From: Styela clava
Taxonomy: Eukaryota > Chordata > Ascidiacea > Stolidobranchia > Styelidae
NCBI RefSeq assembly: GCF_964204865.1
Contig: NC_135259.1
Span: forward strand, 7,698,974-7,762,973
DNA: 64,000 bases
Direction: 5' to 3'
Shown here: one piece after another, positions 1 through 64,000 of the stretch
How positions within the stretch are numbered: the stretch's first letter is position 1
How the letters are laid out: every line of letters begins with the position of its first letter
Notes under the pieces: model-generated
Seen by the model: the letters and a program-made list of their open reading frames with translations, nothing else
Database searches by the model: none
Told to the model about the DNA's origin: nothing
Translations under genes and position numbers: made by a program

Positions 1-302
1 GTTCAAATTTCTGGGAAACACGGTAAGAAGTGCTGTACAGTGTACAAAACTGCTATGCGTAAAAAAGCCACATGGTCATTCTTGTGTAGCAAATTTTTGT
101 TCCTTTGAGAAGATCGTAAAAAGGAAACTTTCACAGATTATAATTAAAATTATTTTGTTTTTTTGAAGATTTACGCATTCGAGTCGCCACCGATCCTAAT
201 AACCAGTATATTTGACCAAAGCTCCCTACATCTTTTCTCGACCCACTAAGATTCATTTTGCGACCCACCAGTGGGTCGCGACCCATAGTTTGGGAACCGC
301 TG
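1..302 (+). mobile_element. Right part of a hAT-type DNA element, cut by the window edge
   Basis: This segment is closely similar to the second half of the complete element at 9665-10476: the same stretch with GGGAAACACGGTAAGAAG, the same run of 'gcgacccaccagtgggtcgcgacc', and the same terminus reading TTTGGGAACCGCTG. The terminus is the inverse of the CAGTGGTTCCC left end, the usual hAT terminal pattern. The left end lies outside the window, so its target duplication cannot be checked. No coding capacity is visible. Confidence 0.75.
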
Positions 303-551
303 TGCTAAACCAATAAGAAGTCATTATAAAGGAGTATTTCCTGTCTGAGCTGAGTCGACATTTTCAGACGTCTGACAGGCGATTTTAAAATCCACGCTAT
401 TTATAGTTTCGCACTTTGCGTCACGGCTGTAAGGTTTTATCGCTTCTCTCATATCAGGGCATTAGGTCAATAAACAGCTAAGAGCGATATTAACAGCAGT
501 TTACCGATCGCAAACGTGAATATAAATTTCATCTCATATGAGCTTACCCGC

Positions 552-1450
552 TGGATACAGAATAAAATACTTTATGCAAATTTACTCAATAACTCTTGGA
601 CTAAATATTGATAAAAGGTTGTATAAAAAACACTTCAAAAGTAGGTAAAGAGGCAGAGACACATTCCTCACTTGTCTTATATATTTAAGTGCTATAAATG
701 GTGCTATCATTTGCGGAACGTGGACAAAACACTATGATTTTTCACTATGTCTTTTTATGATTTATTCATTAACAATGTAGTGTACAAACTGAATGAAACA
801 TTGCCTTTAAATTTCGAGTTTTATGATTTGATTATACGCAAAAAGTGATGGGTCTATCAACTGCCATTTTGCGTATCTTTTTGGGGTTAGTTGTATTTTG
901 ACCTTTTTTTTCTTTTTCGCCTGAAAACATAGTTCATGTTTGCAAGTTGATACCGAGTTGCGACATCTTGCACATTAACCTTTCTCGCGATTTTAGCTTG
1001 ATTTTAGTTCGTAAAATATGATTCGCGCTTTTTGTACGTTTATATGTAAATTTGTTTGCTATTGACAGTCATTTCCATCCCTTTATATTCGCACCAGTTT
1101 AAAATAATGGGACTATCTATCTTTTTGTTTCAAATGCTATTCTATAATATCAATTTTGTGTAACCAATCACACTACTACCGGTTAGAGATGAACCGCCGC
1201 CCTCATCGCTTTTAATTAAAGTGAGCATTTGATAAGTTCAGGAAATTTGTGATCTTTACGAAGATTTTGCCACATCTTACACAATATCGCGATGATCAAA
1301 CACAATTGAACGATAGAATTAGTACTCTGGCACAATTGATAACACTAATAACACACACGAAAGTATTTCTTCAATACAGTGGTTCTCAACCTTTTTGAGC
1401 CTGCCGAAATCAATGCTATTCTGCAAGCTCCCGTCAAACCCCATCGTATT
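552..1450. repeat. Dispersed repeat, copy 1 (partner at 5498-6260)
   Basis: Long stretches match 5498-6260 in direct orientation: 'gtgctataaatggtgc' and the surrounding 200 bases, then a block around 'aatgggactatcta', then 'gagcctgccgaaatcaatg'. The 3' part (about 1378) reads CAGTGGTTCTCAACC, which is a typical hAT-type terminus, so the repeat is probably a decayed non-autonomous hAT element or ends in one. Boundaries are approximate. Confidence 0.65.
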
Positions 1451-2490
1451 GAACCGTTGACACTAGCCCGATTGGAACTTCATATTGACTATGAGGGAAA
1501 GATTTCTTGTACCAAAAACAGAGGACGACAACGCCAAAATATACCAGCAGTCTGAATAACTACCCAACGAGGAAGGAATCCCTCAACAATGAACTCATTA
1601 GGAGAACTAACAACAGGTTGGATTGAAAGGCCATGGTCGACGATGTCTGTAAAAGACCTGGTACACGAAGAAGATAAAGTTTTCGTAGCTTAGTAATATT
1701 CCCGTTTTGGGGTCGCTCGAAGATCGACTTGAAATCGGAGTGGTAACTCAATCAAATCTTGCTTTGTCTTTCAGGGAATAAAAAGCAAAAATTTTTGAAT
1801 ACTTGAGGGAAGTTATGTGCTTTGCGTTTCTCCAGAACATATCTACAAATTTTGTAATGCTACAAGCCTACAAAGTATTACAAGCATTAAGAATTACTAT
1901 GTTCATAGTGATTTACCAATGTCGTTTCTAAATCTAACTGCTTGAAATCTATACGTCAGACACGTGAACAAAATATTCGGATCTTTCAGAAACAGAATCT
2001 ATTCAAAAATTATTTTGTAAATGATTATGGGTCTTGGACCGGTCTATACCTAGTAGAATTCCTGACTTTTAAATCAACAAATTTTAATAATAAAGCACAC
2101 TGGGAAATAAACTTTTATGCTGCCCGGGACGAGTTTCTGATAACGATGATCGTTTTATCTAACATCAAAAAAAATGAGTAAGAATGAAATGTTTGTATTA
2201 TTTTCATTTCAATCATTATACTAAGATTCAACTAACCTCTATTACTTGCCCCGCCATTTTTGTTAATTAAGTGCTGAACCTGTAAATAGGAAGGAAAATA
2301 AAAAAAAGTCAAACGTTTTATACGCGCGTAATCCCGGGACTAAAACCACGAATGGAAACCATTTGGAACATGTTGAAACGCTAACGAAACAAGTTTATAA
2401 TATAGAACTTGTGTGCCACTTGCTCCCAGTTGTTTTGGCAATATGCAAACGGTTTAGCCCTTTGAATTACGGTATAATTTTATTGAATTA

Positions 2491-2974
2491 ATGACATTTC
2501 GTCAAAGAGGTCATCCATGTTCAAGCAAGTCCGCTATTCAATTTATATTCTTCAAGAATTTTCATCTATTTCTGCAATTAGCCAATTTTGGAAGTGAATT
2601 AGCTGTGAAACTTAGATTTGATAATTTTAAATTTTTATTAAAATCTCATTTTTTCTCAAAATATGTTATTGTTGAAGTGCAAAACGATATGAAGTCATTC
2701 ATTTTCAAAAGTTACATTAATTCTCAACCGGAAGTTTGCAAAGCATTTTCAGCGCTTGCAGAAAAATAATCCAAAGCATGCGGAACAAAACTTATATTTT
2801 TTAAAGATAAGAACTGTCTCTAAAACGAAAATTCCACAGCAAAGCGCTGTTTTCATTCGGGATTCCTACAAAGTGGCGTTACAAATTGCTGAGCAAAAAG
2901 CCTCACATGATAGCAGGAACGCTAGTAGAGTCATGCGCTATAAAGAGGGCAGAGTTGATTTGGGGATAGACTAG
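2491..2974 (+). pseudogene. Possible hAT (ZBED-like) transposase relic
   Basis: Two short overlapping reading frames (2491-2769 and 2756-2974) occur in succession. The second contains SYKVALQIAEQK after a run of polar residues, which resembles the 'SYKVA..IA..K' segment following the BED finger in hAT-type transposases such as ZBED5/SCAND3-like proteins. There is no intact ORF, the match is short, and I cannot find the DDE or dimerisation region, so this is only a suggestion of a decayed transposase. Confidence 0.3.
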
Positions 2975-4094
2975 TGCCATAGAAAATTCAGGTATCTTTA
3001 TTAAGTATGCCGTTGCAGATAACGCAGTAGCAGTCAACGTAGTTTTCCAATTATTGATACAAAGCTGGCGACTAGAAGGCCATTGCCACCGTTTGCAGCA
3101 GACTTCATATATTTAGCAGAACGTGATAATGATCAAAAATCTGAGAATTTTATGACATAGACATGCTAGTGGTCTATTAGCATTAGTTAAATGAGGCACA
3201 TAAAGATGATTATCGTACAACCATGATGTCAACTTTACACAACTGCGCATTGTGTGACTGAACATGACTGATTATTGTCTCGCCATATTGAAGCCTGCCG
3301 TTGCTGAAATGCAAGGTTTCTGATTTTTAATGTCATTCACCCATGACCGATCTTAGTGCATGGTTTGCTGGCTTAGGGCAAATTTATTGAAATATCTGTC
3401 TGCCTTGTCTTCAGTTTGTGAAATATTTTAAATATGAAAAGAATAAGAAAAAAAAACCTCGATTTCCTTCATTATGAACCTCATCGTTTGATTGTCAGCT
3501 GGCAACACGATGTTGTTAGAGAATGTTATTCGGCTAGAAAATAGCTTTTATTTTACTGCTGTTATTTTTATGTAATATCCGTCTAACAATCACCCGTAAT
3601 TCTGATTATGCATCTGTTAAATACACACATTTGGATCAACAGAGTTGTAAACATGTTCATATAGCCCACTACATGGTGAAAGGAACCGAAACAACAAGAA
3701 TCGACGTTGCAAACATGTATAGATACTTCATTGTGAGAGGAACTAAGTAAACACAACATATGTTTGAATAGCTCTTTTATTCGAATCTAAGGTTGCATTT
3801 GATAGAGTAAAATCTATTCAAAGGACATTCTGCGAGCATTCATTGAAATATCAACTGATCCCATTGGTTGTCTGTAAGTGCCACAAGTAGTAAAACGACT
3901 CAAGATCTATTTTCAAAAACATCAAAAAATCTTGTACAATCTATGCGTCCTCGTGCATAAATGATTATGGTCAACAATGCTTCCAGTAATCACACGAATT
4001 GAATGATCATTTACACCTTTAACTTTACATCCGTGTTCGACTTTTCCTGAACATCTCTGCACTATTGCTGTTAGATGCGATTTTCAATGAAATG

Positions 4095-4306
4095 CTAAAA
4101 ATCCAACAATTTAATTTGTCCTGTTAATCCAAATCCAATAGGCAGAATAAATGATCCAATAAGTGAGGATGATCCGGCAAAAATGAAAGTCCATACGCTG
4201 GAACCTGTTAGATCAAAGAGTATTCCTCCAATAATCGGACCCGTTACAACACCAATTCCATGCATAATTTCAAGATAGCCGACCGTAATATTGAAAAATT
4301 CAGATC
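4095..4306 (-). pseudogene. Orphan C-terminal exon of an MFS transporter
   Basis: On the minus strand a clean acceptor (TTTCTCGACAG, ending at 4307) opens a 70-codon frame ending in TAG at 4097-4095. The protein begins SEFFNITVGYLEIMHGIG and continues through GPIIGGILFDLTGS, then two hydrophobic stretches and a short polar tail. The G-x-G-P-x-x-G-G-x-L-[FY]-D-x-x-G motif is typical of the second half of major facilitator transporters (monocarboxylate-like or SLC18-like, around TM11-12). No upstream exons are recognisable between this exon and the protease gene at 7674 on the same strand. It is either the last exon of a gene with very long introns, or a detached or duplicated fragment. The frame is intact, so recent loss or function both remain possible. 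Confidence 0.65.
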
Positions 4307-5105
4307 CTGTCGAGAAAATATAGTTGTGAAGTACAATAAACGTATATTATATACTATATTATATATAATAATATATAGTAGACATTCTAATAGCATTATC
4401 AATTACTGAGTTATACTTGAAACTGATTTTATAATGTATTTTTCTAAAAACAATTTATATAATCTTTATCGCGTCTTCCAACAGATTGAGAATGTGATAT
4501 ACCTTAGTGGTAACTATTAAATTATGATTTATTATTATGATTAAAATTTTTTGTATATAAATCTAAAAAAGTTTTTGCATAATAATAAACCAAAGTGAAT
4601 CTTAGGCAAGTATTAAATTACGGATAGAAGAATGCTTTCATTCAATAAAGTTTTCAGAATGTGTTCCTTTTCAAGCCACTTCGCATTTTGTCACCTACTG
4701 TCTTTGGTCTAAAACTTTTCCGTGTGGGCTTTACCTTTCACTGACCAATTATGCGCTAAACAGCTCAAAGCTGAATCTGTGACTTGCTATGGAGGTATGA
4801 GTATAAATATATTGACCCTATGAGAGCTATGAAAGCATATATAAATGTGACCTAACTAGAATGTGATCACATTCTAGCATAGCAGATGTTGCAAATATTG
4901 ATTTTAACGTATAATTTGAGATAATTCCTTCTTAGTAATTAACTAAATACTATTATTCTGTACTTCCATTTATGATACACATCACTCACTAATACTCTCT
5001 CTAACCTAATAAAACTTCAATCATCCACACAACGTTCTGTCGATACTGATGCGAATGTGTACTATTCCATCACTTGGTAAGGTAAACACCAAAAGCTGTA
5101 TATTT

Positions 5106-5170
5106 ACACAGCATCCTGAGTCGTGTTAGGTACGGAACACACAGCATCCTGAGTCGTGTTAGGTTAGGAA
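5106..5170. repeat. 33-bp tandem duplication
   Basis: The unit 'acagcatcctgagtcgtgtt' followed by 'aggta/aggtt' occurs twice with a period of 33 bases and is almost identical between copies, suggesting a recent slippage duplication. Confidence 0.8.
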
Positions 5171-5497
5171 CTCTTTAAAGTTAAGTTAATTTAAGAATTA
5201 TTTTACCTAAATTGGTGAAAGTAAAAAGATAATCGCAATTTTTCCATTTTACTCTTTGTAAGCTCGGATTGAAATATACAAACACACTGCATTGTAGTTT
5301 ATTTTTGTACGAAAATAATTAAATTTCCCCTATGATATTAAATCAGTTACGTTTAAATAGATCGTATTTATTTTAGAAAAAGAAACAAAAATATTTCCCC
5401 AGGAAAAATACTCTATTCGAACAAAAGTCCAGACGAATTTTTCGAGGCATTATTAACATGTTGTACAGACAATGAAGAGCATGGCATTTGCTGAGTC

Positions 5498-6260
5498 CTA
5501 AAATGTATACAGAATAAATTACTCATTGCAAATGTTACCCAAAGGTAGGTAAACAGACAGAAGCACATTCTCTACTTGTCTTATATTCAAGTGCTATAAA
5601 TGGTGCCATCATTTGCGTAACTTGGAACAAAACACTACGACTTTTCATGATTTTTCAAGTAAAAAGTTACTGTACACGAAAACCGAATAACACATTGACT
5701 TGAAACTTGTAATTTTATGACTTGATTATACACGAAAATTGATGATTCTGCCAGCTGTCTTCACGAGAATCTAACCTATTTGATCATTGCGGTTAGGGTG
5801 CGACCCGCCTGTTGGAGACCTATTTTTTAGCCAGTTTAACATAATGGGACTATCTAACTACCTTTTTGTTCCAAATGCCAATATATGTTATCAATTTTAT
5901 GTAACTAATCACACTATCTGCCAGAGATGAACTGCGTTATTATATTTACACACCCAGTTCAATTTTTGCACTTTAATTGTTTTGACTCGAACTCCCGGGT
6001 ATTCCAAAATACGAAATCTTTGGTATGTCCTTCCACTAATTTAAGTGCGCATTTGGTGATTTCAGATCATTTTTGCTCATAACATAGATTACTTCACGCT
6101 TATTAGAATATCGCGATGATCAAACACAATAGACCACAAAATCATCACTCTGGCACGATCACTAATACTAATACCACACAATATTATCTTCCTCTAGTAC
6201 AGTGTTTCAACCTTTTCGAGCCTGCCGAAATCAATGCCATTCCACAAGTTCCCGTCGTAT
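5498..6260. repeat. Dispersed repeat, copy 2 (partner at 552-1450)
   Basis: Direct-orientation, diverged copy of the repeat at 552-1450, sharing 'gtgctataaatggtgc', 'aatgggactatcta' and 'gagcctgccgaaatcaatg' in the same order, with small indels. Boundaries are approximate. Confidence 0.65.
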
Positions 6261-7178
6261 TGAACGGTTGAAACTTGCGCAATCAGAATTTAATAATCGG
6301 AAGCTAATTTGTACAAGGCAATAGGAATTGATCATTGTAATAAACTGAATTCAAAAGTGGATAAAATGGTTCGATGATAAATCTAAGCGAAATTCTGCAA
6401 TGAAATATTTTTGCCACTTAGTGAAATTCAAACAACAAGATATTTTGTGCCCATAAAGCAGAATGCATCTGAAAGCACGCTATCGATGAGAAGTATGTCC
6501 AAGTATGCCCATACAACACCTGAATCCAATGGCAGGTTTACTAAATCTTAAATCTGCGCTAGTCTACACACAGCTTAGCTATAGTATATATATATGTATA
6601 TCTGATAGGAACTGTAGTTATTTTTTTTCTAATTATAAGGCTGGGGGGTAATTGAAAAGTTTGATGATACACGATTATGTTAGCGGACATTCTCGAACCC
6701 CTTGAACATATCCACTGAACCTCTGGGGTACGTTCGAATCCATAGAAATAAAGCTATAGAGTATAGACTGTTTAAAAATAATGATGTCATTTAAGCTACT
6801 AATGCATTAATTCAAAACCTACAACATATAGGAGACATATTTTTAAAATTGACACAGTTTTTATTGCTGCAGTATTCTGTGAAAGTATTTACAGGGAGAA
6901 CAAAATATAGAAAAGAAATTAAAATAGGAACTTGTAATTAACGCTGAACAATTATATGTGTTTTAAATACCAACTACAGGCGTTAAGACGAACGATAAAC
7001 AAACATTTTATTCAACTAACTGACATTATTAGAAATTCAGAGTTTGCAAACTGCACACGATTTTGATACAATATGATCATAGCAAGGTCGCGTGCATTCA
7101 ATCATAAATAAAGGAGATTGATTTTTTAGTAAGGTAACCATTGACCACTAAATTGCCAAGAGCTGCGGTGGCTATATA

Positions 7179-7441
7179 AAACAAGAGAGCTATGCTCAAA
7201 TATATGGACACGTAGCGCCACCTAAAGGCAATAATTTTGATGACGTCATAGCAACAACAAAAAAAGTAATAGCCTTCTGAAGAAAATTTTTATCTTTAAC
7301 CACTGAAAATTTCAAAGCAATTGGTTCAGTAATCAAAGAGAAAAGCGACTTTTTAAAAACGTGTCAAAGAACAAGAATAAGAACAAGAACAACAACAACA
7401 TAATATTGAAACGATCGTTATGTCCATTTCGTGTCCAATTA
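7179..7441 (+). repeat. Dispersed repeat 'gagctatgctcaaatatatgg', copy 1
   Basis: Starts with acaagagagctatgctcaaa and ends with atcgttatgtcc plus cgtgtccaat. Other copies lie at 26535-26776 and 61072-61318 (plus strand), and end fragments in reverse orientation lie near 29618-29655 and 48804-48843. The family has a conserved middle ('accactgaaaatttcaaagc'). No terminal inverted repeat or coding potential is evident. Confidence 0.75.
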
Positions 7442-7673
7442 TAGCGTGGTATACCGCGTTGGTGAACACCACTTGACGAGGTACTTGAGGCAGTTCTTGT
7501 CAATGCGATCAGGAAAACTGAGACGAAGTATCATAACCGAAGGTCTGAAAACATTCTGGCACATGTACACTGACATTGAACAGCTTGAATATTCCATCCT
7601 GACAGCATGACAGTCAATAGATATAAAGGTTAATAGCATCTTTAGAGTTGTTAATTTCTGGTGCGCGCTGCTA

Positions 7674-10600
7674 CTAATAAGTGTTTTCCTCAATTGTGTT
7701 AAGTATCCAAGGAACGAAATAGAAAACATCCGTATAAAACCCTGGATAGACGACATCGTTGACCTTTGCACCACAGCCGAGTCCCCAACTGACGATGCCA
7801 ACTTGATACCAACACGTCTCTCCTTCTTTTGATTTGATCTAAATGTAAAAGATTAGAAAATAAAATTATATATATGAAATGTGAAAACTCAAAAGTCAAT
7901 TGATTACGTATAAAATGATTTATTGTCGTTCATTCTTTTAACAGCGTTCAAGGTATAATAATGTTTCTACTTTAATTTATTTTAATCAATTCTTGAACTG
8001 AACACTGATGTATTATGTATAAAATCTAAAGACATCCATTATTTTTTTTTAGCTTTTTCCGAAGTATCAATGACGCTACGTACCTTTCTCACGAGCGGCC
8101 CACCACTATCGCCTTGGCACGAATCCACTCTTTTCTTAGAATTAATTGCACAAAATATGCCAGGAACAAATTTAGGAGCACCTTTCCACGTGTCTTTCAT
8201 AACACCCAGCCTGTCTTTGCAACTAAATAAAGAAATAAAATTTTTGGCTAGTTATAAATAACAGCAAGACCACATAAAAAATGACAATAAAACTAGTCAA
8301 TCAAGTTTTAAAAATTGCTGAAAATTCATACTATGTAGTATTTTTAATTTCTAAAGCTCCTTGCTGAAGTCTTAATGACGTAATAATTCCTGAGAAATCG
8401 TCCGGTGTTCGCTCGGTAGTATGTCCAAAACCGGTAACTACTGATGGACTGAAATTGTTAAAGTCCGTACCCGATAACTTGTATTTTTCACCTGAAATAG
8501 TTAAACGGGAAACGTCTGAGTGTCATGTAAATAATACTTGCCTAATTAGAATATTTTTAGAAAAAGAAACTACTTTGACATCATGCAATATTATGTAGGC
8601 CTACAACTTATTATGGCAACTGTAGCTTTATTTACATTACACTAAGTATAACGGTTCTACCACCTACTGAATAAAAAAAATAGGCGACACAAAGATGACC
8701 CCTATCCAAAAGCTTCGGTCAAGACAATCTAACAAAAGTGAGTGACAAAAAAGCAATAAGTGCAACGACCATTTATTTCTACGCTTGGAGTAGATCACGA
8801 CACACGTCATCACGCCACACACTCTTTTGCCCCTGACCAGTGACCGGACGGCGCACAATCATGTATAAAACGTACCTCGTTGAATATGAACATATATATA
8901 TACATGATAGTAAAATGCAGTTCATTTTATTAAATCAAATCAAGTGTTTTTTATTTTACTTTCTACTTTTTTTTCATTATCTTCGCTGTCAAATTTGTTT
9001 TTATATACTTACCTTGTTTATCACAATCATCAGAGTCAAACTTAGAGGAAGAAAATCGAGAATCTTTGCAGTTATTTATACACGGTATACATATTGGTCG
9101 AATAACCTCATTGAATACTAATACACCTACTGAATTGATTATGAAATCTTCATTTTTGATAATTAAGTTATATCCCAGCTTTATCTTAAAACAAAAAATG
9201 AATACAGTAAAGTACAGTAAGATTCCTAGCTGAAGTAAATGAGCTCTATTCTTTAGAGTACAATTTTGTAAATCAATAAAATTTAACCGCGATACAATAG
9301 ACTGGAGACCTTACATCACATATCATCAAAGGTAGTAAACTTTTTATTTCTGACAAAGAAAATTTGCGTAAAAATCAAGAAAGATTATATGTACTTCCTA
9401 CACAGCCTTTGTAGTGTACTTACTAATGCAATATCGTTTTTCATATTATGTAGTGTAAACTTTTCATGCATTATAATTTTATCCGCATCATAGTATCTTT
9501 CAGTTCCAACTTGCTCATCAACTAATCGAATTTCAGTTATTCCTGAAATTCGACAAAAAATTTCAATGATGTTCGAGAATAAAAAATAGTAATATATAAA
9601 TAATAATAATATCATTTTTTTTGTTATAAAAGGAAATCTAGATTCCAGATATCTCTCTCTAGTACAGTGGTTCCCGAACTTTTTAGAGTTGGGACCCACT
9701 ATTTATTACCACAGCTTATGACGACCCATTTAACTTTTTGTGACATAACAAAGAACACAGCAATGGCTAATCATCGCAAAACTACCGTGTTTCCTCAAAA
9801 ATAAAAACGAGAATCTGGAAACGAGACCTAATTTGAATTTTAAAAATGATTTCAATTAAACCCTACCCTAGAAATAAATTTAAAATGTGTGGCAGAGGAA
9901 AGGTTAAATGACCTGAGGTAAGGTGAAGATTATACCACGATTCAAGATTGTGTGATGTCACAATCACAATTATGACATTTGTCACTTGGTTTTTGTATGG
10001 GAAATACGAATAAAAACACGGTATGTCGGTTTTTATATAATGTTTGTTAAAAAATCTCTTGATTTTCTACAATGTAATTTTATTTTCAATAAATGAACAC
10101 AAAAAAACCTCTTTCAAAAAAAAACATAGTGTTATTCTTCGAAATAAAGTAAATCTAAATCCTGTCTTAATTTCGGGGAAACACGGTAAGAAGTGCTGTA
10201 CAATGTACAAAACTGCTATGCGTAAAAAGCCACATGGTCATTCTTTGTGTAGCAAATTTTTGTTCCTTTGAGAAGATCAGGAAAAGGGAACTTTTACAGA
10301 TTAGAATTTAAATTAAATTTGATTTCTTTTGTTTTTTTTGAAGTTTTACGTATTCAAGTCGCCACCGATCCTAATAATCGGTATATTTAATCAAAGCTTT
10401 TTACATCTCTTCACGACCCACTAAGTTCCTTTCGCGACCCACCAGTGGGTCGCGACCTATAGTTTGGGAACCGCTGCTCTAGTAACAACCCCCGCTATGA
10501 GACTAAAAAAAATTATATACCAAGTGGTGTTTGAAAGAGAAAAGACAAAATGAAAAAAAAAGATGATAATCATTCGACTTGTCCAAAAACATTATACTGT

Positions 10601-13600
10601 TTATAAATACTGACTAGATTTTCTACAAATCCAATATTGTTCACGGTTTTCACAGCTTTTAATATTAAAATATCGTCTTTGAGATACAATAAATTTGTTC
10701 AATAACCTTATCTAATTAAAACATACCCATTGCAAATATAAAATTCTTTTGCCAATTCTTCTCTCTTCGTTTTGCTGAATCGAAAATATGAGATGCTGTC
10801 AGCAGCCAACGATTATTAAGTATGGACGCTCCACCTCGAACGTTGTCGAAAGTCTAAAAATAAATATAAAATTCATTAAAATAAAAAAAAAACTCAATAT
10901 ATAGTGGGATGTATACAGATGGACGATTCGATATTTTACTTATGCTGATTCTAGTATTTTTCGATATAGACAAACTCTAGAATTTTTTACTACAGATCTT
11001 CTTATCTGCTATTTTATATAATTATACAATCCAAACATATCGTCATCATTTGTTATATTTGAGTTTTTTCTTTTGTTTGATATTTGAAAATTCGTATGCT
11101 GGCGATAAAACAATATGCGTATATTCAGTATATTTATAATAAATCAAATTTAATCTATTATAACCGTTCCCCCTAACCTGACTGACTGTAGACTTCTTTT
11201 TTAGAACAACAACTTGCCATGGCCATGCACCTTCTATTGCATTTGTTCCTTCAATTACTCTAAGCACTTTAATTTTGTCTATACGATCAACATCACCAGC
11301 GATACCACATTTTGTGTAATCAACTGCAAAGTAATAAAATAGTATTGAAGATAAGTAACAAAATGGCATTCCGTAATAGGATGTTTGTGGTAAATGGAAA
11401 GGTGTTAGGGTACGTCACTAATCTTCTATCTTATTTTGTATGTTTTTGTAGAACAGATGGATTCAAGATACGGCCCGCGGGCCATTGGCCCGATGGACCC
11501 ATTTACGTGGTCCGTGAGAGGCTTGCTATACCATTATTTTTGATACTGTTTCTTATTTTATTTGTAACGGTACCAACCTTTGGCGTTTTCGGTCTTGTGT
11601 TATGTGACTACGTCACACTGGGGTGAAGATTCGTCCGACAAGGATTCAAGAACGCGTTTTTTTTTCGGTGCAGTGTAGTGATTAAAAAAGTTACGACAGG
11701 TATTCCAGTTAGGGATTTGTTCAAAAAGAATTGTTTTAGAACAATTGTTTTAAATCAAGTTTTTTTGCCTGTTTTGTTCAAAATGGCTGTACTATTTGAT
11801 TTTTTGTTTTAAATAGGTTGAAGAAAAATGAATGTAAAAACTTGCCAAGCGCTTCTTATTTGCAATAAATTTTTCAAAACGCCACAAATACCGACAGAGG
11901 CTCATGCACACCTTCTCAAGCTGTAGTTCAGTGGCTGGCGCAGTAAGACGCAACCGATAACGTAACGCCATTACGTAAACGACCCTGCGACAAAACCACC
12001 TTGCGAAATTGAAATGCGATCGAATAAATGAGTTTGTTTAATCTTGAAAAACTCTATCACTTCAACCTTAAAAACAAAGCTTGCTAAGCATAAATTAACC
12101 GAACAATATTAACCGTAATAATGCCTTCATATTACGAGAAAAATGTCAATACATGAACTCGAAATCCACATCATGGCGTCATAACAGATTATTTGAGGCG
12201 TCATTGCATCAGAGGACTCTAACAATTAACATAGGCCAGGCTAGGGTGTCTCATCCGCCGTCGATAAAAGCATATTCTTCATGATCGCAACCCACTCGTT
12301 TTGCCGAAGGCTGCCATCCCTCTAACTGATTTTGTAGTAGGCTTGTGAGCAAATTTTCATGATTTTCTTACTCAAAACGTCTCTTTGATATCACGGATAA
12401 ACATCCCGGTTAAAATCTTATGATTTTTGTGGAGATACGAAAGTCGCGATAAATGTACGCAATAGAAGTAAAAGTCAAAATAGCAATTTTTACTTACATT
12501 TTTAAAATTATAATTCATGCTGCATGTACAGCTGCCCAAATGCAACGTTTTGGCGTAGTTTCGCGGCCATGTATTTCAATACAAAATACAGAAAAATTTG
12601 ATTTAAAACAAGCCCTTATTTTAAAACACGATGTTACTTCTTTATTCAACACAATCACTAAATGGTTTGCCAATGTGGGCGCCACTATTGTACAAAACCA
12701 ATTTGCTAGTTAGTAGTTACGATACCATTGTGGATCAATTAATTGTTGAAGTCCGTATTGTCTTCGGGTAAAAATATTTATCAAAAAATGTCTCTAGAGA
12801 AGAAACATTCAGCGAAATACAGAGTTTAAAACAGTGGCTCGCCGAATGGACGACCTATAAGAAAATCAGAAGTAGAACAAGATAACAAGCAATCGTTGAT
12901 TCCAAACGAGCCTACTACGGAAACGATTAGCATATTTTAAAAGGAGCTATTCATATTATTGGAGTTGCACGAATATGTAAAATTATGCATGAATCGATCT
13001 TTACTTTGGCATCACGTATCTCTTTGATCAGTTCTTTAATTGAAATACGCCCTGGCAAGCTCAACTTCGAGTTGCTATAAACTTGTTAGTTTTCCGATGA
13101 CCCGGCCTTTCATAACTAAAGTTTTACGCTTTGACCCATAGCGATACGCACGTGCACGCCCCTGTTATAAAACGAAACAGGATATTTCTTACTTGTTTTA
13201 GGTTTTGTTGGCAAAGGTGGCGGTGGAAATGGAGGCGGAATGCTTAATTTTCTGGCATCGTCACATGTCACGTCAACGTAGTCCAGTGACCAAGTAGAAA
13301 AAGGTTTGCAAGTGATTGTAGCTACTTCGTATCCAGAACACGTCAGAACAGCCTGTAGTTTAGATAATAGTTAATTAATAAACAGATTTTCTATATTCTA
13401 ATAATATGATGAATAAAGTCCATATGCTCTCATGTATATGTGATGATATTTCTAAAGCTAAAGTTATGATCCTGCCAAATTTTCCTGCCAACAGCAGGAA
13501 GCAGATACTTGGGCGCGATTCCATATTTAAAATAATGGAGGCAACTAGAACAAACGCTTTCTTAGCGATGGAAAATCAAAGCAGCATATAGAAGTACCTC

Positions 13601-16600
13601 ATCTCCTGTCGAAAATTGGATAAAAGCAACGTCGTCTTTATGACCTTGCAGTTGAACGCCAGTTTTAAGTAAATAGGTATCTAGTACGCAACCTCTGTCT
13701 GGAACAAAAATATATGAAAATATTATTACGAAATAAAATTATATCGTAAATACTTTTTTATTTTCAATACCCAAATATCCCATTGCGAATGTAGTATGAA
13801 AACAAGTAAAAAATTTTAACGCATCTAAATTTTTGATTTACGAATAAAATTGATCCCGGGATTGTTTGAAACCATAAACTTTTCGACGGATTTTAAATTT
13901 TCTTAAATGTATATATCAGTCAAACATAGGATTCTTCCTAATGCATCTGCTAAAATTTTAATTGAATAATGCGAAAGCGAAAAGTTTTCCTCTACTATAG
14001 CTAATTCAGAAAAGTTTAAATTTAATGTTTTTTTTTTTCTGTACTTTATTTTTTATTCATGCTGATAATAAGTGCTGAAATTCATAAATTTGAGGTCATT
14101 GATTTATTGTTATCACAAAGTAAAATGTGGATTTATAAATTTTTCTTTAAGAAGAACGCTAACCTTTGCATGTTGGTGGCGGCCCTGACCATTGACCAGT
14201 AGCTCCGCACCAAATAGTTCGGAATCCTAATATTTTGAAGCCTATTTGACAGGAAAACCTTGCGTATGTGCTTGCTGAACTGTATTCAACTGTGAGATAT
14301 TTGGATAGATTGATGAGTTCCGGACATCCTGAAAATAAATAAGCATTGACGTGGTAAATTCTTTTTTGTGCCAAAAAAATAGGATTTTTTCTTCCACGTA
14401 ATAAAATTCGAATATATATTGAAAATCTTACGAATATCTTTGAGTTTTTTCAAGTTTCATATCGATCGAACACTCGAAGAATGTTTTTTGTGAACAATCG
14501 AAATTTTTGCCATATATCAAATATATGCATATATTTTATTATCATGAGTGCGCGTTGTTTTTAGTTGTAACTTATTCATGCTTGCAAGATAAATTCCTGG
14601 AGAATGATTTTTTCCAGTTTTGTATTTCAACACAAGCTTTCCACCTTATCCCGAATGTCACTGATGTAGCTTAGCTATTCCGCACCTTGAAGTTTACCAG
14701 AGTTGGATGCGTATAAGTCAATACAAAAATGTAAACATTTCATAAATGAATATATTATGCTGTTGACCATATTGTATTTAATATTCAGAAGAATATTTTA
14801 CAAATCTTGTGTTAGAATTCGATGTGATAATTACCACATGTTGGTGTGGGATTGTCCCATACGTTCATCCCAACGCATTTCAGTGTCTTCGATCCGTGCA
14901 TATGCAAGGCTTGCCTTTTGCATCTGAATGTTATTGTGGATCTTATTGCATAAATATTGTCACCTTGGAGACTGCTTTCTATAACTTGGACACTCTTTGA
15001 ATAAGGTGGCAGATTACAAAATTGCTCTGTTAAAACAAAAGTTATACTCAATATATATATACAGGGTGTCTCAAAATTAAGTATACACTTTTAATTTTCA
15101 GAGCGTTCATTTATTCGGAAAACATAAGTAGTCGAATTTAGTTATTGTTTGAATTTTTACTGACCCACAGAATGACAATGAGTTTAACCCAACAAATGTG
15201 ATGCAAAAAGCATAAAAATCAATAAAAACTCAACACTTCCTTAACAGAGAATTTGTAATTAATTCGGCTCTGAATGCTTCCCTCGGACCGTCCGCTGCTT
15301 GGTTTTCCTGATTTTTGTGCATCAACTACAGATCGAGTTTCCATAAATTTACGATGAATTGCCCAAAAATTTTCGTCGTGTAGTAACCGAATTAATAACA
15401 AATTCTCTGTTAAATTGGCGCTCAGTTTTCTTACTGATTTATATGCTTTTTGCCAAACAGCAATTTAGCACCTCATTTGTTGGCTTAATCTCCTTGTCAT
15501 TCTATGGGTTGGTAAAAAAATGCAAATATTACCTAAATTTTACTACTTATACATACTATGTTTTCTAAAGAAATGAACGCTCTACGATGAGTACCTGAAA
15601 AGAAAATCAAAATTGAAAGTGTATACTTACTTTTGAGACACCCAGTATAGTCCTTCGAAGGAAATAAGCAAATGTGTATATAGCAAAAGTAATTCAAATA
15701 CAGCATATAAACGTCCCGACAAAGAACTTGCATTGAAGATAGTTATACAAGATGACCCCAATTAAAACCATTACGTTTTTATGCACTTTATTTGAATTAA
15801 CTTGTACATTCGCCAGTAACCCTGGCGAATGTACAAGGTAATTCAAATGCCCCCTGCGCGGTCAAAAACGGTACAATACTTCACAATACCCAATATCTGG
15901 TAGGTCCTACTGAGGTAATATAGTAACATACCTAAACATTTCGGCAACTGATCAGACCATTCACCGTTATCCTGACAATTCAGCTCAGATGCTCCTTGCA
16001 ATTGGAAACCGGTTTTACAAAATATAACAATGAAAGTTCCATCTCGATACTGACGCATGTTGGATCCTTCCGGCGCTGTTAATGGTTTGCATTTAGTTCT
16101 GCTAGGTCCTGTTGAAAATAGAAGAGAATAAAAATTTTGTGATAATGTTGCTTCATGGGATGTTATCATCAATGCCTCGTGGGTTAAACATCATTTCTGA
16201 AGTACATGAGTAGTCGTTTGAAATTCAGCTAGCGTTTATTTGAGCAAACTAAGCGAACCGTAAAATGCCAGAGATTTCAGAAACGAATGCAAAGGCCAGT
16301 ACCTGATCTAGACACAAGATGGATGCGTCTTTATTATATATAATTTATGTAAAGTGTAACTGAAAGATCTATAGCGGTTCTCAAACCGTAGGGCGCGCCT
16401 CACAATAGGAGCGTAGACAACTTTTGAGGGCTCTCCAGAAGTATGTGCATCAAGATGGCGGACACCGGAACGTAGTATGAGTACCAGGTTGGGATTAGGC
16501 CATAATTTTATTCCAATTTTCTCCTATTTGAGTTTTATTACGAGTTTGGGGACTAGCCAAGTGACTCTTGTAGTATTTGTGCCTGAAATTTTATCCTAAT

Positions 16601-19600
16601 TCTAACCAGGTACACATACTACGTTCTGGTGTCCGCCATCTTGGTTTGCATAGTTCCGGAGTAACTCTTTGAGGGAGTGAAGCTAATTAAAAATAAGACT
16701 ATTTGTTAGATTTGAACTTTCCCGATTTATTTTGGTTTCAAATCTTTTTATTTTTTTTTTCATTATTTACACTTCATCCACATATTTTCAACGTGTTTTT
16801 CAAATTAAACAATTTCGCCTTACTATTTGTTATTTGTAGCTTATTGTTAGGGTTAGCTAGTTGTAGCTAGTTCTCTTTGAGGTGGGGTGCAAGACTTGAC
16901 AAATTCTAAAAAGGGTGCGCGGCTTAAAAAGTTTAAGAACTTTCCATGATGCTTTGGCACAGGGGCGGGCAACTTCTCTAGTCGGCGGGCCAGATGTGAA
17001 AAAATAAAGCCCTCGGCGGGCAGGATTATTACAAAATTATTATTATTGCCCACCCCTGCGGGCAGCATAAATAAAATCATACGAATAAAACAAAAATTGT
17101 CTACATCAATGAATACCTGCAAATATTCGTGAACTGTCCGTGGTAGACGTGAGAGTAGTAGTAACTGTAGAAAGAGTAGTTGGTATAGCAGTGGTAGAGC
17201 GACATTGTACCTTACTGTAATCTACTGACCACCTTCCGTCATCGCGACATCTTATGGACCTCACTATCCGATCATAACATTTCAGATTTATCTTATAAAA
17301 CAAAATTATTGAAAGAATTAATGTTTAAATAATAGTTTATTCCAAATTTAGTCTATACAGCATTTTTGATAGAACACGGTTACATTTTCGTATTTTTCTC
17401 TAAAAGCTATCCATTAGAGAATAAATTTAATTAATAAATTTATATTCTCGCCTCCAAAGAAAAGTGATAGCAGACATTGATAGTATATAAGGCTATGTAT
17501 GAAGCGCAGAAAGTTGAAAGAAATTCTCCTCTAGCCGCTTGTAGCGGTGTCTCGAAAATGTCGTGTCCCACATGTCTCACTTGTTTCACATTGCCCTGGT
17601 ACAAGTGAAATACGTGGGACAAGTGAGGCACGTGGAGCAGGTGGGACAAATGGCAGAATGTCCCAAAAGGTTTTTTATCAACATCTGAAGAAATACCGGA
17701 TATGTGTCTAAATGTATATTTTGAGTTTATTATTACTATTATCTTCATAATAGAACATAAATTTAACATTGCTATTATCAACATTTGCTTTTCTGAAAAT
17801 AATAACTTATACATATCAGTACTTTTCCTCCTTTCTTTTTGATAATCTTTTCTTTCTTGTCGTCGTAGTTTTCAACAGTGACTCGGTTATTCAAATAGAA
17901 TTGATCAAGTATGCATTTCCTCTCTGAAATATAATGCAATTTTTAATAGTTCGCATTGCTGTAAACAAGGTACGCAGCAGCCACTTTGAGGCAGAGGGTT
18001 GAAAAAGTTGGACTGACTGTAATCTCTCTGATTAGGCATATATAATCTCGTTTGTGTTGGGTTAGAGTTCATGACATGGGCAAACTACGGTCTGCCCTCA
18101 CATGACCCGCCAATCTAGGTGCCAAATTTTTGTCCCGTGGTTCAAAAACCTTGCCAACCCCTGGGTTAGACGCTAGTCTAACAATGATTTAATTAAAATA
18201 GGTATTTCTAAAGTGCAATGCCAATAAAATAACATCATTTCATTACCATCGCGCTCATTGGTGAATAAAACTATTGGTTGTTTCTTACCTGGGCGTGAAC
18301 GGCACGAAGGAACATCGGCTGACCATTTCTGAGCTTCGTTGCAAAATATTTGTTTCTCACCCATTAGAATATATTTTTCTTCGCAGTTAAAAGTAACTGT
18401 GGAATTTATTAAACGAAGTCTGTCTGACCGCGAGTATGAGGCAACAAGATTGGAGGGTAGTGTAAGTTCCGGACATTGTATTGCTGTGAATTAATGAAAA
18501 TTAAAATAGAATATGGAGTTGATAAATTTTTTGAGACTTCCGGAGGTTAGGCTACATGACTGTTTTTAAGGATCAAATCCAGATATGATCCGTGCTTTCT
18601 ACAATCATTACATACACACCGGCTGTGGAATTTTATCTCATAATAGTGCAATACGTTGGGTGTCTCAAAAATGTCATGTCCCCGCGTGTCCCACTCGTCC
18701 CCCATGTTTGTCCTAATTGTCCAACGTGTATCGCTTGAACAACCATTTTTTCATGTCTGTTCCAAACAATCCAGATGATAATTAAATATTATATATCAGT
18801 ATCGGAATACCGAAAATTCGGTATTTTCAAATATCGGCGTCTCGATATCGGATCATCGAATTGAAAAATATTTTTTTATAAATAATAATTGCAATACTTT
18901 AATTCAATCAGGTGTAGTTCACTTATACGCCAATTTTCACCACCTTGAAACAAGTAGGGTACGTTTGGAAAGTGAGACACGTTGGACACGTGGGACAAGA
19001 CATGTTCAAGACACCGCAATACGCCATCACATAGATAAACAGCTGAATGAAGAAAAACCAATTTTTTTGTCTGAATTAAAAATATGACCAGAACCATAAT
19101 ATATAAGGCTTTTGACCAAAAGCTAGAACAAATGTAAAATCTAAAATACAATCAGGAATATGGAGAATAAACATAGCATACCTTCGCATGTAGGCGCACT
19201 GGTAGACCAGACGTCACCTTCTTCACATTTCAATATTCTACTCCCAATAAGTCGATATCCAGATTTACAGAAGAAAGTTGCAAATTTGTTGTTCGAAACA
19301 GTCATTTCGGAATTTGGATTTGCTGTCAATCTGGGACAATTTGCAACTGGAAAAAGGTAACTTGCGTAATACATTGAATGCATCGAAGATGGAAGTTTTT
19401 TTAAAATATTGTGTATATGTTATAATTATTAATTATATATTTTATTACCTCTTTGGCAAACGATATTCAGTTTTGACCAAACGCCGTTTTCCTGACAGAA
19501 CGCATAATCTTCCTTCACTACATTTTTGTATCCTGTAATGATAAATAAATTCGTACCGTTTGACAATGCAATTGAATTTTGGCATATAATCTCCCTATTC

Positions 19601-22600
19601 TGAATCATTGTCTTCTTTATATTGGTCACTACGTGAGTTGATTTGTTTTTCGATACACGTGATTTCGATGTAGAAAAGGGGTTTTGTGAATGTAAGAATT
19701 ATCCTTAATTGCCAATCCAAAAGTTTATCAGTGAATGTTTTAAAAATAGTTATAATAATATGTCTTGATAGTCCTTCAACAAAATGATAAAAACATTTTA
19801 CATACCGCTAAATTAAAAATATTGCCTGGTGCTAAAACGAGTTTATACGAACATTGTGAAGTGGAACGATTTTCGATAATGAGCAATGAATTCAATAAAA
19901 TTGATAAATAAATTCAATAAACTTCCTCAGACCTTCTGCACACTTATAATGAGCTTGCAGTATTCCGCTTTTAGACGTGTCGATCGTTGGTGAATCTGCA
20001 GATATTGATTTATCGGAAGATTTTGGAGGTGTTCCACATTTATTTTCCAAACAACTATGCCGAGGTGTAGACCAAGTGTAATCTTCATTGCACTTAATTT
20101 TTGAATCTCCGAGAAGAATGTAACCTTTGTATAAAATAATTACATACTGTATCATTAATATTTGTAACCAGTATATATCAAAAATATAATATAATGTAAT
20201 ATAATTTATAATACATATAATTATAAAAGTTGAAAAAGTAAAATACTACACGTAATTATAGTAGGATTGAATATCCATCCTTTTTGAAAACTCGGTTTTG
20301 ATTGTTGTAAATACAGAGGACGAATACAGAATACTACCGACCATATTCACAAACGTGGTGAACGACATCTCGGACATCATATCCTAGTTTTAGTGATATT
20401 GCAAGTGAGTGATGGATGATGTTCGTCGGGGGCTTACATCCACCTTAAAAATGAGATTATTTGTTGATATTACGCATGTAACATAAAATGGTATTATAAA
20501 ATAAAACTATATGAAAAACATTCCTACAAATTGGATCTAAACAATTGGCGAGAATATAATATGCTAGAAAGCAATCCTCACATATATGGACATAAAAATG
20601 GCGAAACGGTACGGGTATGGTAAATCTTCTTATCTGAACACTGATTTTACCGCACAGATCGTCGGCGAAACGTGACGGAGGAAGACAATCGTGACGTAAT
20701 TTTATGTGTTTCCATCCCCAAATAAGTATCCTTTTTAATTGAAATAAAACTTCGAAAATTTCAGGTGAGACATTTGAAAATGAAATACTCACGAATGCAC
20801 GTTGGTTCAATGCCAGACCACTTTCTATCAGTTCTGCATTTCTGGAATATGTCACCGTAAATATAATAACCTTCCTTGCAATCGTACTGTAATTTTTGTC
20901 GTCTATCTCCATAATATTTAGCAATTTTTGGATAATAGACTGAGGGAAGATAACAATCTGCATCTGTCAATAGGAGGATAAAACTGCATATAGGCACAAG
21001 ACTGCTGTTGGCTCATTGCGGATCCAGTATAGGAATAAATGAAACTTTTTGAAAAATAATGTAGAATCGATTTCCCCCTTACTCGTCTATATATATATAT
21101 TATTGTTTGATTTGTCGGTAGTTTAATCGTTATCAGCTACAACGACTTACTGTATTTAGGTAAAGGGTAATCCTGAAGTATTCGCACCACGATGTCGCAC
21201 AACCTGAATCCTAACCTGTTACACGACCTGAGTTCAGGTGGTGCGCCATCTTGGTACGCATACTTCAGGAGGTCCAATTAAAGTTTATTTCTTTTAATAC
21301 AAAAAAAGTAAGAATATCAAAAATATCAATCGCGGAAAGGTAATAGCTGCAAATTAATATTGGAAAGAATATAAATTACTTTAGCTCAAAGTTTATCAAA
21401 TTATAAATTACTTGGATTGAAGCAAGATCGACCACAGTGGTCATCACAAAGACATTCTTTCGATTTCGCCTTGCAGTCCCATTTCGACGAGCATGGTTTC
21501 CTACACTTTCGTCCTGCTTCAACTAAATGAATGTTTTTGGTACATTTCTCGTCACCTGTCGCAAAAGGAGATAATGTTTATTCTATAAAATTAGGTGCAA
21601 ATACGTAAAAAATATGGAGCAAAAGCGTGGGAACAATTTCAGTAAATCATTTCACAATGTAGTCAGATTGATAATATAATTTCTTCTCACTTGGTATAGC
21701 ACATGTATTATGGAGGTGAAGCAAACGTACTTAAACTAATACTGTATGTCAAATTCTGTATTTTATATTGTAAAGAACTTTACTCAATCATTAAAATTAT
21801 AGGCAACAGTTTATTGATTCAAATACGGGGAACTAAAGTGAACATAATAGCTGTGACTATAAATTCTGCATATCCGTAAGCTGTTTTATTCGTTAAATTT
21901 CTATTTATTTATTTGGGAAATTTGGGAAAAATCTGAAATGTTGTTGGATAAATCTTAAACTACGTTCGAAACAAATGAAGTGCTGTAAATGTCACTGAGT
22001 TTATTTTCGTTTCGAAGCAGTAAACTGAACAAGGCCCAAGGCGTTAGGGACTTTCTGACATAAAGTATACATCTGCTATAAATAGAAAACTCAAATGACG
22101 ATTTCTATTGGGGCATCATAGGAAAATTGCTCGTTTGCATTGGTTGGATAAACGTTTTCAGTAATTAGGAAAAAGGAATACCTATGTTTTCAACGATCTT
22201 CATAGCTTGCCGACATTCTGCCATTGTTTCGCAACATTGTGTTGAACAAGCAGTTAAGTCCACGTCGTAAAATCCAGATGCTACGAGGGCGACAATATTT
22301 TCGCAAGAAACTGAATTGCACTGCGCTTTTGGAATACATGAAGCTGCTATAAGACGTTCACCTAAAACAAAAACAATATGAAAAAATGATTACAATATTA
22401 TCTTAGGTGTAAAGTATTCAGGTATTGTGTTCTGTAATTCAAATTCAAATAAGTAATACATTTCCAAAGTTACCCGAACAGGTTTGAAAAAATATTCATC
22501 ACTTTTATAATATACAGCGTTTTCACATATATTTTAAAGAGAACAGATCATATTTCAAATACTGATATAATTAATTCGAATTTACGTCTACCAGATGATT

Positions 22601-25125
22601 GCCCCTATATCTTATTGTAAAAATGTCCACTGAAATTATGCATAGTATTCCTTTGATTCTTTTTCATTACGTGTGGCAAAAAGCTCCATTGCGAAATTCT
22701 TTCGTAAAGCATATAGCTGCATTTAGAAAATAAATTGTTGATATCTGTTACAAACGTTGCTAATATTTATTTTAAAGGAATCTCAAATATTATTTTGTTT
22801 CAAATCAAAGTTTTATTATTTTTTACTTTTTCATATTTTTTCACATTGACATATATTTTTTTTAACTTGAATATTTTAAATACGATTACACATTGAATAT
22901 TCAGTGTAACATGTGCAATAATACTTTAACATTCACATATGTTTAGAATCTGTATAACGTCGGAATTTCGTTGTATCTAACTAAAAAAAATTAGGCAAAG
23001 GCCAAAATATTCAAACAGACGTTTAATATGAAAATAAGTCGTCCGAAGAATGACAATTTCCACTACAGGGTATAATAAGGTCAACTCGAAAATAAATGAA
23101 ACAAGGAATAATTTCTAAGATGCAGTACTTTTATTAGGCTGATCTATTTTGAAATAACAATTTCATCTGATATCAGATGCATAATATTAATGATAATTCT
23201 TAGAAAACACCTCATTTACCTCCTGATTGCAGTTTGAAATCTTTCATAACAAGACAGCTTTCATCTTTTGAACATTTGACTTCAATTAGGTCATGATCTT
23301 CATAGTCAATAATAGAATTGTAAATATGAATTCCACGAGGGCAGGAGGCCAGACCTATTTTGGGTAAAAAAAAAATCTTTTACCTAAATGAACTGAAATT
23401 GAAATTGCGGATTATGTTTCAAATTCACAGATTATAACTATGAGGCTGTAAGACAAGTCGATGACGTAGAATCGTGCACAGATTGTGTGAAAGTGATCCA
23501 ACTGATTACTCTCATTAAGATATGTTTTCTGCATTGTTCCAAACTGTTCTCATGTTTCGAAGGAAATTTATAAACTATTTTTTTCTACAATTATATATTC
23601 TCAGTGTTCTGATATAACATTTATACTACAGCAAGCTTTTGGTAAGGAATTGTGTATAATCGCCACAACAAAGCGCAAATCAGGATCAAAAACTTAGCTG
23701 CCATGGTGCCTTTTTTGTGTGTGTGATCAGTATGTAGGCGTCATCATTGAGACAACTCGACATAGCGATTTTTCATAAAAATGTTGTATTAAATAGAATT
23801 AATAAATAAAAATCAAGAAAATATAAGTTATTTCCTACTTTGTGAAGTTACATCACTGATGGATCTCGAGCTTTTTCTTGCTTTTTGATATCGAAGTTCA
23901 AATGTGGATAAAGGATTGATAACGAAAGCTATCAAACGTATCTTGTTTGTTTTGGTTTCGTATGTTACTTCAAACTCCTCATTGTGAAACACTTTTTCCA
24001 AAGATCCATCTGTTAGCTGATATAATTGACGATAGAAATAAGGTGCATTATGTTGTGCCAGAACTTGGTTCAAATGTTGATAATCTCCGTGTTTGAGAAA
24101 ACCGAAACTTCTCCAGTTCGACACACGTAAAGACTATTATAAGTTTTATTGATTTGAAAATGAACTTTAAAGATCTGAAGCATGAAATCTCTTCCACCAG
24201 GCTATCGCGTCTACAAACGTTAATCAAATAATAAAAGTTTAAACTGATAGGATTTGTTACTTAATTTTTCTGAAATGTTACATTTAATCTAAAAGTCACT
24301 AAATTACACAATTTTTGCAATATAAAATGTGGAATAATAAATAAGTGTTTTTACGTTAAAAATTTTCAATACGCATTTGCAACTGACACAGTTGATGAAA
24401 CAAAACGATTTCATTCCAAGTAGCTTCACATACCTCAAACTAGCAGGTTGATCTTTGCTTAGAATAAATAAAACAAAAACAAAAAAACAGCCGCTTAACA
24501 ATTCTGTCATGAAAATTGTTTTCTTACCCATAACGTATCTGGTCCTGAAAATTTTATGAATGGAAAGAATAAGTTGATAGTTGTGCCTGGATCAGTTTCC
24601 AAGTGCCACGTACATGTTAAGCTTTCTCTATCTCGTCTCGACCATGTCTTCAGTGATATAGTCTTAGCACCGGCGCTCACTTGCTCATTGAACTTACATT
24701 CATCTACAACAATAAAAGAATACTCACTCCATGAGCGGAATTATAGAATATGAACCCAAGTTTTGGGGGTATAATTTTTAGTAAAATCACAATTATACCA
24801 ATAGCATTTAAAGAATGCTTAATTTTCAGGAGGATCTAAAGGAATTGCTTTGTCGACGTTGTCTGACAAATTATTAGATGATTTAGTAACTTAGTTTATA
24901 TTATTTGAATTTTACTAGTTTAGACAAAGTAAAGGCTCCTAGAATAATAATCTTTCATCCTATAAAATTTGGCGAATTTGAAAAAAAATTGATAAAATAA
25001 ACCTAAGATTCATGAACGAATAAGTCTACTATTAATATATAAAAAAAAAACATACCTTCTCCGTTTATCTTCAACGTATTCACAAAAAGTAGACATCCAG
25101 TAAAAATCAAATTAATGCAATTCAT
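7674..25125 (-). CDS. Secreted CUB/LU/WAP-like/10x CCP serine protease (MASP/C1r-type)
   Basis: I assembled 26 exons (minus strand): 25125-25056, 24703-24528, 24133-23839, 23354-23220, 22361-22182, 21555-21412, 20963-20793, 20443-20342, 20124-19933, 19532-19449, 19346-19182, 18483-18289, 17923-17823, 17291-17117, 16108-15932, 15026-14835, 14328-14164, 13698-13598, 13352-13193, 11323-11178, 10853-10727, 9542-9402, 9129-9013, 8491-8332, 8222-8084, 7838-7674. Phases agree throughout and give 1324 aa. Order: signal peptide (1-19); CUB-like domain (about 25-165); Cys-rich Ly6/uPAR-like module (181-285); WAP-like Cys module (287-331); ten CCP domains (about 335-965) with a Thr/Ser-rich linker after CCP6 and a Pro-rich linker after CCP10; trypsin-fold domain. 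Activation is probably after R1015 (R|VIEG). The triad is H1064 (TASH), D1121 (NDIAL) and S1263 (GDSGGP); D1257 predicts trypsin-like specificity. The His-loop cysteine pair is missing and the active Ser codon is AGT, both as in C1r/C1s/MASP-2. The role is inferred to be a complement or clotting-type zymogen. The exon 22/23 junction is the least certain. Confidence 0.92.
9665..10476 (+). mobile_element. hAT-type non-autonomous element with 8-bp TSD (812 bp)
   Basis: The termini are CAGTGGTTCCCGAAC and TTTGGGAACCGCTG, inverted relative to each other. The 8-bp sequence CTCTAGTA directly precedes (9657-9664) and follows (10477-10484) the element, an exact target-site duplication as hAT transposases produce. 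It lies in the intron between exons 21 and 22 of the protease gene. No transposase frame is present. The window-start fragment (1-302) is a second copy. Confidence 0.92.
11324..13192. other. Large protease intron (between exons 19 and 20)
   Basis: This is the 1.87-kb intron between the Pro-rich linker exon and the first protease-domain exon. It has a short GC-rich patch near 11470-11510 ('cggcccgcgggccattggcc') that looks like the end of a hAT-type element, and an ORF at 12453-12713 that I do not recognise. I see no further exon with CCP or protease features. Confidence 0.55.
15062..15645 (-). mobile_element. Tc1/mariner-type element, 584 bp, flanked by TA
   Basis: The element begins CAGGGTGTCTCAAAA and ends TTTTGAGACACCCAG, with a TA on each side (15060-15061 and 15646-15647). 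The inverted repeats extend inward through 'taagtatacac'. On the minus strand a short frame (15401-15219) contains [20 protein letters not shown] followed by GKPSSGR. This matches the second helix-turn-helix and GRP-like hinge of Tc1/mariner transposases. The catalytic domain is gone, so it is an internally deleted element. It sits in the protease intron between exons 15 and 16. Confidence 0.88.
16431..16665. mobile_element. Palindromic 'AAGATGGCG' MITE, copy in protease intron
   Basis: The left arm reads 'gaagtatgtgcatcaagatggcggacaccggaacgtagtatg' in part and the right arm is its reverse complement ('ctacgttctggtgtccgcc' then 'atcttggtttgcatagttcc'). The same family occurs at 32392-32626 with a matching interior. 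It lies inside what looks like an older element whose ends are 'agcggttctcaaacc' (16371) and 'gtttaagaac' (about 16940). Confidence 0.8.
16960..17058. mobile_element. 99-bp mini inverted-repeat element
   Basis: The ends CAGGGGCGGGCAA and TTGCCCACCCCTG are perfect or near-perfect inverses over 13 bases, with hAT-like CAG...CTG termini. I did not find a matching 8-bp duplication. It lies just downstream of protease exon 14 in its intron. Confidence 0.6.
18656..19015. mobile_element. 360-bp inverted-repeat element with 8-bp duplication
   Basis: The left end begins TTGGGTGTCTCAAAAATGTC and the right end is ...GACATGTTCAAGACACC. The 8 bases GCAATACG occur directly before (18648-18655) and after (19016-19023). 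Both ends are rich in 'gtgtcccac/gtgggacac' motifs. A related but truncated copy is at about 17540-17670. It lies in the protease intron between exons 11 and 12. Confidence 0.75.
21172..21269. mobile_element. 98-bp palindromic 'AAGATGGCG' MITE, short version
   Basis: The left arm 'cctgaagtattcgcaccacg' runs on to 'gcacaacctgaa'. The right arm is 'ttcaggtggtgcgccatctt' followed by 'ggtacgcatacttcagg'. The arms are about 37 bp with a 24-bp loop. It belongs to the same family as 42925-43031. It lies in the protease intron between exons 6 and 7. Confidence 0.75.
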
Positions 25126-26534
25126 CTTTTCTTTAAAAAAAGTACTGATGTGAAATAAATATTACCGACAAATAAATTTTATTCAGATGGCATGGCGGAA
25201 AAATCAGGCATAAAAGTTTGATGTTGTATTACAGTAATCAAATTATCCAACGGAAAATATGTTCAATTCATTCTACTGCAGATATTTACTTCCCTATTTT
25301 CACTCAGAAGATAAATTTTTTGTCCATTTAGTTATTTTTCAAGTGACAATTTACCAAACGTAACCAAATGTTTCACGAACAACGTACCTAAATATTACAT
25401 ATTCACTAGAGTCAAAATCGAATAAAAATATTCAGCTTAAAATATCATCGTAATCTTTTAACTGGTTCCGTAACGTTCAATTTCGTATTGTGAGTTATAT
25501 TTTGCAATTCAATTATAATTCAACCACAAAACCGATATGTATTGTTAATTCCATTTTGATTACTTAATTTGAAATATAGATATATAAGTCACATATTTCT
25601 TTGCATGATACTAAAATTATACTATCATATAAAAAGTTAAAGCAATAACATTTCAGGGAAAATGCAAGTCGACAATATTGCTTAACAAAATATAAAAAAA
25701 TGTATAGAACTTTGTATTAGTACCAGAATCGCATGTAACCTCGAAAGATTCGTATACTCCATAATTGCTGAAAATAGTATTAGACACTTTTCTGTCTGCA
25801 AGAATGATATCTTATTATTTTACTCTACCTGATAATATCTTTGAATAATATCGAATATTTTAGACACAGTAAAAATCAAAACACTCAATCTGCATGGACA
25901 TAACAACTGTAAGAATTATTAGCATTAAGTAAGTAGCCAAGCCTTACTTGTAAAATTAAAAACGCATGCTTGAGGCAATTTACGATTTATCGCCATTAAA
26001 ATGCAAAACAAATATACTGAAATGTTACAGTAAATCTTATGTAATTAACTTACTTTGCACAATGAATCGTATGTTGGCTAAATAGGCAAGTCTTCAAATG
26101 AATCTAAAACACCTATACCGTAAACGTGAATAAGCTCTGGAATAAGCCATTATCTGTACGGTATGTTTACAAGGTATAGTTGATTTTTCAAATATTTCTG
26201 ACAGCATGTCTTCGAAACTATGACTTTGGTTTTGTTGTCATACGTGATAGCCAAACTAGAACATGAGTCACGCGACAGTGTTAGTAAAGATCGTATATTA
26301 AATCAAATATGTGTGTTTCTTTATATGACTCTACAGTAAAATTATGAGGATATTTTTGCTTCATGTGTAGAATGATTGCAGGTGGTCTATCAACAAGTCA
26401 AATAATAACTACCTGTTATAGAGAAATATATATTTATATTTACCCGGTGAGCGAGAAAATCTGATAATTGTTCTTAAAAAATAGCAAAGTATAAAATGTC
26501 GATTGAAAAGTGAAAAAAAAAATGTTACATCCAT

Positions 26535-26776
26535 AAACAAGAGAGCTATGCTCAAATATATGGACACGTCACAAGGTGTCGCTATTTTTCATTCTGACAC
26601 ATAAAAAACGAATCTCTTGAAGTCCACAGAAAATTAACCACTGAAAATTTCAAAGCAATTGGTCCAGTATTCGAAGAGAAAAACTTTTCGAAGAGACTTT
26701 TTTTAACGTGTCAAAGAACAAGAACAACAACAACATAATATTGAAACGATCGTTATGTCCACTGACGTGTCCAATA
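26535..26776 (+). repeat. Dispersed repeat 'gagctatgctcaaatatatgg', copy 2
   Basis: Matches 7179-7441 at both ends ('acaagagagctatgctcaaa' and 'taatattgaaacgatcgtta') and in the middle, but has a different 60-base insert after the first 35 bases. Confidence 0.75.
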
Positions 26777-28113
26777 AATGAAAGATAGACTCCGAAGTTT
26801 TGTCATAGTCAAGTTGGTAGTTTGAATCATAAATGTACCGATTATACTTTTGTCATCGATACCGATACGCCGATATTTCAAAAAGCCGTTATTGCCGACA
26901 ATATTACGGACGAGGTAAAAAAAAGTTATTGGCGATCTACTACTGTAGACATTCTTAATTAAGCTCGAGGTACAGGTTAATCACAACATGAGAAAAGATT
27001 ATGTAAATTAATTTGCACAAACGGTCCTTTACTAGACTTATTACTAACGATTTATTAAAATATTTAAATTATTGCATCTTGAATTTCTTTGTAACTTTGT
27101 AAATACGCAAGAAGCGTCTAAACACTTCAATTGAATGTGGATGTTTCATTGTGAAGAGGCGCAAGGAATAGCACAGTTCGATTAGTTTTCGATAAAGGTG
27201 GGCTTATAAGTTACAACGATACTTCCCTCGCTTTTTTGGCATTCTTATGAGTTGCTTTTCGACAGTTTAAAATTTAGCGGTCGTTCATTTTTATGTGACT
27301 TCATTCTAGTCAGCCAAACACAGTATTATGAAAATTTTAGTCGAACTCAGTCGAAGGCAGGAAGGACACTTCTGATACATAGGATGCAACCAAATACAGA
27401 GAACACGTCGAATTCTAAATACAACCGTCTGCCTGACATAAAATAATTATATTTTCATTTGACACGATATCTGAAATGACGTAATTTTTCCAATATTGTA
27501 CAGTATTTATAGTATTTGCCCATCAACACCAATACATCGCATTAATAACTCACTTCCTCTCAAATCGAGTTTAGCCCGAGTGAGACTAAACTAAACCTAT
27601 AGAAATAGCCGGGCTTAAGCATGGAACATACTTTACTGTCCCATCCCCATGGGATTCCTATTGTAATAACGAAATTCATTAGGAATTATTAAATTTATGA
27701 AATTATAGGTATAATATCTGCTAAATAAGACATGCAAAACGACAATATTTATTGACTTTATTAATTAACTTAAAACTTCAGAAGTATTGTCCAACTATGA
27801 CAAAGAGTATTACGACCCCATCGCCAAAACTACTCAAAAGAGCTCTTAGTGTTCGTGCAAAGTTCGAGTTACCACTTGAATTGTTTTCTCTTTGCACCTA
27901 TCTTTTCAATCTTGAAATTTATTCTGATTTTGTATATTTTAGGCAAAGTTTGTAGTCTTGTTTTGTGAAATACTATATTATATACATAAATTAAACGATT
28001 AAAGGAATATTTCATGATTTCCACTTGAATAATATGAACTGAAAAAACGATTGTATTAAAATTTGCATGCTTATTCCTTATGCACGATACAAAGATCTAG
28101 TTTTCATCTGCAA

Positions 28114-29095
28114 CAAAAAAATCCGTGAGGAAGAATCTATTGTGACATGGAATACAAATACAACATAAAACTCAAGATTGAAATATGCTTGGTCAAATTA
28201 AATGTCCATGAAGCCAATAGATTCTTTAGTCTGCCACCCAATATTTTTTTATATGCCAAAGAAGAAATCTGCATAGATCAATGTTGATGGTAGAAATTTA
28301 TCTTGGCCCTTTCAAATATATGTAAAAGTATCTCAAATTGAATCGGTCCATGTATGGTATACCCTGTGATTGATTGATGTTCGTGACAGTCAAAAACCTG
28401 GGGAAAAAATCGTCTGTGAAAATAAAATTACGAAATATAAACAATATACAAAGTACATTGCGTTTGAAAACTTTGTATGTTTTATACTTGAACTTTACAC
28501 TAATTTTTCGATGTGAAAATTCGAGTCATGCATGATCTCAAAAACTTCGATCAAAAAGAAATCAAGCAAAGAACATTAGGCAGCAGTCAATTATTTAATA
28601 ACTAGACTAGGGGGTATGTGTCATTGCGTCTTTTCAATAACTTGTCCAAGAAGAATTTATTGTAACGAGGAATACAATAGCATAGCATAAGTTCTAGATT
28701 AAAATGCAGTGGGTCAAGATAAATATCTATGATCCCAATGTTTTTTAAATCTTCCACCTACTGCTTTCGATATTACAACGAAAAAATCTGCAAAGACCAA
28801 TGTTTATGACAGATATTCATCTTGGCCATACCAAATCTTTGTGAAAATACTTTAAATTGAATCAGGCATATATGGTATATCGTTTGATTTGAGGCTGATT
28901 GTGGCAATCAAAGCCAAAGAGAAAGAATTGTCTTTGACGATGAATTTCAAAATATAAACAATACACAAAGTACATTGCGTTTAGAAACTTTGCATGTTTC
29001 ATACTTGATCTTCATAGATTTTTCTGGATTTAGATATTCCAGTCATGCATGATCTCAAAAATTCCGGCCAAAAAGGAATCAAGCAAAGAACATTA
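28114..29095. repeat. Diverged tandem duplication of about 0.5 kb
   Basis: The block at about 28114-28582 is repeated at about 28636-29095 in direct orientation. Shared landmarks in order are 'aagaat(c/t)tattgt', 'tttgtatgttt/tttgcatgttt', 'caaagtacattgcgttt', 'gtcatgcatgatctcaaaaa' and 'gaatcaagcaaagaacatta'. Divergence is considerable, with scattered substitutions and small indels. Neither copy has a long open frame. Confidence 0.8.
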
Positions 29096-29268
29096 GAATA
29101 AAAATGTCAACATCCACTTGCTTAGCTATATATGTTATGATCGAACTTGCAGTAAAAAATAAAAATGTTTGGAAGTTCATCTTTTTCTCGTGGCCGAATT
29201 AAAACCGGACCGGACTCAAGAAATAACTCAAGAGTCTGGTCAAACTTGCAGGTTAAAACTAAATTAAA

Positions 29269-29593
29269 AATCATGGATCATCGTCACAGGACGTGACAAG
29301 CTATATGTCAGTCCTTGTACTATATTACTGGTACCCCGATACATGTACTGGTAAGTTACCGCATATGATTTTGGGAAGCCTATTATGGGAATGGTAGACT
29401 GCGTTATTTGATCTGGTATTCTGAAAATGACTCGGATCTATTGGTTTACGTTGACACTGAATTCTGAAGAATGGATCATCGTCCCAGGGCCCGGAAAAGC
29501 TATGACAGTCCCTGTACCGTCGTGGCACCTCGATACAGGTATTGGTAAGTAGGCTAACGCTAATGCATACTGGTATATGATTTTTGGGGAATG
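29269..29593. repeat. Duplicated ~125-bp block
   Basis: Copy 1 (29269-29396) and copy 2 (29471-29593) share 'atggatcatcgtc', a 'gacagtccctgtac'-like stretch, 'cgataca(g/t)gtactggtaag' and 'tatgattttgggaa'. They are about 200 bases apart, directly after the larger tandem duplication. Confidence 0.7.
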
Positions 29594-29617
29594 GGTGATA
29601 AAATATTTTGTTTAGTC

Positions 29618-29655
29618 TCCCGTGTTCACATATTTGAGCATAGCTCTCTGTTTAT
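29618..29655 (-). repeat. Reversed end fragment of the 'gagctatgctcaaata' repeat
   Basis: Reads 'catatttgagcatagctctc', the inverse of the first bases of the repeat at 7179 and 26535. Only the end is present. Confidence 0.6.
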
Positions 29656-31133
29656 ATTTACTCTGATACAGGTTCTATTTCAACATCGGAGAAGAATCTA
29701 CATGAATCATTCATTTTTTTTATCTGATTGAGCTAATCATCTAAAGAGTTTTCCCTTGAAATAAAAAAAAATAACTTTTTATTGGCTGCAAACTCTTTCC
29801 CATTTAAGAAATTTTGCGCCACTGTGCTCATTTTAGAGATTATATTGAACTATGTTGCTCTCAACTTGTCACTCCGAAAGAAGTTTTCAGTCGTCAAACG
29901 CGGTTCAGCTCTAAACACTTTTTTTTAACAAACACCTGAAGTTGGTTATTCTATTTTCTAGTTAATTTTATTGTTTATTTGATATTTCGCATTAAAGTGT
30001 TGCTCACTATAACTGTATACGTGGGAAGTACTACCGCGTAAAAAAACTTGGCAGCATTCATTCAGCTTAAAGTAAAGCCACGCCACGATTTCAAAAACTC
30101 GCTGATGGCAAACACGCACAGTTTTTCGCACGTAATTTGTGGAGAAAGAATTTCTATGTAAAAATTAATGTTTTATATTAGTCATTCAATTTTCAATTTT
30201 GCGGCCATGAAGTACTATAAGTGTCGTTTAGATTTGGGCATATCCTTGAGTCGCGAGGTTTAGCAAAATTTAATTTTTAAAGAATTTGGGTCGCTTCAAA
30301 AAGAGGTTGAGAACCACTGTGATAGACTACACATTTTTTCCATGAACTGCCTTACGTCTTAGCTGTTTTCATGATCGTATTGGCATTACATGCTTCAAGT
30401 CTGGTGTTATTTGGTATTTATAAACACTACATTTTCGGTACCTTTTGGCATTTCATTAGTTTTTCGTACCTACGCTCAGAGATCAATATCCCCAAATTCT
30501 ATGTAAGTGCTCGTGACCTTGATTTAGAAACAAACGTGTGAATAAGACCGTCTGGGACGATGGAATACAAAATATAAAATTCAAATTGTCTGCACGACAT
30601 GTTTCAATTGTGTATATACAAAGTAAAGCAAAACAAATGAAATCCATAAATAAGGCGCCCAATTTTCATTCCATCAGTTGTGTTCGACCAACGAATGGAA
30701 AGACATGGTAGTCCGAAAGAAACCTTTGCGAAATAAAGTCTATCTCAGGCAACTGCTCAATGAGTTGTACTTGACTTTTGTCCAAAGTAGACATGTATTC
30801 GCTTTTTTCATCAATGAGGCTTGTAATATTTCTATGGAAATTAGTTTTAAAGGCAGTTTTAAAGGCAATTTTTTAGATGTGAAAAAGATATTTGAAACTG
30901 CATAATATCTATTTACAAATATAATGACAATATATTCGGTGAAGACTGTATTTTTTAATTCTTTTTGGTGTGTAGAACTATTTTACTCACATCAAGTTGA
31001 AAGAAGAGCATTATCTGCAAATTTAATTTCAAATCAAATATCAATAATTAATTCTTACTACCGATTAAAAATTGATACAACTTTTTTTCTAAGTGTATAA
31101 GTATACAGAAATATTGCAACGAGCTATATTAAA

Positions 31134-32843
31134 ATGAAGACGATTTGCATTGTATTATTTGTATCTTTTCTTCTCTTCATTTCATTTGAGTAAGTGGATT
31201 ATTGTATTTTTGCATCTAATGTGATATAGAAATATACGTAGTAGTAACAAACAAAAAAAGTTGTTATGAAAAATTATTAAAGAATTGTTGTTTTCATTCT
31301 TTATCCAAAACAAATTTATATTTTTCTGGTGAGAGTAAATGTTCATCCATTTTAATATGAAGATTATCTTTATAGTGTGATTGTAACTTTGAAGTATCCA
31401 TTGTAAGAGTTTAATATTAAACCAAATTAAACAACAAAACACCATTTATTATATATACGATTTGGAAGACCAATTTTCTGAATTTATTTGTTATCAGCAC
31501 ATTTTACGAATCAGAAATATACAAATAAAATTGAGTAAATTAACGGACAGGTGTTCGATACACGTAACAATTTCCATATCCATATTGGAGTTTTTATAAA
31601 TGTTAATTATGTGTTTTTGAAAGGTTGTGTGCTGGAGGGACATGTAATGGGACTTTTTGTAGAGGGTATTGCTGCTTAATTCAACAGCACCAAGATTATG
31701 TTGCGAGATGCCTGACTGTAAGTATTTAAATTCAAAGATAATTTTTTCAAAGCCAAGCACTCGCTCAAGTACTCATCTATGATTAAATATGTACACTCTA
31801 TAATGTTTTTTATTGCGAGTTTTGTGTATTGAATTTCAGAAACATTCAAATTTTTTAAAAATATATCTCGGTTTTCGGTTTTAATTTATTTCATAAATGC
31901 AGTATTATTGTATCTAAAATTTGTCAATACCATTTATTGTAGACCTAATTTCATTTGTCTAGCTTCGAAAAATAGGGCGTTTTTTTTTAATTTGGGATTC
32001 TGTCGTAATTCACACAAAAACTAAGAATAATATTTTCTGCTGTCCCAGGTTTGTTAAAGCGTATGACTATTGTTCCAAAATAAACAAAAATTTAATTTCA
32101 AAAACGCAAAATTGGGATTTTTACGGTTAGTTATCCATGTCGCATCTGACGTTAATCAGTCTTTTTAGATCTTGAAATATTTGGCCGAAGAAGTTATAAC
32201 TTAGAATTTTTCTATTAATCCCTGGGAAGATGAAAGTCAATCATATGGCGTACCACACCCTCTCGTCTGGTTACCACTCAATTTCGAGTATGGGATTGGT
32301 TTTTTTTGTGGGGTGGGAAAAGCAGCTAAAGCGTTTACGTGACTCATCCTACGGAGGAGAGGGGTTTAGCAATCCTCTCGCACATAATTTGGTACTCCTG
32401 AAGTATGTGAACCAAGATGGCGGTCACCGGAACGTAGTATGTGTACAAGGTGAGGGTTAGACTATAATTTCAGGTACAAATACTACGGGAGTCAATTGGC
32501 TAGACCCCGAACTCGAAATAGAACTAAAATAGGGAAAATTGGAATAAAATTATGGCGTAATCCCTAACCTGGTACAAGTACCACGTTCCGGTGTCCACCA
32601 TCTTGGTTCACGTACTTCGGGAGTACCCATAATTACCACCCATGGGATTCGAACGTGCAAATCCACCCAGATTAATCAAGGTGCGATGGCAAGCGTATTT
32701 TGAACGCTTAGAGCAATGCGCACTAACAACTATCACAATGATATATTTCTATATTGTATTAATAATTTTATTTAATAAATTATAATATACTATTTTTTTT
32801 TTAGTCGGAAATTTCTATCTGCTGCAGTGGACGTATGTACTGA
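31134..32843 (+). CDS. Small secreted eight-cysteine peptide (62 aa), three exons
   Basis: Exons 31134-31189, 31624-31717 and 32805-32843 join in phase (56 + 94 + 39 nt) and end in TGA. Donors are GA|GTAAGT and ACT|GTAAGT; the last acceptor follows a run of T (TTTTTTTTAG). Exon 1 encodes a classic signal peptide, MKTICIVLFVSFLLFISF. The mature part, about 40 residues, has eight cysteines spaced C-x4-C-x4-C-x3-CC-x11-C-x7-CC, and there is little else after the last pair. A polyadenylation signal AATAAA lies at 33036-33041. I do not recognise the cysteine pattern as a named family. Such short disulfide-rich secreted peptides are often antimicrobial, hormonal or protease-inhibiting, but the sequence does not decide among these. 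No paralog is visible in the window. The splice model is my own and the gene was not obvious from open frames alone. Confidence 0.7.
32392..32626. mobile_element. Palindromic 'AAGATGGCG' MITE, 235 bp
   Basis: Starts GTACTCCTGAAGTATGTGAA and ends with its near-perfect inverse (TTCACGTACTTCGGGAGTAC). The arms include 'ccaagatggcgg' and 'ccggaacgtagta'. The middle matches the copy at 16431-16665 ('attggaataaaattatggc' in opposite orientation). It lies in intron 2 of the Cys-rich peptide gene. Confidence 0.85.
32630..32740 (-). repeat. Likely tRNA-derived SINE
   Basis: On the minus strand the sequence contains GTTCGAATCCC, a good Pol III B box, preceded by about 55 bases with a degenerate A box ('agtgcgcattgctctaagcg'). 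After the B box comes 'taattatggg', which is shared with the tRNA-like sequence near 47820. A true tRNA fold is not apparent. Confidence 0.45.
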
Positions 32844-33220
32844 GCATGTATATATGTTCATTGGCTTTGTAACCAAAGAATTGACTATTGACTGGGAACG
32901 ATGGTGCCGTATTTATTCTATATCTAGAAATAACCACAATATCATTATATACTCAGAGTAAACAAAAACGAAATATATATCTTTAAGTAAAATATCCTTA
33001 AAAATTTCAATATTCTTCTTAAAATCAAAACCGGGAATAAAGATTATTGTTTTCAATTTGTCTGAACATTTTCAAATGAATGCATTTTTTTGTATTTTGC
33101 TAAAGCGATTTGCTTCAATTCTTTCCTGCAAATTTTAAGTAATAGACATCGGAAAAATACAATTCAACAATATTGATTTACTTCAGTGTGGGCTGTAGGA
33201 AAATAAATAGTTTTGTTACT

Positions 33221-33230
33221 TATATAAAAG
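33221..33230 (+). promoter_or_regulatory. TATA-box promoter candidate
   Basis: TATATAAAAG is followed 20 bases later by GATCAGTTCAGTC, which fits an initiator at about 33250. An ATG at 33277 opens a short frame (MIGHKLILVTTSIQ) that runs into a good donor AAAG|GTGAGG. A possible second exon follows the acceptor at about 33525 (TTTCCAG) but is interrupted by the hAT-type element at 33582. A promoter with a broken or very short gene is the best reading. Confidence 0.4.
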
Positions 33231-33581
33231 GACCTTGTTAGATCAGTTCAGTCACTTTCAAAATACAAATCAGCATATGATAGGGCATAAATTAATCCTT
33301 GTGACAACCAGCATTCAAAGGTGAGGCTGTGATTCCTTGATGCCTGTTATTGAAGATTTATAAGATGATTTAGAAGTATCCGATATTATGCACGCACTTG
33401 GTCCATTAGTTTATGGCTTGTTATTGTACTACTAAAACCAACTGTTTGCGAGTACTACACTAAAGTGGGGCGTCTTAGTAGAGCTCAGTAGCAAGTAACT
33501 TTTTACTTTGAACATAATTTCCAGTTCCCAATGTTCAACCGTAGCCAAGCAAAAAACCAACGAGGCGTTGTTGCGTTATAT

Positions 33582-34227
33582 CAGGGGTCGGGAATCTTTT
33601 TGGTCAAGAGAGCCATAAAAGGTACATATTTTCAACTGCATTATCGTGCGAGCCATGTAGCATTTCTTCATTCAATCAGGCCTGAAATTTTTACTAGAAA
33701 GTCAACACATACAATGTCAATATACATTTAATGTGACTTCTGATGCTGCATGTTGTCACTTCGGGTTTGAGCGGCTGCTCACATGCAGCACAAGTTGAAA
33801 TCTACGATACTCATCACTCTTCTTTCGTTTAGGCATCTCCGTAGGATTTTAAAACCAGCTTTGCTAGTCCGATTTGAATATGAAAAATACTGTAACTAAT
33901 ACGTTAAAACGAAAGAGAAGCTTTATTCTATTGCTCCTCCTTCTTTACTCTATCACTTTGCGATGTCACAAAATATGTTCCAGAATTCCCTAGTTTTGTC
34001 ACAAATGTCTGTCTGGTAATTAATTCTCTTAGATAGCATAGACTTGCGCTGGGCGCGCAATCTCAAACGTATTGGCAAACTTTCTGCAAAATTTGGCTAT
34101 AAAATAGTTTGAAATATCCTAACAATAGTAAGCTTAGCCTCTGAATACTAAATTTTTCTGGGAGCCATAATATGCTGTCACCAAATAAGCCATACATGGC
34201 TCGCGAGCCATGGGTTCCCGGCCTCCG
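33582..34227. mobile_element. hAT-type element, about 646 bp
   Basis: The left end CAGGGGTCGGGAATC and right end GGTTCCCGGCCTCCG are inverted relatives. Next to the ends are the paired motifs 'agagccat' and 'atggctcgcgagccatggg'. I found no clear 8-bp duplication. No transposase frame is present. Confidence 0.7.
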
Positions 34228-34740
34228 CCAAGTCTGGAGCTTAAAACTATGACGCTATCTGTTGGCTTCCATGTTTCATTCAATGTTAATGCGTCGAAAT
34301 TACTGTTGTCTATCCCTAATTCGACTCACCGAGCTATTGCGGTAAGGAGGCAAATAATTTCGACAAATTCAGTATTCAACAACTCTTGACAAAGAACTAG
34401 CCTAAAAATTGCTATCAAAATACTTGTGAAAAAAGCCTCGCGGTTATGTTGTTGAGTGATTCAGAGGTGGTGTATTGTGTGCTCTTTGCAATACAAAAGA
34501 TACGAGTCAACATCAAAGTTAGATGTAAAATGTCGACATTTGTATTAATCTGTTAAAATATTGTTGTTATTCATGTTGATGTGTAAAATAGGATTCCATC
34601 AATTCCGTGAATTTGAACAAATAACTGGCTAACTAATCTAATGCACGACATGGACTGATAAGCGGACAAGAGTACGAAGTACATTATAAGATTACGCAGT
34701 CTTGTCGGCTTTCCTTTTCGATAAATATAAAAATCCTGTC

Positions 34741-36210
34741 CTATCCAACAACAAAATTTAAATCAATCTCCTAGGCCTACGGTGAATATACAATCGGTAA
34801 TATGATACAAAGAAGCAGACGATCCGTTTGTGACGAAAGGAATAAGTTATCTGATAGAATCATCGATAGAATTCGAGAACTTTATTAAATTTCTCTTCTT
34901 TGTGTCGTCTTAGACATAATAAATGATACGCACATTATATCGTCTGAAGTTCTGTATTGTTTTCAACAACGAAGAAATGCGTGTGTAATATTTTGATACA
35001 TAGTCGAGTGACAACATTCGTTTCGGCAAAGGGGTAATTTGATCGATTTCCTCACATTTTCTGCGATGAAGTAAAAATCTCGATGTCTGCAACAAACAAA
35101 GATATATATCAAAAACTATTGATTCTCTAAAATAGTAGTGTTCAGTCATATACAAAAGAAATTTTGGTTGGGCCTGATTTCTAGCAGACATAAACAAAAC
35201 CGTACCCTGCCATACAATTCTGTTGTGAAACATGGATGATATAGAAATTTGCAGATATCAGCTATTTAAATACGCTTGGCTTTTATTGACCCATACCTTC
35301 CGCACCTTGAGTCCATTTTGTATGATCCATTTACAAATTTATATTTGGCTCCTAAACTTCACTCGTGGCTTTGCAGAAGCGTATGCTTGAGTTCTATCAA
35401 ATATTAGATTACATAGATGAAGATGCTCTTTAGACTTGTCACTATAGAAACCCTATGATTCCAGTTTTTAATTGTCGTCATCAAATTTTGTTGTCTCTTT
35501 GGGACACACCCAATGAGTTAACTATCAAAAATGAGTCACCTATTTAACCTAAAACTCAGGGGACTCGAGAGCGTCGGTGAGTCTCTCATAATGAACGCTC
35601 AAAGCCCTATCTTTTACTTTTTTTTAGACGCAAGACATTACAAATATGTTAATAAAACCATAGCATTTTTGATTCAGAGACAAATCAAATTATAAGCGTT
35701 CAAGTCCAAATAAATTCTATTACTGTAAAATTACGTTTAGAATAGTAGTCTTGACTTTTAAACAGACATAAGTGAAATACAGTCATATATGAAGTATTGG
35801 AAGTATAAAAATGGGTTGATGATAAACATTCATATTTTGAAGTAGTAGAATCCGCATCAAAAACGTACAGCAAATACGGTACAATATAATGATGAACCGT
35901 CTTTTTAAAAAACAAAGTCCAAATTAATCTCCCAGAGAGAATATAAAAATTGGTAATATAATACAAAGAAGCAGTCGATCCATTTGCAATGAAAAGAATA
36001 ATTTATCACTGATGGAATTCGAGAACTTGATTCAATCAACTTCATTTGTCTACTTTGTGTCGTAAGAGATATAAATAATAAATGATAAGCACATCATAAC
36101 GTCTGGTGTTTTGTATTGTTTTTGACAACGAACAACTGCATTTGAAATATTTTGATACATAGTCGCATGACAACATTTATTTTTTCAACAAGGAAATAGT
36201 TTTATCGAGG
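34741..36210. repeat. Diverged direct repeat pair (34741-35045 and 35905-36210)
   Basis: Both copies share, in order, 'atacaaagaagcag(a/t)cgatcc', 'gaattcgagaactt', 'ctttgtgtcgt', 'aataaatgata(c/a)gcac', 'gtattgttttc/tgacaacga' and 'atattttgatacatagtcg'. They are about 1.16 kb apart. The same block is duplicated upstream of the channel gene. Function is unknown. Confidence 0.75.
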
Positions 36211-37358
36211 ATAAATCAAGCAAAAAAAAAAAGCCGACGTTTCGTATTTCTATACAGAAAAAACTTCACCAGGGCATTATAAGGAAAGGACACTAGCGTA
36301 TAGGTAAGCTAAGGAAAAGGGAGAAAATATATCAAGGCGTCAAATTCAATCTAAAAATACGATATAATAATAATAGATCTAAGTAAATTAGCAAAAGTTC
36401 AAACAAACATGGGGACTATCTGAACAACGATTTATACACAGACGGTAACAGGGGCGTTTCTTTGCCATTCATGTGCATGCCACAATCAAGCATACATATC
36501 CAATACAATTGCTTCGTTATAGTCAGGTTAGAGAAAAAAGAGTTTAGTTACTTTTAAAATCACTTAAATGTTAGCAAATTTAACGAAACCGTATGCTCCC
36601 ACGCGATTTTGCCGTGAAACCAAAATAATATCATTTTTATAGGTGGCAACTGTAAATAAGAGTTTTTTTTAAATACCTCCCACGTTATATATATTGGTTT
36701 TCAAGTTAAAATGCAACTGTGGTAAGGTCAGAATTCTACGTTTAGCTAAAGTTATCGTTAAAACTAAATTCATTTGTGTCGTCGTGTGTAGAAATAAGTT
36801 CAATGTAAGGGTAGAGTACTTGTGGAACAAGTAATCGTGCCAATCGTAAATTGCCTTATGTGTAATGACTTATGGAACGTGAGGTGAATATTATGCATGC
36901 GACTCGTAAACAATATATCAATACAAGTACGTCGCAGCAGCTGAAGAATATAATTTCTAGTTAGAAAATATTTAACATTTACTCAATTATTTATTACTTC
37001 TGGAATTATATCAATCTGTGGGTCTTAAAAGCACACACCGGTATGTCTTGCTCTTTTACCGTGCACCGTTATTTAATTAAGTAGGCAAGGTGCGATTAAC
37101 TCAGCGACGGCCAGCCGAACAGTGCAATATATATATACCAAAATAATATGTTCTATCGCTGGTAGATATGAGGAATGTGTAACGTGTTGCCACGGAACGT
37201 TCAGGGGTATCATTTGTTTGAATTCATGACAACTATATTTTTGAAAAAATTCAGTGATACTAATAAGACTATTTCTATAGATATCTAGAAGTAACGTGAA
37301 TTATTTAATTTACTCAATCAATTGGTAACAAACTTGAGCGGGCCACAAATGCAGACAC

Positions 37359-40300
37359 ATGTCTTCTTGTTGCTACGGGACGAAAACCAAAGTAATAGCA
37401 GTGACAGAACAAAGGCAAGACGAACTATCCTCTGAGAGTGATTGGGATGGAATTAACAAAGAATTCGCTACATCCACGTCATGCCACGGAGTACAGTATT
37501 GGTACACAAGTAAATGTAGATGCTTGAAAGTTTTCTGGATATTTCTGGTTCTTGGTAAGTTTATTGTATAAGCCAGGGTTACTCAACTGGCGGACCGCAG
37601 TCCGAATCCGGACCTTTCGAGTATTTGATTCGGACCGCATCACATTCTTTTTTTTGGATCATTTGCCTCACTTTTAAAGTTTCATTTTATAAAATGACTT
37701 TCATTGTTTTGAATATATATGAAAAGAACTATAACACCACACACGAAACAATCTTGATTAGCTGATAATCATGAACCGGTCGAGGAAGTGCGCGTTCAAG
37801 AATGGCGGAATGTAATTTCTGGAAAGACCGGACCCAAATAGTTTTAAAGTTTTGTATGCGGATCTTCGGTAAATATAGTTGAGCAGCCTGGTATAAGCTA
37901 TAAACTACTGTCCCCAATTTTGGTTCAAATTGCAAGTTGGGTTACGGGGTTCAACGGAAGCTAAAGACATTGCCGAATACTTTTTGATTTAAAATACGTA
38001 CCATAATTATAATGTTCTACACGTTCCGCCAGTTTGATGAAATAACTTTGATCTAAATATCCGAGTTAAATAAATAATACAATATTCATTTCGGAATTGT
38101 TTCACAATGGTTCTCTAAAAATGTGATTATTTCTTAATCTTAAGGATTGTGATAAAGATGCCAAACAGGGTATCCCGTTCATTTTTACATGTGGCAAATA
38201 AAATTTAATAGAATGAGTTTAGGTATAATGAATATGAAAATTACCTTGCCGAATCTCAATCTGTTTTGGATTTTATTTACCAAAAACAAAATGGTCATAC
38301 CTTGGAATAGTCTCTTGTATGATTGAATAATTTTTTATATATTTTGATTGGATACTGATTTTGTTTATTTTTATATCATCTAGCAACTACAATGTTTATT
38401 TCCAGGTTTTGTTGGCGTTTTATCTTACCAAATCACTCTAAGAATCCAAACGTATTTTCTATATGAAACAAGCACAGATATTTCTGAACAATTCGTTTCG
38501 TATTTGGATTTTCCGGCTGTTACAGTATGCAATTTCAACAGGTATGCAAATGTTTATTGGAGTTCTATGTATTATGGTAATTTTTCGTTGAGAAACGTTG
38601 GTTCTGGAATTATTTTTTGTATATCCGTATAATTGTTGTTCTAAATCCGCTTTTGTGAAACAACGCAAATTCTGCAAGTTAATCAATTCGGGCGCTGACT
38701 GTTAACAAATATCACATAAATAATGCAACGGTAAGGTTTATAGGCGCTTGCTATTGTAGGTATCTGTCTCACTTGCCCTTTGATGTCATCATTTTCGGGT
38801 GGCTGTCAAACATTGGAAGTTGCATTTTTGCATGGATTTTAATTTACACCGGAATGGGTAAATTTTACTGCGCTTTTTCTATAAAAATATACATATTCAC
38901 ACATCTTAATATGTTAAAATTGCCTTAAGCAAAATATTTGTCACTATTGAGGCCAAATGCAAAATACGGACAGCGTTACCATAGGAAAGAGGGGTTGGCA
39001 AGCTATCAAATAATAACGCCTGATAAGTCGTGACCTTACGTTGATTTGTTTCGTTTTAAAACCCTTTGATGAAGTTTAGTATTCGATTTACCAATTTGCT
39101 CATTGCATGTATAAAAATAAGACACGATTCCGGAAGTTTGAAGTTTCTATCTATCAATGGATGTATAGAAAACGAGGTATCTCTATTCCTGTTTGATTTC
39201 ACCTGATTTCAGTGTTAAATTGTGTTTTTGATAGAATCGGAAGTGTTAGGATTATATAGCAAATTTATTCATCAATATCTCTCAGTTGGTGTCGATTCAA
39301 AATCTCACTTATAGCTCGTCGGAAAGGGCTAGTGAAGCGAAATTCGCAACTTGTATACGACAGAACACCGAAGCTTTAATGTTTCACTTAGCATAACCTT
39401 TTTTCCGCATTTTCGTTGACCGACCGACCCCCCTGCAATGTAAAAAAAACCAGCTATCAACCTACAAGGAAGCCCAACACAGAGACACTAAAAATCCTCC
39501 GAAATGACACCTAAATTGATCACCATTTGTTTGATTCGTCGCATAGGAAACTTCGTTGATGAAATTGACAAATTTAATTCCTCACCTATAACGCGGTTTA
39601 AGAACATACATTTATCTACATATTATGATTGCGTTAAGGATCAACGTTCATGTCTTTTTTCGAAATTTAAATCGGTGGTACTTGTGAATTTTAGCCTGGT
39701 AGAAAGTTTTATCTGGCGAAGTAACTGCTATTGAAAAATGTATTGCATACTTTGAATAACCTCTATGGTATATATATATATATTTCAAATTCTTCAATGC
39801 TTCAATTCTGCAATTTTAAACTTGCACGGACTCCATAAAATCAGATGCTATGGCAGAGGCAAAGTCACACCTATCCGCTTTGTGAACATAATTTTTATAA
39901 CAGTCTATCATTGTGATCAGTGCTTCATTCAATAGAGAACGCAATTACGTTTTATCCCTTCACAAAACAACTTAGTAGAAAATCGTAATATTCTATTTTT
40001 GTCTCTGATGAAAAATTTAAATATTTGTTTACGAATATCAATCAGATCGCACAAAAATGAAACAAGTAGAACTTCAGAAAACCTTAAATAATTCATACAA
40101 AATGAAAACTTAATGATAGGTCATTATCTTTAAATTGCAGAGATAATCAGTATCAGTCTGTATGTGATCGAAAAATATGATAACAAAAAACACGTAAATT
40201 TGTTTTGGCGTTTACAAGGTCATCAAAGAAATTTGTTTAGGGAGTTTAAGTATAGTATTCAAGTATAGTCAACTCATTGCAATACCATTACAAAATGTTT

Positions 40301-43300
40301 AATTACATTAGGGGCTTTTCAGAAAGATCCCTGTCCGGTTTTAATGAGGTATCTATTAACAGCTGTTCAATAAGCCGGTGAGACACCAACCAACCAAGGT
40401 CAAAATCGAAATTTGACGAACAAGCTGCAATTTTTGAGCTCATACATCATACATCTTGAGAGAATTATCTGATGAACTTGCCTGGGCGTACAGAAAGCAA
40501 TCAATATTTCTATCCGAAACGTTTCAGATAAATTGTTTCTCAATAGTTTCGCGAATGAATATGTATTTTCAATGATTTATTTTGATTCATAAACTTAAAA
40601 ATAGTCATGTATTTACGTATACCACGACAAACATTGAGGCTGGACAAATTCCAAAAAAAATGAATATTATTCATTTGTTGTTATAGATATTTTCTCAACG
40701 CAACAACAAGTGAGCTGACAGGTATCTATGCCATAAATCAGTTGTCAACATCATCAGCATTAGCATTTGCATCCGAAAATAATGACAAAAGAACGCATGA
40801 CGCACTCTCTAATCTGGGACCTGATTTTAATGTTACAGAATATAGTTATCGGTACGGATTTTCGTTGAATTCGACGGTCATGCCACGTTGCACGTAAGAC
40901 GAATTTTTTATTTTTTTCATTGTCTTCATGTTGCAACCTAAAATTTGAAATCTCCTTTTGTCAACAAACATAATAATGGGGGAAATCACTTTACTCAGTA
41001 GCTTGATGCTTCACAGAGTTATCTTCGATTTGTCATTTTGTATATAATTTTTACTGCCCTAATGCTTGTATTCTGATTGACGAAATAAATATCTCTCTTT
41101 CTCACTCATCCTATACGAGTGAGACCACAATTTAACGTATTTTCGTAATGTTTTTCGCTGGATCCCAAAATGAACATTGGGTTGGGAAATGGGAAGCACT
41201 GAAATAATTAATTAAACGTTTCAATGACAGGGTGGTGCCAGGGAACCAAGAAAATGTAAACCAATGCTTGCTCGGCATACGCAAATATCCATCATTATAT
41301 GATCCACAAAATGTTGGAATATCATATATACAATCCATAACACTAAATTTTTTAATTTCGAAATAGGTTCAAAACTGAACATTGCTCTGAGAGTGACTTC
41401 ACTCCAATCATTACGTCTTTGGGGAGATGCCACACGTTTAATGAAGGAAATATAAGTCGCACCCAAAATATACCTGGATCAGGACATGGACTAAGTATGA
41501 TCATCGACGTGCAACAATACCTTTATACAGAGGAGCCTTTAGCTGGAATCGACGAAGCGGGAATTAAAGTTCAGGTCATAATAGTAAATTGGTTTTAAGT
41601 CCGTACTGTGTGACTAAGTTTTCAAAACGTGAACGATGACACTGCAGAGCATATTCACCGTAGTGGGTGATCATATATTTTATGTTCTCGATAAAATCTC
41701 AAATTTCTATCGTTAAAATACCTTCACAAAAATAATTTCATACTGTTGTCTCTCTTTTTCTTATTTTCCACATGTCTCAAATTTATTTCTAATATATATA
41801 TTCACTTTTCGTCTTTTTTTTTCTTTGCTTCAGGTTCATCCTCCATATGAAGAACCTGACGTCGAAACGTACGGTGTTGCTGTGCCTGTCGGGCAAAAAG
41901 CATTCATAGAGGTTACGCGTGTGGACAACGGGCTGATGTACGAACCATGGGGAAGGTGCGACCCTTCAAAGGAGTCTTTAAACTACTTCTCGACGTACAC
42001 TTTGAACAATTGCCTAAATGGTATGATTTTTCTATTTTGCGTAATTTGAGCGGAATCATATAATAAATACTGAACAAACTAAAATATCGCAAAAAGCGAA
42101 TTCGTAAGTCGGTTCACTTTTCGAGCAAATGACAGATCCAAAATAAAACTCAAACCAGAAAACAGAAACTTTTTATTGATGTCCTGCACAGGAGAAAAAG
42201 ACAAATAGACAACCTATTGTTCAATATATGAATAGATATCACGAACGACGCCGATTTTGTCACCAATGGATGTTTCTCAGGTGGTGAAACTTTGGTGAGA
42301 CTTGATCATAAAATTTTGATCAGTTAGACATGTTAAACATCAACAAATTACTACAAATTTAAAACTGTACAAGTAATACTATAGGGAGACAAGATGCGGC
42401 CTTAGGGATAAAGACTGTTCACCCTAATATTCAAAGTTCGATTCCCACGTTATTAATTTCACGTGTTATGGAATGTGACTCCAATCTGGATTCCCTCAGA
42501 CGATAATAAGCAAACGATGGTGATTGTCGAATTGTTGTAAATTATTGAAAAGATGCACGATCCAAATTCCAAATACAGATAAAATTGTACACACTTAATT
42601 CTTAATGCAATATTACGGTCAGATCACAAGTCATATCACGAGTGAAACAAAAAACACAATATTATAGAGCAGGGATGGCGAACCACTGACCCGCGGGTCA
42701 CAAAGTGACCCACCGCGTTTTATTCGTGACCCACTAAGGCACGAATAAAATAAAATACTAACATATCTGCGATTATAATTGATAAAACCGGCCTTAAATT
42801 AATCTAACAATAAGTAATCTATTATAATGTACCGTCAGTTGGGCAGTCAGGGCTGCGATTGCTCATATTTAAATTGTTAATTCCTGGCCGGTATGGTAAT
42901 TTTCAAAACCCCCAATCTTTGACGCATGTCTGCACCGCTGTGTACCAAGATGACGCATAACCTGAAACCTAACCTGGTACACATACCATGTTCAGGTTGT
43001 GCGTCATCTTGGTACACATACTTTGGGAGCATCCTTTATTTAGCTATTGGCTCAGACATCGTTTATGACATGACAATGCAATTGATATTCATATCTCGCA
43101 ACGTCTTGTCTCTTCAGGAAGTGCATTTGCAGACTGTTTTAGGGGTTATTCGAGAACAATGACGTTAAACAATGTCATTTGCGAGAAGTAGAAGCTACTT
43201 TGCATTTTATTAGTTTCTCGCCTACAATGCCGTTTAGAAAACAAAATTTTTCAGACTTGAAATAAAAACCTAGAAATAACAATGGGGCAGTGTAAAAGTG

Positions 43301-46026
43301 CCTTGATGTGGTATAAAGCTGATCGAAAAGTATAACACTATCAGAGTGGAATTCCCTCCAAACTCTTTGGAATTCACCGTAAGTAATTTGCGCATCATCC
43401 TAAACGTATTTGGTAATTCATATGCGTGTTTTCGTACTCTAATTCCATAAAATCGAGTGCCATAAAAGTCCCTGATAGAAGACATGCTAATAAGATATGT
43501 TTCAGAAGTTTCTTATTGATACAAACATTGATCAAATATCTGTGACCCACTATCTACTGTTCCGCGATGAAAATATAATTTTTTGACCCATTCTCTGAAA
43601 AAGGTTCGCCATCCCTGTTATAGAGCATTCTCGGCAAACCGGAAACGATACGTGGTCGAAACGAGAAAGGCAATACATGGAGCGAATGCACTATCGCTGT
43701 TGCGAAACATAATGCGGCCTATTTTGTGAAATATTACATGCTATTAATATGAAAGGGTTAAATACATTATAATCCATAGTTACACAATGCACATTCGCTA
43801 CAATACCTGCTGCACACTAACACGAATGTATTTCTGTAACGTTTGGTCTGACCAAAATCAGACATCGCCAGACAAGCATACGATTGCGCACTTGCCGACT
43901 AGTGTGATTAGCGCAAAGGTATTGAAGAAGGATTGGGAGTTAGTCTCGCGTAACTTCTACTGATAGTAATATCATCTTTTTCAGAGTGTTACACAAATGC
44001 AGTTGTTGATCAGTGTGGATGTAGACTGCATACACAGTATTGGGATACAGAACATGACGAATGTACGACATTGCAATTATTTGAATGTGCTGCGGAACAT
44101 CTTGTCGCAGTAAAACAAAACGTGAGATTTGTGATATATATATATATAATTTATATGTAATTATATATCAGTTATATATACATCTGGTTCGGTGCGTTTA
44201 TATTAATCCAGGAATTTTATGGTTTCTTCACTGAAAAATATATTGATTAGAAGTTACTGAAACATGAGCAGTGAATATAATCAATAAATAGACGTTCCCA
44301 ACTTATATTTTATAAACGAAAGGATCCAGAATAATAAAATATTTTAGCAAAGCATGAACACATTTGTCCAGTGAAGTAGAATATCTTGTAATAGAGTGCG
44401 GGAAGAATTAGTCAAGCACACTCATTACTAAAATTTAACTGGTGTAGCCTACGATCTACGTAAATAGCGGCTATGTCAGTTTGCGGTGTAGGCTACTGTA
44501 GAGTGTAGGCTATCAGTACGCTTGGAGCCAATTACATGCATTTTGACTGAGGAAGTTTTATCGTGAGCAATGCAAAGTTGCAATATATGCAAAAAATTTC
44601 AGTCAGTTTATATCTAATTATAATTGAACGTCAGAATTTTTTCAACGTAAATCATTATAAAAAACTGTTTTTTAGTATTCTGCAAGCGACTGTAACTGTA
44701 CTATTCCATGCACATTCACTGACTATGAGTTGACTGTCGCGTATGCTACATTTCCAGGATACACAACAAGAAATTACCTTGTGGTATGTTGCTTTATCCC
44801 ACACAATTCCATTACTATTGATTGATGTTTGTTCATTTCTGTTGAATTATCCATACTGGTGGCGCATCTGTACCAGCACTATAATATTGTAAGATAACAA
44901 AATAGTGCAAAGTCTGGTATAAAAACACTGAAATGAAGATTTTGAAGATGATTTTTTATGACCAACATCTTTTCTTGCAAAATTTGGAAATAAACTATTT
45001 AATATTTTATTTATTTCCCGCGTTTGGTGCACCTGAATAACCAGGAAACAATAAGGGATGTTGACGAAGAATATATAAAAGAGAACATGGTGAAACTTGA
45101 AGTATATTTCAGTCGTATGAGTTATCGTACTTTCAAACAGTCAAAGAAAGTTGATGAATCTGGACTGCTTAGTGATGTCGGTAGGTATATATCCAAGATC
45201 AACCTGACAAACATATCATTAGACAGAACCGGTGCTGTGTTCTATTTTGTATAGATAGAACTCTCCAACGACAGGTAGCTTATTTCAGAAAATGTATGTA
45301 TATATGTCACTGGGCAAGCTGCATTAGCACGACATGCCTTACATTAATGTATTGCATACCTTTTGCCAAAAATAATTCTGATCATAAGGTGCTGTGCACG
45401 TTACGCATTTGCTGCATTGTCGAACAACAAAAACAGAACGGGTTCGATAATTATCACGACACTCCAGTGGGAACCCGCAGAACACTACTCCTGGACAGAA
45501 CTAAGTCAATATGGCTGTTAATGATAGAATATTTTGAAGCTATGCTCATGCACCGAATTCTGCCGCCCATTCAAAATAGGATTATTGAACTTGGTTATGA
45601 GATGCTGCTTCACAGAAACTTATCATTGCGCGCGTATCATCATAATATGTATATATATATATTTAACGTTTTCAAGTCTGCAAAGGAGTCCATGAATAAA
45701 GCAGTGGTATCGTACGTATTATTCCGTGCATAAAGTTGTGTGGTACGAAATATTCCGTATACCCTTTAACAAAAAGACTGGTTATTAGTAAAATTTGTCC
45801 TGTATTATATATCATGATATTTATGTAATAGCTGCAATTTGTTATAACTTGATATTTTTCAGGTGGACAGCTTGGATTGTGGTCTGGAATGAGTTTTGTT
45901 ACTTTAGCGGAATTTGTTCAGTTCTTCTTTCTCAAAGGATACTTTGCGAAATCACGAATACAGAACAGAAAACGAAAGAGGAGAAAAAGGACCCAAAACA
46001 CCAATGGAGCCACTATACACGCTTGA
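37359..46026 (+). CDS. DEG/ENaC family sodium channel subunit, nine exons (492 aa)
   Basis: Exons: 37359-37554, 38406-38541, 40687-40893, 41367-41574, 41834-42020, 43985-44121, 44676-44783, 45045-45180, 45863-46026. Phases agree and give 492 aa. The product is an amiloride-type, voltage-independent cation channel subunit of the plasma membrane with two transmembrane segments and a large Cys-rich extracellular domain. Visible hallmarks are the cytoplasmic gating motif HG (H43-G44, in FATSTSCHG), TM1 at about 56-77, FPAVTVCNFNR (101-111), the finger/palm region, GIKVQVHPPYEEP, the C-x-C Cys-rich region (DQCGCRL, CNCTIPC), and a TM2 start GGQLGLWSGMS with selectivity filter G447-M448-S449. The C-tail is short and very basic (RKRKRRKR). 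Length is slightly below the usual 500-600. Which subtype (ASIC, FaNaC, degenerin) is not decided by the sequence. A polyadenylation signal AATAAA is at 46081-46086. The acceptor of exon 8 is the weakest junction. Confidence 0.94.
37574..37890. mobile_element. hAT-type MITE, 317 bp, with exact 8-bp TSD
   Basis: Left end CAGGGTTACTCAAC and right end GTTGAGCAGCCTG are inverted. GTATAAGC is present immediately before (37566-37573) and after (37891-37898). The body has the repeated 'cggaccgcagtccg' motif common in such elements. It lies in intron 1 of the channel gene, 20 bases after the splice donor. Confidence 0.9.
42395..42540 (+). repeat. Possible tRNA-derived SINE
   Basis: Contains 'agttcgattcccacg' (B-box-like, GTTCGATTCCC) preceded by 'tgcggccttagggataaag' (A-box-like) at tRNA-like spacing. 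It lies in intron 5 of the channel gene. The downstream body does not clearly match the other SINE-like sequences. Confidence 0.4.
42670..43617. mobile_element. hAT-type element, 948 bp, with exact 8-bp TSD and a nested MITE
   Basis: The left end CAGGGATGGCGAACCACTGA and right end GGTTCGCCATCCCTG are inverted. TTATAGAG flanks it on both sides (42662-42669 and 43618-43625). It has 'gacccaccgcg' / 'ttttgaccca' inside the ends. At 42925-43031 a palindromic 'AAGATG(A/G)CGCA' MITE has inserted into it. No intact transposase is present. It is in intron 5 of the channel gene. A remnant of a similar left end is at about 46376. Confidence 0.9.
42925..43031. mobile_element. Palindromic MITE nested in a hAT-type element
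   Basis: The left arm 'gtgtaccaagatgacgcata' plus 'acctgaa' pairs with the right arm 'ttcaggttgtgcgtcatctt' plus 'ggtacacata'. It is closest to the copy at 21172-21269. Confidence 0.75.
43810..43880 (-). repeat. Single copy of the foldback-arm motif
   Basis: Matches the arms of the inverted repeat at 46777-47362 over 'tgcacactaacac(a/g)aatg', 'tatttctgtaacgttt' and 'agacaagca', but the hairpin region between them has changed sequence while its 7-bp stem remains pairable. It lies in intron 5 of the channel gene, about 100 bases before exon 6. Confidence 0.7.
45296..45733 (+). other. Unexplained 145-codon ORF in intron 8 of the channel gene
   Basis: An ATG-initiated frame of 145 codons lies entirely within the intron between the channel's exons 8 and 9. 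It has no recognisable domain, includes an AT-repeat-encoded YIYI stretch near its end, and shows no splice signals that would join it to the flanking exons in phase. It could be chance, a transposon relic or a nested gene. Confidence 0.2.
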
Positions 46027-46776
46027 TGGTTATCGACGGTGTTGTAATAATTACTCGCCTAGTCCTGTCTAGTTTGTTAAAATAAAAACTCCTGAAAACG
46101 GCCTATGGGTCTCATAAATGAACTTGAATCAATCCATTGTTTTTATATCAATAAATATTATATATCTTTTTTGTTTTAAAATTAAACTTGCAAGCATAGT
46201 GTATGATGTTATAAGAAAGATGTAGACACGACCGTACACCGTGCGAACCTCTTACACAAGCGAGAACCACATCGAACATACCCAATGAAGAGCGACAAAA
46301 TCAATTACATATTATATAGCCTATATATAATATGACGAATGTCACAAATTTATTTAAAATCTTATGTACCAGAGATGCCGCATCACTGACTTCTGTCTCA
46401 ATAATGACCGGCATGATGCCCAGTAAAGTACAAAAAATTGTGAAAAGGCCGGTCTTAACTCAATCTAAGAATATGTGAATTACTTTAATCAAATCCTGTG
46501 TATATATATATGACATGAAAGTTGTTTTTATGAAAGCTATCGTTCATTTATATTCAGGCAAATCCTTGTTTTCGTACATGGGTTTTATAAAATCAAGCAT
46601 CCTGAATCACCTAGGTTCAGATACGAGTGCTACATGTTTAAATTTCATATCGTCCCACATTTTGGAAAATATGAAGGAGCAATTTTTCACTGAAACATAC
46701 ATTGTTTAAATCTATGACGTCTCTTTTATATACGGACAGTATAATTTCTGCTTATTGCATATTCAATATATATATT

Positions 46777-47362
46777 TTCTATCCAATTAAAGAGTCCAGC
46801 TGCACACTAACACAAATGTATTTCTGTAACGTTTCGTCCGACCGGAGTCAGACTTCCTCAGACAAGCAGTTTACAACAATGGCAAAAAATAAATTTGGTA
46901 AATGAATTTGAAATATCAAATCAAGTATGACGTAACAATACATAAACATTTAATTTGCATTTAGCCGCAGAAGTAATGATGGGAAAATTAGAACAACAAA
47001 TATCAGTGGAACTCATTTCAGATGTAATTAAAAAAAAAAAAAAATTTAATATTGCATTTACGAAAATGATGGGTAACTAAATGTAATTAAAATTAATATT
47101 ATTGGCACTTAGAGAACCACGAGGAAGTAAACCAACATTTAAACATAAATCAACATGTATCAATACTCGACAACGATTGCAAGAAAGAAAATTTATGCAT
47201 TGTTACGTCATACTTGATTTGATATTTCAAATTCATTTACCAAATTTATTTCTTGCCATTGTTGTAAACTGCTTGTCTGAGGAAGTCTGACTCCGGTCGG
47301 ACGAAACGTTACAGAAATACATTTGTGTTAGTGTGCAGCTGGACTCTTTAATTGGATAGAAT
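46777..47362. repeat. Foldback (inverted repeat) element, arms about 170 bp
   Basis: The left arm (46777-46945) and right arm (47193-47362) are near-perfect inverses: 'tctatccaattaaagagtcc' on the left, its reverse complement at the right end. The inner parts of the arms pair through 'caagtatgacgtaacaat'. The loop is about 250 bp of AT-rich sequence. Within each arm lies a short hairpin bounded by CTGAGGA and CGAAAC (47277-47307 on plus; mirrored at about 46830-46860). Single relatives occur at 43810-43880. Confidence 0.88.
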
Positions 47363-47744
47363 AGTCATGTTTATTCCAGCTACAGTATCCTTGCAGTATA
47401 CGCATACGGATCCACTAGCATAAAGGCATAGAGAAAAGATAGGAAATTAGTCTCGCGCAACCCAACTCAAATTTATATATTTTCTATTATCAAAAAATAG
47501 GGGTTTGTTTTATTTTATATCTGAATTAATTGAATTCTTCATGTCTCATTCATAATTTTTCAGGAACCCATATTTGAATTCACACTTGTTTACTGTAATA
47601 ATTTTAGTAGTTGCCTATACTGATGATAATTATCAAGAAAACATTGTTTTTTGACTACGTTGGTTGTAGTCGAATGCAACAACGTAGACTGAAAAAAATA
47701 ATCAAGGGTGCATATCCAGGTTAATACGATTGTAAATAGTAAAA

Positions 47745-47880
47745 CGTGCTCTACAGCAGATAGAGACCTTCAAAAACACCTCTGATTAACCCACGCGGGG
47801 AAGCAGGTTTCAATGCCTCGGAAGATAATTATGTGCCTGAAGTATGCACGTGCCAAAGGGTATTTGTTCCAGTATCTAAC
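47745..47880 (+). repeat. Possible tRNA-derived SINE
   Basis: Contains 'caggtttcaatgcctcg' (degenerate B box) preceded by 'gtgctctacagcagatagag' (A-box-like) and followed by 'ataattatgtgcctgaag'. The 'taattatg' tail resembles the sequence beyond the B box of the copy at 32630-32740. Confidence 0.35.
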
Positions 47881-47983
47881 TATGTGCATATGAAGTAATT
47901 AACTCGTGGACTATTTGCAGACCCAACTTTATCCTGGGTAGCTGAAGGACCATGGCAAACGATGAGTATTAATGGACGCTAAC

Positions 47984-48587
47984 TCAGAAGCAGTTTTTAC
48001 GAAATAGGATTGGATTTTCATTATGGTTTGGTTTCAAAAAATGTGTTGCCAAAATTTACTCGTGAAAGTAACCAAAAGCTTGTTAACGACGTAGAACACT
48101 TTGCTTTTAACCCCGACTATGTTCTGGCCAGTAAATTTAATGTTACTGTCCATTACCATCCGGGTTTGTATTGAAACAAGAGCAGTATAAGCAGTTTGAG
48201 CCTAAATTATGGACGTGTGCGTACGGTGTTATTGAGTTATAAGAATCCTTTCTAAGTTCCTCTTTATGCTACCAGCGAAGGCTTGTCCCATCATACCAGA
48301 GCAGATGGTTTTATCCTGAGGAGCTCCAAGAAGCAGTCATTAAGTTTGCCGTACATCGTACCGAACAGCTTGTCCCGGTATTCTTTGTCTCAATCCACTC
48401 TGTGCGTGCGCTAAACTTAATCTTCCGGTACTCTATTATAAGAGATTCTAATTTAATTCATGAAATAAATTTGAACAATTTGGTCAAATGTTTTTATCAT
48501 TTGCTAAAATATTTTATTATTATGACTGAAAGCATGTCATATAGGCTACCCAGTTGTACGCCTTTGTCCAGATACAGACATATTTGA
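47984..48587 (+). pseudogene. Degenerate coding-like sequence, family unknown
   Basis: Two consecutive stop-bounded frames lack ATG starts but have balanced amino-acid composition: one (about 47987-48172) includes DFHYGLVSKNVLPKF and DVEHFAFNPDYVL; the other (about 48241-48587) includes RWFYPEELQEAVIKF. I do not recognise either. They could be remains of a transposon protein or a lost gene, or chance. Confidence 0.2.
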
Positions 48588-49462
48588 CATCCCTCTACGG
48601 TTAGCATAGGTACCCGGTACCGGTATTTATGGGGTTACGAGTTGTAGTTTTATTAATAGTAATGAAAACATAGTCTAGAAATAGCTGTGATAAAATAGGT
48701 TAAATCTATGGAAACACTGGCTGTCTGGTTTGATTCTGTGAATTCTTGCTACGCGAAACTCGGAATCTTTTTGAGGGTAGCGTCAAGGGTAAGGACTGCT
48801 TCGCTCTTTGTAACGTGTCCGTATATTTGAGCATTACTCTGTTGTAATTTGATATTTTTGCACGGAGTGATTGATCCAACTATGATATCCACACAATATT
48901 TACGTGGTCATTTTAGTCCGTCACTTTTTCGCATCTTGCTGATTGGCTATGTTTAAATCCAGGGGTGGACCCGCTCTTGGAATGTTATGAAAACCAGTTA
49001 CGTCCGCAAAGGTGCACCATAGCTGACAACTATCGTTACCGGTTTATTTGGTGTTTCGAAAGTTATGTATTAAATTTGTGTGAAGCAAGCATGTGATGGA
49101 GCCTGATAGAATTACAAACATTTACTGTTTGCGAGTTCAACACAAAGAGAACCTTTCGAATCCCACCACTTGTGTTCCAACAGGATTCCATCGCCGCGAT
49201 TACAACTGCATAGTGGCCCACCATGAGTCAAACACTAATAAATTGAAATGCTCCGCTGTTCGCACACATAGTACCTGACATTCATTATGGACATTTATAT
49301 TAAAGACTGACAAATCTGAAAATTAATAAAAGATCTTTCATAATCCAAAAAGGTTAAGGGAACACCAAGTTAAAACCCTATGTTATAATCTTGTCGCTAC
49401 CTGCTCACAATGACAAAAAACAACTCAACACATGCATTTGAGCTAGTTTATTAAAATGCAAG

Positions 49463-52005
49463 TCATCCTTTGATGTCTTTGACACTCAAGCTTGGTGGAA
49501 GCGATTGTCGGAGTTTTTCAGCCTTGTCATTGTCTTGAATAACCAGGGTATACAGGTATCGGCTACAGCGGACCTGAAACAAGTAAATGAAAAAAATTAT
49601 ATTTAATTATTGATTCACTTTTTGACTATCACATGTTGAATAAGAGCTACAGAGTCTCCCATTTTGGATACGATACATACAGTTTTATAAAAGTGTAGTT
49701 GGCTAGATGGAAAACCAACACCTAAATCTTCCGCAAAAAATATTCTAAGTACATTGGTTAGAAATGTCATTGAGTTCAAGAAATGACTAATTGCCATAGT
49801 TAAATGGAATATGAAAATCACCTAATAAATGATTTGATATAAGTGACCTAATATAAATTAAATCAATAGATTTCTTTTATCAAATCATAACCGAGGTTAA
49901 CCAGCACAACTGCAATATGACAGAAAAAGCATATGCATAGGTTTGCACTAGTTAAATCCATAAATTTAACATGAAAAAAATCGAATTAGGTATATGAGAC
50001 AAAAGATAAAATCTAAATATCCATAGTTTCAAGAGCATACGGACCAAATTGAATACCAAACAACTACAAAACATGAAAACACTGTAGCTGTCAGAAGATC
50101 CATTAAACATACTACAGAAATTGGCGTACAATGAAAAAATACAATATAAGTAGACATTATCAGAATAAGCTCAGCATTCAATATGACAAATTTTAAGATC
50201 GACTTCGAACAAACCTTTTTTGTGTTTGTATATTATTATTATTATACAACTACCTAACTACTAAAAATCAATATCAATAATAACTCAAAGCGGTCATATG
50301 CCACGTAATGGTAGGAAATGTCTAATTGAAAAGTCTGTCATTTATTTGTTTACTGATCCATACATGAAATGATAAACGTACCGGTAATATTTTTGTGTTA
50401 CTGAAATTAATCAAACGTTCTCAACAATCCAGATTAAATGATGATCATATGACCTTGTTAATTAGAGTTGGTAGGCTACTGTAAAATCATTTCAGCCTGA
50501 TATTAGTAAGCTGGTGGCACAAAAGAGATGCCAAATGTCAGGACATATGTAATAAAAAAAAACTGAGTTTATTCTGTAGTATTTTTGTCAACTTTAGGTC
50601 TTTATATTTAGATTGACTCATTCTTTGCGTATGTATTATTCTTTCCACATCAAAATTTATGATTTTTTGTAATAAATACAGCCATTGCAATAATAGTGAA
50701 ATGCAAAAATTAATATGAAAATTAAGAAAATAACAAAACTTCTTCAATTGCATCACAATATATGTCACAAACTACACCTATCTAAAAATATGCTTTAGGT
50801 ATATATCATCAAAATCTGTTTGCGGCCCTTTACACTATTCCCAAATTGCAATGCGGCCCTCGAAAACCCACGAGTTTGACACCCCTGAACTAAACTGTCT
50901 CAAACCTCGTAACTAACCACTCTTTGTTATTCTATAGAGTCAATCGCGTAAAGATGATGCCTATATTCTGAGTGAATGCCTCCATCTAGAGCTAGATTAA
51001 TCTATTATTCTATGCAGTTTGTAAAAATTCGACAATGTATTGATCAATATCATTCAATCTCATGCCAGTTTCTATCACACCATATTCAGAGCAACACAAC
51101 TTTGAACTAGATATGAATGTAATCAATCTGTTGTTTCATAGCTGACTCATATTTTAGTATTCACATATAATCAAGTGTTAAGGTATTACGTAACTTAGTT
51201 TTGTTTAATTCCTAAATGCCAAATAAATAGTTTATTTTGAAAACTCCACAATAGACACTGATTAAAAAAGAAGAATTTTGGAAAGCAAGCAAAACCTTTA
51301 AAAAAGTTTGAAACACAAGAAATATCATGTGCCTGCTCACCAGCACAAACAAAAAAAAGAAAAAAACTTGGCCAGGGCCAGAATGTATTGAACGTTTGGC
51401 TGTTTACTTTTTAATATTAGTCAGTACTGACCAATTCAAACTGATACAAGATGAGGTGTGAAATACAATTCAATAAAGTGATGAGAATAATCCTGTAATC
51501 AAAAGCCATGAAAAACTAAACCGATTGCGCACTGCTGAAAAGGTGATAAAGTGGTTCGAAGTGAGCATTGGAAACACTGATTTATTGAACAAATTAAACT
51601 TTCGGCTGTTCAATCAAAGTTTTACTAATAGATTAGTAGTTTTGAAAATATTTTATTAATTCCGTTCAGTTTTTAATTTGCAATTTGAGAACATGCAAAC
51701 AATTCATTTTGAAACTTATGACACAAGATTTATAAAATATATGAATGTGCGCAACAATGAAAAAATCATAGCAGATGAACCACAAACATACGGTACTAGC
51801 CTAGTATGCATACAAATCGACGATACTGAACGAACGAAACTGTTTTTAGATTCTGGTATTGATGTAGGTTATAACGAATTCAGGGATTATGAAAACTGAC
51901 CTTAAATTTAGTATTCTCCTTGTTCTTTTTTATTTTTACAGATTTTGCATCTTTACGCCTTGCTGTAAGAAGGAAGTCTTTTATTTCTTTGATCTCTTTA
52001 GGCAT
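49463..52005 (-). CDS. RPL38: 60S ribosomal protein L38 (eL38)
   Basis: Two coding exons, 52005-51901 (105 nt, 35 codons) and 49573-49463 (111 nt with TGA), encode 71 aa, against 70 in human. The protein starts [20 protein letters not shown], followed by KSVKIKKNK, and exon 2 begins [14 protein letters not shown]. These are unmistakable eL38 blocks. It is a small structural protein of the large ribosomal subunit. The donor is AAG|GTCAGT and the acceptor TTGTTTCAG. The 2.3-kb intron is unusually large for this gene and holds a hAT-type relic end near 50821-50888 ('gagtttgacacccctg'). Just upstream of the ATG a sequence TTGCTCTTTGTTTAG could be the acceptor of a 5'-UTR intron or a spliced leader. 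AATAAA lies at 49452-49447 (minus), 11 bases past the stop. It is transcribed away from INIP, with 882 bases between the two start codons. Confidence 0.97.
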
Positions 52006-52887
52006 CTTGATGATTCTAAACAAAGAGCAATAGACTGATAAAGCAGTTGAATAAACTGATGGAAGGCACCAGGGTAATAAGGCCTGGTTTCAGGCTCATG
52101 TTTGGAAATTTTAAAACTAACTTCTTTTTATCAAAAACTAACAAAAAAAAACGAGAAAACAAACTTTAACTGATATGAAAAAATGATACTAAAATCCATA
52201 CCGAATGACAAACAGCCAGCGAGATCGATCCACGAGAAAGGACCGATCATGAGGTGAAAGTTCAAAAGGCAGAAAATATGTTACAGTTGAACGGAGTTCC
52301 TATTCTTCGTACCGGTATGTTTTTTAGTTCAAATTTTTCATTTTTGTTCAAACAAATATTAATTCAAAAATATTTCAGTTCACACTGATTATAAATACGC
52401 CTTCCGGTGCTTTTAATTTATATCCCAAACTTATTTGGACTTCGGTGTACCGGATACATGTAAAATCACAATGACCTTATTCATAACTTAGAATTTTATC
52501 AATATCTGTTCATTATTGTTTATTACTATTTTGCGCTAATTGTATAGAATATTTCATTTATATTATTGTTATCGCTGCATTTGTAGGTATTGCCTTCAAA
52601 TACGCGAAAATAGGCTATATAACGATATGCGTTGAGGTCTGAGTCTTCCGGATTTGCGTGTGATCGATTATCCCTATTCTCATAAGCTCAGTCACGGGAT
52701 TTGACTTGCCAGAGTTTCAACAATATTTAGAATACTAAAGTTTTGTCAGACGGAGTTCCAATTTGTTATAATAAGATATTTGCATCGTTTAGTAAATACG
52801 GTATTATTTACATTTTGCTGGTTGAATATCAGTTTTTATGGATGTCAAAGTTTTCTGGAAATGAAGAGGACTGTAAATTTGCGTGAT
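52006..52887. promoter_or_regulatory. Shared intergenic region of divergent RPL38 and INIP
   Basis: The two start codons face away from each other across 882 bases, so both promoters must lie here. I do not see a clear TATA box for either gene, nor a CpG-rich patch. The region has no other recognisable coding sequence. Confidence 0.5.
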
Positions 52888-53199
52888 ATGTCAGCAGCAA
52901 ATAACGGACAGATGCCAATCGGCGGTCAAGATCAAACAAGAAAAATATTGTCAGACTTGCAGAAGGAAAAAGCTAGACTTCGAATGTTACAACAAGGGGG
53001 TGGTGCTGTTGCACCCGGATCGTCAAGGATTCCTATTAATCCATCTCTTGCCTCAGCTGAAAATTCCCAGCATATTGGAGCGAACCAAAGAAATGCCATG
53101 CAAGTTGCTCAGAATTCATCATTTGGATATTTTATTCCACAAGACTCTGCATTTGGAAATGTAATTTTGCCAGTTGTGCCTCGTATAGGCCCTAATTAA
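52888..53199 (+). CDS. INIP: SOSS complex subunit C (INIP)
   Basis: A single uninterrupted frame encodes 103 aa, almost exactly the length of vertebrate INIP (104 aa). It begins MSAANNGQMPIGGQDQTRKI, has the conserved helix region ILSDLQKEKARLRML, the 'HIGANQRNAMQVA' segment and the hallmark C-terminus GYFIPQDSAFGNVILP. INIP binds INTS3 and the single-strand DNA-binding protein SOSS-B in the complex that senses single-stranded DNA at double-strand breaks in the nucleus. An in-frame ATG at 52861 would add nine residues (MKRTVNLRD); I prefer 52888 because it matches the family N-terminus. The gene has no intron, unlike its vertebrate counterparts. It lies upstream of HTD2 on the same strand and divergent from RPL38. 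Confidence 0.94.
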   Translation: MSAANNGQMPIGGQDQTRKILSDLQKEKARLRMLQQGGGAVAPGSSRIPINPSLASAENSQHIGANQRNAMQVAQNSSFGYFIPQDSAFGNVILPVVPRIGPN

Positions 53200-53209
53200 T
53201 TTTGAAAAA

Positions 53210-53422
53210 ATGGCAGTGCCACATGATAATTTGGTAGACTTACTGCCTGACTGCTGTACTCTATTCTTATTTAACAGAGTACAGGAGTATCGTAGGCTGA
53301 CAGGCCTAACGCATCAGGTGTTTTTCTTTGCTAGTTCGCAAGAAAAAACTGACCAATATCTGAATATGCAGATATGTAAAAGCTGCCATAATAGGCCTTT
53401 GTTGTCAGTTACAGGGTTATAA
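53210..53422 (+). CDS. Small ORF (70 aa) 10 bases after the INIP stop codon
   Basis: The frame starts at ATG (AAAAAATGGCAG) ten bases after INIP's TAA and runs 70 codons to TAA. The product has six cysteines, including a terminal CKSCHNRP, but no domain I recognise; it is not similar to RPP14, which precedes HTD2 in vertebrates. Its position within the probable INIP 3' UTR, or within a possible shared INIP-HTD2 transcript, is suggestive, but a chance ORF is the simpler reading. Confidence 0.25.
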   Translation: MAVPHDNLVDLLPDCCTLFLFNRVQEYRRLTGLTHQVFFFASSQEKTDQYLNMQICKSCHNRPLLSVTGL

Positions 53423-53719
53423 CTTATACAGTTGTAGACTAGTTAAGCTAAATATCGCTATAGTCTTCAGAGCTTCAAACTAAATTCTAAAATTGGATTC
53501 CACAATCTAATTTAGCCCTTTTTTCATCAATATTGTACTATGTTAAACATAACTTGAAATTAAACTTTTCCTAGTTGTAGTTTTGTCTCTATTACCATAC
53601 TGTTCTAACACTCCAGCGATATTGATAATCTGTTCCAGCGAGTTCGAAAAAGTCATGTAAGCATGAAAAGCACGAAGGGAAATTAAGAAGAAAGCAAGCC
53701 AAGCTACCAAACTTCCAAA

Positions 53720-54232
53720 ATGCTTCGCAACTTCAGCTCATACTTTGTCAACAAATTTCAGCCAGCTACAATCTTGTACAAGCAACAATTAAAAAAAGTG
53801 TCATCATCCTCTTCGCCTGTACTGAAACCGGTTCTTGGTGAACGAGCTTCCACAATTAAAACATTCAGCAATCAAGATGTTCAAACTTTTGCCGAATTGA
53901 CAGGAGATGATAATCCGCTTCATTTTGATCACAAGTTTGTTAACCAATCAGGGGTATTTCAAAAACCCATTGTTCATGGTGCATTAGTTAACGGCCTTGT
54001 TTCAGGCGTAATTGGTACGCAGTTACCTGGTCCAGGAAGTGTTGTAGTTGAACAATCGTCACGATTTTTGGCGCCTTTATATGTTGGAGACACTGTCAGA
54101 GTAGAAGTTATCATAACTTCTATCAAAAAACGATTTCTGGATTTGGCAATTGAATGTATCAATATGGATGCTGAAGAAGAGAAAAAGGTTATGCTTGGGA
54201 AAGTGACTGTTATGATGACAAAAAAGAATTGA
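53720..54232 (+). CDS. HTD2: Mitochondrial hydroxyacyl-thioester dehydratase type 2
   Basis: One exon encodes 170 aa (human about 168). It is the 3-hydroxyacyl-ACP dehydratase of mitochondrial type II fatty acid synthesis, which makes lipoate precursors. The N-terminus MLRNFSSYFVNKF is basic and Ser/aromatic-rich with no acidic residue until about residue 41, as expected of a mitochondrial presequence. The hot-dog (MaoC-like, R-hydratase) domain begins at about residue 46 with the signature FAELTGDDNPLHFDHKF; catalytic D63 and H68 have the right spacing. Next come VHGALVNGLVSGVIG and LPGPG, then the strand around YVGDTV. It lies 520 bases after INIP on the same strand. A polyadenylation signal AATAAA lies at 54559-54564. 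In vertebrates this protein is read from the bicistronic RPP14 mRNA; here the upstream gene is different. Confidence 0.95.
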   Translation: MLRNFSSYFVNKFQPATILYKQQLKKVSSSSSPVLKPVLGERASTIKTFSNQDVQTFAELTGDDNPLHFDHKFVNQSGVFQKPIVHGALVNGLVSGVIGTQLPGPGSVVVEQSSRFLAPLYVGDTVRVEVIITSIKKRFLDLAIECINMDAEEEKKVMLGKVTVMMTKKN

Positions 54233-54558
54233 CTTGTTTTTTTCTCTTTATTGATAAAAATTCTGCCACAAAGTGACTTTTTTTCACTATTAAGTCAAAT
54301 ATATATGTTGTGATGCATACACTGTTCATTGATTGTTTTGTAAAAATTTGTTCAGTGTGTTTGTTAATAGACATATATTTAGTGCTGCTGTATTATGCTG
54401 AGATATTTCGTGTTATCAAAGATTTTCAAATTTGTTGAGTCAGTTTTGAATTGATTGAATATTTAACTTTATTGTAGTAACAAACTCATTCATTTTGCTG
54501 CAATTTAGGGTAATTTGACAAAAAGTACCTTCTTTTCACTTAGATTTTTGTAATTGTT

Positions 54559-54564
54559 AATAAA
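54559..54564 (+). promoter_or_regulatory. Polyadenylation signal of HTD2
   Basis: AATAAA about 330 bases after the HTD2 stop codon and before the ATP6V0B start, in a T-rich context. This argues that HTD2 and ATP6V0B have separate 3' ends. Confidence 0.55.
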
Positions 54565-54922
54565 TTTCCTTCTCATTCATTTCACATTACAAGCATTCAA
54601 AATTGTTATACCACGATTTGAATTTTACTTGAACGCATTTGTTCATGTACTGTTGCAGTATGTCATGGATATAAACTAGAAATAAATTGTTGTTCATGTC
54701 TTTCATGGAACAAGTTTTTCGTTGAATATACTCAATGCCTTTGAAGTAATTTTTTGGAGCGTTTTTTGATGTTGTAAGCAAAGCTTAAAAAACTAATTTT
54801 ATTTTTGCTAGGAAGCAGTGCATTATTATCAACATATTTTTCATAGTGTTGCTAATAACATGAAATCTTTTTAGACGTTGCAGATTTTGGGTGCTCATTA
54901 AATATATATATTAGGATTGAAT

Positions 54923-57851
54923 ATGTCTAAAGTTGCGATTTACTCATTCATTTCTGGATCAGCTCTTCTTGCTATCACATCTTTCGGTAATTATTTTTTT
55001 TATACGTTGTACATTGATGTCTATATCATTGCTGGTAGAAATTTAAAAATAGAATTGTATTTTTTAATGAATCCATTGTAGCTGCTAAAGAAATATCAAA
55101 ATTGAGAGTTTCAAAATGATCTGCTATGTACCGAAATTGCAGAGATGACTGCTAGAAGTGACTGCAATGACAGTCAGACAATACTATTAAATCTCACTGG
55201 TTGAATTAGATTAGATAAACCCAACAGAACCTGATCTCTTTAATGATTTTGAAATATTCATTTCGCCAACTTTCTTTTCAGTTTTATATTTCCTATTCAC
55301 GGAGCAGCAGTTTCGGATTGACATAGGATGGTTAATTTCATCAATTACACCTCATGCATATGCTTCCGTCGGTGTCGGTTTGGCGGTGTCTCTCTCAGTT
55401 GTTGGGGCAGCTTGGTAAGTTCATTCAGCATAACCATGTCCATAACAACATGAGATATATATGAATATGTTTGAAATATTTTTTACATGTTTAGTTATAT
55501 GTTGGTTGGACTGATTATATGTACTTCGTTCAATCTTTCCATCACGAATGATTGATTAGGTTGGCCTACTAGTTTTTTATTGCTACTTGTATGATATGGA
55601 ACACTTCTTATTATTTCTTTCAATTCTTGTTACAGGGGAATATTCACAACAGGATCCACAATTATGGGAGCAGGAATAGTGACTCCAAGAATATATTCTA
55701 AAAATTTGGTACTGACATATTTGTTTCAGAATTATATTAGAATGTTGGTATTTACTATTTACGGGGCTAGACAACATATTAATAAGAAATGGAAAAACAA
55801 TGAAATCATTGTTTATCTCAACTTTACTGTGTTTTAAAATCCGTGGGATATACATCGAGTTCTACATGTTCTCTTTTGAGCATGATGTTGTTTAGAACAG
55901 TGGTTCATAACCTTTTTTAGTTTGCGGACCGGTAAAATTTAAAAATTATTTTGCGGACCAGTGAATGTTCAAAATCAACTAAAGATGGCAAAAACACAAA
56001 ACATGATTATTAAACGAATGTAATTACGACAAAAATATGCAATTACGAAGCAGAAAATTCAATTTAATGAGAAATTTGCTGCTGTGTTTTCGAAATCATA
56101 TGTGTTAAATGCAGTTTTAATACAATTTCTGCAAGGTGAAATAGAGCAGAGAGTTGACCTCTCCGTTTGTTCATGATGGGAGATTTTGCAATTGAGATAA
56201 AATATTGGAATATATTTGGCAGACCGGCAGAAAGGTTGCCACGGACCGGCGGTTGGGAACCACTGGTTTAGAATATATTCCGTATTCGAAAATATTAATT
56301 ATACTTTAGAATGTATTCGAAATAATAAAATTTTCGGTATTATCCACTCGTGTTATTCAACTACATAAATGGGAAATAGTTCAACGCTTTTTATATCTTT
56401 GTGTTATATTATTTGAAATCTTTAGGTGAGCATCATATTTTGTGAGGCTGTTGCAATCTATGGAATTATTGTTGCTATTGTTATGTCAAACTTACTGGAG
56501 AATTATGACTGGGAAAATCTCAATGAAAATCAAAGGGCTATGAATTACTATGCTGGTATGTATCGACCATAATCATAAAACATACTTACGGTTTATGCCT
56601 AGAAATCAATATGTTATAAACCAGTCAAAGTGCAAACTATTGATTGTTATTAAATTGAATGGGTTGTGGAGTATTTCAGACCATTCACAGCAATTCTACT
56701 TCCACGATAGTAGGTCCTAAAATTCCAAATGAAGTACTGTGAATAGAAATGACTAGATTTTGCACAATTTACCTATTGTATGCAGTTCAAATAGCAATAA
56801 TATTAAATTGATTTTTTAGTACTCCCGTAGTGTGTGTACCAGGTTAGTGTTGGGCCATGATTTTATTCCGATTTTCCCTATTTTAGTTATATTACGAGTT
56901 CATGGACTGTCTGTGTTAGCCAAGTGAATATCCCCCTGCCCATAGGTTTCAGCCTCTTTACACAACTTGATGTAAAGCAGACGAACAAAATTAGTTCCCT
57001 CCATATTGGTACACACAATTCTGGAGCGCCGATTTTTCATAGCAGGGTCTGTTAATTGTTTGCCTTATTGCTCATTTTCATGTTTTTATCTTTAACTAAA
57101 TGTAAGTTCAGTTCATGTTTTATATTGATACTTGGTGATTGAATTTGATAGCACATGATAACTAAATAGCTCGCCTGTATTGCATTGATATGCTGACAAT
57201 TATTTGTTATTTTGACTTTTTTTGTTACAAATAGGTTTCTCAATATTTGCTGCTGGCATCATCACTGGACTTTCAAATTTAGCTTGTGGTATTTGTGTTG
57301 GAATTGTTGGAAGCGGAGCAGCTCTAGCAGATGCTGCCAATGAATCTTTGTTCGTGAAAGTAAGATACTGTTATCTTCATTTAAAAGTCTATTCTTTGTA
57401 TTGTCAGGATATCAGTTTTTCTACAAGAAAATGTTGTGCTGAAACTGATATCTACAGGAATACAGCATACATCCGAGTGAGCACTCACTACTACTTTTGG
57501 TATTGCCTTTTCATTTAAATTTTATGCATTTAAGATCTTATCGATGTTGTTTCTATCCTGATTCTGTTGTATTCAGTAATCATTTTATCACCTCCTCTTC
57601 TGAATGAGGTTGAATAAACTAAAATTCTTCATTGTTGCATACCACTATGCCTAATTAGGTCTTCAATTTCTATTGCCCTATGGGGATGAAGATTGTACAT
57701 CTACATTTGTATCATAAATTAAAAACTAAAATATTTTTTCCAGGTACTCATTGTTGAAATCTTTGGAAGTGCGATTGGACTTTTTGGAGTTATTATTGGT
57801 GTAATAGCAAGTTCGAAAGCAAAAATGGGAAACTTTGAGAACATGGCATAA
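54923..57851 (+). CDS. ATP6V0B: V-type proton ATPase 21 kDa proteolipid subunit c''
   Basis: Six exons (54923-54986, 55282-55414, 55636-55708, 56426-56555, 57235-57359, 57744-57851) join in phase to give 210 aa, near the human length of 205. The protein is an integral membrane ring subunit of the V0 sector that carries protons into lysosomes, endosomes and secretory vesicles. Five hydrophobic segments are visible. Family blocks are [17 protein letters not shown], then [18 protein letters not shown] with the likely proton-binding glutamate E97, [19 protein letters not shown], and [18 protein letters not shown] with E180. The first TM is divergent and short-tailed. All introns have GT-AG borders; exon 3 uses a GTACTG donor, also seen in the protease gene. 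Introns 3 and 4 contain MITEs (55898-56265 and 56819-57030). Confidence 0.97.
55898..56265. mobile_element. hAT-type MITE, 368 bp, with exact 8-bp TSD
   Basis: Ends CAGTGGTTCATAACC and GGTTGGGAACCACTG are inverted. GTTTAGAA is present immediately before (55890-55897) and after (56266-56273). Subterminal 'gcggaccgg' / 'cggaccggcgg' motifs repeat. It lies in intron 3 of ATP6V0B. Confidence 0.92.
56819..57030. mobile_element. Decayed copy of the 'AAGATGGCG' MITE
   Basis: Starts GTACTCCCGTAGTGTGTGTA and ends 'ccatattggtacacacaatt' plus 'ctggagcgc'. The interior ('gggccatgattttattccga', 'cgagttcatggact') matches 16431-16665. It lies in intron 4 of ATP6V0B. Confidence 0.65.
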
Positions 57852-58859
57852 TAAGTCTATCTTGATAGTTGAACTTGTTTATAGATTCAGTTCCGTCCTT
57901 CAATGTTTGTAAACAATAAGATTTTTCTTGGTCAAAAATTGTACTCTGGCACTATCAAGCAAGAATGAAACCATTGATGGGCTACGTCTCGAGGCATATT
58001 TCATTGAGATTTAGGATGTTTTCTGTATCGTTGTGTGAGTGTATTATTTATATCCAGGGTCGTTCACATCATTTACCCTGGTCCAATGATGTTTCAAATT
58101 AAGTTTATTCTTTTAAATGTGATACAGAATAATAAAAGAGTTTTATTATATGATAAAACAATCGTTTTCGAAAAATGTTGAATGTAGATAGAGACGAATT
58201 ATAGAAGTAATATAGCTTATAAATTCCTAATTTTGAAATAATGGAGTAGGGATATGCCATGATTTTTTAATTGAGTATACACTGCAATTTTAAACAGTGT
58301 ACCAGTGATATGATACAAAAATTGTGTTATTCGGGTATTCAAATAATGTTTATGCTCTATCCATTCAGGTAGCATATGAATTTTGGCCTCGACTGTATTC
58401 AGATATGATGCCATTTAGCTTTGTTACATGAAGAAACACAACTTTTTTCATATGTGTAACTTGAGATCGTTATGACACTCAATTTCATGAATTATATATC
58501 ATGGAATTCCTTAATTATAGTTGGTTGTCGATCATGTAATTTACACCTGATACAGAATTTTTTTTGTGCAATGTTAATGTCTGTTTTGTTGGTATGTTGA
58601 AAATATATTTATGACTAATAAATAAATAAGCGTTACGATGGTAGAGGAGTTATCATCACTGCTTTGGCTTTTTCAGCAGTCTTTATTGATTTCCAACAGG
58701 TGGGTAATTTCCTACTAATGAGGTTTACATGTTTTTCTCTGGGTGAAGAGTGCCGATAAGAGGGTTTAATCATATGGCGAACCACGGCCTCTCAATTCTG
58801 TAACCGACCAGCGGCTAGCGTGAATCGCCTAGAATCTACCTAGTGGGGAATTTGATGGC

Positions 58860-59345
58860 AATTAATTCTCAAATTTCGCGTGACATCATAACCACGTGAC
58901 AAAGTCGCTCGACAAAAACTGCGGGTATATCTCGCTGTCGTCTGCCAAGTGCAGTTTTAAGTATTCTGTGGCGTCTACAGCTGCCGCAAAACCATGGCGG
59001 TATTTCCATACCATGGCCGCTACGACCAAACCTATGGCGACTGACTTTTTGGCTGCCACAAACCAATGACGAGCTGCCGTTACCGCGGCAGCAAATTGAA
59101 AACCAATGGCAGGTAAAATTTTGCTGCCGTAACCACGGCAGGTGGGCCGTAAAGACAGGGCTGTCCATTATGGTGACAAATATTGGGTAAGTTGGAACGT
59201 TTTTCTTATGGATACAGTTTTGATGGATATGGGGTTAGGGCAAGAGCTGCCGCGGTTCGCTCGTGGCAGGAGCTGCCATGAAGTGATTAGAACTGCGCCG
59301 TTCGTGGCAGGAGCTGCCATGAAGTGATAAGAACTGCGCCTCTCG
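58860..59345. repeat. GC-rich patch of repeated CTGCCG/GGCAG motifs with 42-bp tandem copies
   Basis: From about 58975 to 59150 'gctgcc(g/a)' and 'accatggc/accaatgg' recur every 20-40 bases on both strands, standing out from the AT-rich surroundings. From about 59255 to 59341 the unit 'cgtggcaggagctgccatga' plus 'agtgat(t/a)agaactgcgc' is tandemly repeated twice. Confidence 0.7.
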
Positions 59346-59935
59346 TCTGCATCTCGTCTCTTTTGTTTGTTCCTGCAGCTTAATAGTGCAAGGCTTTATG
59401 ATAATATGTTACGACGAGACAGGGTGTTAGCACTGCATTATTTTCGGTTTGCCTGGATCTGTAACAGTTTTTGTCTGTCATTTCCAGATTTTTAACAGCA
59501 TACTGTACATACTGTAGATAACGCGTATGTAGACTATAAATAATCTCCTTTTTATTGTTGTGCAATAATCCATACAATGGCGTCGTCAGCTTCTGTATAT
59601 AGCATTCACCGCCCGGATTTCAATACAATAAAACGCTAGCCTACTTTTAAAAACTTAAGATGGGTCACAACAGGATGCATGGGTGGATGAAACATCTCTA
59701 GTACTGTAGTATGGCCAGAGGTTGATACCCTGACGTATATGAATATCTTATCAATACACCTGGAATATACACAGAGGAGGCCATGAAAAACAGGAAGAGT
59801 TTGGAAGCATACAAAATTGAACCGTTCCAGCCTTCGGTGTACAAGCTATTAAAAATTTGACGGTGGAATGTTTTTTGTAATTAGAGTATACTTGGGCTCG
59901 GACAAGTAATCGTTTCGGTCTATTGATAAATATTT

Positions 59936-60480
59936 CTACAGCAGCCTATGATGCCAATCTTGGGAAGTATTGTCGAAAAAGTGGTGGTAGTGTTTTACTA
60001 CTCGCTTCACAGTCCAACAAATCAGAAACGACATTTTGTTTTCGATTGAATCAATCCAGCGCCAGAATACGTTGTCGAGATTGGATTTAGATAAATCAAA
60101 TATGTCTGCTAACGTATCAAAATGTTCGTTTAGGCGTAGTTTCATGAGGGTCATGAGCATTTGATCCACATATTTCATTTTATAATGGCACGGATCTGGC
60201 AAACAGGGGCAGAAGAAATTGGACATAACATCAAATGTTTCTAATGGTAAATCAGTATAGTAAATTAATTTCTTTGGCTTTTTGCTCAAGTTCTTGTAAC
60301 TAAAAATGTAAAAATTTTCTAGTTTTTTCACTGCCTCACTTCTCTCTATTCTATGCTGTAAAAGTTTCGCCTTAAAGTTTTCTAAATTAGCTAAAAAGCT
60401 TCATCTTTCTCTTTTCTGATTTGTAAATTTTTCTCCTCGAGTAACTCTAATTGATTTTCTTTGGCGGTTGCGTTGACTCA
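59936..60480 (-). pseudogene. PIF/Harbinger-type transposase relic, N-terminal part
   Basis: The open part (60331-59936) reads through YYTDLPLETFDVMSNFF, QMLMTLMKLRLNEHFDTLAD and IFDLSKSNLDNVFWRWID. This is the N-terminal HTH region that precedes the DDE domain in HARBI1/THAP9-like 'DDE_Tnp_4' proteins. Upstream (60331-60480), frameshifted coiled-coil sequence (QLELLEEKNLQIRKEKDEA) continues the same protein. The frame stops before the catalytic domain. No DDE motif is seen downstream on this strand. Confidence 0.7.
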
Positions 60481-60583
60481 CTATGAGATGAAGCTGCAGT
60501 ATCGACTGGTTCCGGATTTTTATAAAGCTGACCGTAAACAAGGCTAGCAGTGAGAATAAAAATGACTGGAATCGGCGTGAATG

Positions 60584-60790
60584 TCACCTTCCTATGAAAA
60601 GATGTTGCGGCTTGTGGGATGAAGGTGTGCTCTGTGTTGCACAGCCATCACTTCCGGGTATTTCACGCCGCAGATCAGGAATCACTCTGGCATCTTCGTA
60701 AACTGTTGCCGCTCTAGTAACATCTCTTCTAGAAAAATTGTGAAGGCAGCATGTTGCCTCTATGACAGAGTCAATATTGCTGAGCCTCAA
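60584..60790 (-). pseudogene. PIF/Harbinger-type transposase relic, C-terminal end
   Basis: The frame begins RLSNIDSVIEATCCLHNFSR, the [AC]xxxLHN motif found near the C-terminus of HARBI1-like transposases, followed by a polar tail. In transcription order it precedes the N-terminal relic, so the two are from different copies or have been rearranged. Confidence 0.6.
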
Positions 60791-61071
60791 AAGGTATCAG
60801 CCGATGATAAACTCTACTGATTGGATAATATTCTAATGTGCTTTCCGCCGTTCTAGTCCAGATAGTGGCATATATACCATTGCATGGATTGGTTAGGATA
60901 GGGGTGTGCAACCTTTTTTGCAAGCGGGCCATATATCAATAACTGGGTTAAACCGCAGGCCGCACCTTTATTTAACATAGGCTTTCCATTAGTTGTTACT
61001 GATCTCATGCAGTCCTCATTAGGTGTCCTTGCAAAAATGATGAGTTAAAACGCATAAATTTCTCAAAACTG

Positions 61072-61318
61072 TAATCCAAATATATAGACGTCATAGCAAA
61101 CAAAAACAAGTCTCACAGAGCTAACAGAAATATTTGAAATAAATAAAAGTAATAGCCTTCTGGAGAAAAATTTCATCTTTCACCAGTAGAAATTTCGAAG
61201 CAATCGGTCCAGTAATGAAAGAGAAAAGCGGATTTTTAGATTTTCCAATAGATGTCCAAAAAGCGTCAAAGACCAACATAATATTGAACGATCGTTATGT
61301 CCACTACGTGTCCAATAA
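61072..61318 (+). repeat. Dispersed repeat 'gatcgttatgtcc', copy 3
   Basis: Matches the second half of 7179-7441 closely ('aagtaatagccttctg', 'atttcgaagcaatcggtcca', 'atattgaacgatcgttatgt' and 'gtgtccaata'), with a diverged 5' end. Confidence 0.75.
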
Positions 61319-62029
61319 TAAGTTGAACTCAACGACTAACATACCGTTGAACTCGATGACCGCGTGTATGGTCGTATCGCTCCCTCCTGTCCATACCAAA
61401 ATAATTTTATGGTTGTTACTTTTTATTGTATTGTATTTTTGGTTGACAAAATAATAAATTTCTCTCTCTCTTGTAATTTAAATTACCTAATTTTATTTCA
61501 TTGCATCCCCTCTTTTTTGTGAGAAGGCCGGTCGTAAGCTAACAAACAGACTCATTCATAATAAGTTATAAGTTTATTTCGACTCCATAATCAGCAATAG
61601 ACGATAAAAAAATAGATAAAAGTAACTGATTATAGAATCGGGAAAGCGAACAAAACCTAGAGTAAGGTTTGAAACGTACAGATTTTAGATGGAAAAGTAT
61701 TGATAAAAGAAGTAGTACGTGTTCGCTCACCCAAAAGTAAAAAAAAAAACTAATTAAGGCAAGCACGCACACACACACAATCATCGAGACATGATACTGG
61801 AAGCGAGACTTAAAAGTAAAAAGGTCGTCATCGCTTTAAATATAGTTCATGGCAACTTTCATCTGACGGAAATGGAAATTACTCGGAACCCAACTAGTAT
61901 CTAGAAGCTATACAAATAATATATTAACTGGTATATCGTACCGATATTATTAATCAGGGGAGAAATATCGGAACGATGCAGGCGCGGCGGTGTGGCTCTC
62001 TTTTTCTCCGGGATAAATATGTAGATCTA

Positions 62030-62496
62030 GGCTTACCATACGTCCCGGTTTAGCCGGGACAGTCCCGGTTTTAGCATATTTTTCTGCCGTCCCGACAATA
62101 GACTTAAATGTCCCGATTTTGCAGCATGACAGTCATAATAGTTTATCTATTCGATACTATTACAAAAACAAAATTTTTTAACGGAGACAGCCGATTTACC
62201 ACTGATTTGCGTCTCACTTCATGACATGAAGTATGAACCATGCGTTAATTTAACACCCAACTGTAATGTCGTTGAATCATCAAAATGCCGGAAACAAAGT
62301 GCAAGTTTTCTAATGAGTTCAAAAATGAGAACAATTCCCATTATTTGAAGTGAAGCCCAATAGAGTTTGATGACTGCAATCTACCCACAATGATAAGAAA
62401 ACGTTTAAACTATTACTAACCCGCGGAATCCAACCAAGTTTGACTTGTCCAATCCGCGCCGTCCCGGTTCTTTGCTTCAGAAATATGGTAAGCCTA
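62030..62496. mobile_element. Inverted-repeat DNA element, 467 bp
   Basis: Ends AGGCTTACCATACGTCCCGG and 'atatggtaagcct' are inverted, with 'gtcccgg' motifs repeated near both ends. The flanks GTAGATCT and ATAGATCC match at six of eight positions, consistent with a decayed hAT-type duplication. Confidence 0.65.
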
Positions 62497-62705
62497 TAGA
62501 TCCCATTTTTCATACCCTCGGTTTATGAGTGTACGTGCTTCACGTGAGGCGCTATTACACTGAGCCGGCCTTATTGTTTATGTTGACGATTTCCCTCTGA
62601 CATAAGAACTGCATGCAATGCGACGCCGCTGGTTATTTTGCCGGCGAATTGGACGGTGAGCGCAGCAGGCGTGTGTGTAATCTTTCCAGTCTTTGTGCAA
62701 TAGTT

Positions 62706-63063
62706 ATGGATAAGAAAGTTTATTATACAAAAACGCAAACCTCGGACAATTATCCTCCCAGAGTTCTTCATATTTGTGGATCAGTTGAATCTTCAATTGG
62801 CGGAAATTTGACGACCTCGACTATCGGGACATCGTCAGCGCTGATGGGTGATAGAAGTCCTTCACCTAAGTAAGTGGTCTTGATATAATATAAAAGTAAT
62901 TTTATAAATAATACTCAATTTTAGTAGAGTTTTCTAGAGTCAATATTATAATGTACCCCAATCTGTATTACAGTGGGTATTGTGATTGACTTCTTCATGC
63001 TCCCACAGTCCAGCAGTCAGTAATGAGGCACTGAGGTCAAGAAAAATGGCATTATCTGAATAA
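62706..63063 (+). CDS. Small two-exon gene of unknown function (72 aa)
   Basis: Exon 1 (62706-62869) and exon 2 (63009-63063) join across a 139-bp intron (CTAA|GTAAGT ... CTCCCACAG) in phase and end in TAA. The product begins MDKKVYYTKTQTSDNYPPRV, has a Ser/Thr/Gly-rich centre and ends NEALRSRKMALSE. It has no signal peptide or membrane segment. An in-frame ATG at 62613 would add 31 residues; I chose 62706 because a splice-acceptor-like CTTTCCAG lies 18 bases upstream and the preceding sequence looks non-coding. AATAAA occurs at 63128-63133. I do not recognise the family. Short exons with strong splice sites and a nearby polyadenylation signal make a real gene likely. Confidence 0.5.
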
Positions 63064-64000
63064 AACTGCAAAGCCACTGTTTATTTAAAACCACTCAGCA
63101 ATTCCATTAATTCAATATTGTTTTGGAAATAAATTATTAATGGATGCATGAAGTTTATACAAAAACCTTTCGTTTTTATCAATTTGAATGACCTATTGCT
63201 GTATTGTTTCCAGTGAGGTTTGTTGTGAAAACTTATTTTGCTATATTTTACACAAATTGTCTGAATATTAATTGGAAATTTAAATACCGTAGTCTTCTAA
63301 ATCAAAACCTAATTTATGGCAGTATAAGAAATGGGACTTGTCTGCTCAATAGTCATTAGTGTCGAATTCATGCTCAAATTGCTGATAACAACTTCAGAAA
63401 ATTGGTCTTTTAAATATTAGCGCATCCAAAATCCATACATATCATAGATTAAATAGGCTATACCAGAGTGTGTAATTTGTATGATTTTTTTGTATTTGAA
63501 ATGATTAGATCCATGGCTGACATTGAGCCATATACCATGTTAAGCAGCTACACCATTTTGTCTTGATTCTTTGCAACTTTATCCCGATACTTGTGAGTTT
63601 ATGGACTGGCCCAACCAACACCGGCAAGAGCTTCAGGTTGAATATCAAGCTTGTCAAAATGAAAAATTTATTGCTGTTTGCTCGAAGATTTGCACATTAT
63701 GTATATTATGCGCTAGGACAGTAGGAACACACCAGCACTGCTGATTATCATGTGTGGTTTTGCAAGTTAAAATATCATGGGAAATAAGGATTTCTGGTCT
63801 GCAGGGTGTTTCATGATACCACTGGTCAGTTACAGCTTCCTCCACCACCATAATCTGGTTCACTATTTCTATATCCGACATTGTCCTTTTCTACGAGAAA
63901 AATTTAACTCTATTATTCATATTTTTCGTGCCACCTCCAATTAACTTGTTTACATAAAAAACAATATGATAGTGCATATATTTGTTGCCAGGTAGATTCC
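63064..64000. other. Window end, mostly without recognisable features
   Basis: Apart from the polyadenylation signal at 63128 and the possible small minus-strand gene at 63654-63881, I see nothing identifiable in this AT-rich stretch. Confidence 0.5.
63654..63881 (-). CDS. Possible small single-exon gene (75 aa), unknown
   Basis: An ATG-initiated frame starts MSDIEIVNQIMVVEEAVTDQ and continues WYHETPCRPEIL, then CKTTHDNQQCWC, ending in TGA. An acceptor-like TTTTTCTCGTAG lies nine bases before the ATG, and AATAAA lies within the last codons. The acidic N-terminus and four cysteines look protein-like, but no family is recognised and it could be a chance frame. It would be convergent with the gene at 62706-63063. 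Confidence 0.3.
   Translation of the reverse strand: MSDIEIVNQIMVVEEAVTDQWYHETPCRPEILISHDILTCKTTHDNQQCWCVPTVLAHNIHNVQIFEQTAINFSF

Follow-up and report, generated by a model that had tools for sequence, protein, structure and literature searches.

Complement factor B docks on C3b through its vWA domain in a Mg2+-dependent manner. In C1r, C1s and the MASPs the modules are ordered CUB-EGF-CUB-CCP-CCP-SP (CCP, sushi module; SP, trypsin-type protease domain), and C1r, C1s and MASP-2 have neither the His-loop nor the C136-C201 disulfide and encode the catalytic Ser with AGT. Limulus factor C comprises a Cys-rich front, many CCPs, LCCL and C-type lectin modules and an SP; SVEP1 has vWA, EGF and pentraxin modules and no SP. 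According to the available portion of one survey, all C2s and BFs are arranged as CCP1-7-VWA-SP, save one group with fewer CCPs (PMC11312191), and the available portion of another article states that the characterised invertebrate C2/factor B proteins all keep the classic CCP-vWA-SP order and that ascidian factor B carries extra domains (PMC4714745). In the horseshoe crab, factor C is reported to be both required and sufficient for C3b to be deposited on Gram-negative bacteria, and deposition by this route needs neither Mg2+ nor factor B (PMC3351276, available portion).

The locus described here lies in a 64-kb window of Styela clava DNA (C13:7698974-7762973 in the 376.6-Mb assembly; positions below are those of the window unless a contig is named). 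A gene on the minus strand, with its ATG beginning at 25125 and its stop codon ending at 7674, encodes a single secreted multi-module protease of unusual architecture, hereafter the C13 protein. A splice-site and phase search around exon cores picked by eye gives 26 exons and 1296 aa, in which a signal peptide is followed by a CUB-like module, a module with ten cysteines (10-Cys), a WAP-like module, ten CCPs and a trypsin-type SP. The gene limits and the single secreted mosaic protein agree with an earlier, sequence-only reading of the window; the length given in that reading was 1324 aa.

The sequence is already deposited as a prediction. P0001 (1295 aa, an independent prediction in uniref/nr whose uniref entry is a cluster of 4 sequences) has the same module chain, is identical at 1277 of 1295 positions with 18 substitutions and 0 gaps, and stops one residue before the end. 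A second protein, P0002, contains in a single frame the 10-Cys module, the WAP-like module, ten four-Cys CCPs, the linker and the SP, without the CUB-like part. The exons of the C13 gene are as follows.

Exon 1, 25056..25125, minus strand: signal peptide (23 residues), judged by eye; identical in P0001
Exon 2, 24528..24703, minus strand: first half of the CUB-like module, 2 Cys; Pfam CUB 16.6 bits, cut-off 21.4
Exon 3, 23839..24016, minus strand: second half of the CUB-like module; start fixed from P0001
Exon 4, 23220..23354, minus strand: first half of the 10-Cys module (LU-like in the sequence-only reading); 10 Cys kept in P0002
Exon 5, 22182..22361, minus strand: second half of the 10-Cys module
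Exon 6, 21412..21555, minus strand: WAP-like module, 8 Cys
Exon 7, 20793..20963, minus strand: CCP1
Exon 8, 20342..20443, minus strand: first part of CCP2
Exon 9, 19933..20124, minus strand: end of CCP2 and start of CCP3
Exon 10, 19449..19532, minus strand: end of CCP3
Exon 11, 19182..19346, minus strand: CCP4
Exon 12, 18289..18483, minus strand: CCP5
Exon 13, 17823..17923, minus strand: first part of CCP6; CxLD subtype, phase-0 internal intron
Exon 14, 17117..17291, minus strand: end of CCP6 and Ser/Thr-rich linker
Exon 15, 15932..16108, minus strand: CCP7
Exon 16, 14835..15026, minus strand: CCP8
Exon 17, 14164..14328, minus strand: CCP9
Exon 18, 13598..13698, minus strand: first part of CCP10; CxLD subtype, phase-0 internal intron
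Exon 19, 13193..13352, minus strand: end of CCP10 and Pro-rich linker, at the place of the vWA in factor B
Exon 20, 11178..11323, minus strand: factor B-type linker (12 residues), activation site R|VIEG, start of SP
Exon 21, 10727..10853, minus strand: SP, catalytic His (LTASH)
Exon 22, 9424..9542, minus strand: SP, catalytic Asp (NDIAL)
Exon 23, 9013..9184, minus strand: SP, RPICIPC..NC..C pattern, partly common to factor B/C2
Exon 24, 8332..8491, minus strand: SP
Exon 25, 8084..8222, minus strand: SP, D189 and catalytic Ser (GDSGG, Ser codon AGT)
Exon 26, 7674..7838, minus strand: end of SP, stop codon

The start of exon 3 in this model was taken from P0001 and is not independent of it, since the exon was shortened after the two proteins had been compared. 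The whole-protein Pfam scan and the N-terminal searches used the initial model of 1335 aa, which is 39 aa longer at the start of exon 3. In uniref, P0001 is named after SVEP1, a name that we considered and rejected: sushi repeats are shared with SVEP1, but Pfam shows an SP and no vWA, EGF or pentraxin module, and because the domain content does not fit, the label looks wrong.

In exon 25, a run of 23 residues just before D189 (residues 1205-1227) accounts for five of the 18 differences from P0001, and four of these five alter charge. Such clustering occurs in 0.0019 of random placements, for a stretch length chosen post hoc. We take the cluster to reflect divergence between alleles or at the level of the exon, close to the substrate pocket; no second copy of exon 25 that could account for it was found in the 64-kb window.

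P0002 comes from a 3917-base contig and is probably a transcript assembly, since 3917 bases are too short for a gene with so many introns. Its CCPs carry the Trp in 9 of 10 cases, and our own CCP profile detected 8 of them. The sequence-only reading had raised the case that the N-terminal modules and the protease might belong to separate genes, against which P0002 joins all of these parts except the CUB-like one. The same reading knew of no match for the module order, and among the matches listed we found this order only in P0001 and, minus the CUB-like module, in P0002. One could still suppose that exons 1-3 represent another gene or isoform and that the core protein starts at the 10-Cys module, as might be expected from the apparent signal peptide that P0002 has directly before that module and from a CUB match that stays under the cut-off. 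However, the CUB-like and 10-Cys parts are joined in one frame in P0001, and inspection of the longer open reading frames by eye revealed no signal-peptide exon just before exon 4, so that a division at this point appears improbable.

Only the sushi and protease parts of the protein are recognized by Pfam above the cut-off, and both far above it (initial model: Trypsin, 106 bits; Sushi, 163 bits); when pieces were scanned separately, CUB and WAP appeared below the cut-off only, and an NCBIfam search returned no informative match. The CUB-like module reaches 16.6 bits with an E-value of 0.01 against the Pfam cut-off of 21.4. Its sole PDB matches are four insignificant ones (E 0.56-1.7), to CUB-domain proteins. 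In a small CUB profile of our own, 2000 shuffled sequences were made and 1808 scored, of which 12 equalled or outscored the module. The module can be called CUB-like, as it had been before, though weakly so, and a firm CUB identity does not follow. For the 10-Cys module (exons 4-5) there is no Pfam match and no PDB match; all ten Cys are kept in P0002 at 34% identity, and the Cys spacing does not begin C-2-C. Its previous designation as LU-like is not established.

The WAP-like module has 8 Cys with C-x-C as the middle pair; in a canonical WAP domain this pair is CC. Relative to the Pfam WAP cut-off of 20.8 bits, the C13 protein (13.5) and P0002 (15.4) score below and P0007 (24.8) and P0015 (25.2) above; the WAP-like label assigned at first stands for the 8-Cys pattern. 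Of 18 further proteins, 13 show this pattern; it is missing from a Clavelina MASP2-like protein and from four factor B/C2 proteins (two from spiders, one from a frog and one from a gar). Residues 1-360 of the initial model matched no protein other than P0001 (1125 candidates), and residues 20-235 of P0002 matched P0002 alone (65 candidates), although distant relatives may be missed because these searches need shared 5-residue words.

The number of CCPs, also given as ten in the sequence-only reading, rests on the Cys pattern: 40 Cys fall into ten four-Cys sets, each with a Trp between Cys3 and Cys4, where Pfam by itself gives 8 Sushi stretches and our own CCP profile is not independent, having been seeded partly with this protein. 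CCP6 (17823-17923/17117-17291) and CCP10 (13598-13698/13193-13352) belong to the same odd subtype, with a C-x-L-D start and a phase-0 internal intron, and a low-complexity linker comes after each of them, which suggests an internal duplication. P0002 seemingly has three CCPs similar to this subtype.

The SP has the catalytic His, Asp and Ser, the specificity residue D189 and the R|VIEG activation site of an S1A trypsin-like protease, and the triad and activation site are found in P0002 as well. Because these elements are intact, proteolytic activity is likely on sequence grounds. The His-loop and C136-C201 disulfides are missing, and the Ser codon is AGT. The CIPC motif and the later Cys occur partly in frog Bf and gar C2 and are absent from MASP-2, C1r and C1s (the C1r and C1s rows of this comparison and of the larger tree below were entered by hand); the CxPC pattern is absent from spider factor B.

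With residues 600-1295 of P0001 as query, 138 proteins matched at E<=0.001, of which the best 120 were listed. Among the 13 matches ranked next after P0001 and P0002, 12 are tunicate (P0005 counted as such), several of them named complement factor B-like; the non-tunicate one, P0006, comes from a fish and contains many SPs. A tunicate MASP2-like protein appears at 1e-12 among the matches listed (best 120 of 138). In a midpoint-rooted tree of 37 hand-chosen SPs, with human MASP-2 taken from a PDB alignment and one tunicate MASP included, the C13 protein and P0002 pair at 100/98 inside a tunicate-only group of 19 rows (100/99) that holds factor B-like proteins of Ciona, Styela and Clavelina. Two more outgroup sequences did not fit the pattern by which the SPs were cut out and are absent from this tree. 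The nearest SPs to the C13 protein and P0002 are those of P0009 and the first SPs of P0003 and P0005, at 96/89 with 37 rows and 98/92 in a pruned set of 31 rows, from which the hand-entered C1r and C1s sequences, a coral row and, from P0003, three divergent SP copies were removed. The tunicate group stands in the pruned tree, with vertebrate Bf/C2 as its neighbour (92/84). Factor B SPs of all animals do not form one group in the 37-row tree, and a single group of tunicate and other factor B is not rejected with 31 rows (p-AU 0.226). The PDB matches of the P0002 protease did not distinguish between protease lineages.

The sequence-only reading had labelled the SP MASP-type, and the C13 protein would then be an initiating protease of the MASP/C1r type whose front had been rearranged. 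Its CCPs before a trypsin-like SP and its CUB-like module are reminiscent of that family, as are the two missing disulfides and the AGT codon, which recur in C1r, C1s and MASP-2. The same disulfides are, however, missing from tunicate factor B-like SPs; Pfam shows neither EGF nor a second CUB, so that the CUB-EGF-CUB front and the module order of the family are not found, and there are ten CCPs instead of two. The phylogeny also separates the two, since holding the C13 protein and P0002 with MASP/C1 is rejected by the AU test in both the 37-row set (p-AU 0.00045) and the 31-row set (p-AU 4.8e-06), and a MASP is matched in all its parts elsewhere in the genome, in a cluster at C8:17.31-17.37 Mb. 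We regard a MASP-type origin as very unlikely and replace the label by factor B-type. The sequence comparisons support derivation of the SP and its linker from a factor B-like ancestor, and we consider the anatomy and the factor B ancestry, taken jointly, to be highly probable. At a separate place in the genome, C2:27000514-27001539 lies in a single 388-aa open frame and matches the Clavelina MASP2-like protein over its second CCP and most of its SP (residues 391-732), apparently as an intronless protease part.

The likeness to factor B and C2, as represented by the tunicate proteins P0010-P0014, extends to SP grouping, the linker that follows the vWA, part of the CxPC..C pattern and the presence of CCPs on the N-terminal side, and tunicate factor B-like forms also carry WAP-like modules. 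The differences are the ten CCPs, the CUB-like and 10-Cys modules in front, and the lack of a vWA. Apart from the linker, neither profile nor tblastn searches found a vWA in the protein or in the gene region, and it is likewise missing from P0001 and P0002. The 12-residue linker directly follows the Pro-rich linker and corresponds to the linker located behind the vWA in factor B. Among nine vWA-preceded SPs in eight tunicate proteins, CGxAGx[VI] is present in all nine and DYxxCG before it in seven; of the two factor B proteins from spiders, one carries TIDYSKCG. As for the relatives without the domain, only the C13 protein keeps IDY before the CG, and P0002, P0003 and P0009 keep parts of CGxAGD. 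We infer from this pattern that the vWA exons were lost and the following exon was kept.

A vWA could also have been overlooked, in which case the protein would be a true factor B; the vWA-proximal linker is kept, and intron 19, at 1.87 kb, would offer room. With no profile or tblastn match in the gene region, and with P0001 and P0002 equally devoid of the domain, this is hardly credible. Because the vWA was looked for and is absent, we class the C13 protein as a factor B-derived protease and not as factor B. P0009 and the first SPs of P0003 and P0005 also have no vWA directly before them, and since these are the nearest SPs, a vWA-less tunicate branch seems to exist. No published account of the protein or of such a branch was found in the literature searched, which included few subscription papers, and the available portion of PMC8849226 contains nothing on such a protease.

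The combination of WAP-like module, CCPs and SP is common to the C13 protein and its tunicate relatives. P0009 (TSP1-rich, Styela), P0003 (four SPs, Styela) and P0005 resemble the C13 protein in having a WAP-like module shortly before an SP that no vWA directly precedes, and differ in their fronts and in SP number; the second SP of P0005 does follow a vWA. Across P0003, P0004, P0005, P0008 and P0009 the set appears strongly shuffled: an SP may be combined with TSP1 repeats, be repeated four times in succession or stand before a WAP and eight CCPs, and one protein contains two vWA-SP units, some of these being predicted models that are possibly fused.

In the genome, P0010 (Styela clava, named complement factor B-like) matches C5:10.28-10.29 Mb at 88-100% per exon. 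A factor B-like gene cluster occupies C5:10.24-10.48 Mb, and more WAP-like or SP matches lie on C5 at about 11.7, 13.1, 14.1, 18.8 and 20.2-20.5 Mb. The N-terminal modules (initial model) have at least 33 genome matches, 6 at the gene itself and 27 elsewhere; all 27 start at residue 274 or later, in the WAP-like part, and 24 of them are on C5. No match to the CUB-like and 10-Cys exons was found elsewhere in the genome. For the SP there are at least 87 matches, 7 at the gene and 80 elsewhere, of which 34 are on C5, largely in the same regions as the WAP-like matches, and the rest include general trypsin-like genes; all of these counts are lower bounds. No paralogues were detected elsewhere in the 64-kb window at E 1e-3. 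Other features seen in the window are:

41717-42046, plus strand: amiloride-sensitive sodium channel exon (Pfam ASC)
52705-54229, plus strand: SOSS complex subunit C-like exon adjoining a MaoC-like dehydratase open frame
57216-57515, plus strand: ATP-synthase C-like exon
59939-60400, minus strand: helix-turn-helix fragment, DDE transposase type

Limulus factor C, judged from its description, resembles the C13 protein in placing a Cys-rich front and many CCPs before the SP, and differs in its LCCL and lectin modules, of which Pfam finds none here (Sushi and Trypsin only). The module order corresponds neither to C1r/C1s/MASP nor to Limulus factor C, as had been proposed. Horseshoe crab factor C is the nearest functional parallel and a possible work-alike.

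The best explanation overall, to which we give roughly an even chance, is a factor B-derived zymogen in which the C3b-docking domain has been lost and a long adhesive arm acquired. The docking mode of factor B is not available to it, because the vWA is absent. With that grip gone and a long chain of modules in front, the protein probably has a different manner of starting or extending an immune cascade; it is probably a recognition or initiating protease, and it may be an initiating zymogen, as the sequence-only reading had suggested. For an immune-cascade role as such, we would put the chances slightly short of even. In the zymogen, a disulfide would tie the linker Cys to the SP and keep the catalytic chain attached, and the arm of ten CCPs and front modules would provide binding, whether to a surface, to a recognition molecule or to a C3-like protein. 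Cleavage at R|VIEG by a trypsin-like protease would then free the N-terminus of the catalytic chain, and the active enzyme would cut after Arg or Lys, its substrate being either a C3-like protein or some downstream zymogen. Though descended from factor B, such a protease would act like a MASP or factor C, as an initiator or extender without vWA docking.

Alternatively, the protease could serve fertilization, the egg coat, the tunic or the extracellular matrix, and not immunity. Large mosaic proteases, HrTTSP-1 and HrOvochymase among them, are used by ascidian gametes, but the former is transmembrane with EGF and ricin modules and the latter consists of SP and CUB modules, both unlike the C13 protein (PMC9265791, available portion). 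The TSP1 repeats of the sister protease P0009 would suit a non-immune role; the factor B-derived SP speaks against it, and we think such a role unlikely, though still to be reckoned with. The vWA-less branch may itself serve several non-complement roles, since the fronts of the other members differ (TSP1 repeats, four SPs).

Returning to the factor B-derived zymogen, the loss of the docking domain, the linker left behind and the 13-module front show that such an enzyme can be re-armed by domain shuffling, and they make testable the question of whether a factor B-type protease can activate C3 without vWA docking. A broader proposal, which we hold to be distinctly doubtful, is that tunicates made factor B into a vWA-free protease family in which the C13 protein would be a C3-activating initiator, docking through its arm of CUB-like, 10-Cys, WAP and CCP modules in place of the Mg2+-dependent vWA. 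If this is true, the enzyme of the alternative pathway would have been turned into a recognition protease that resembles MASP and factor C by convergence.
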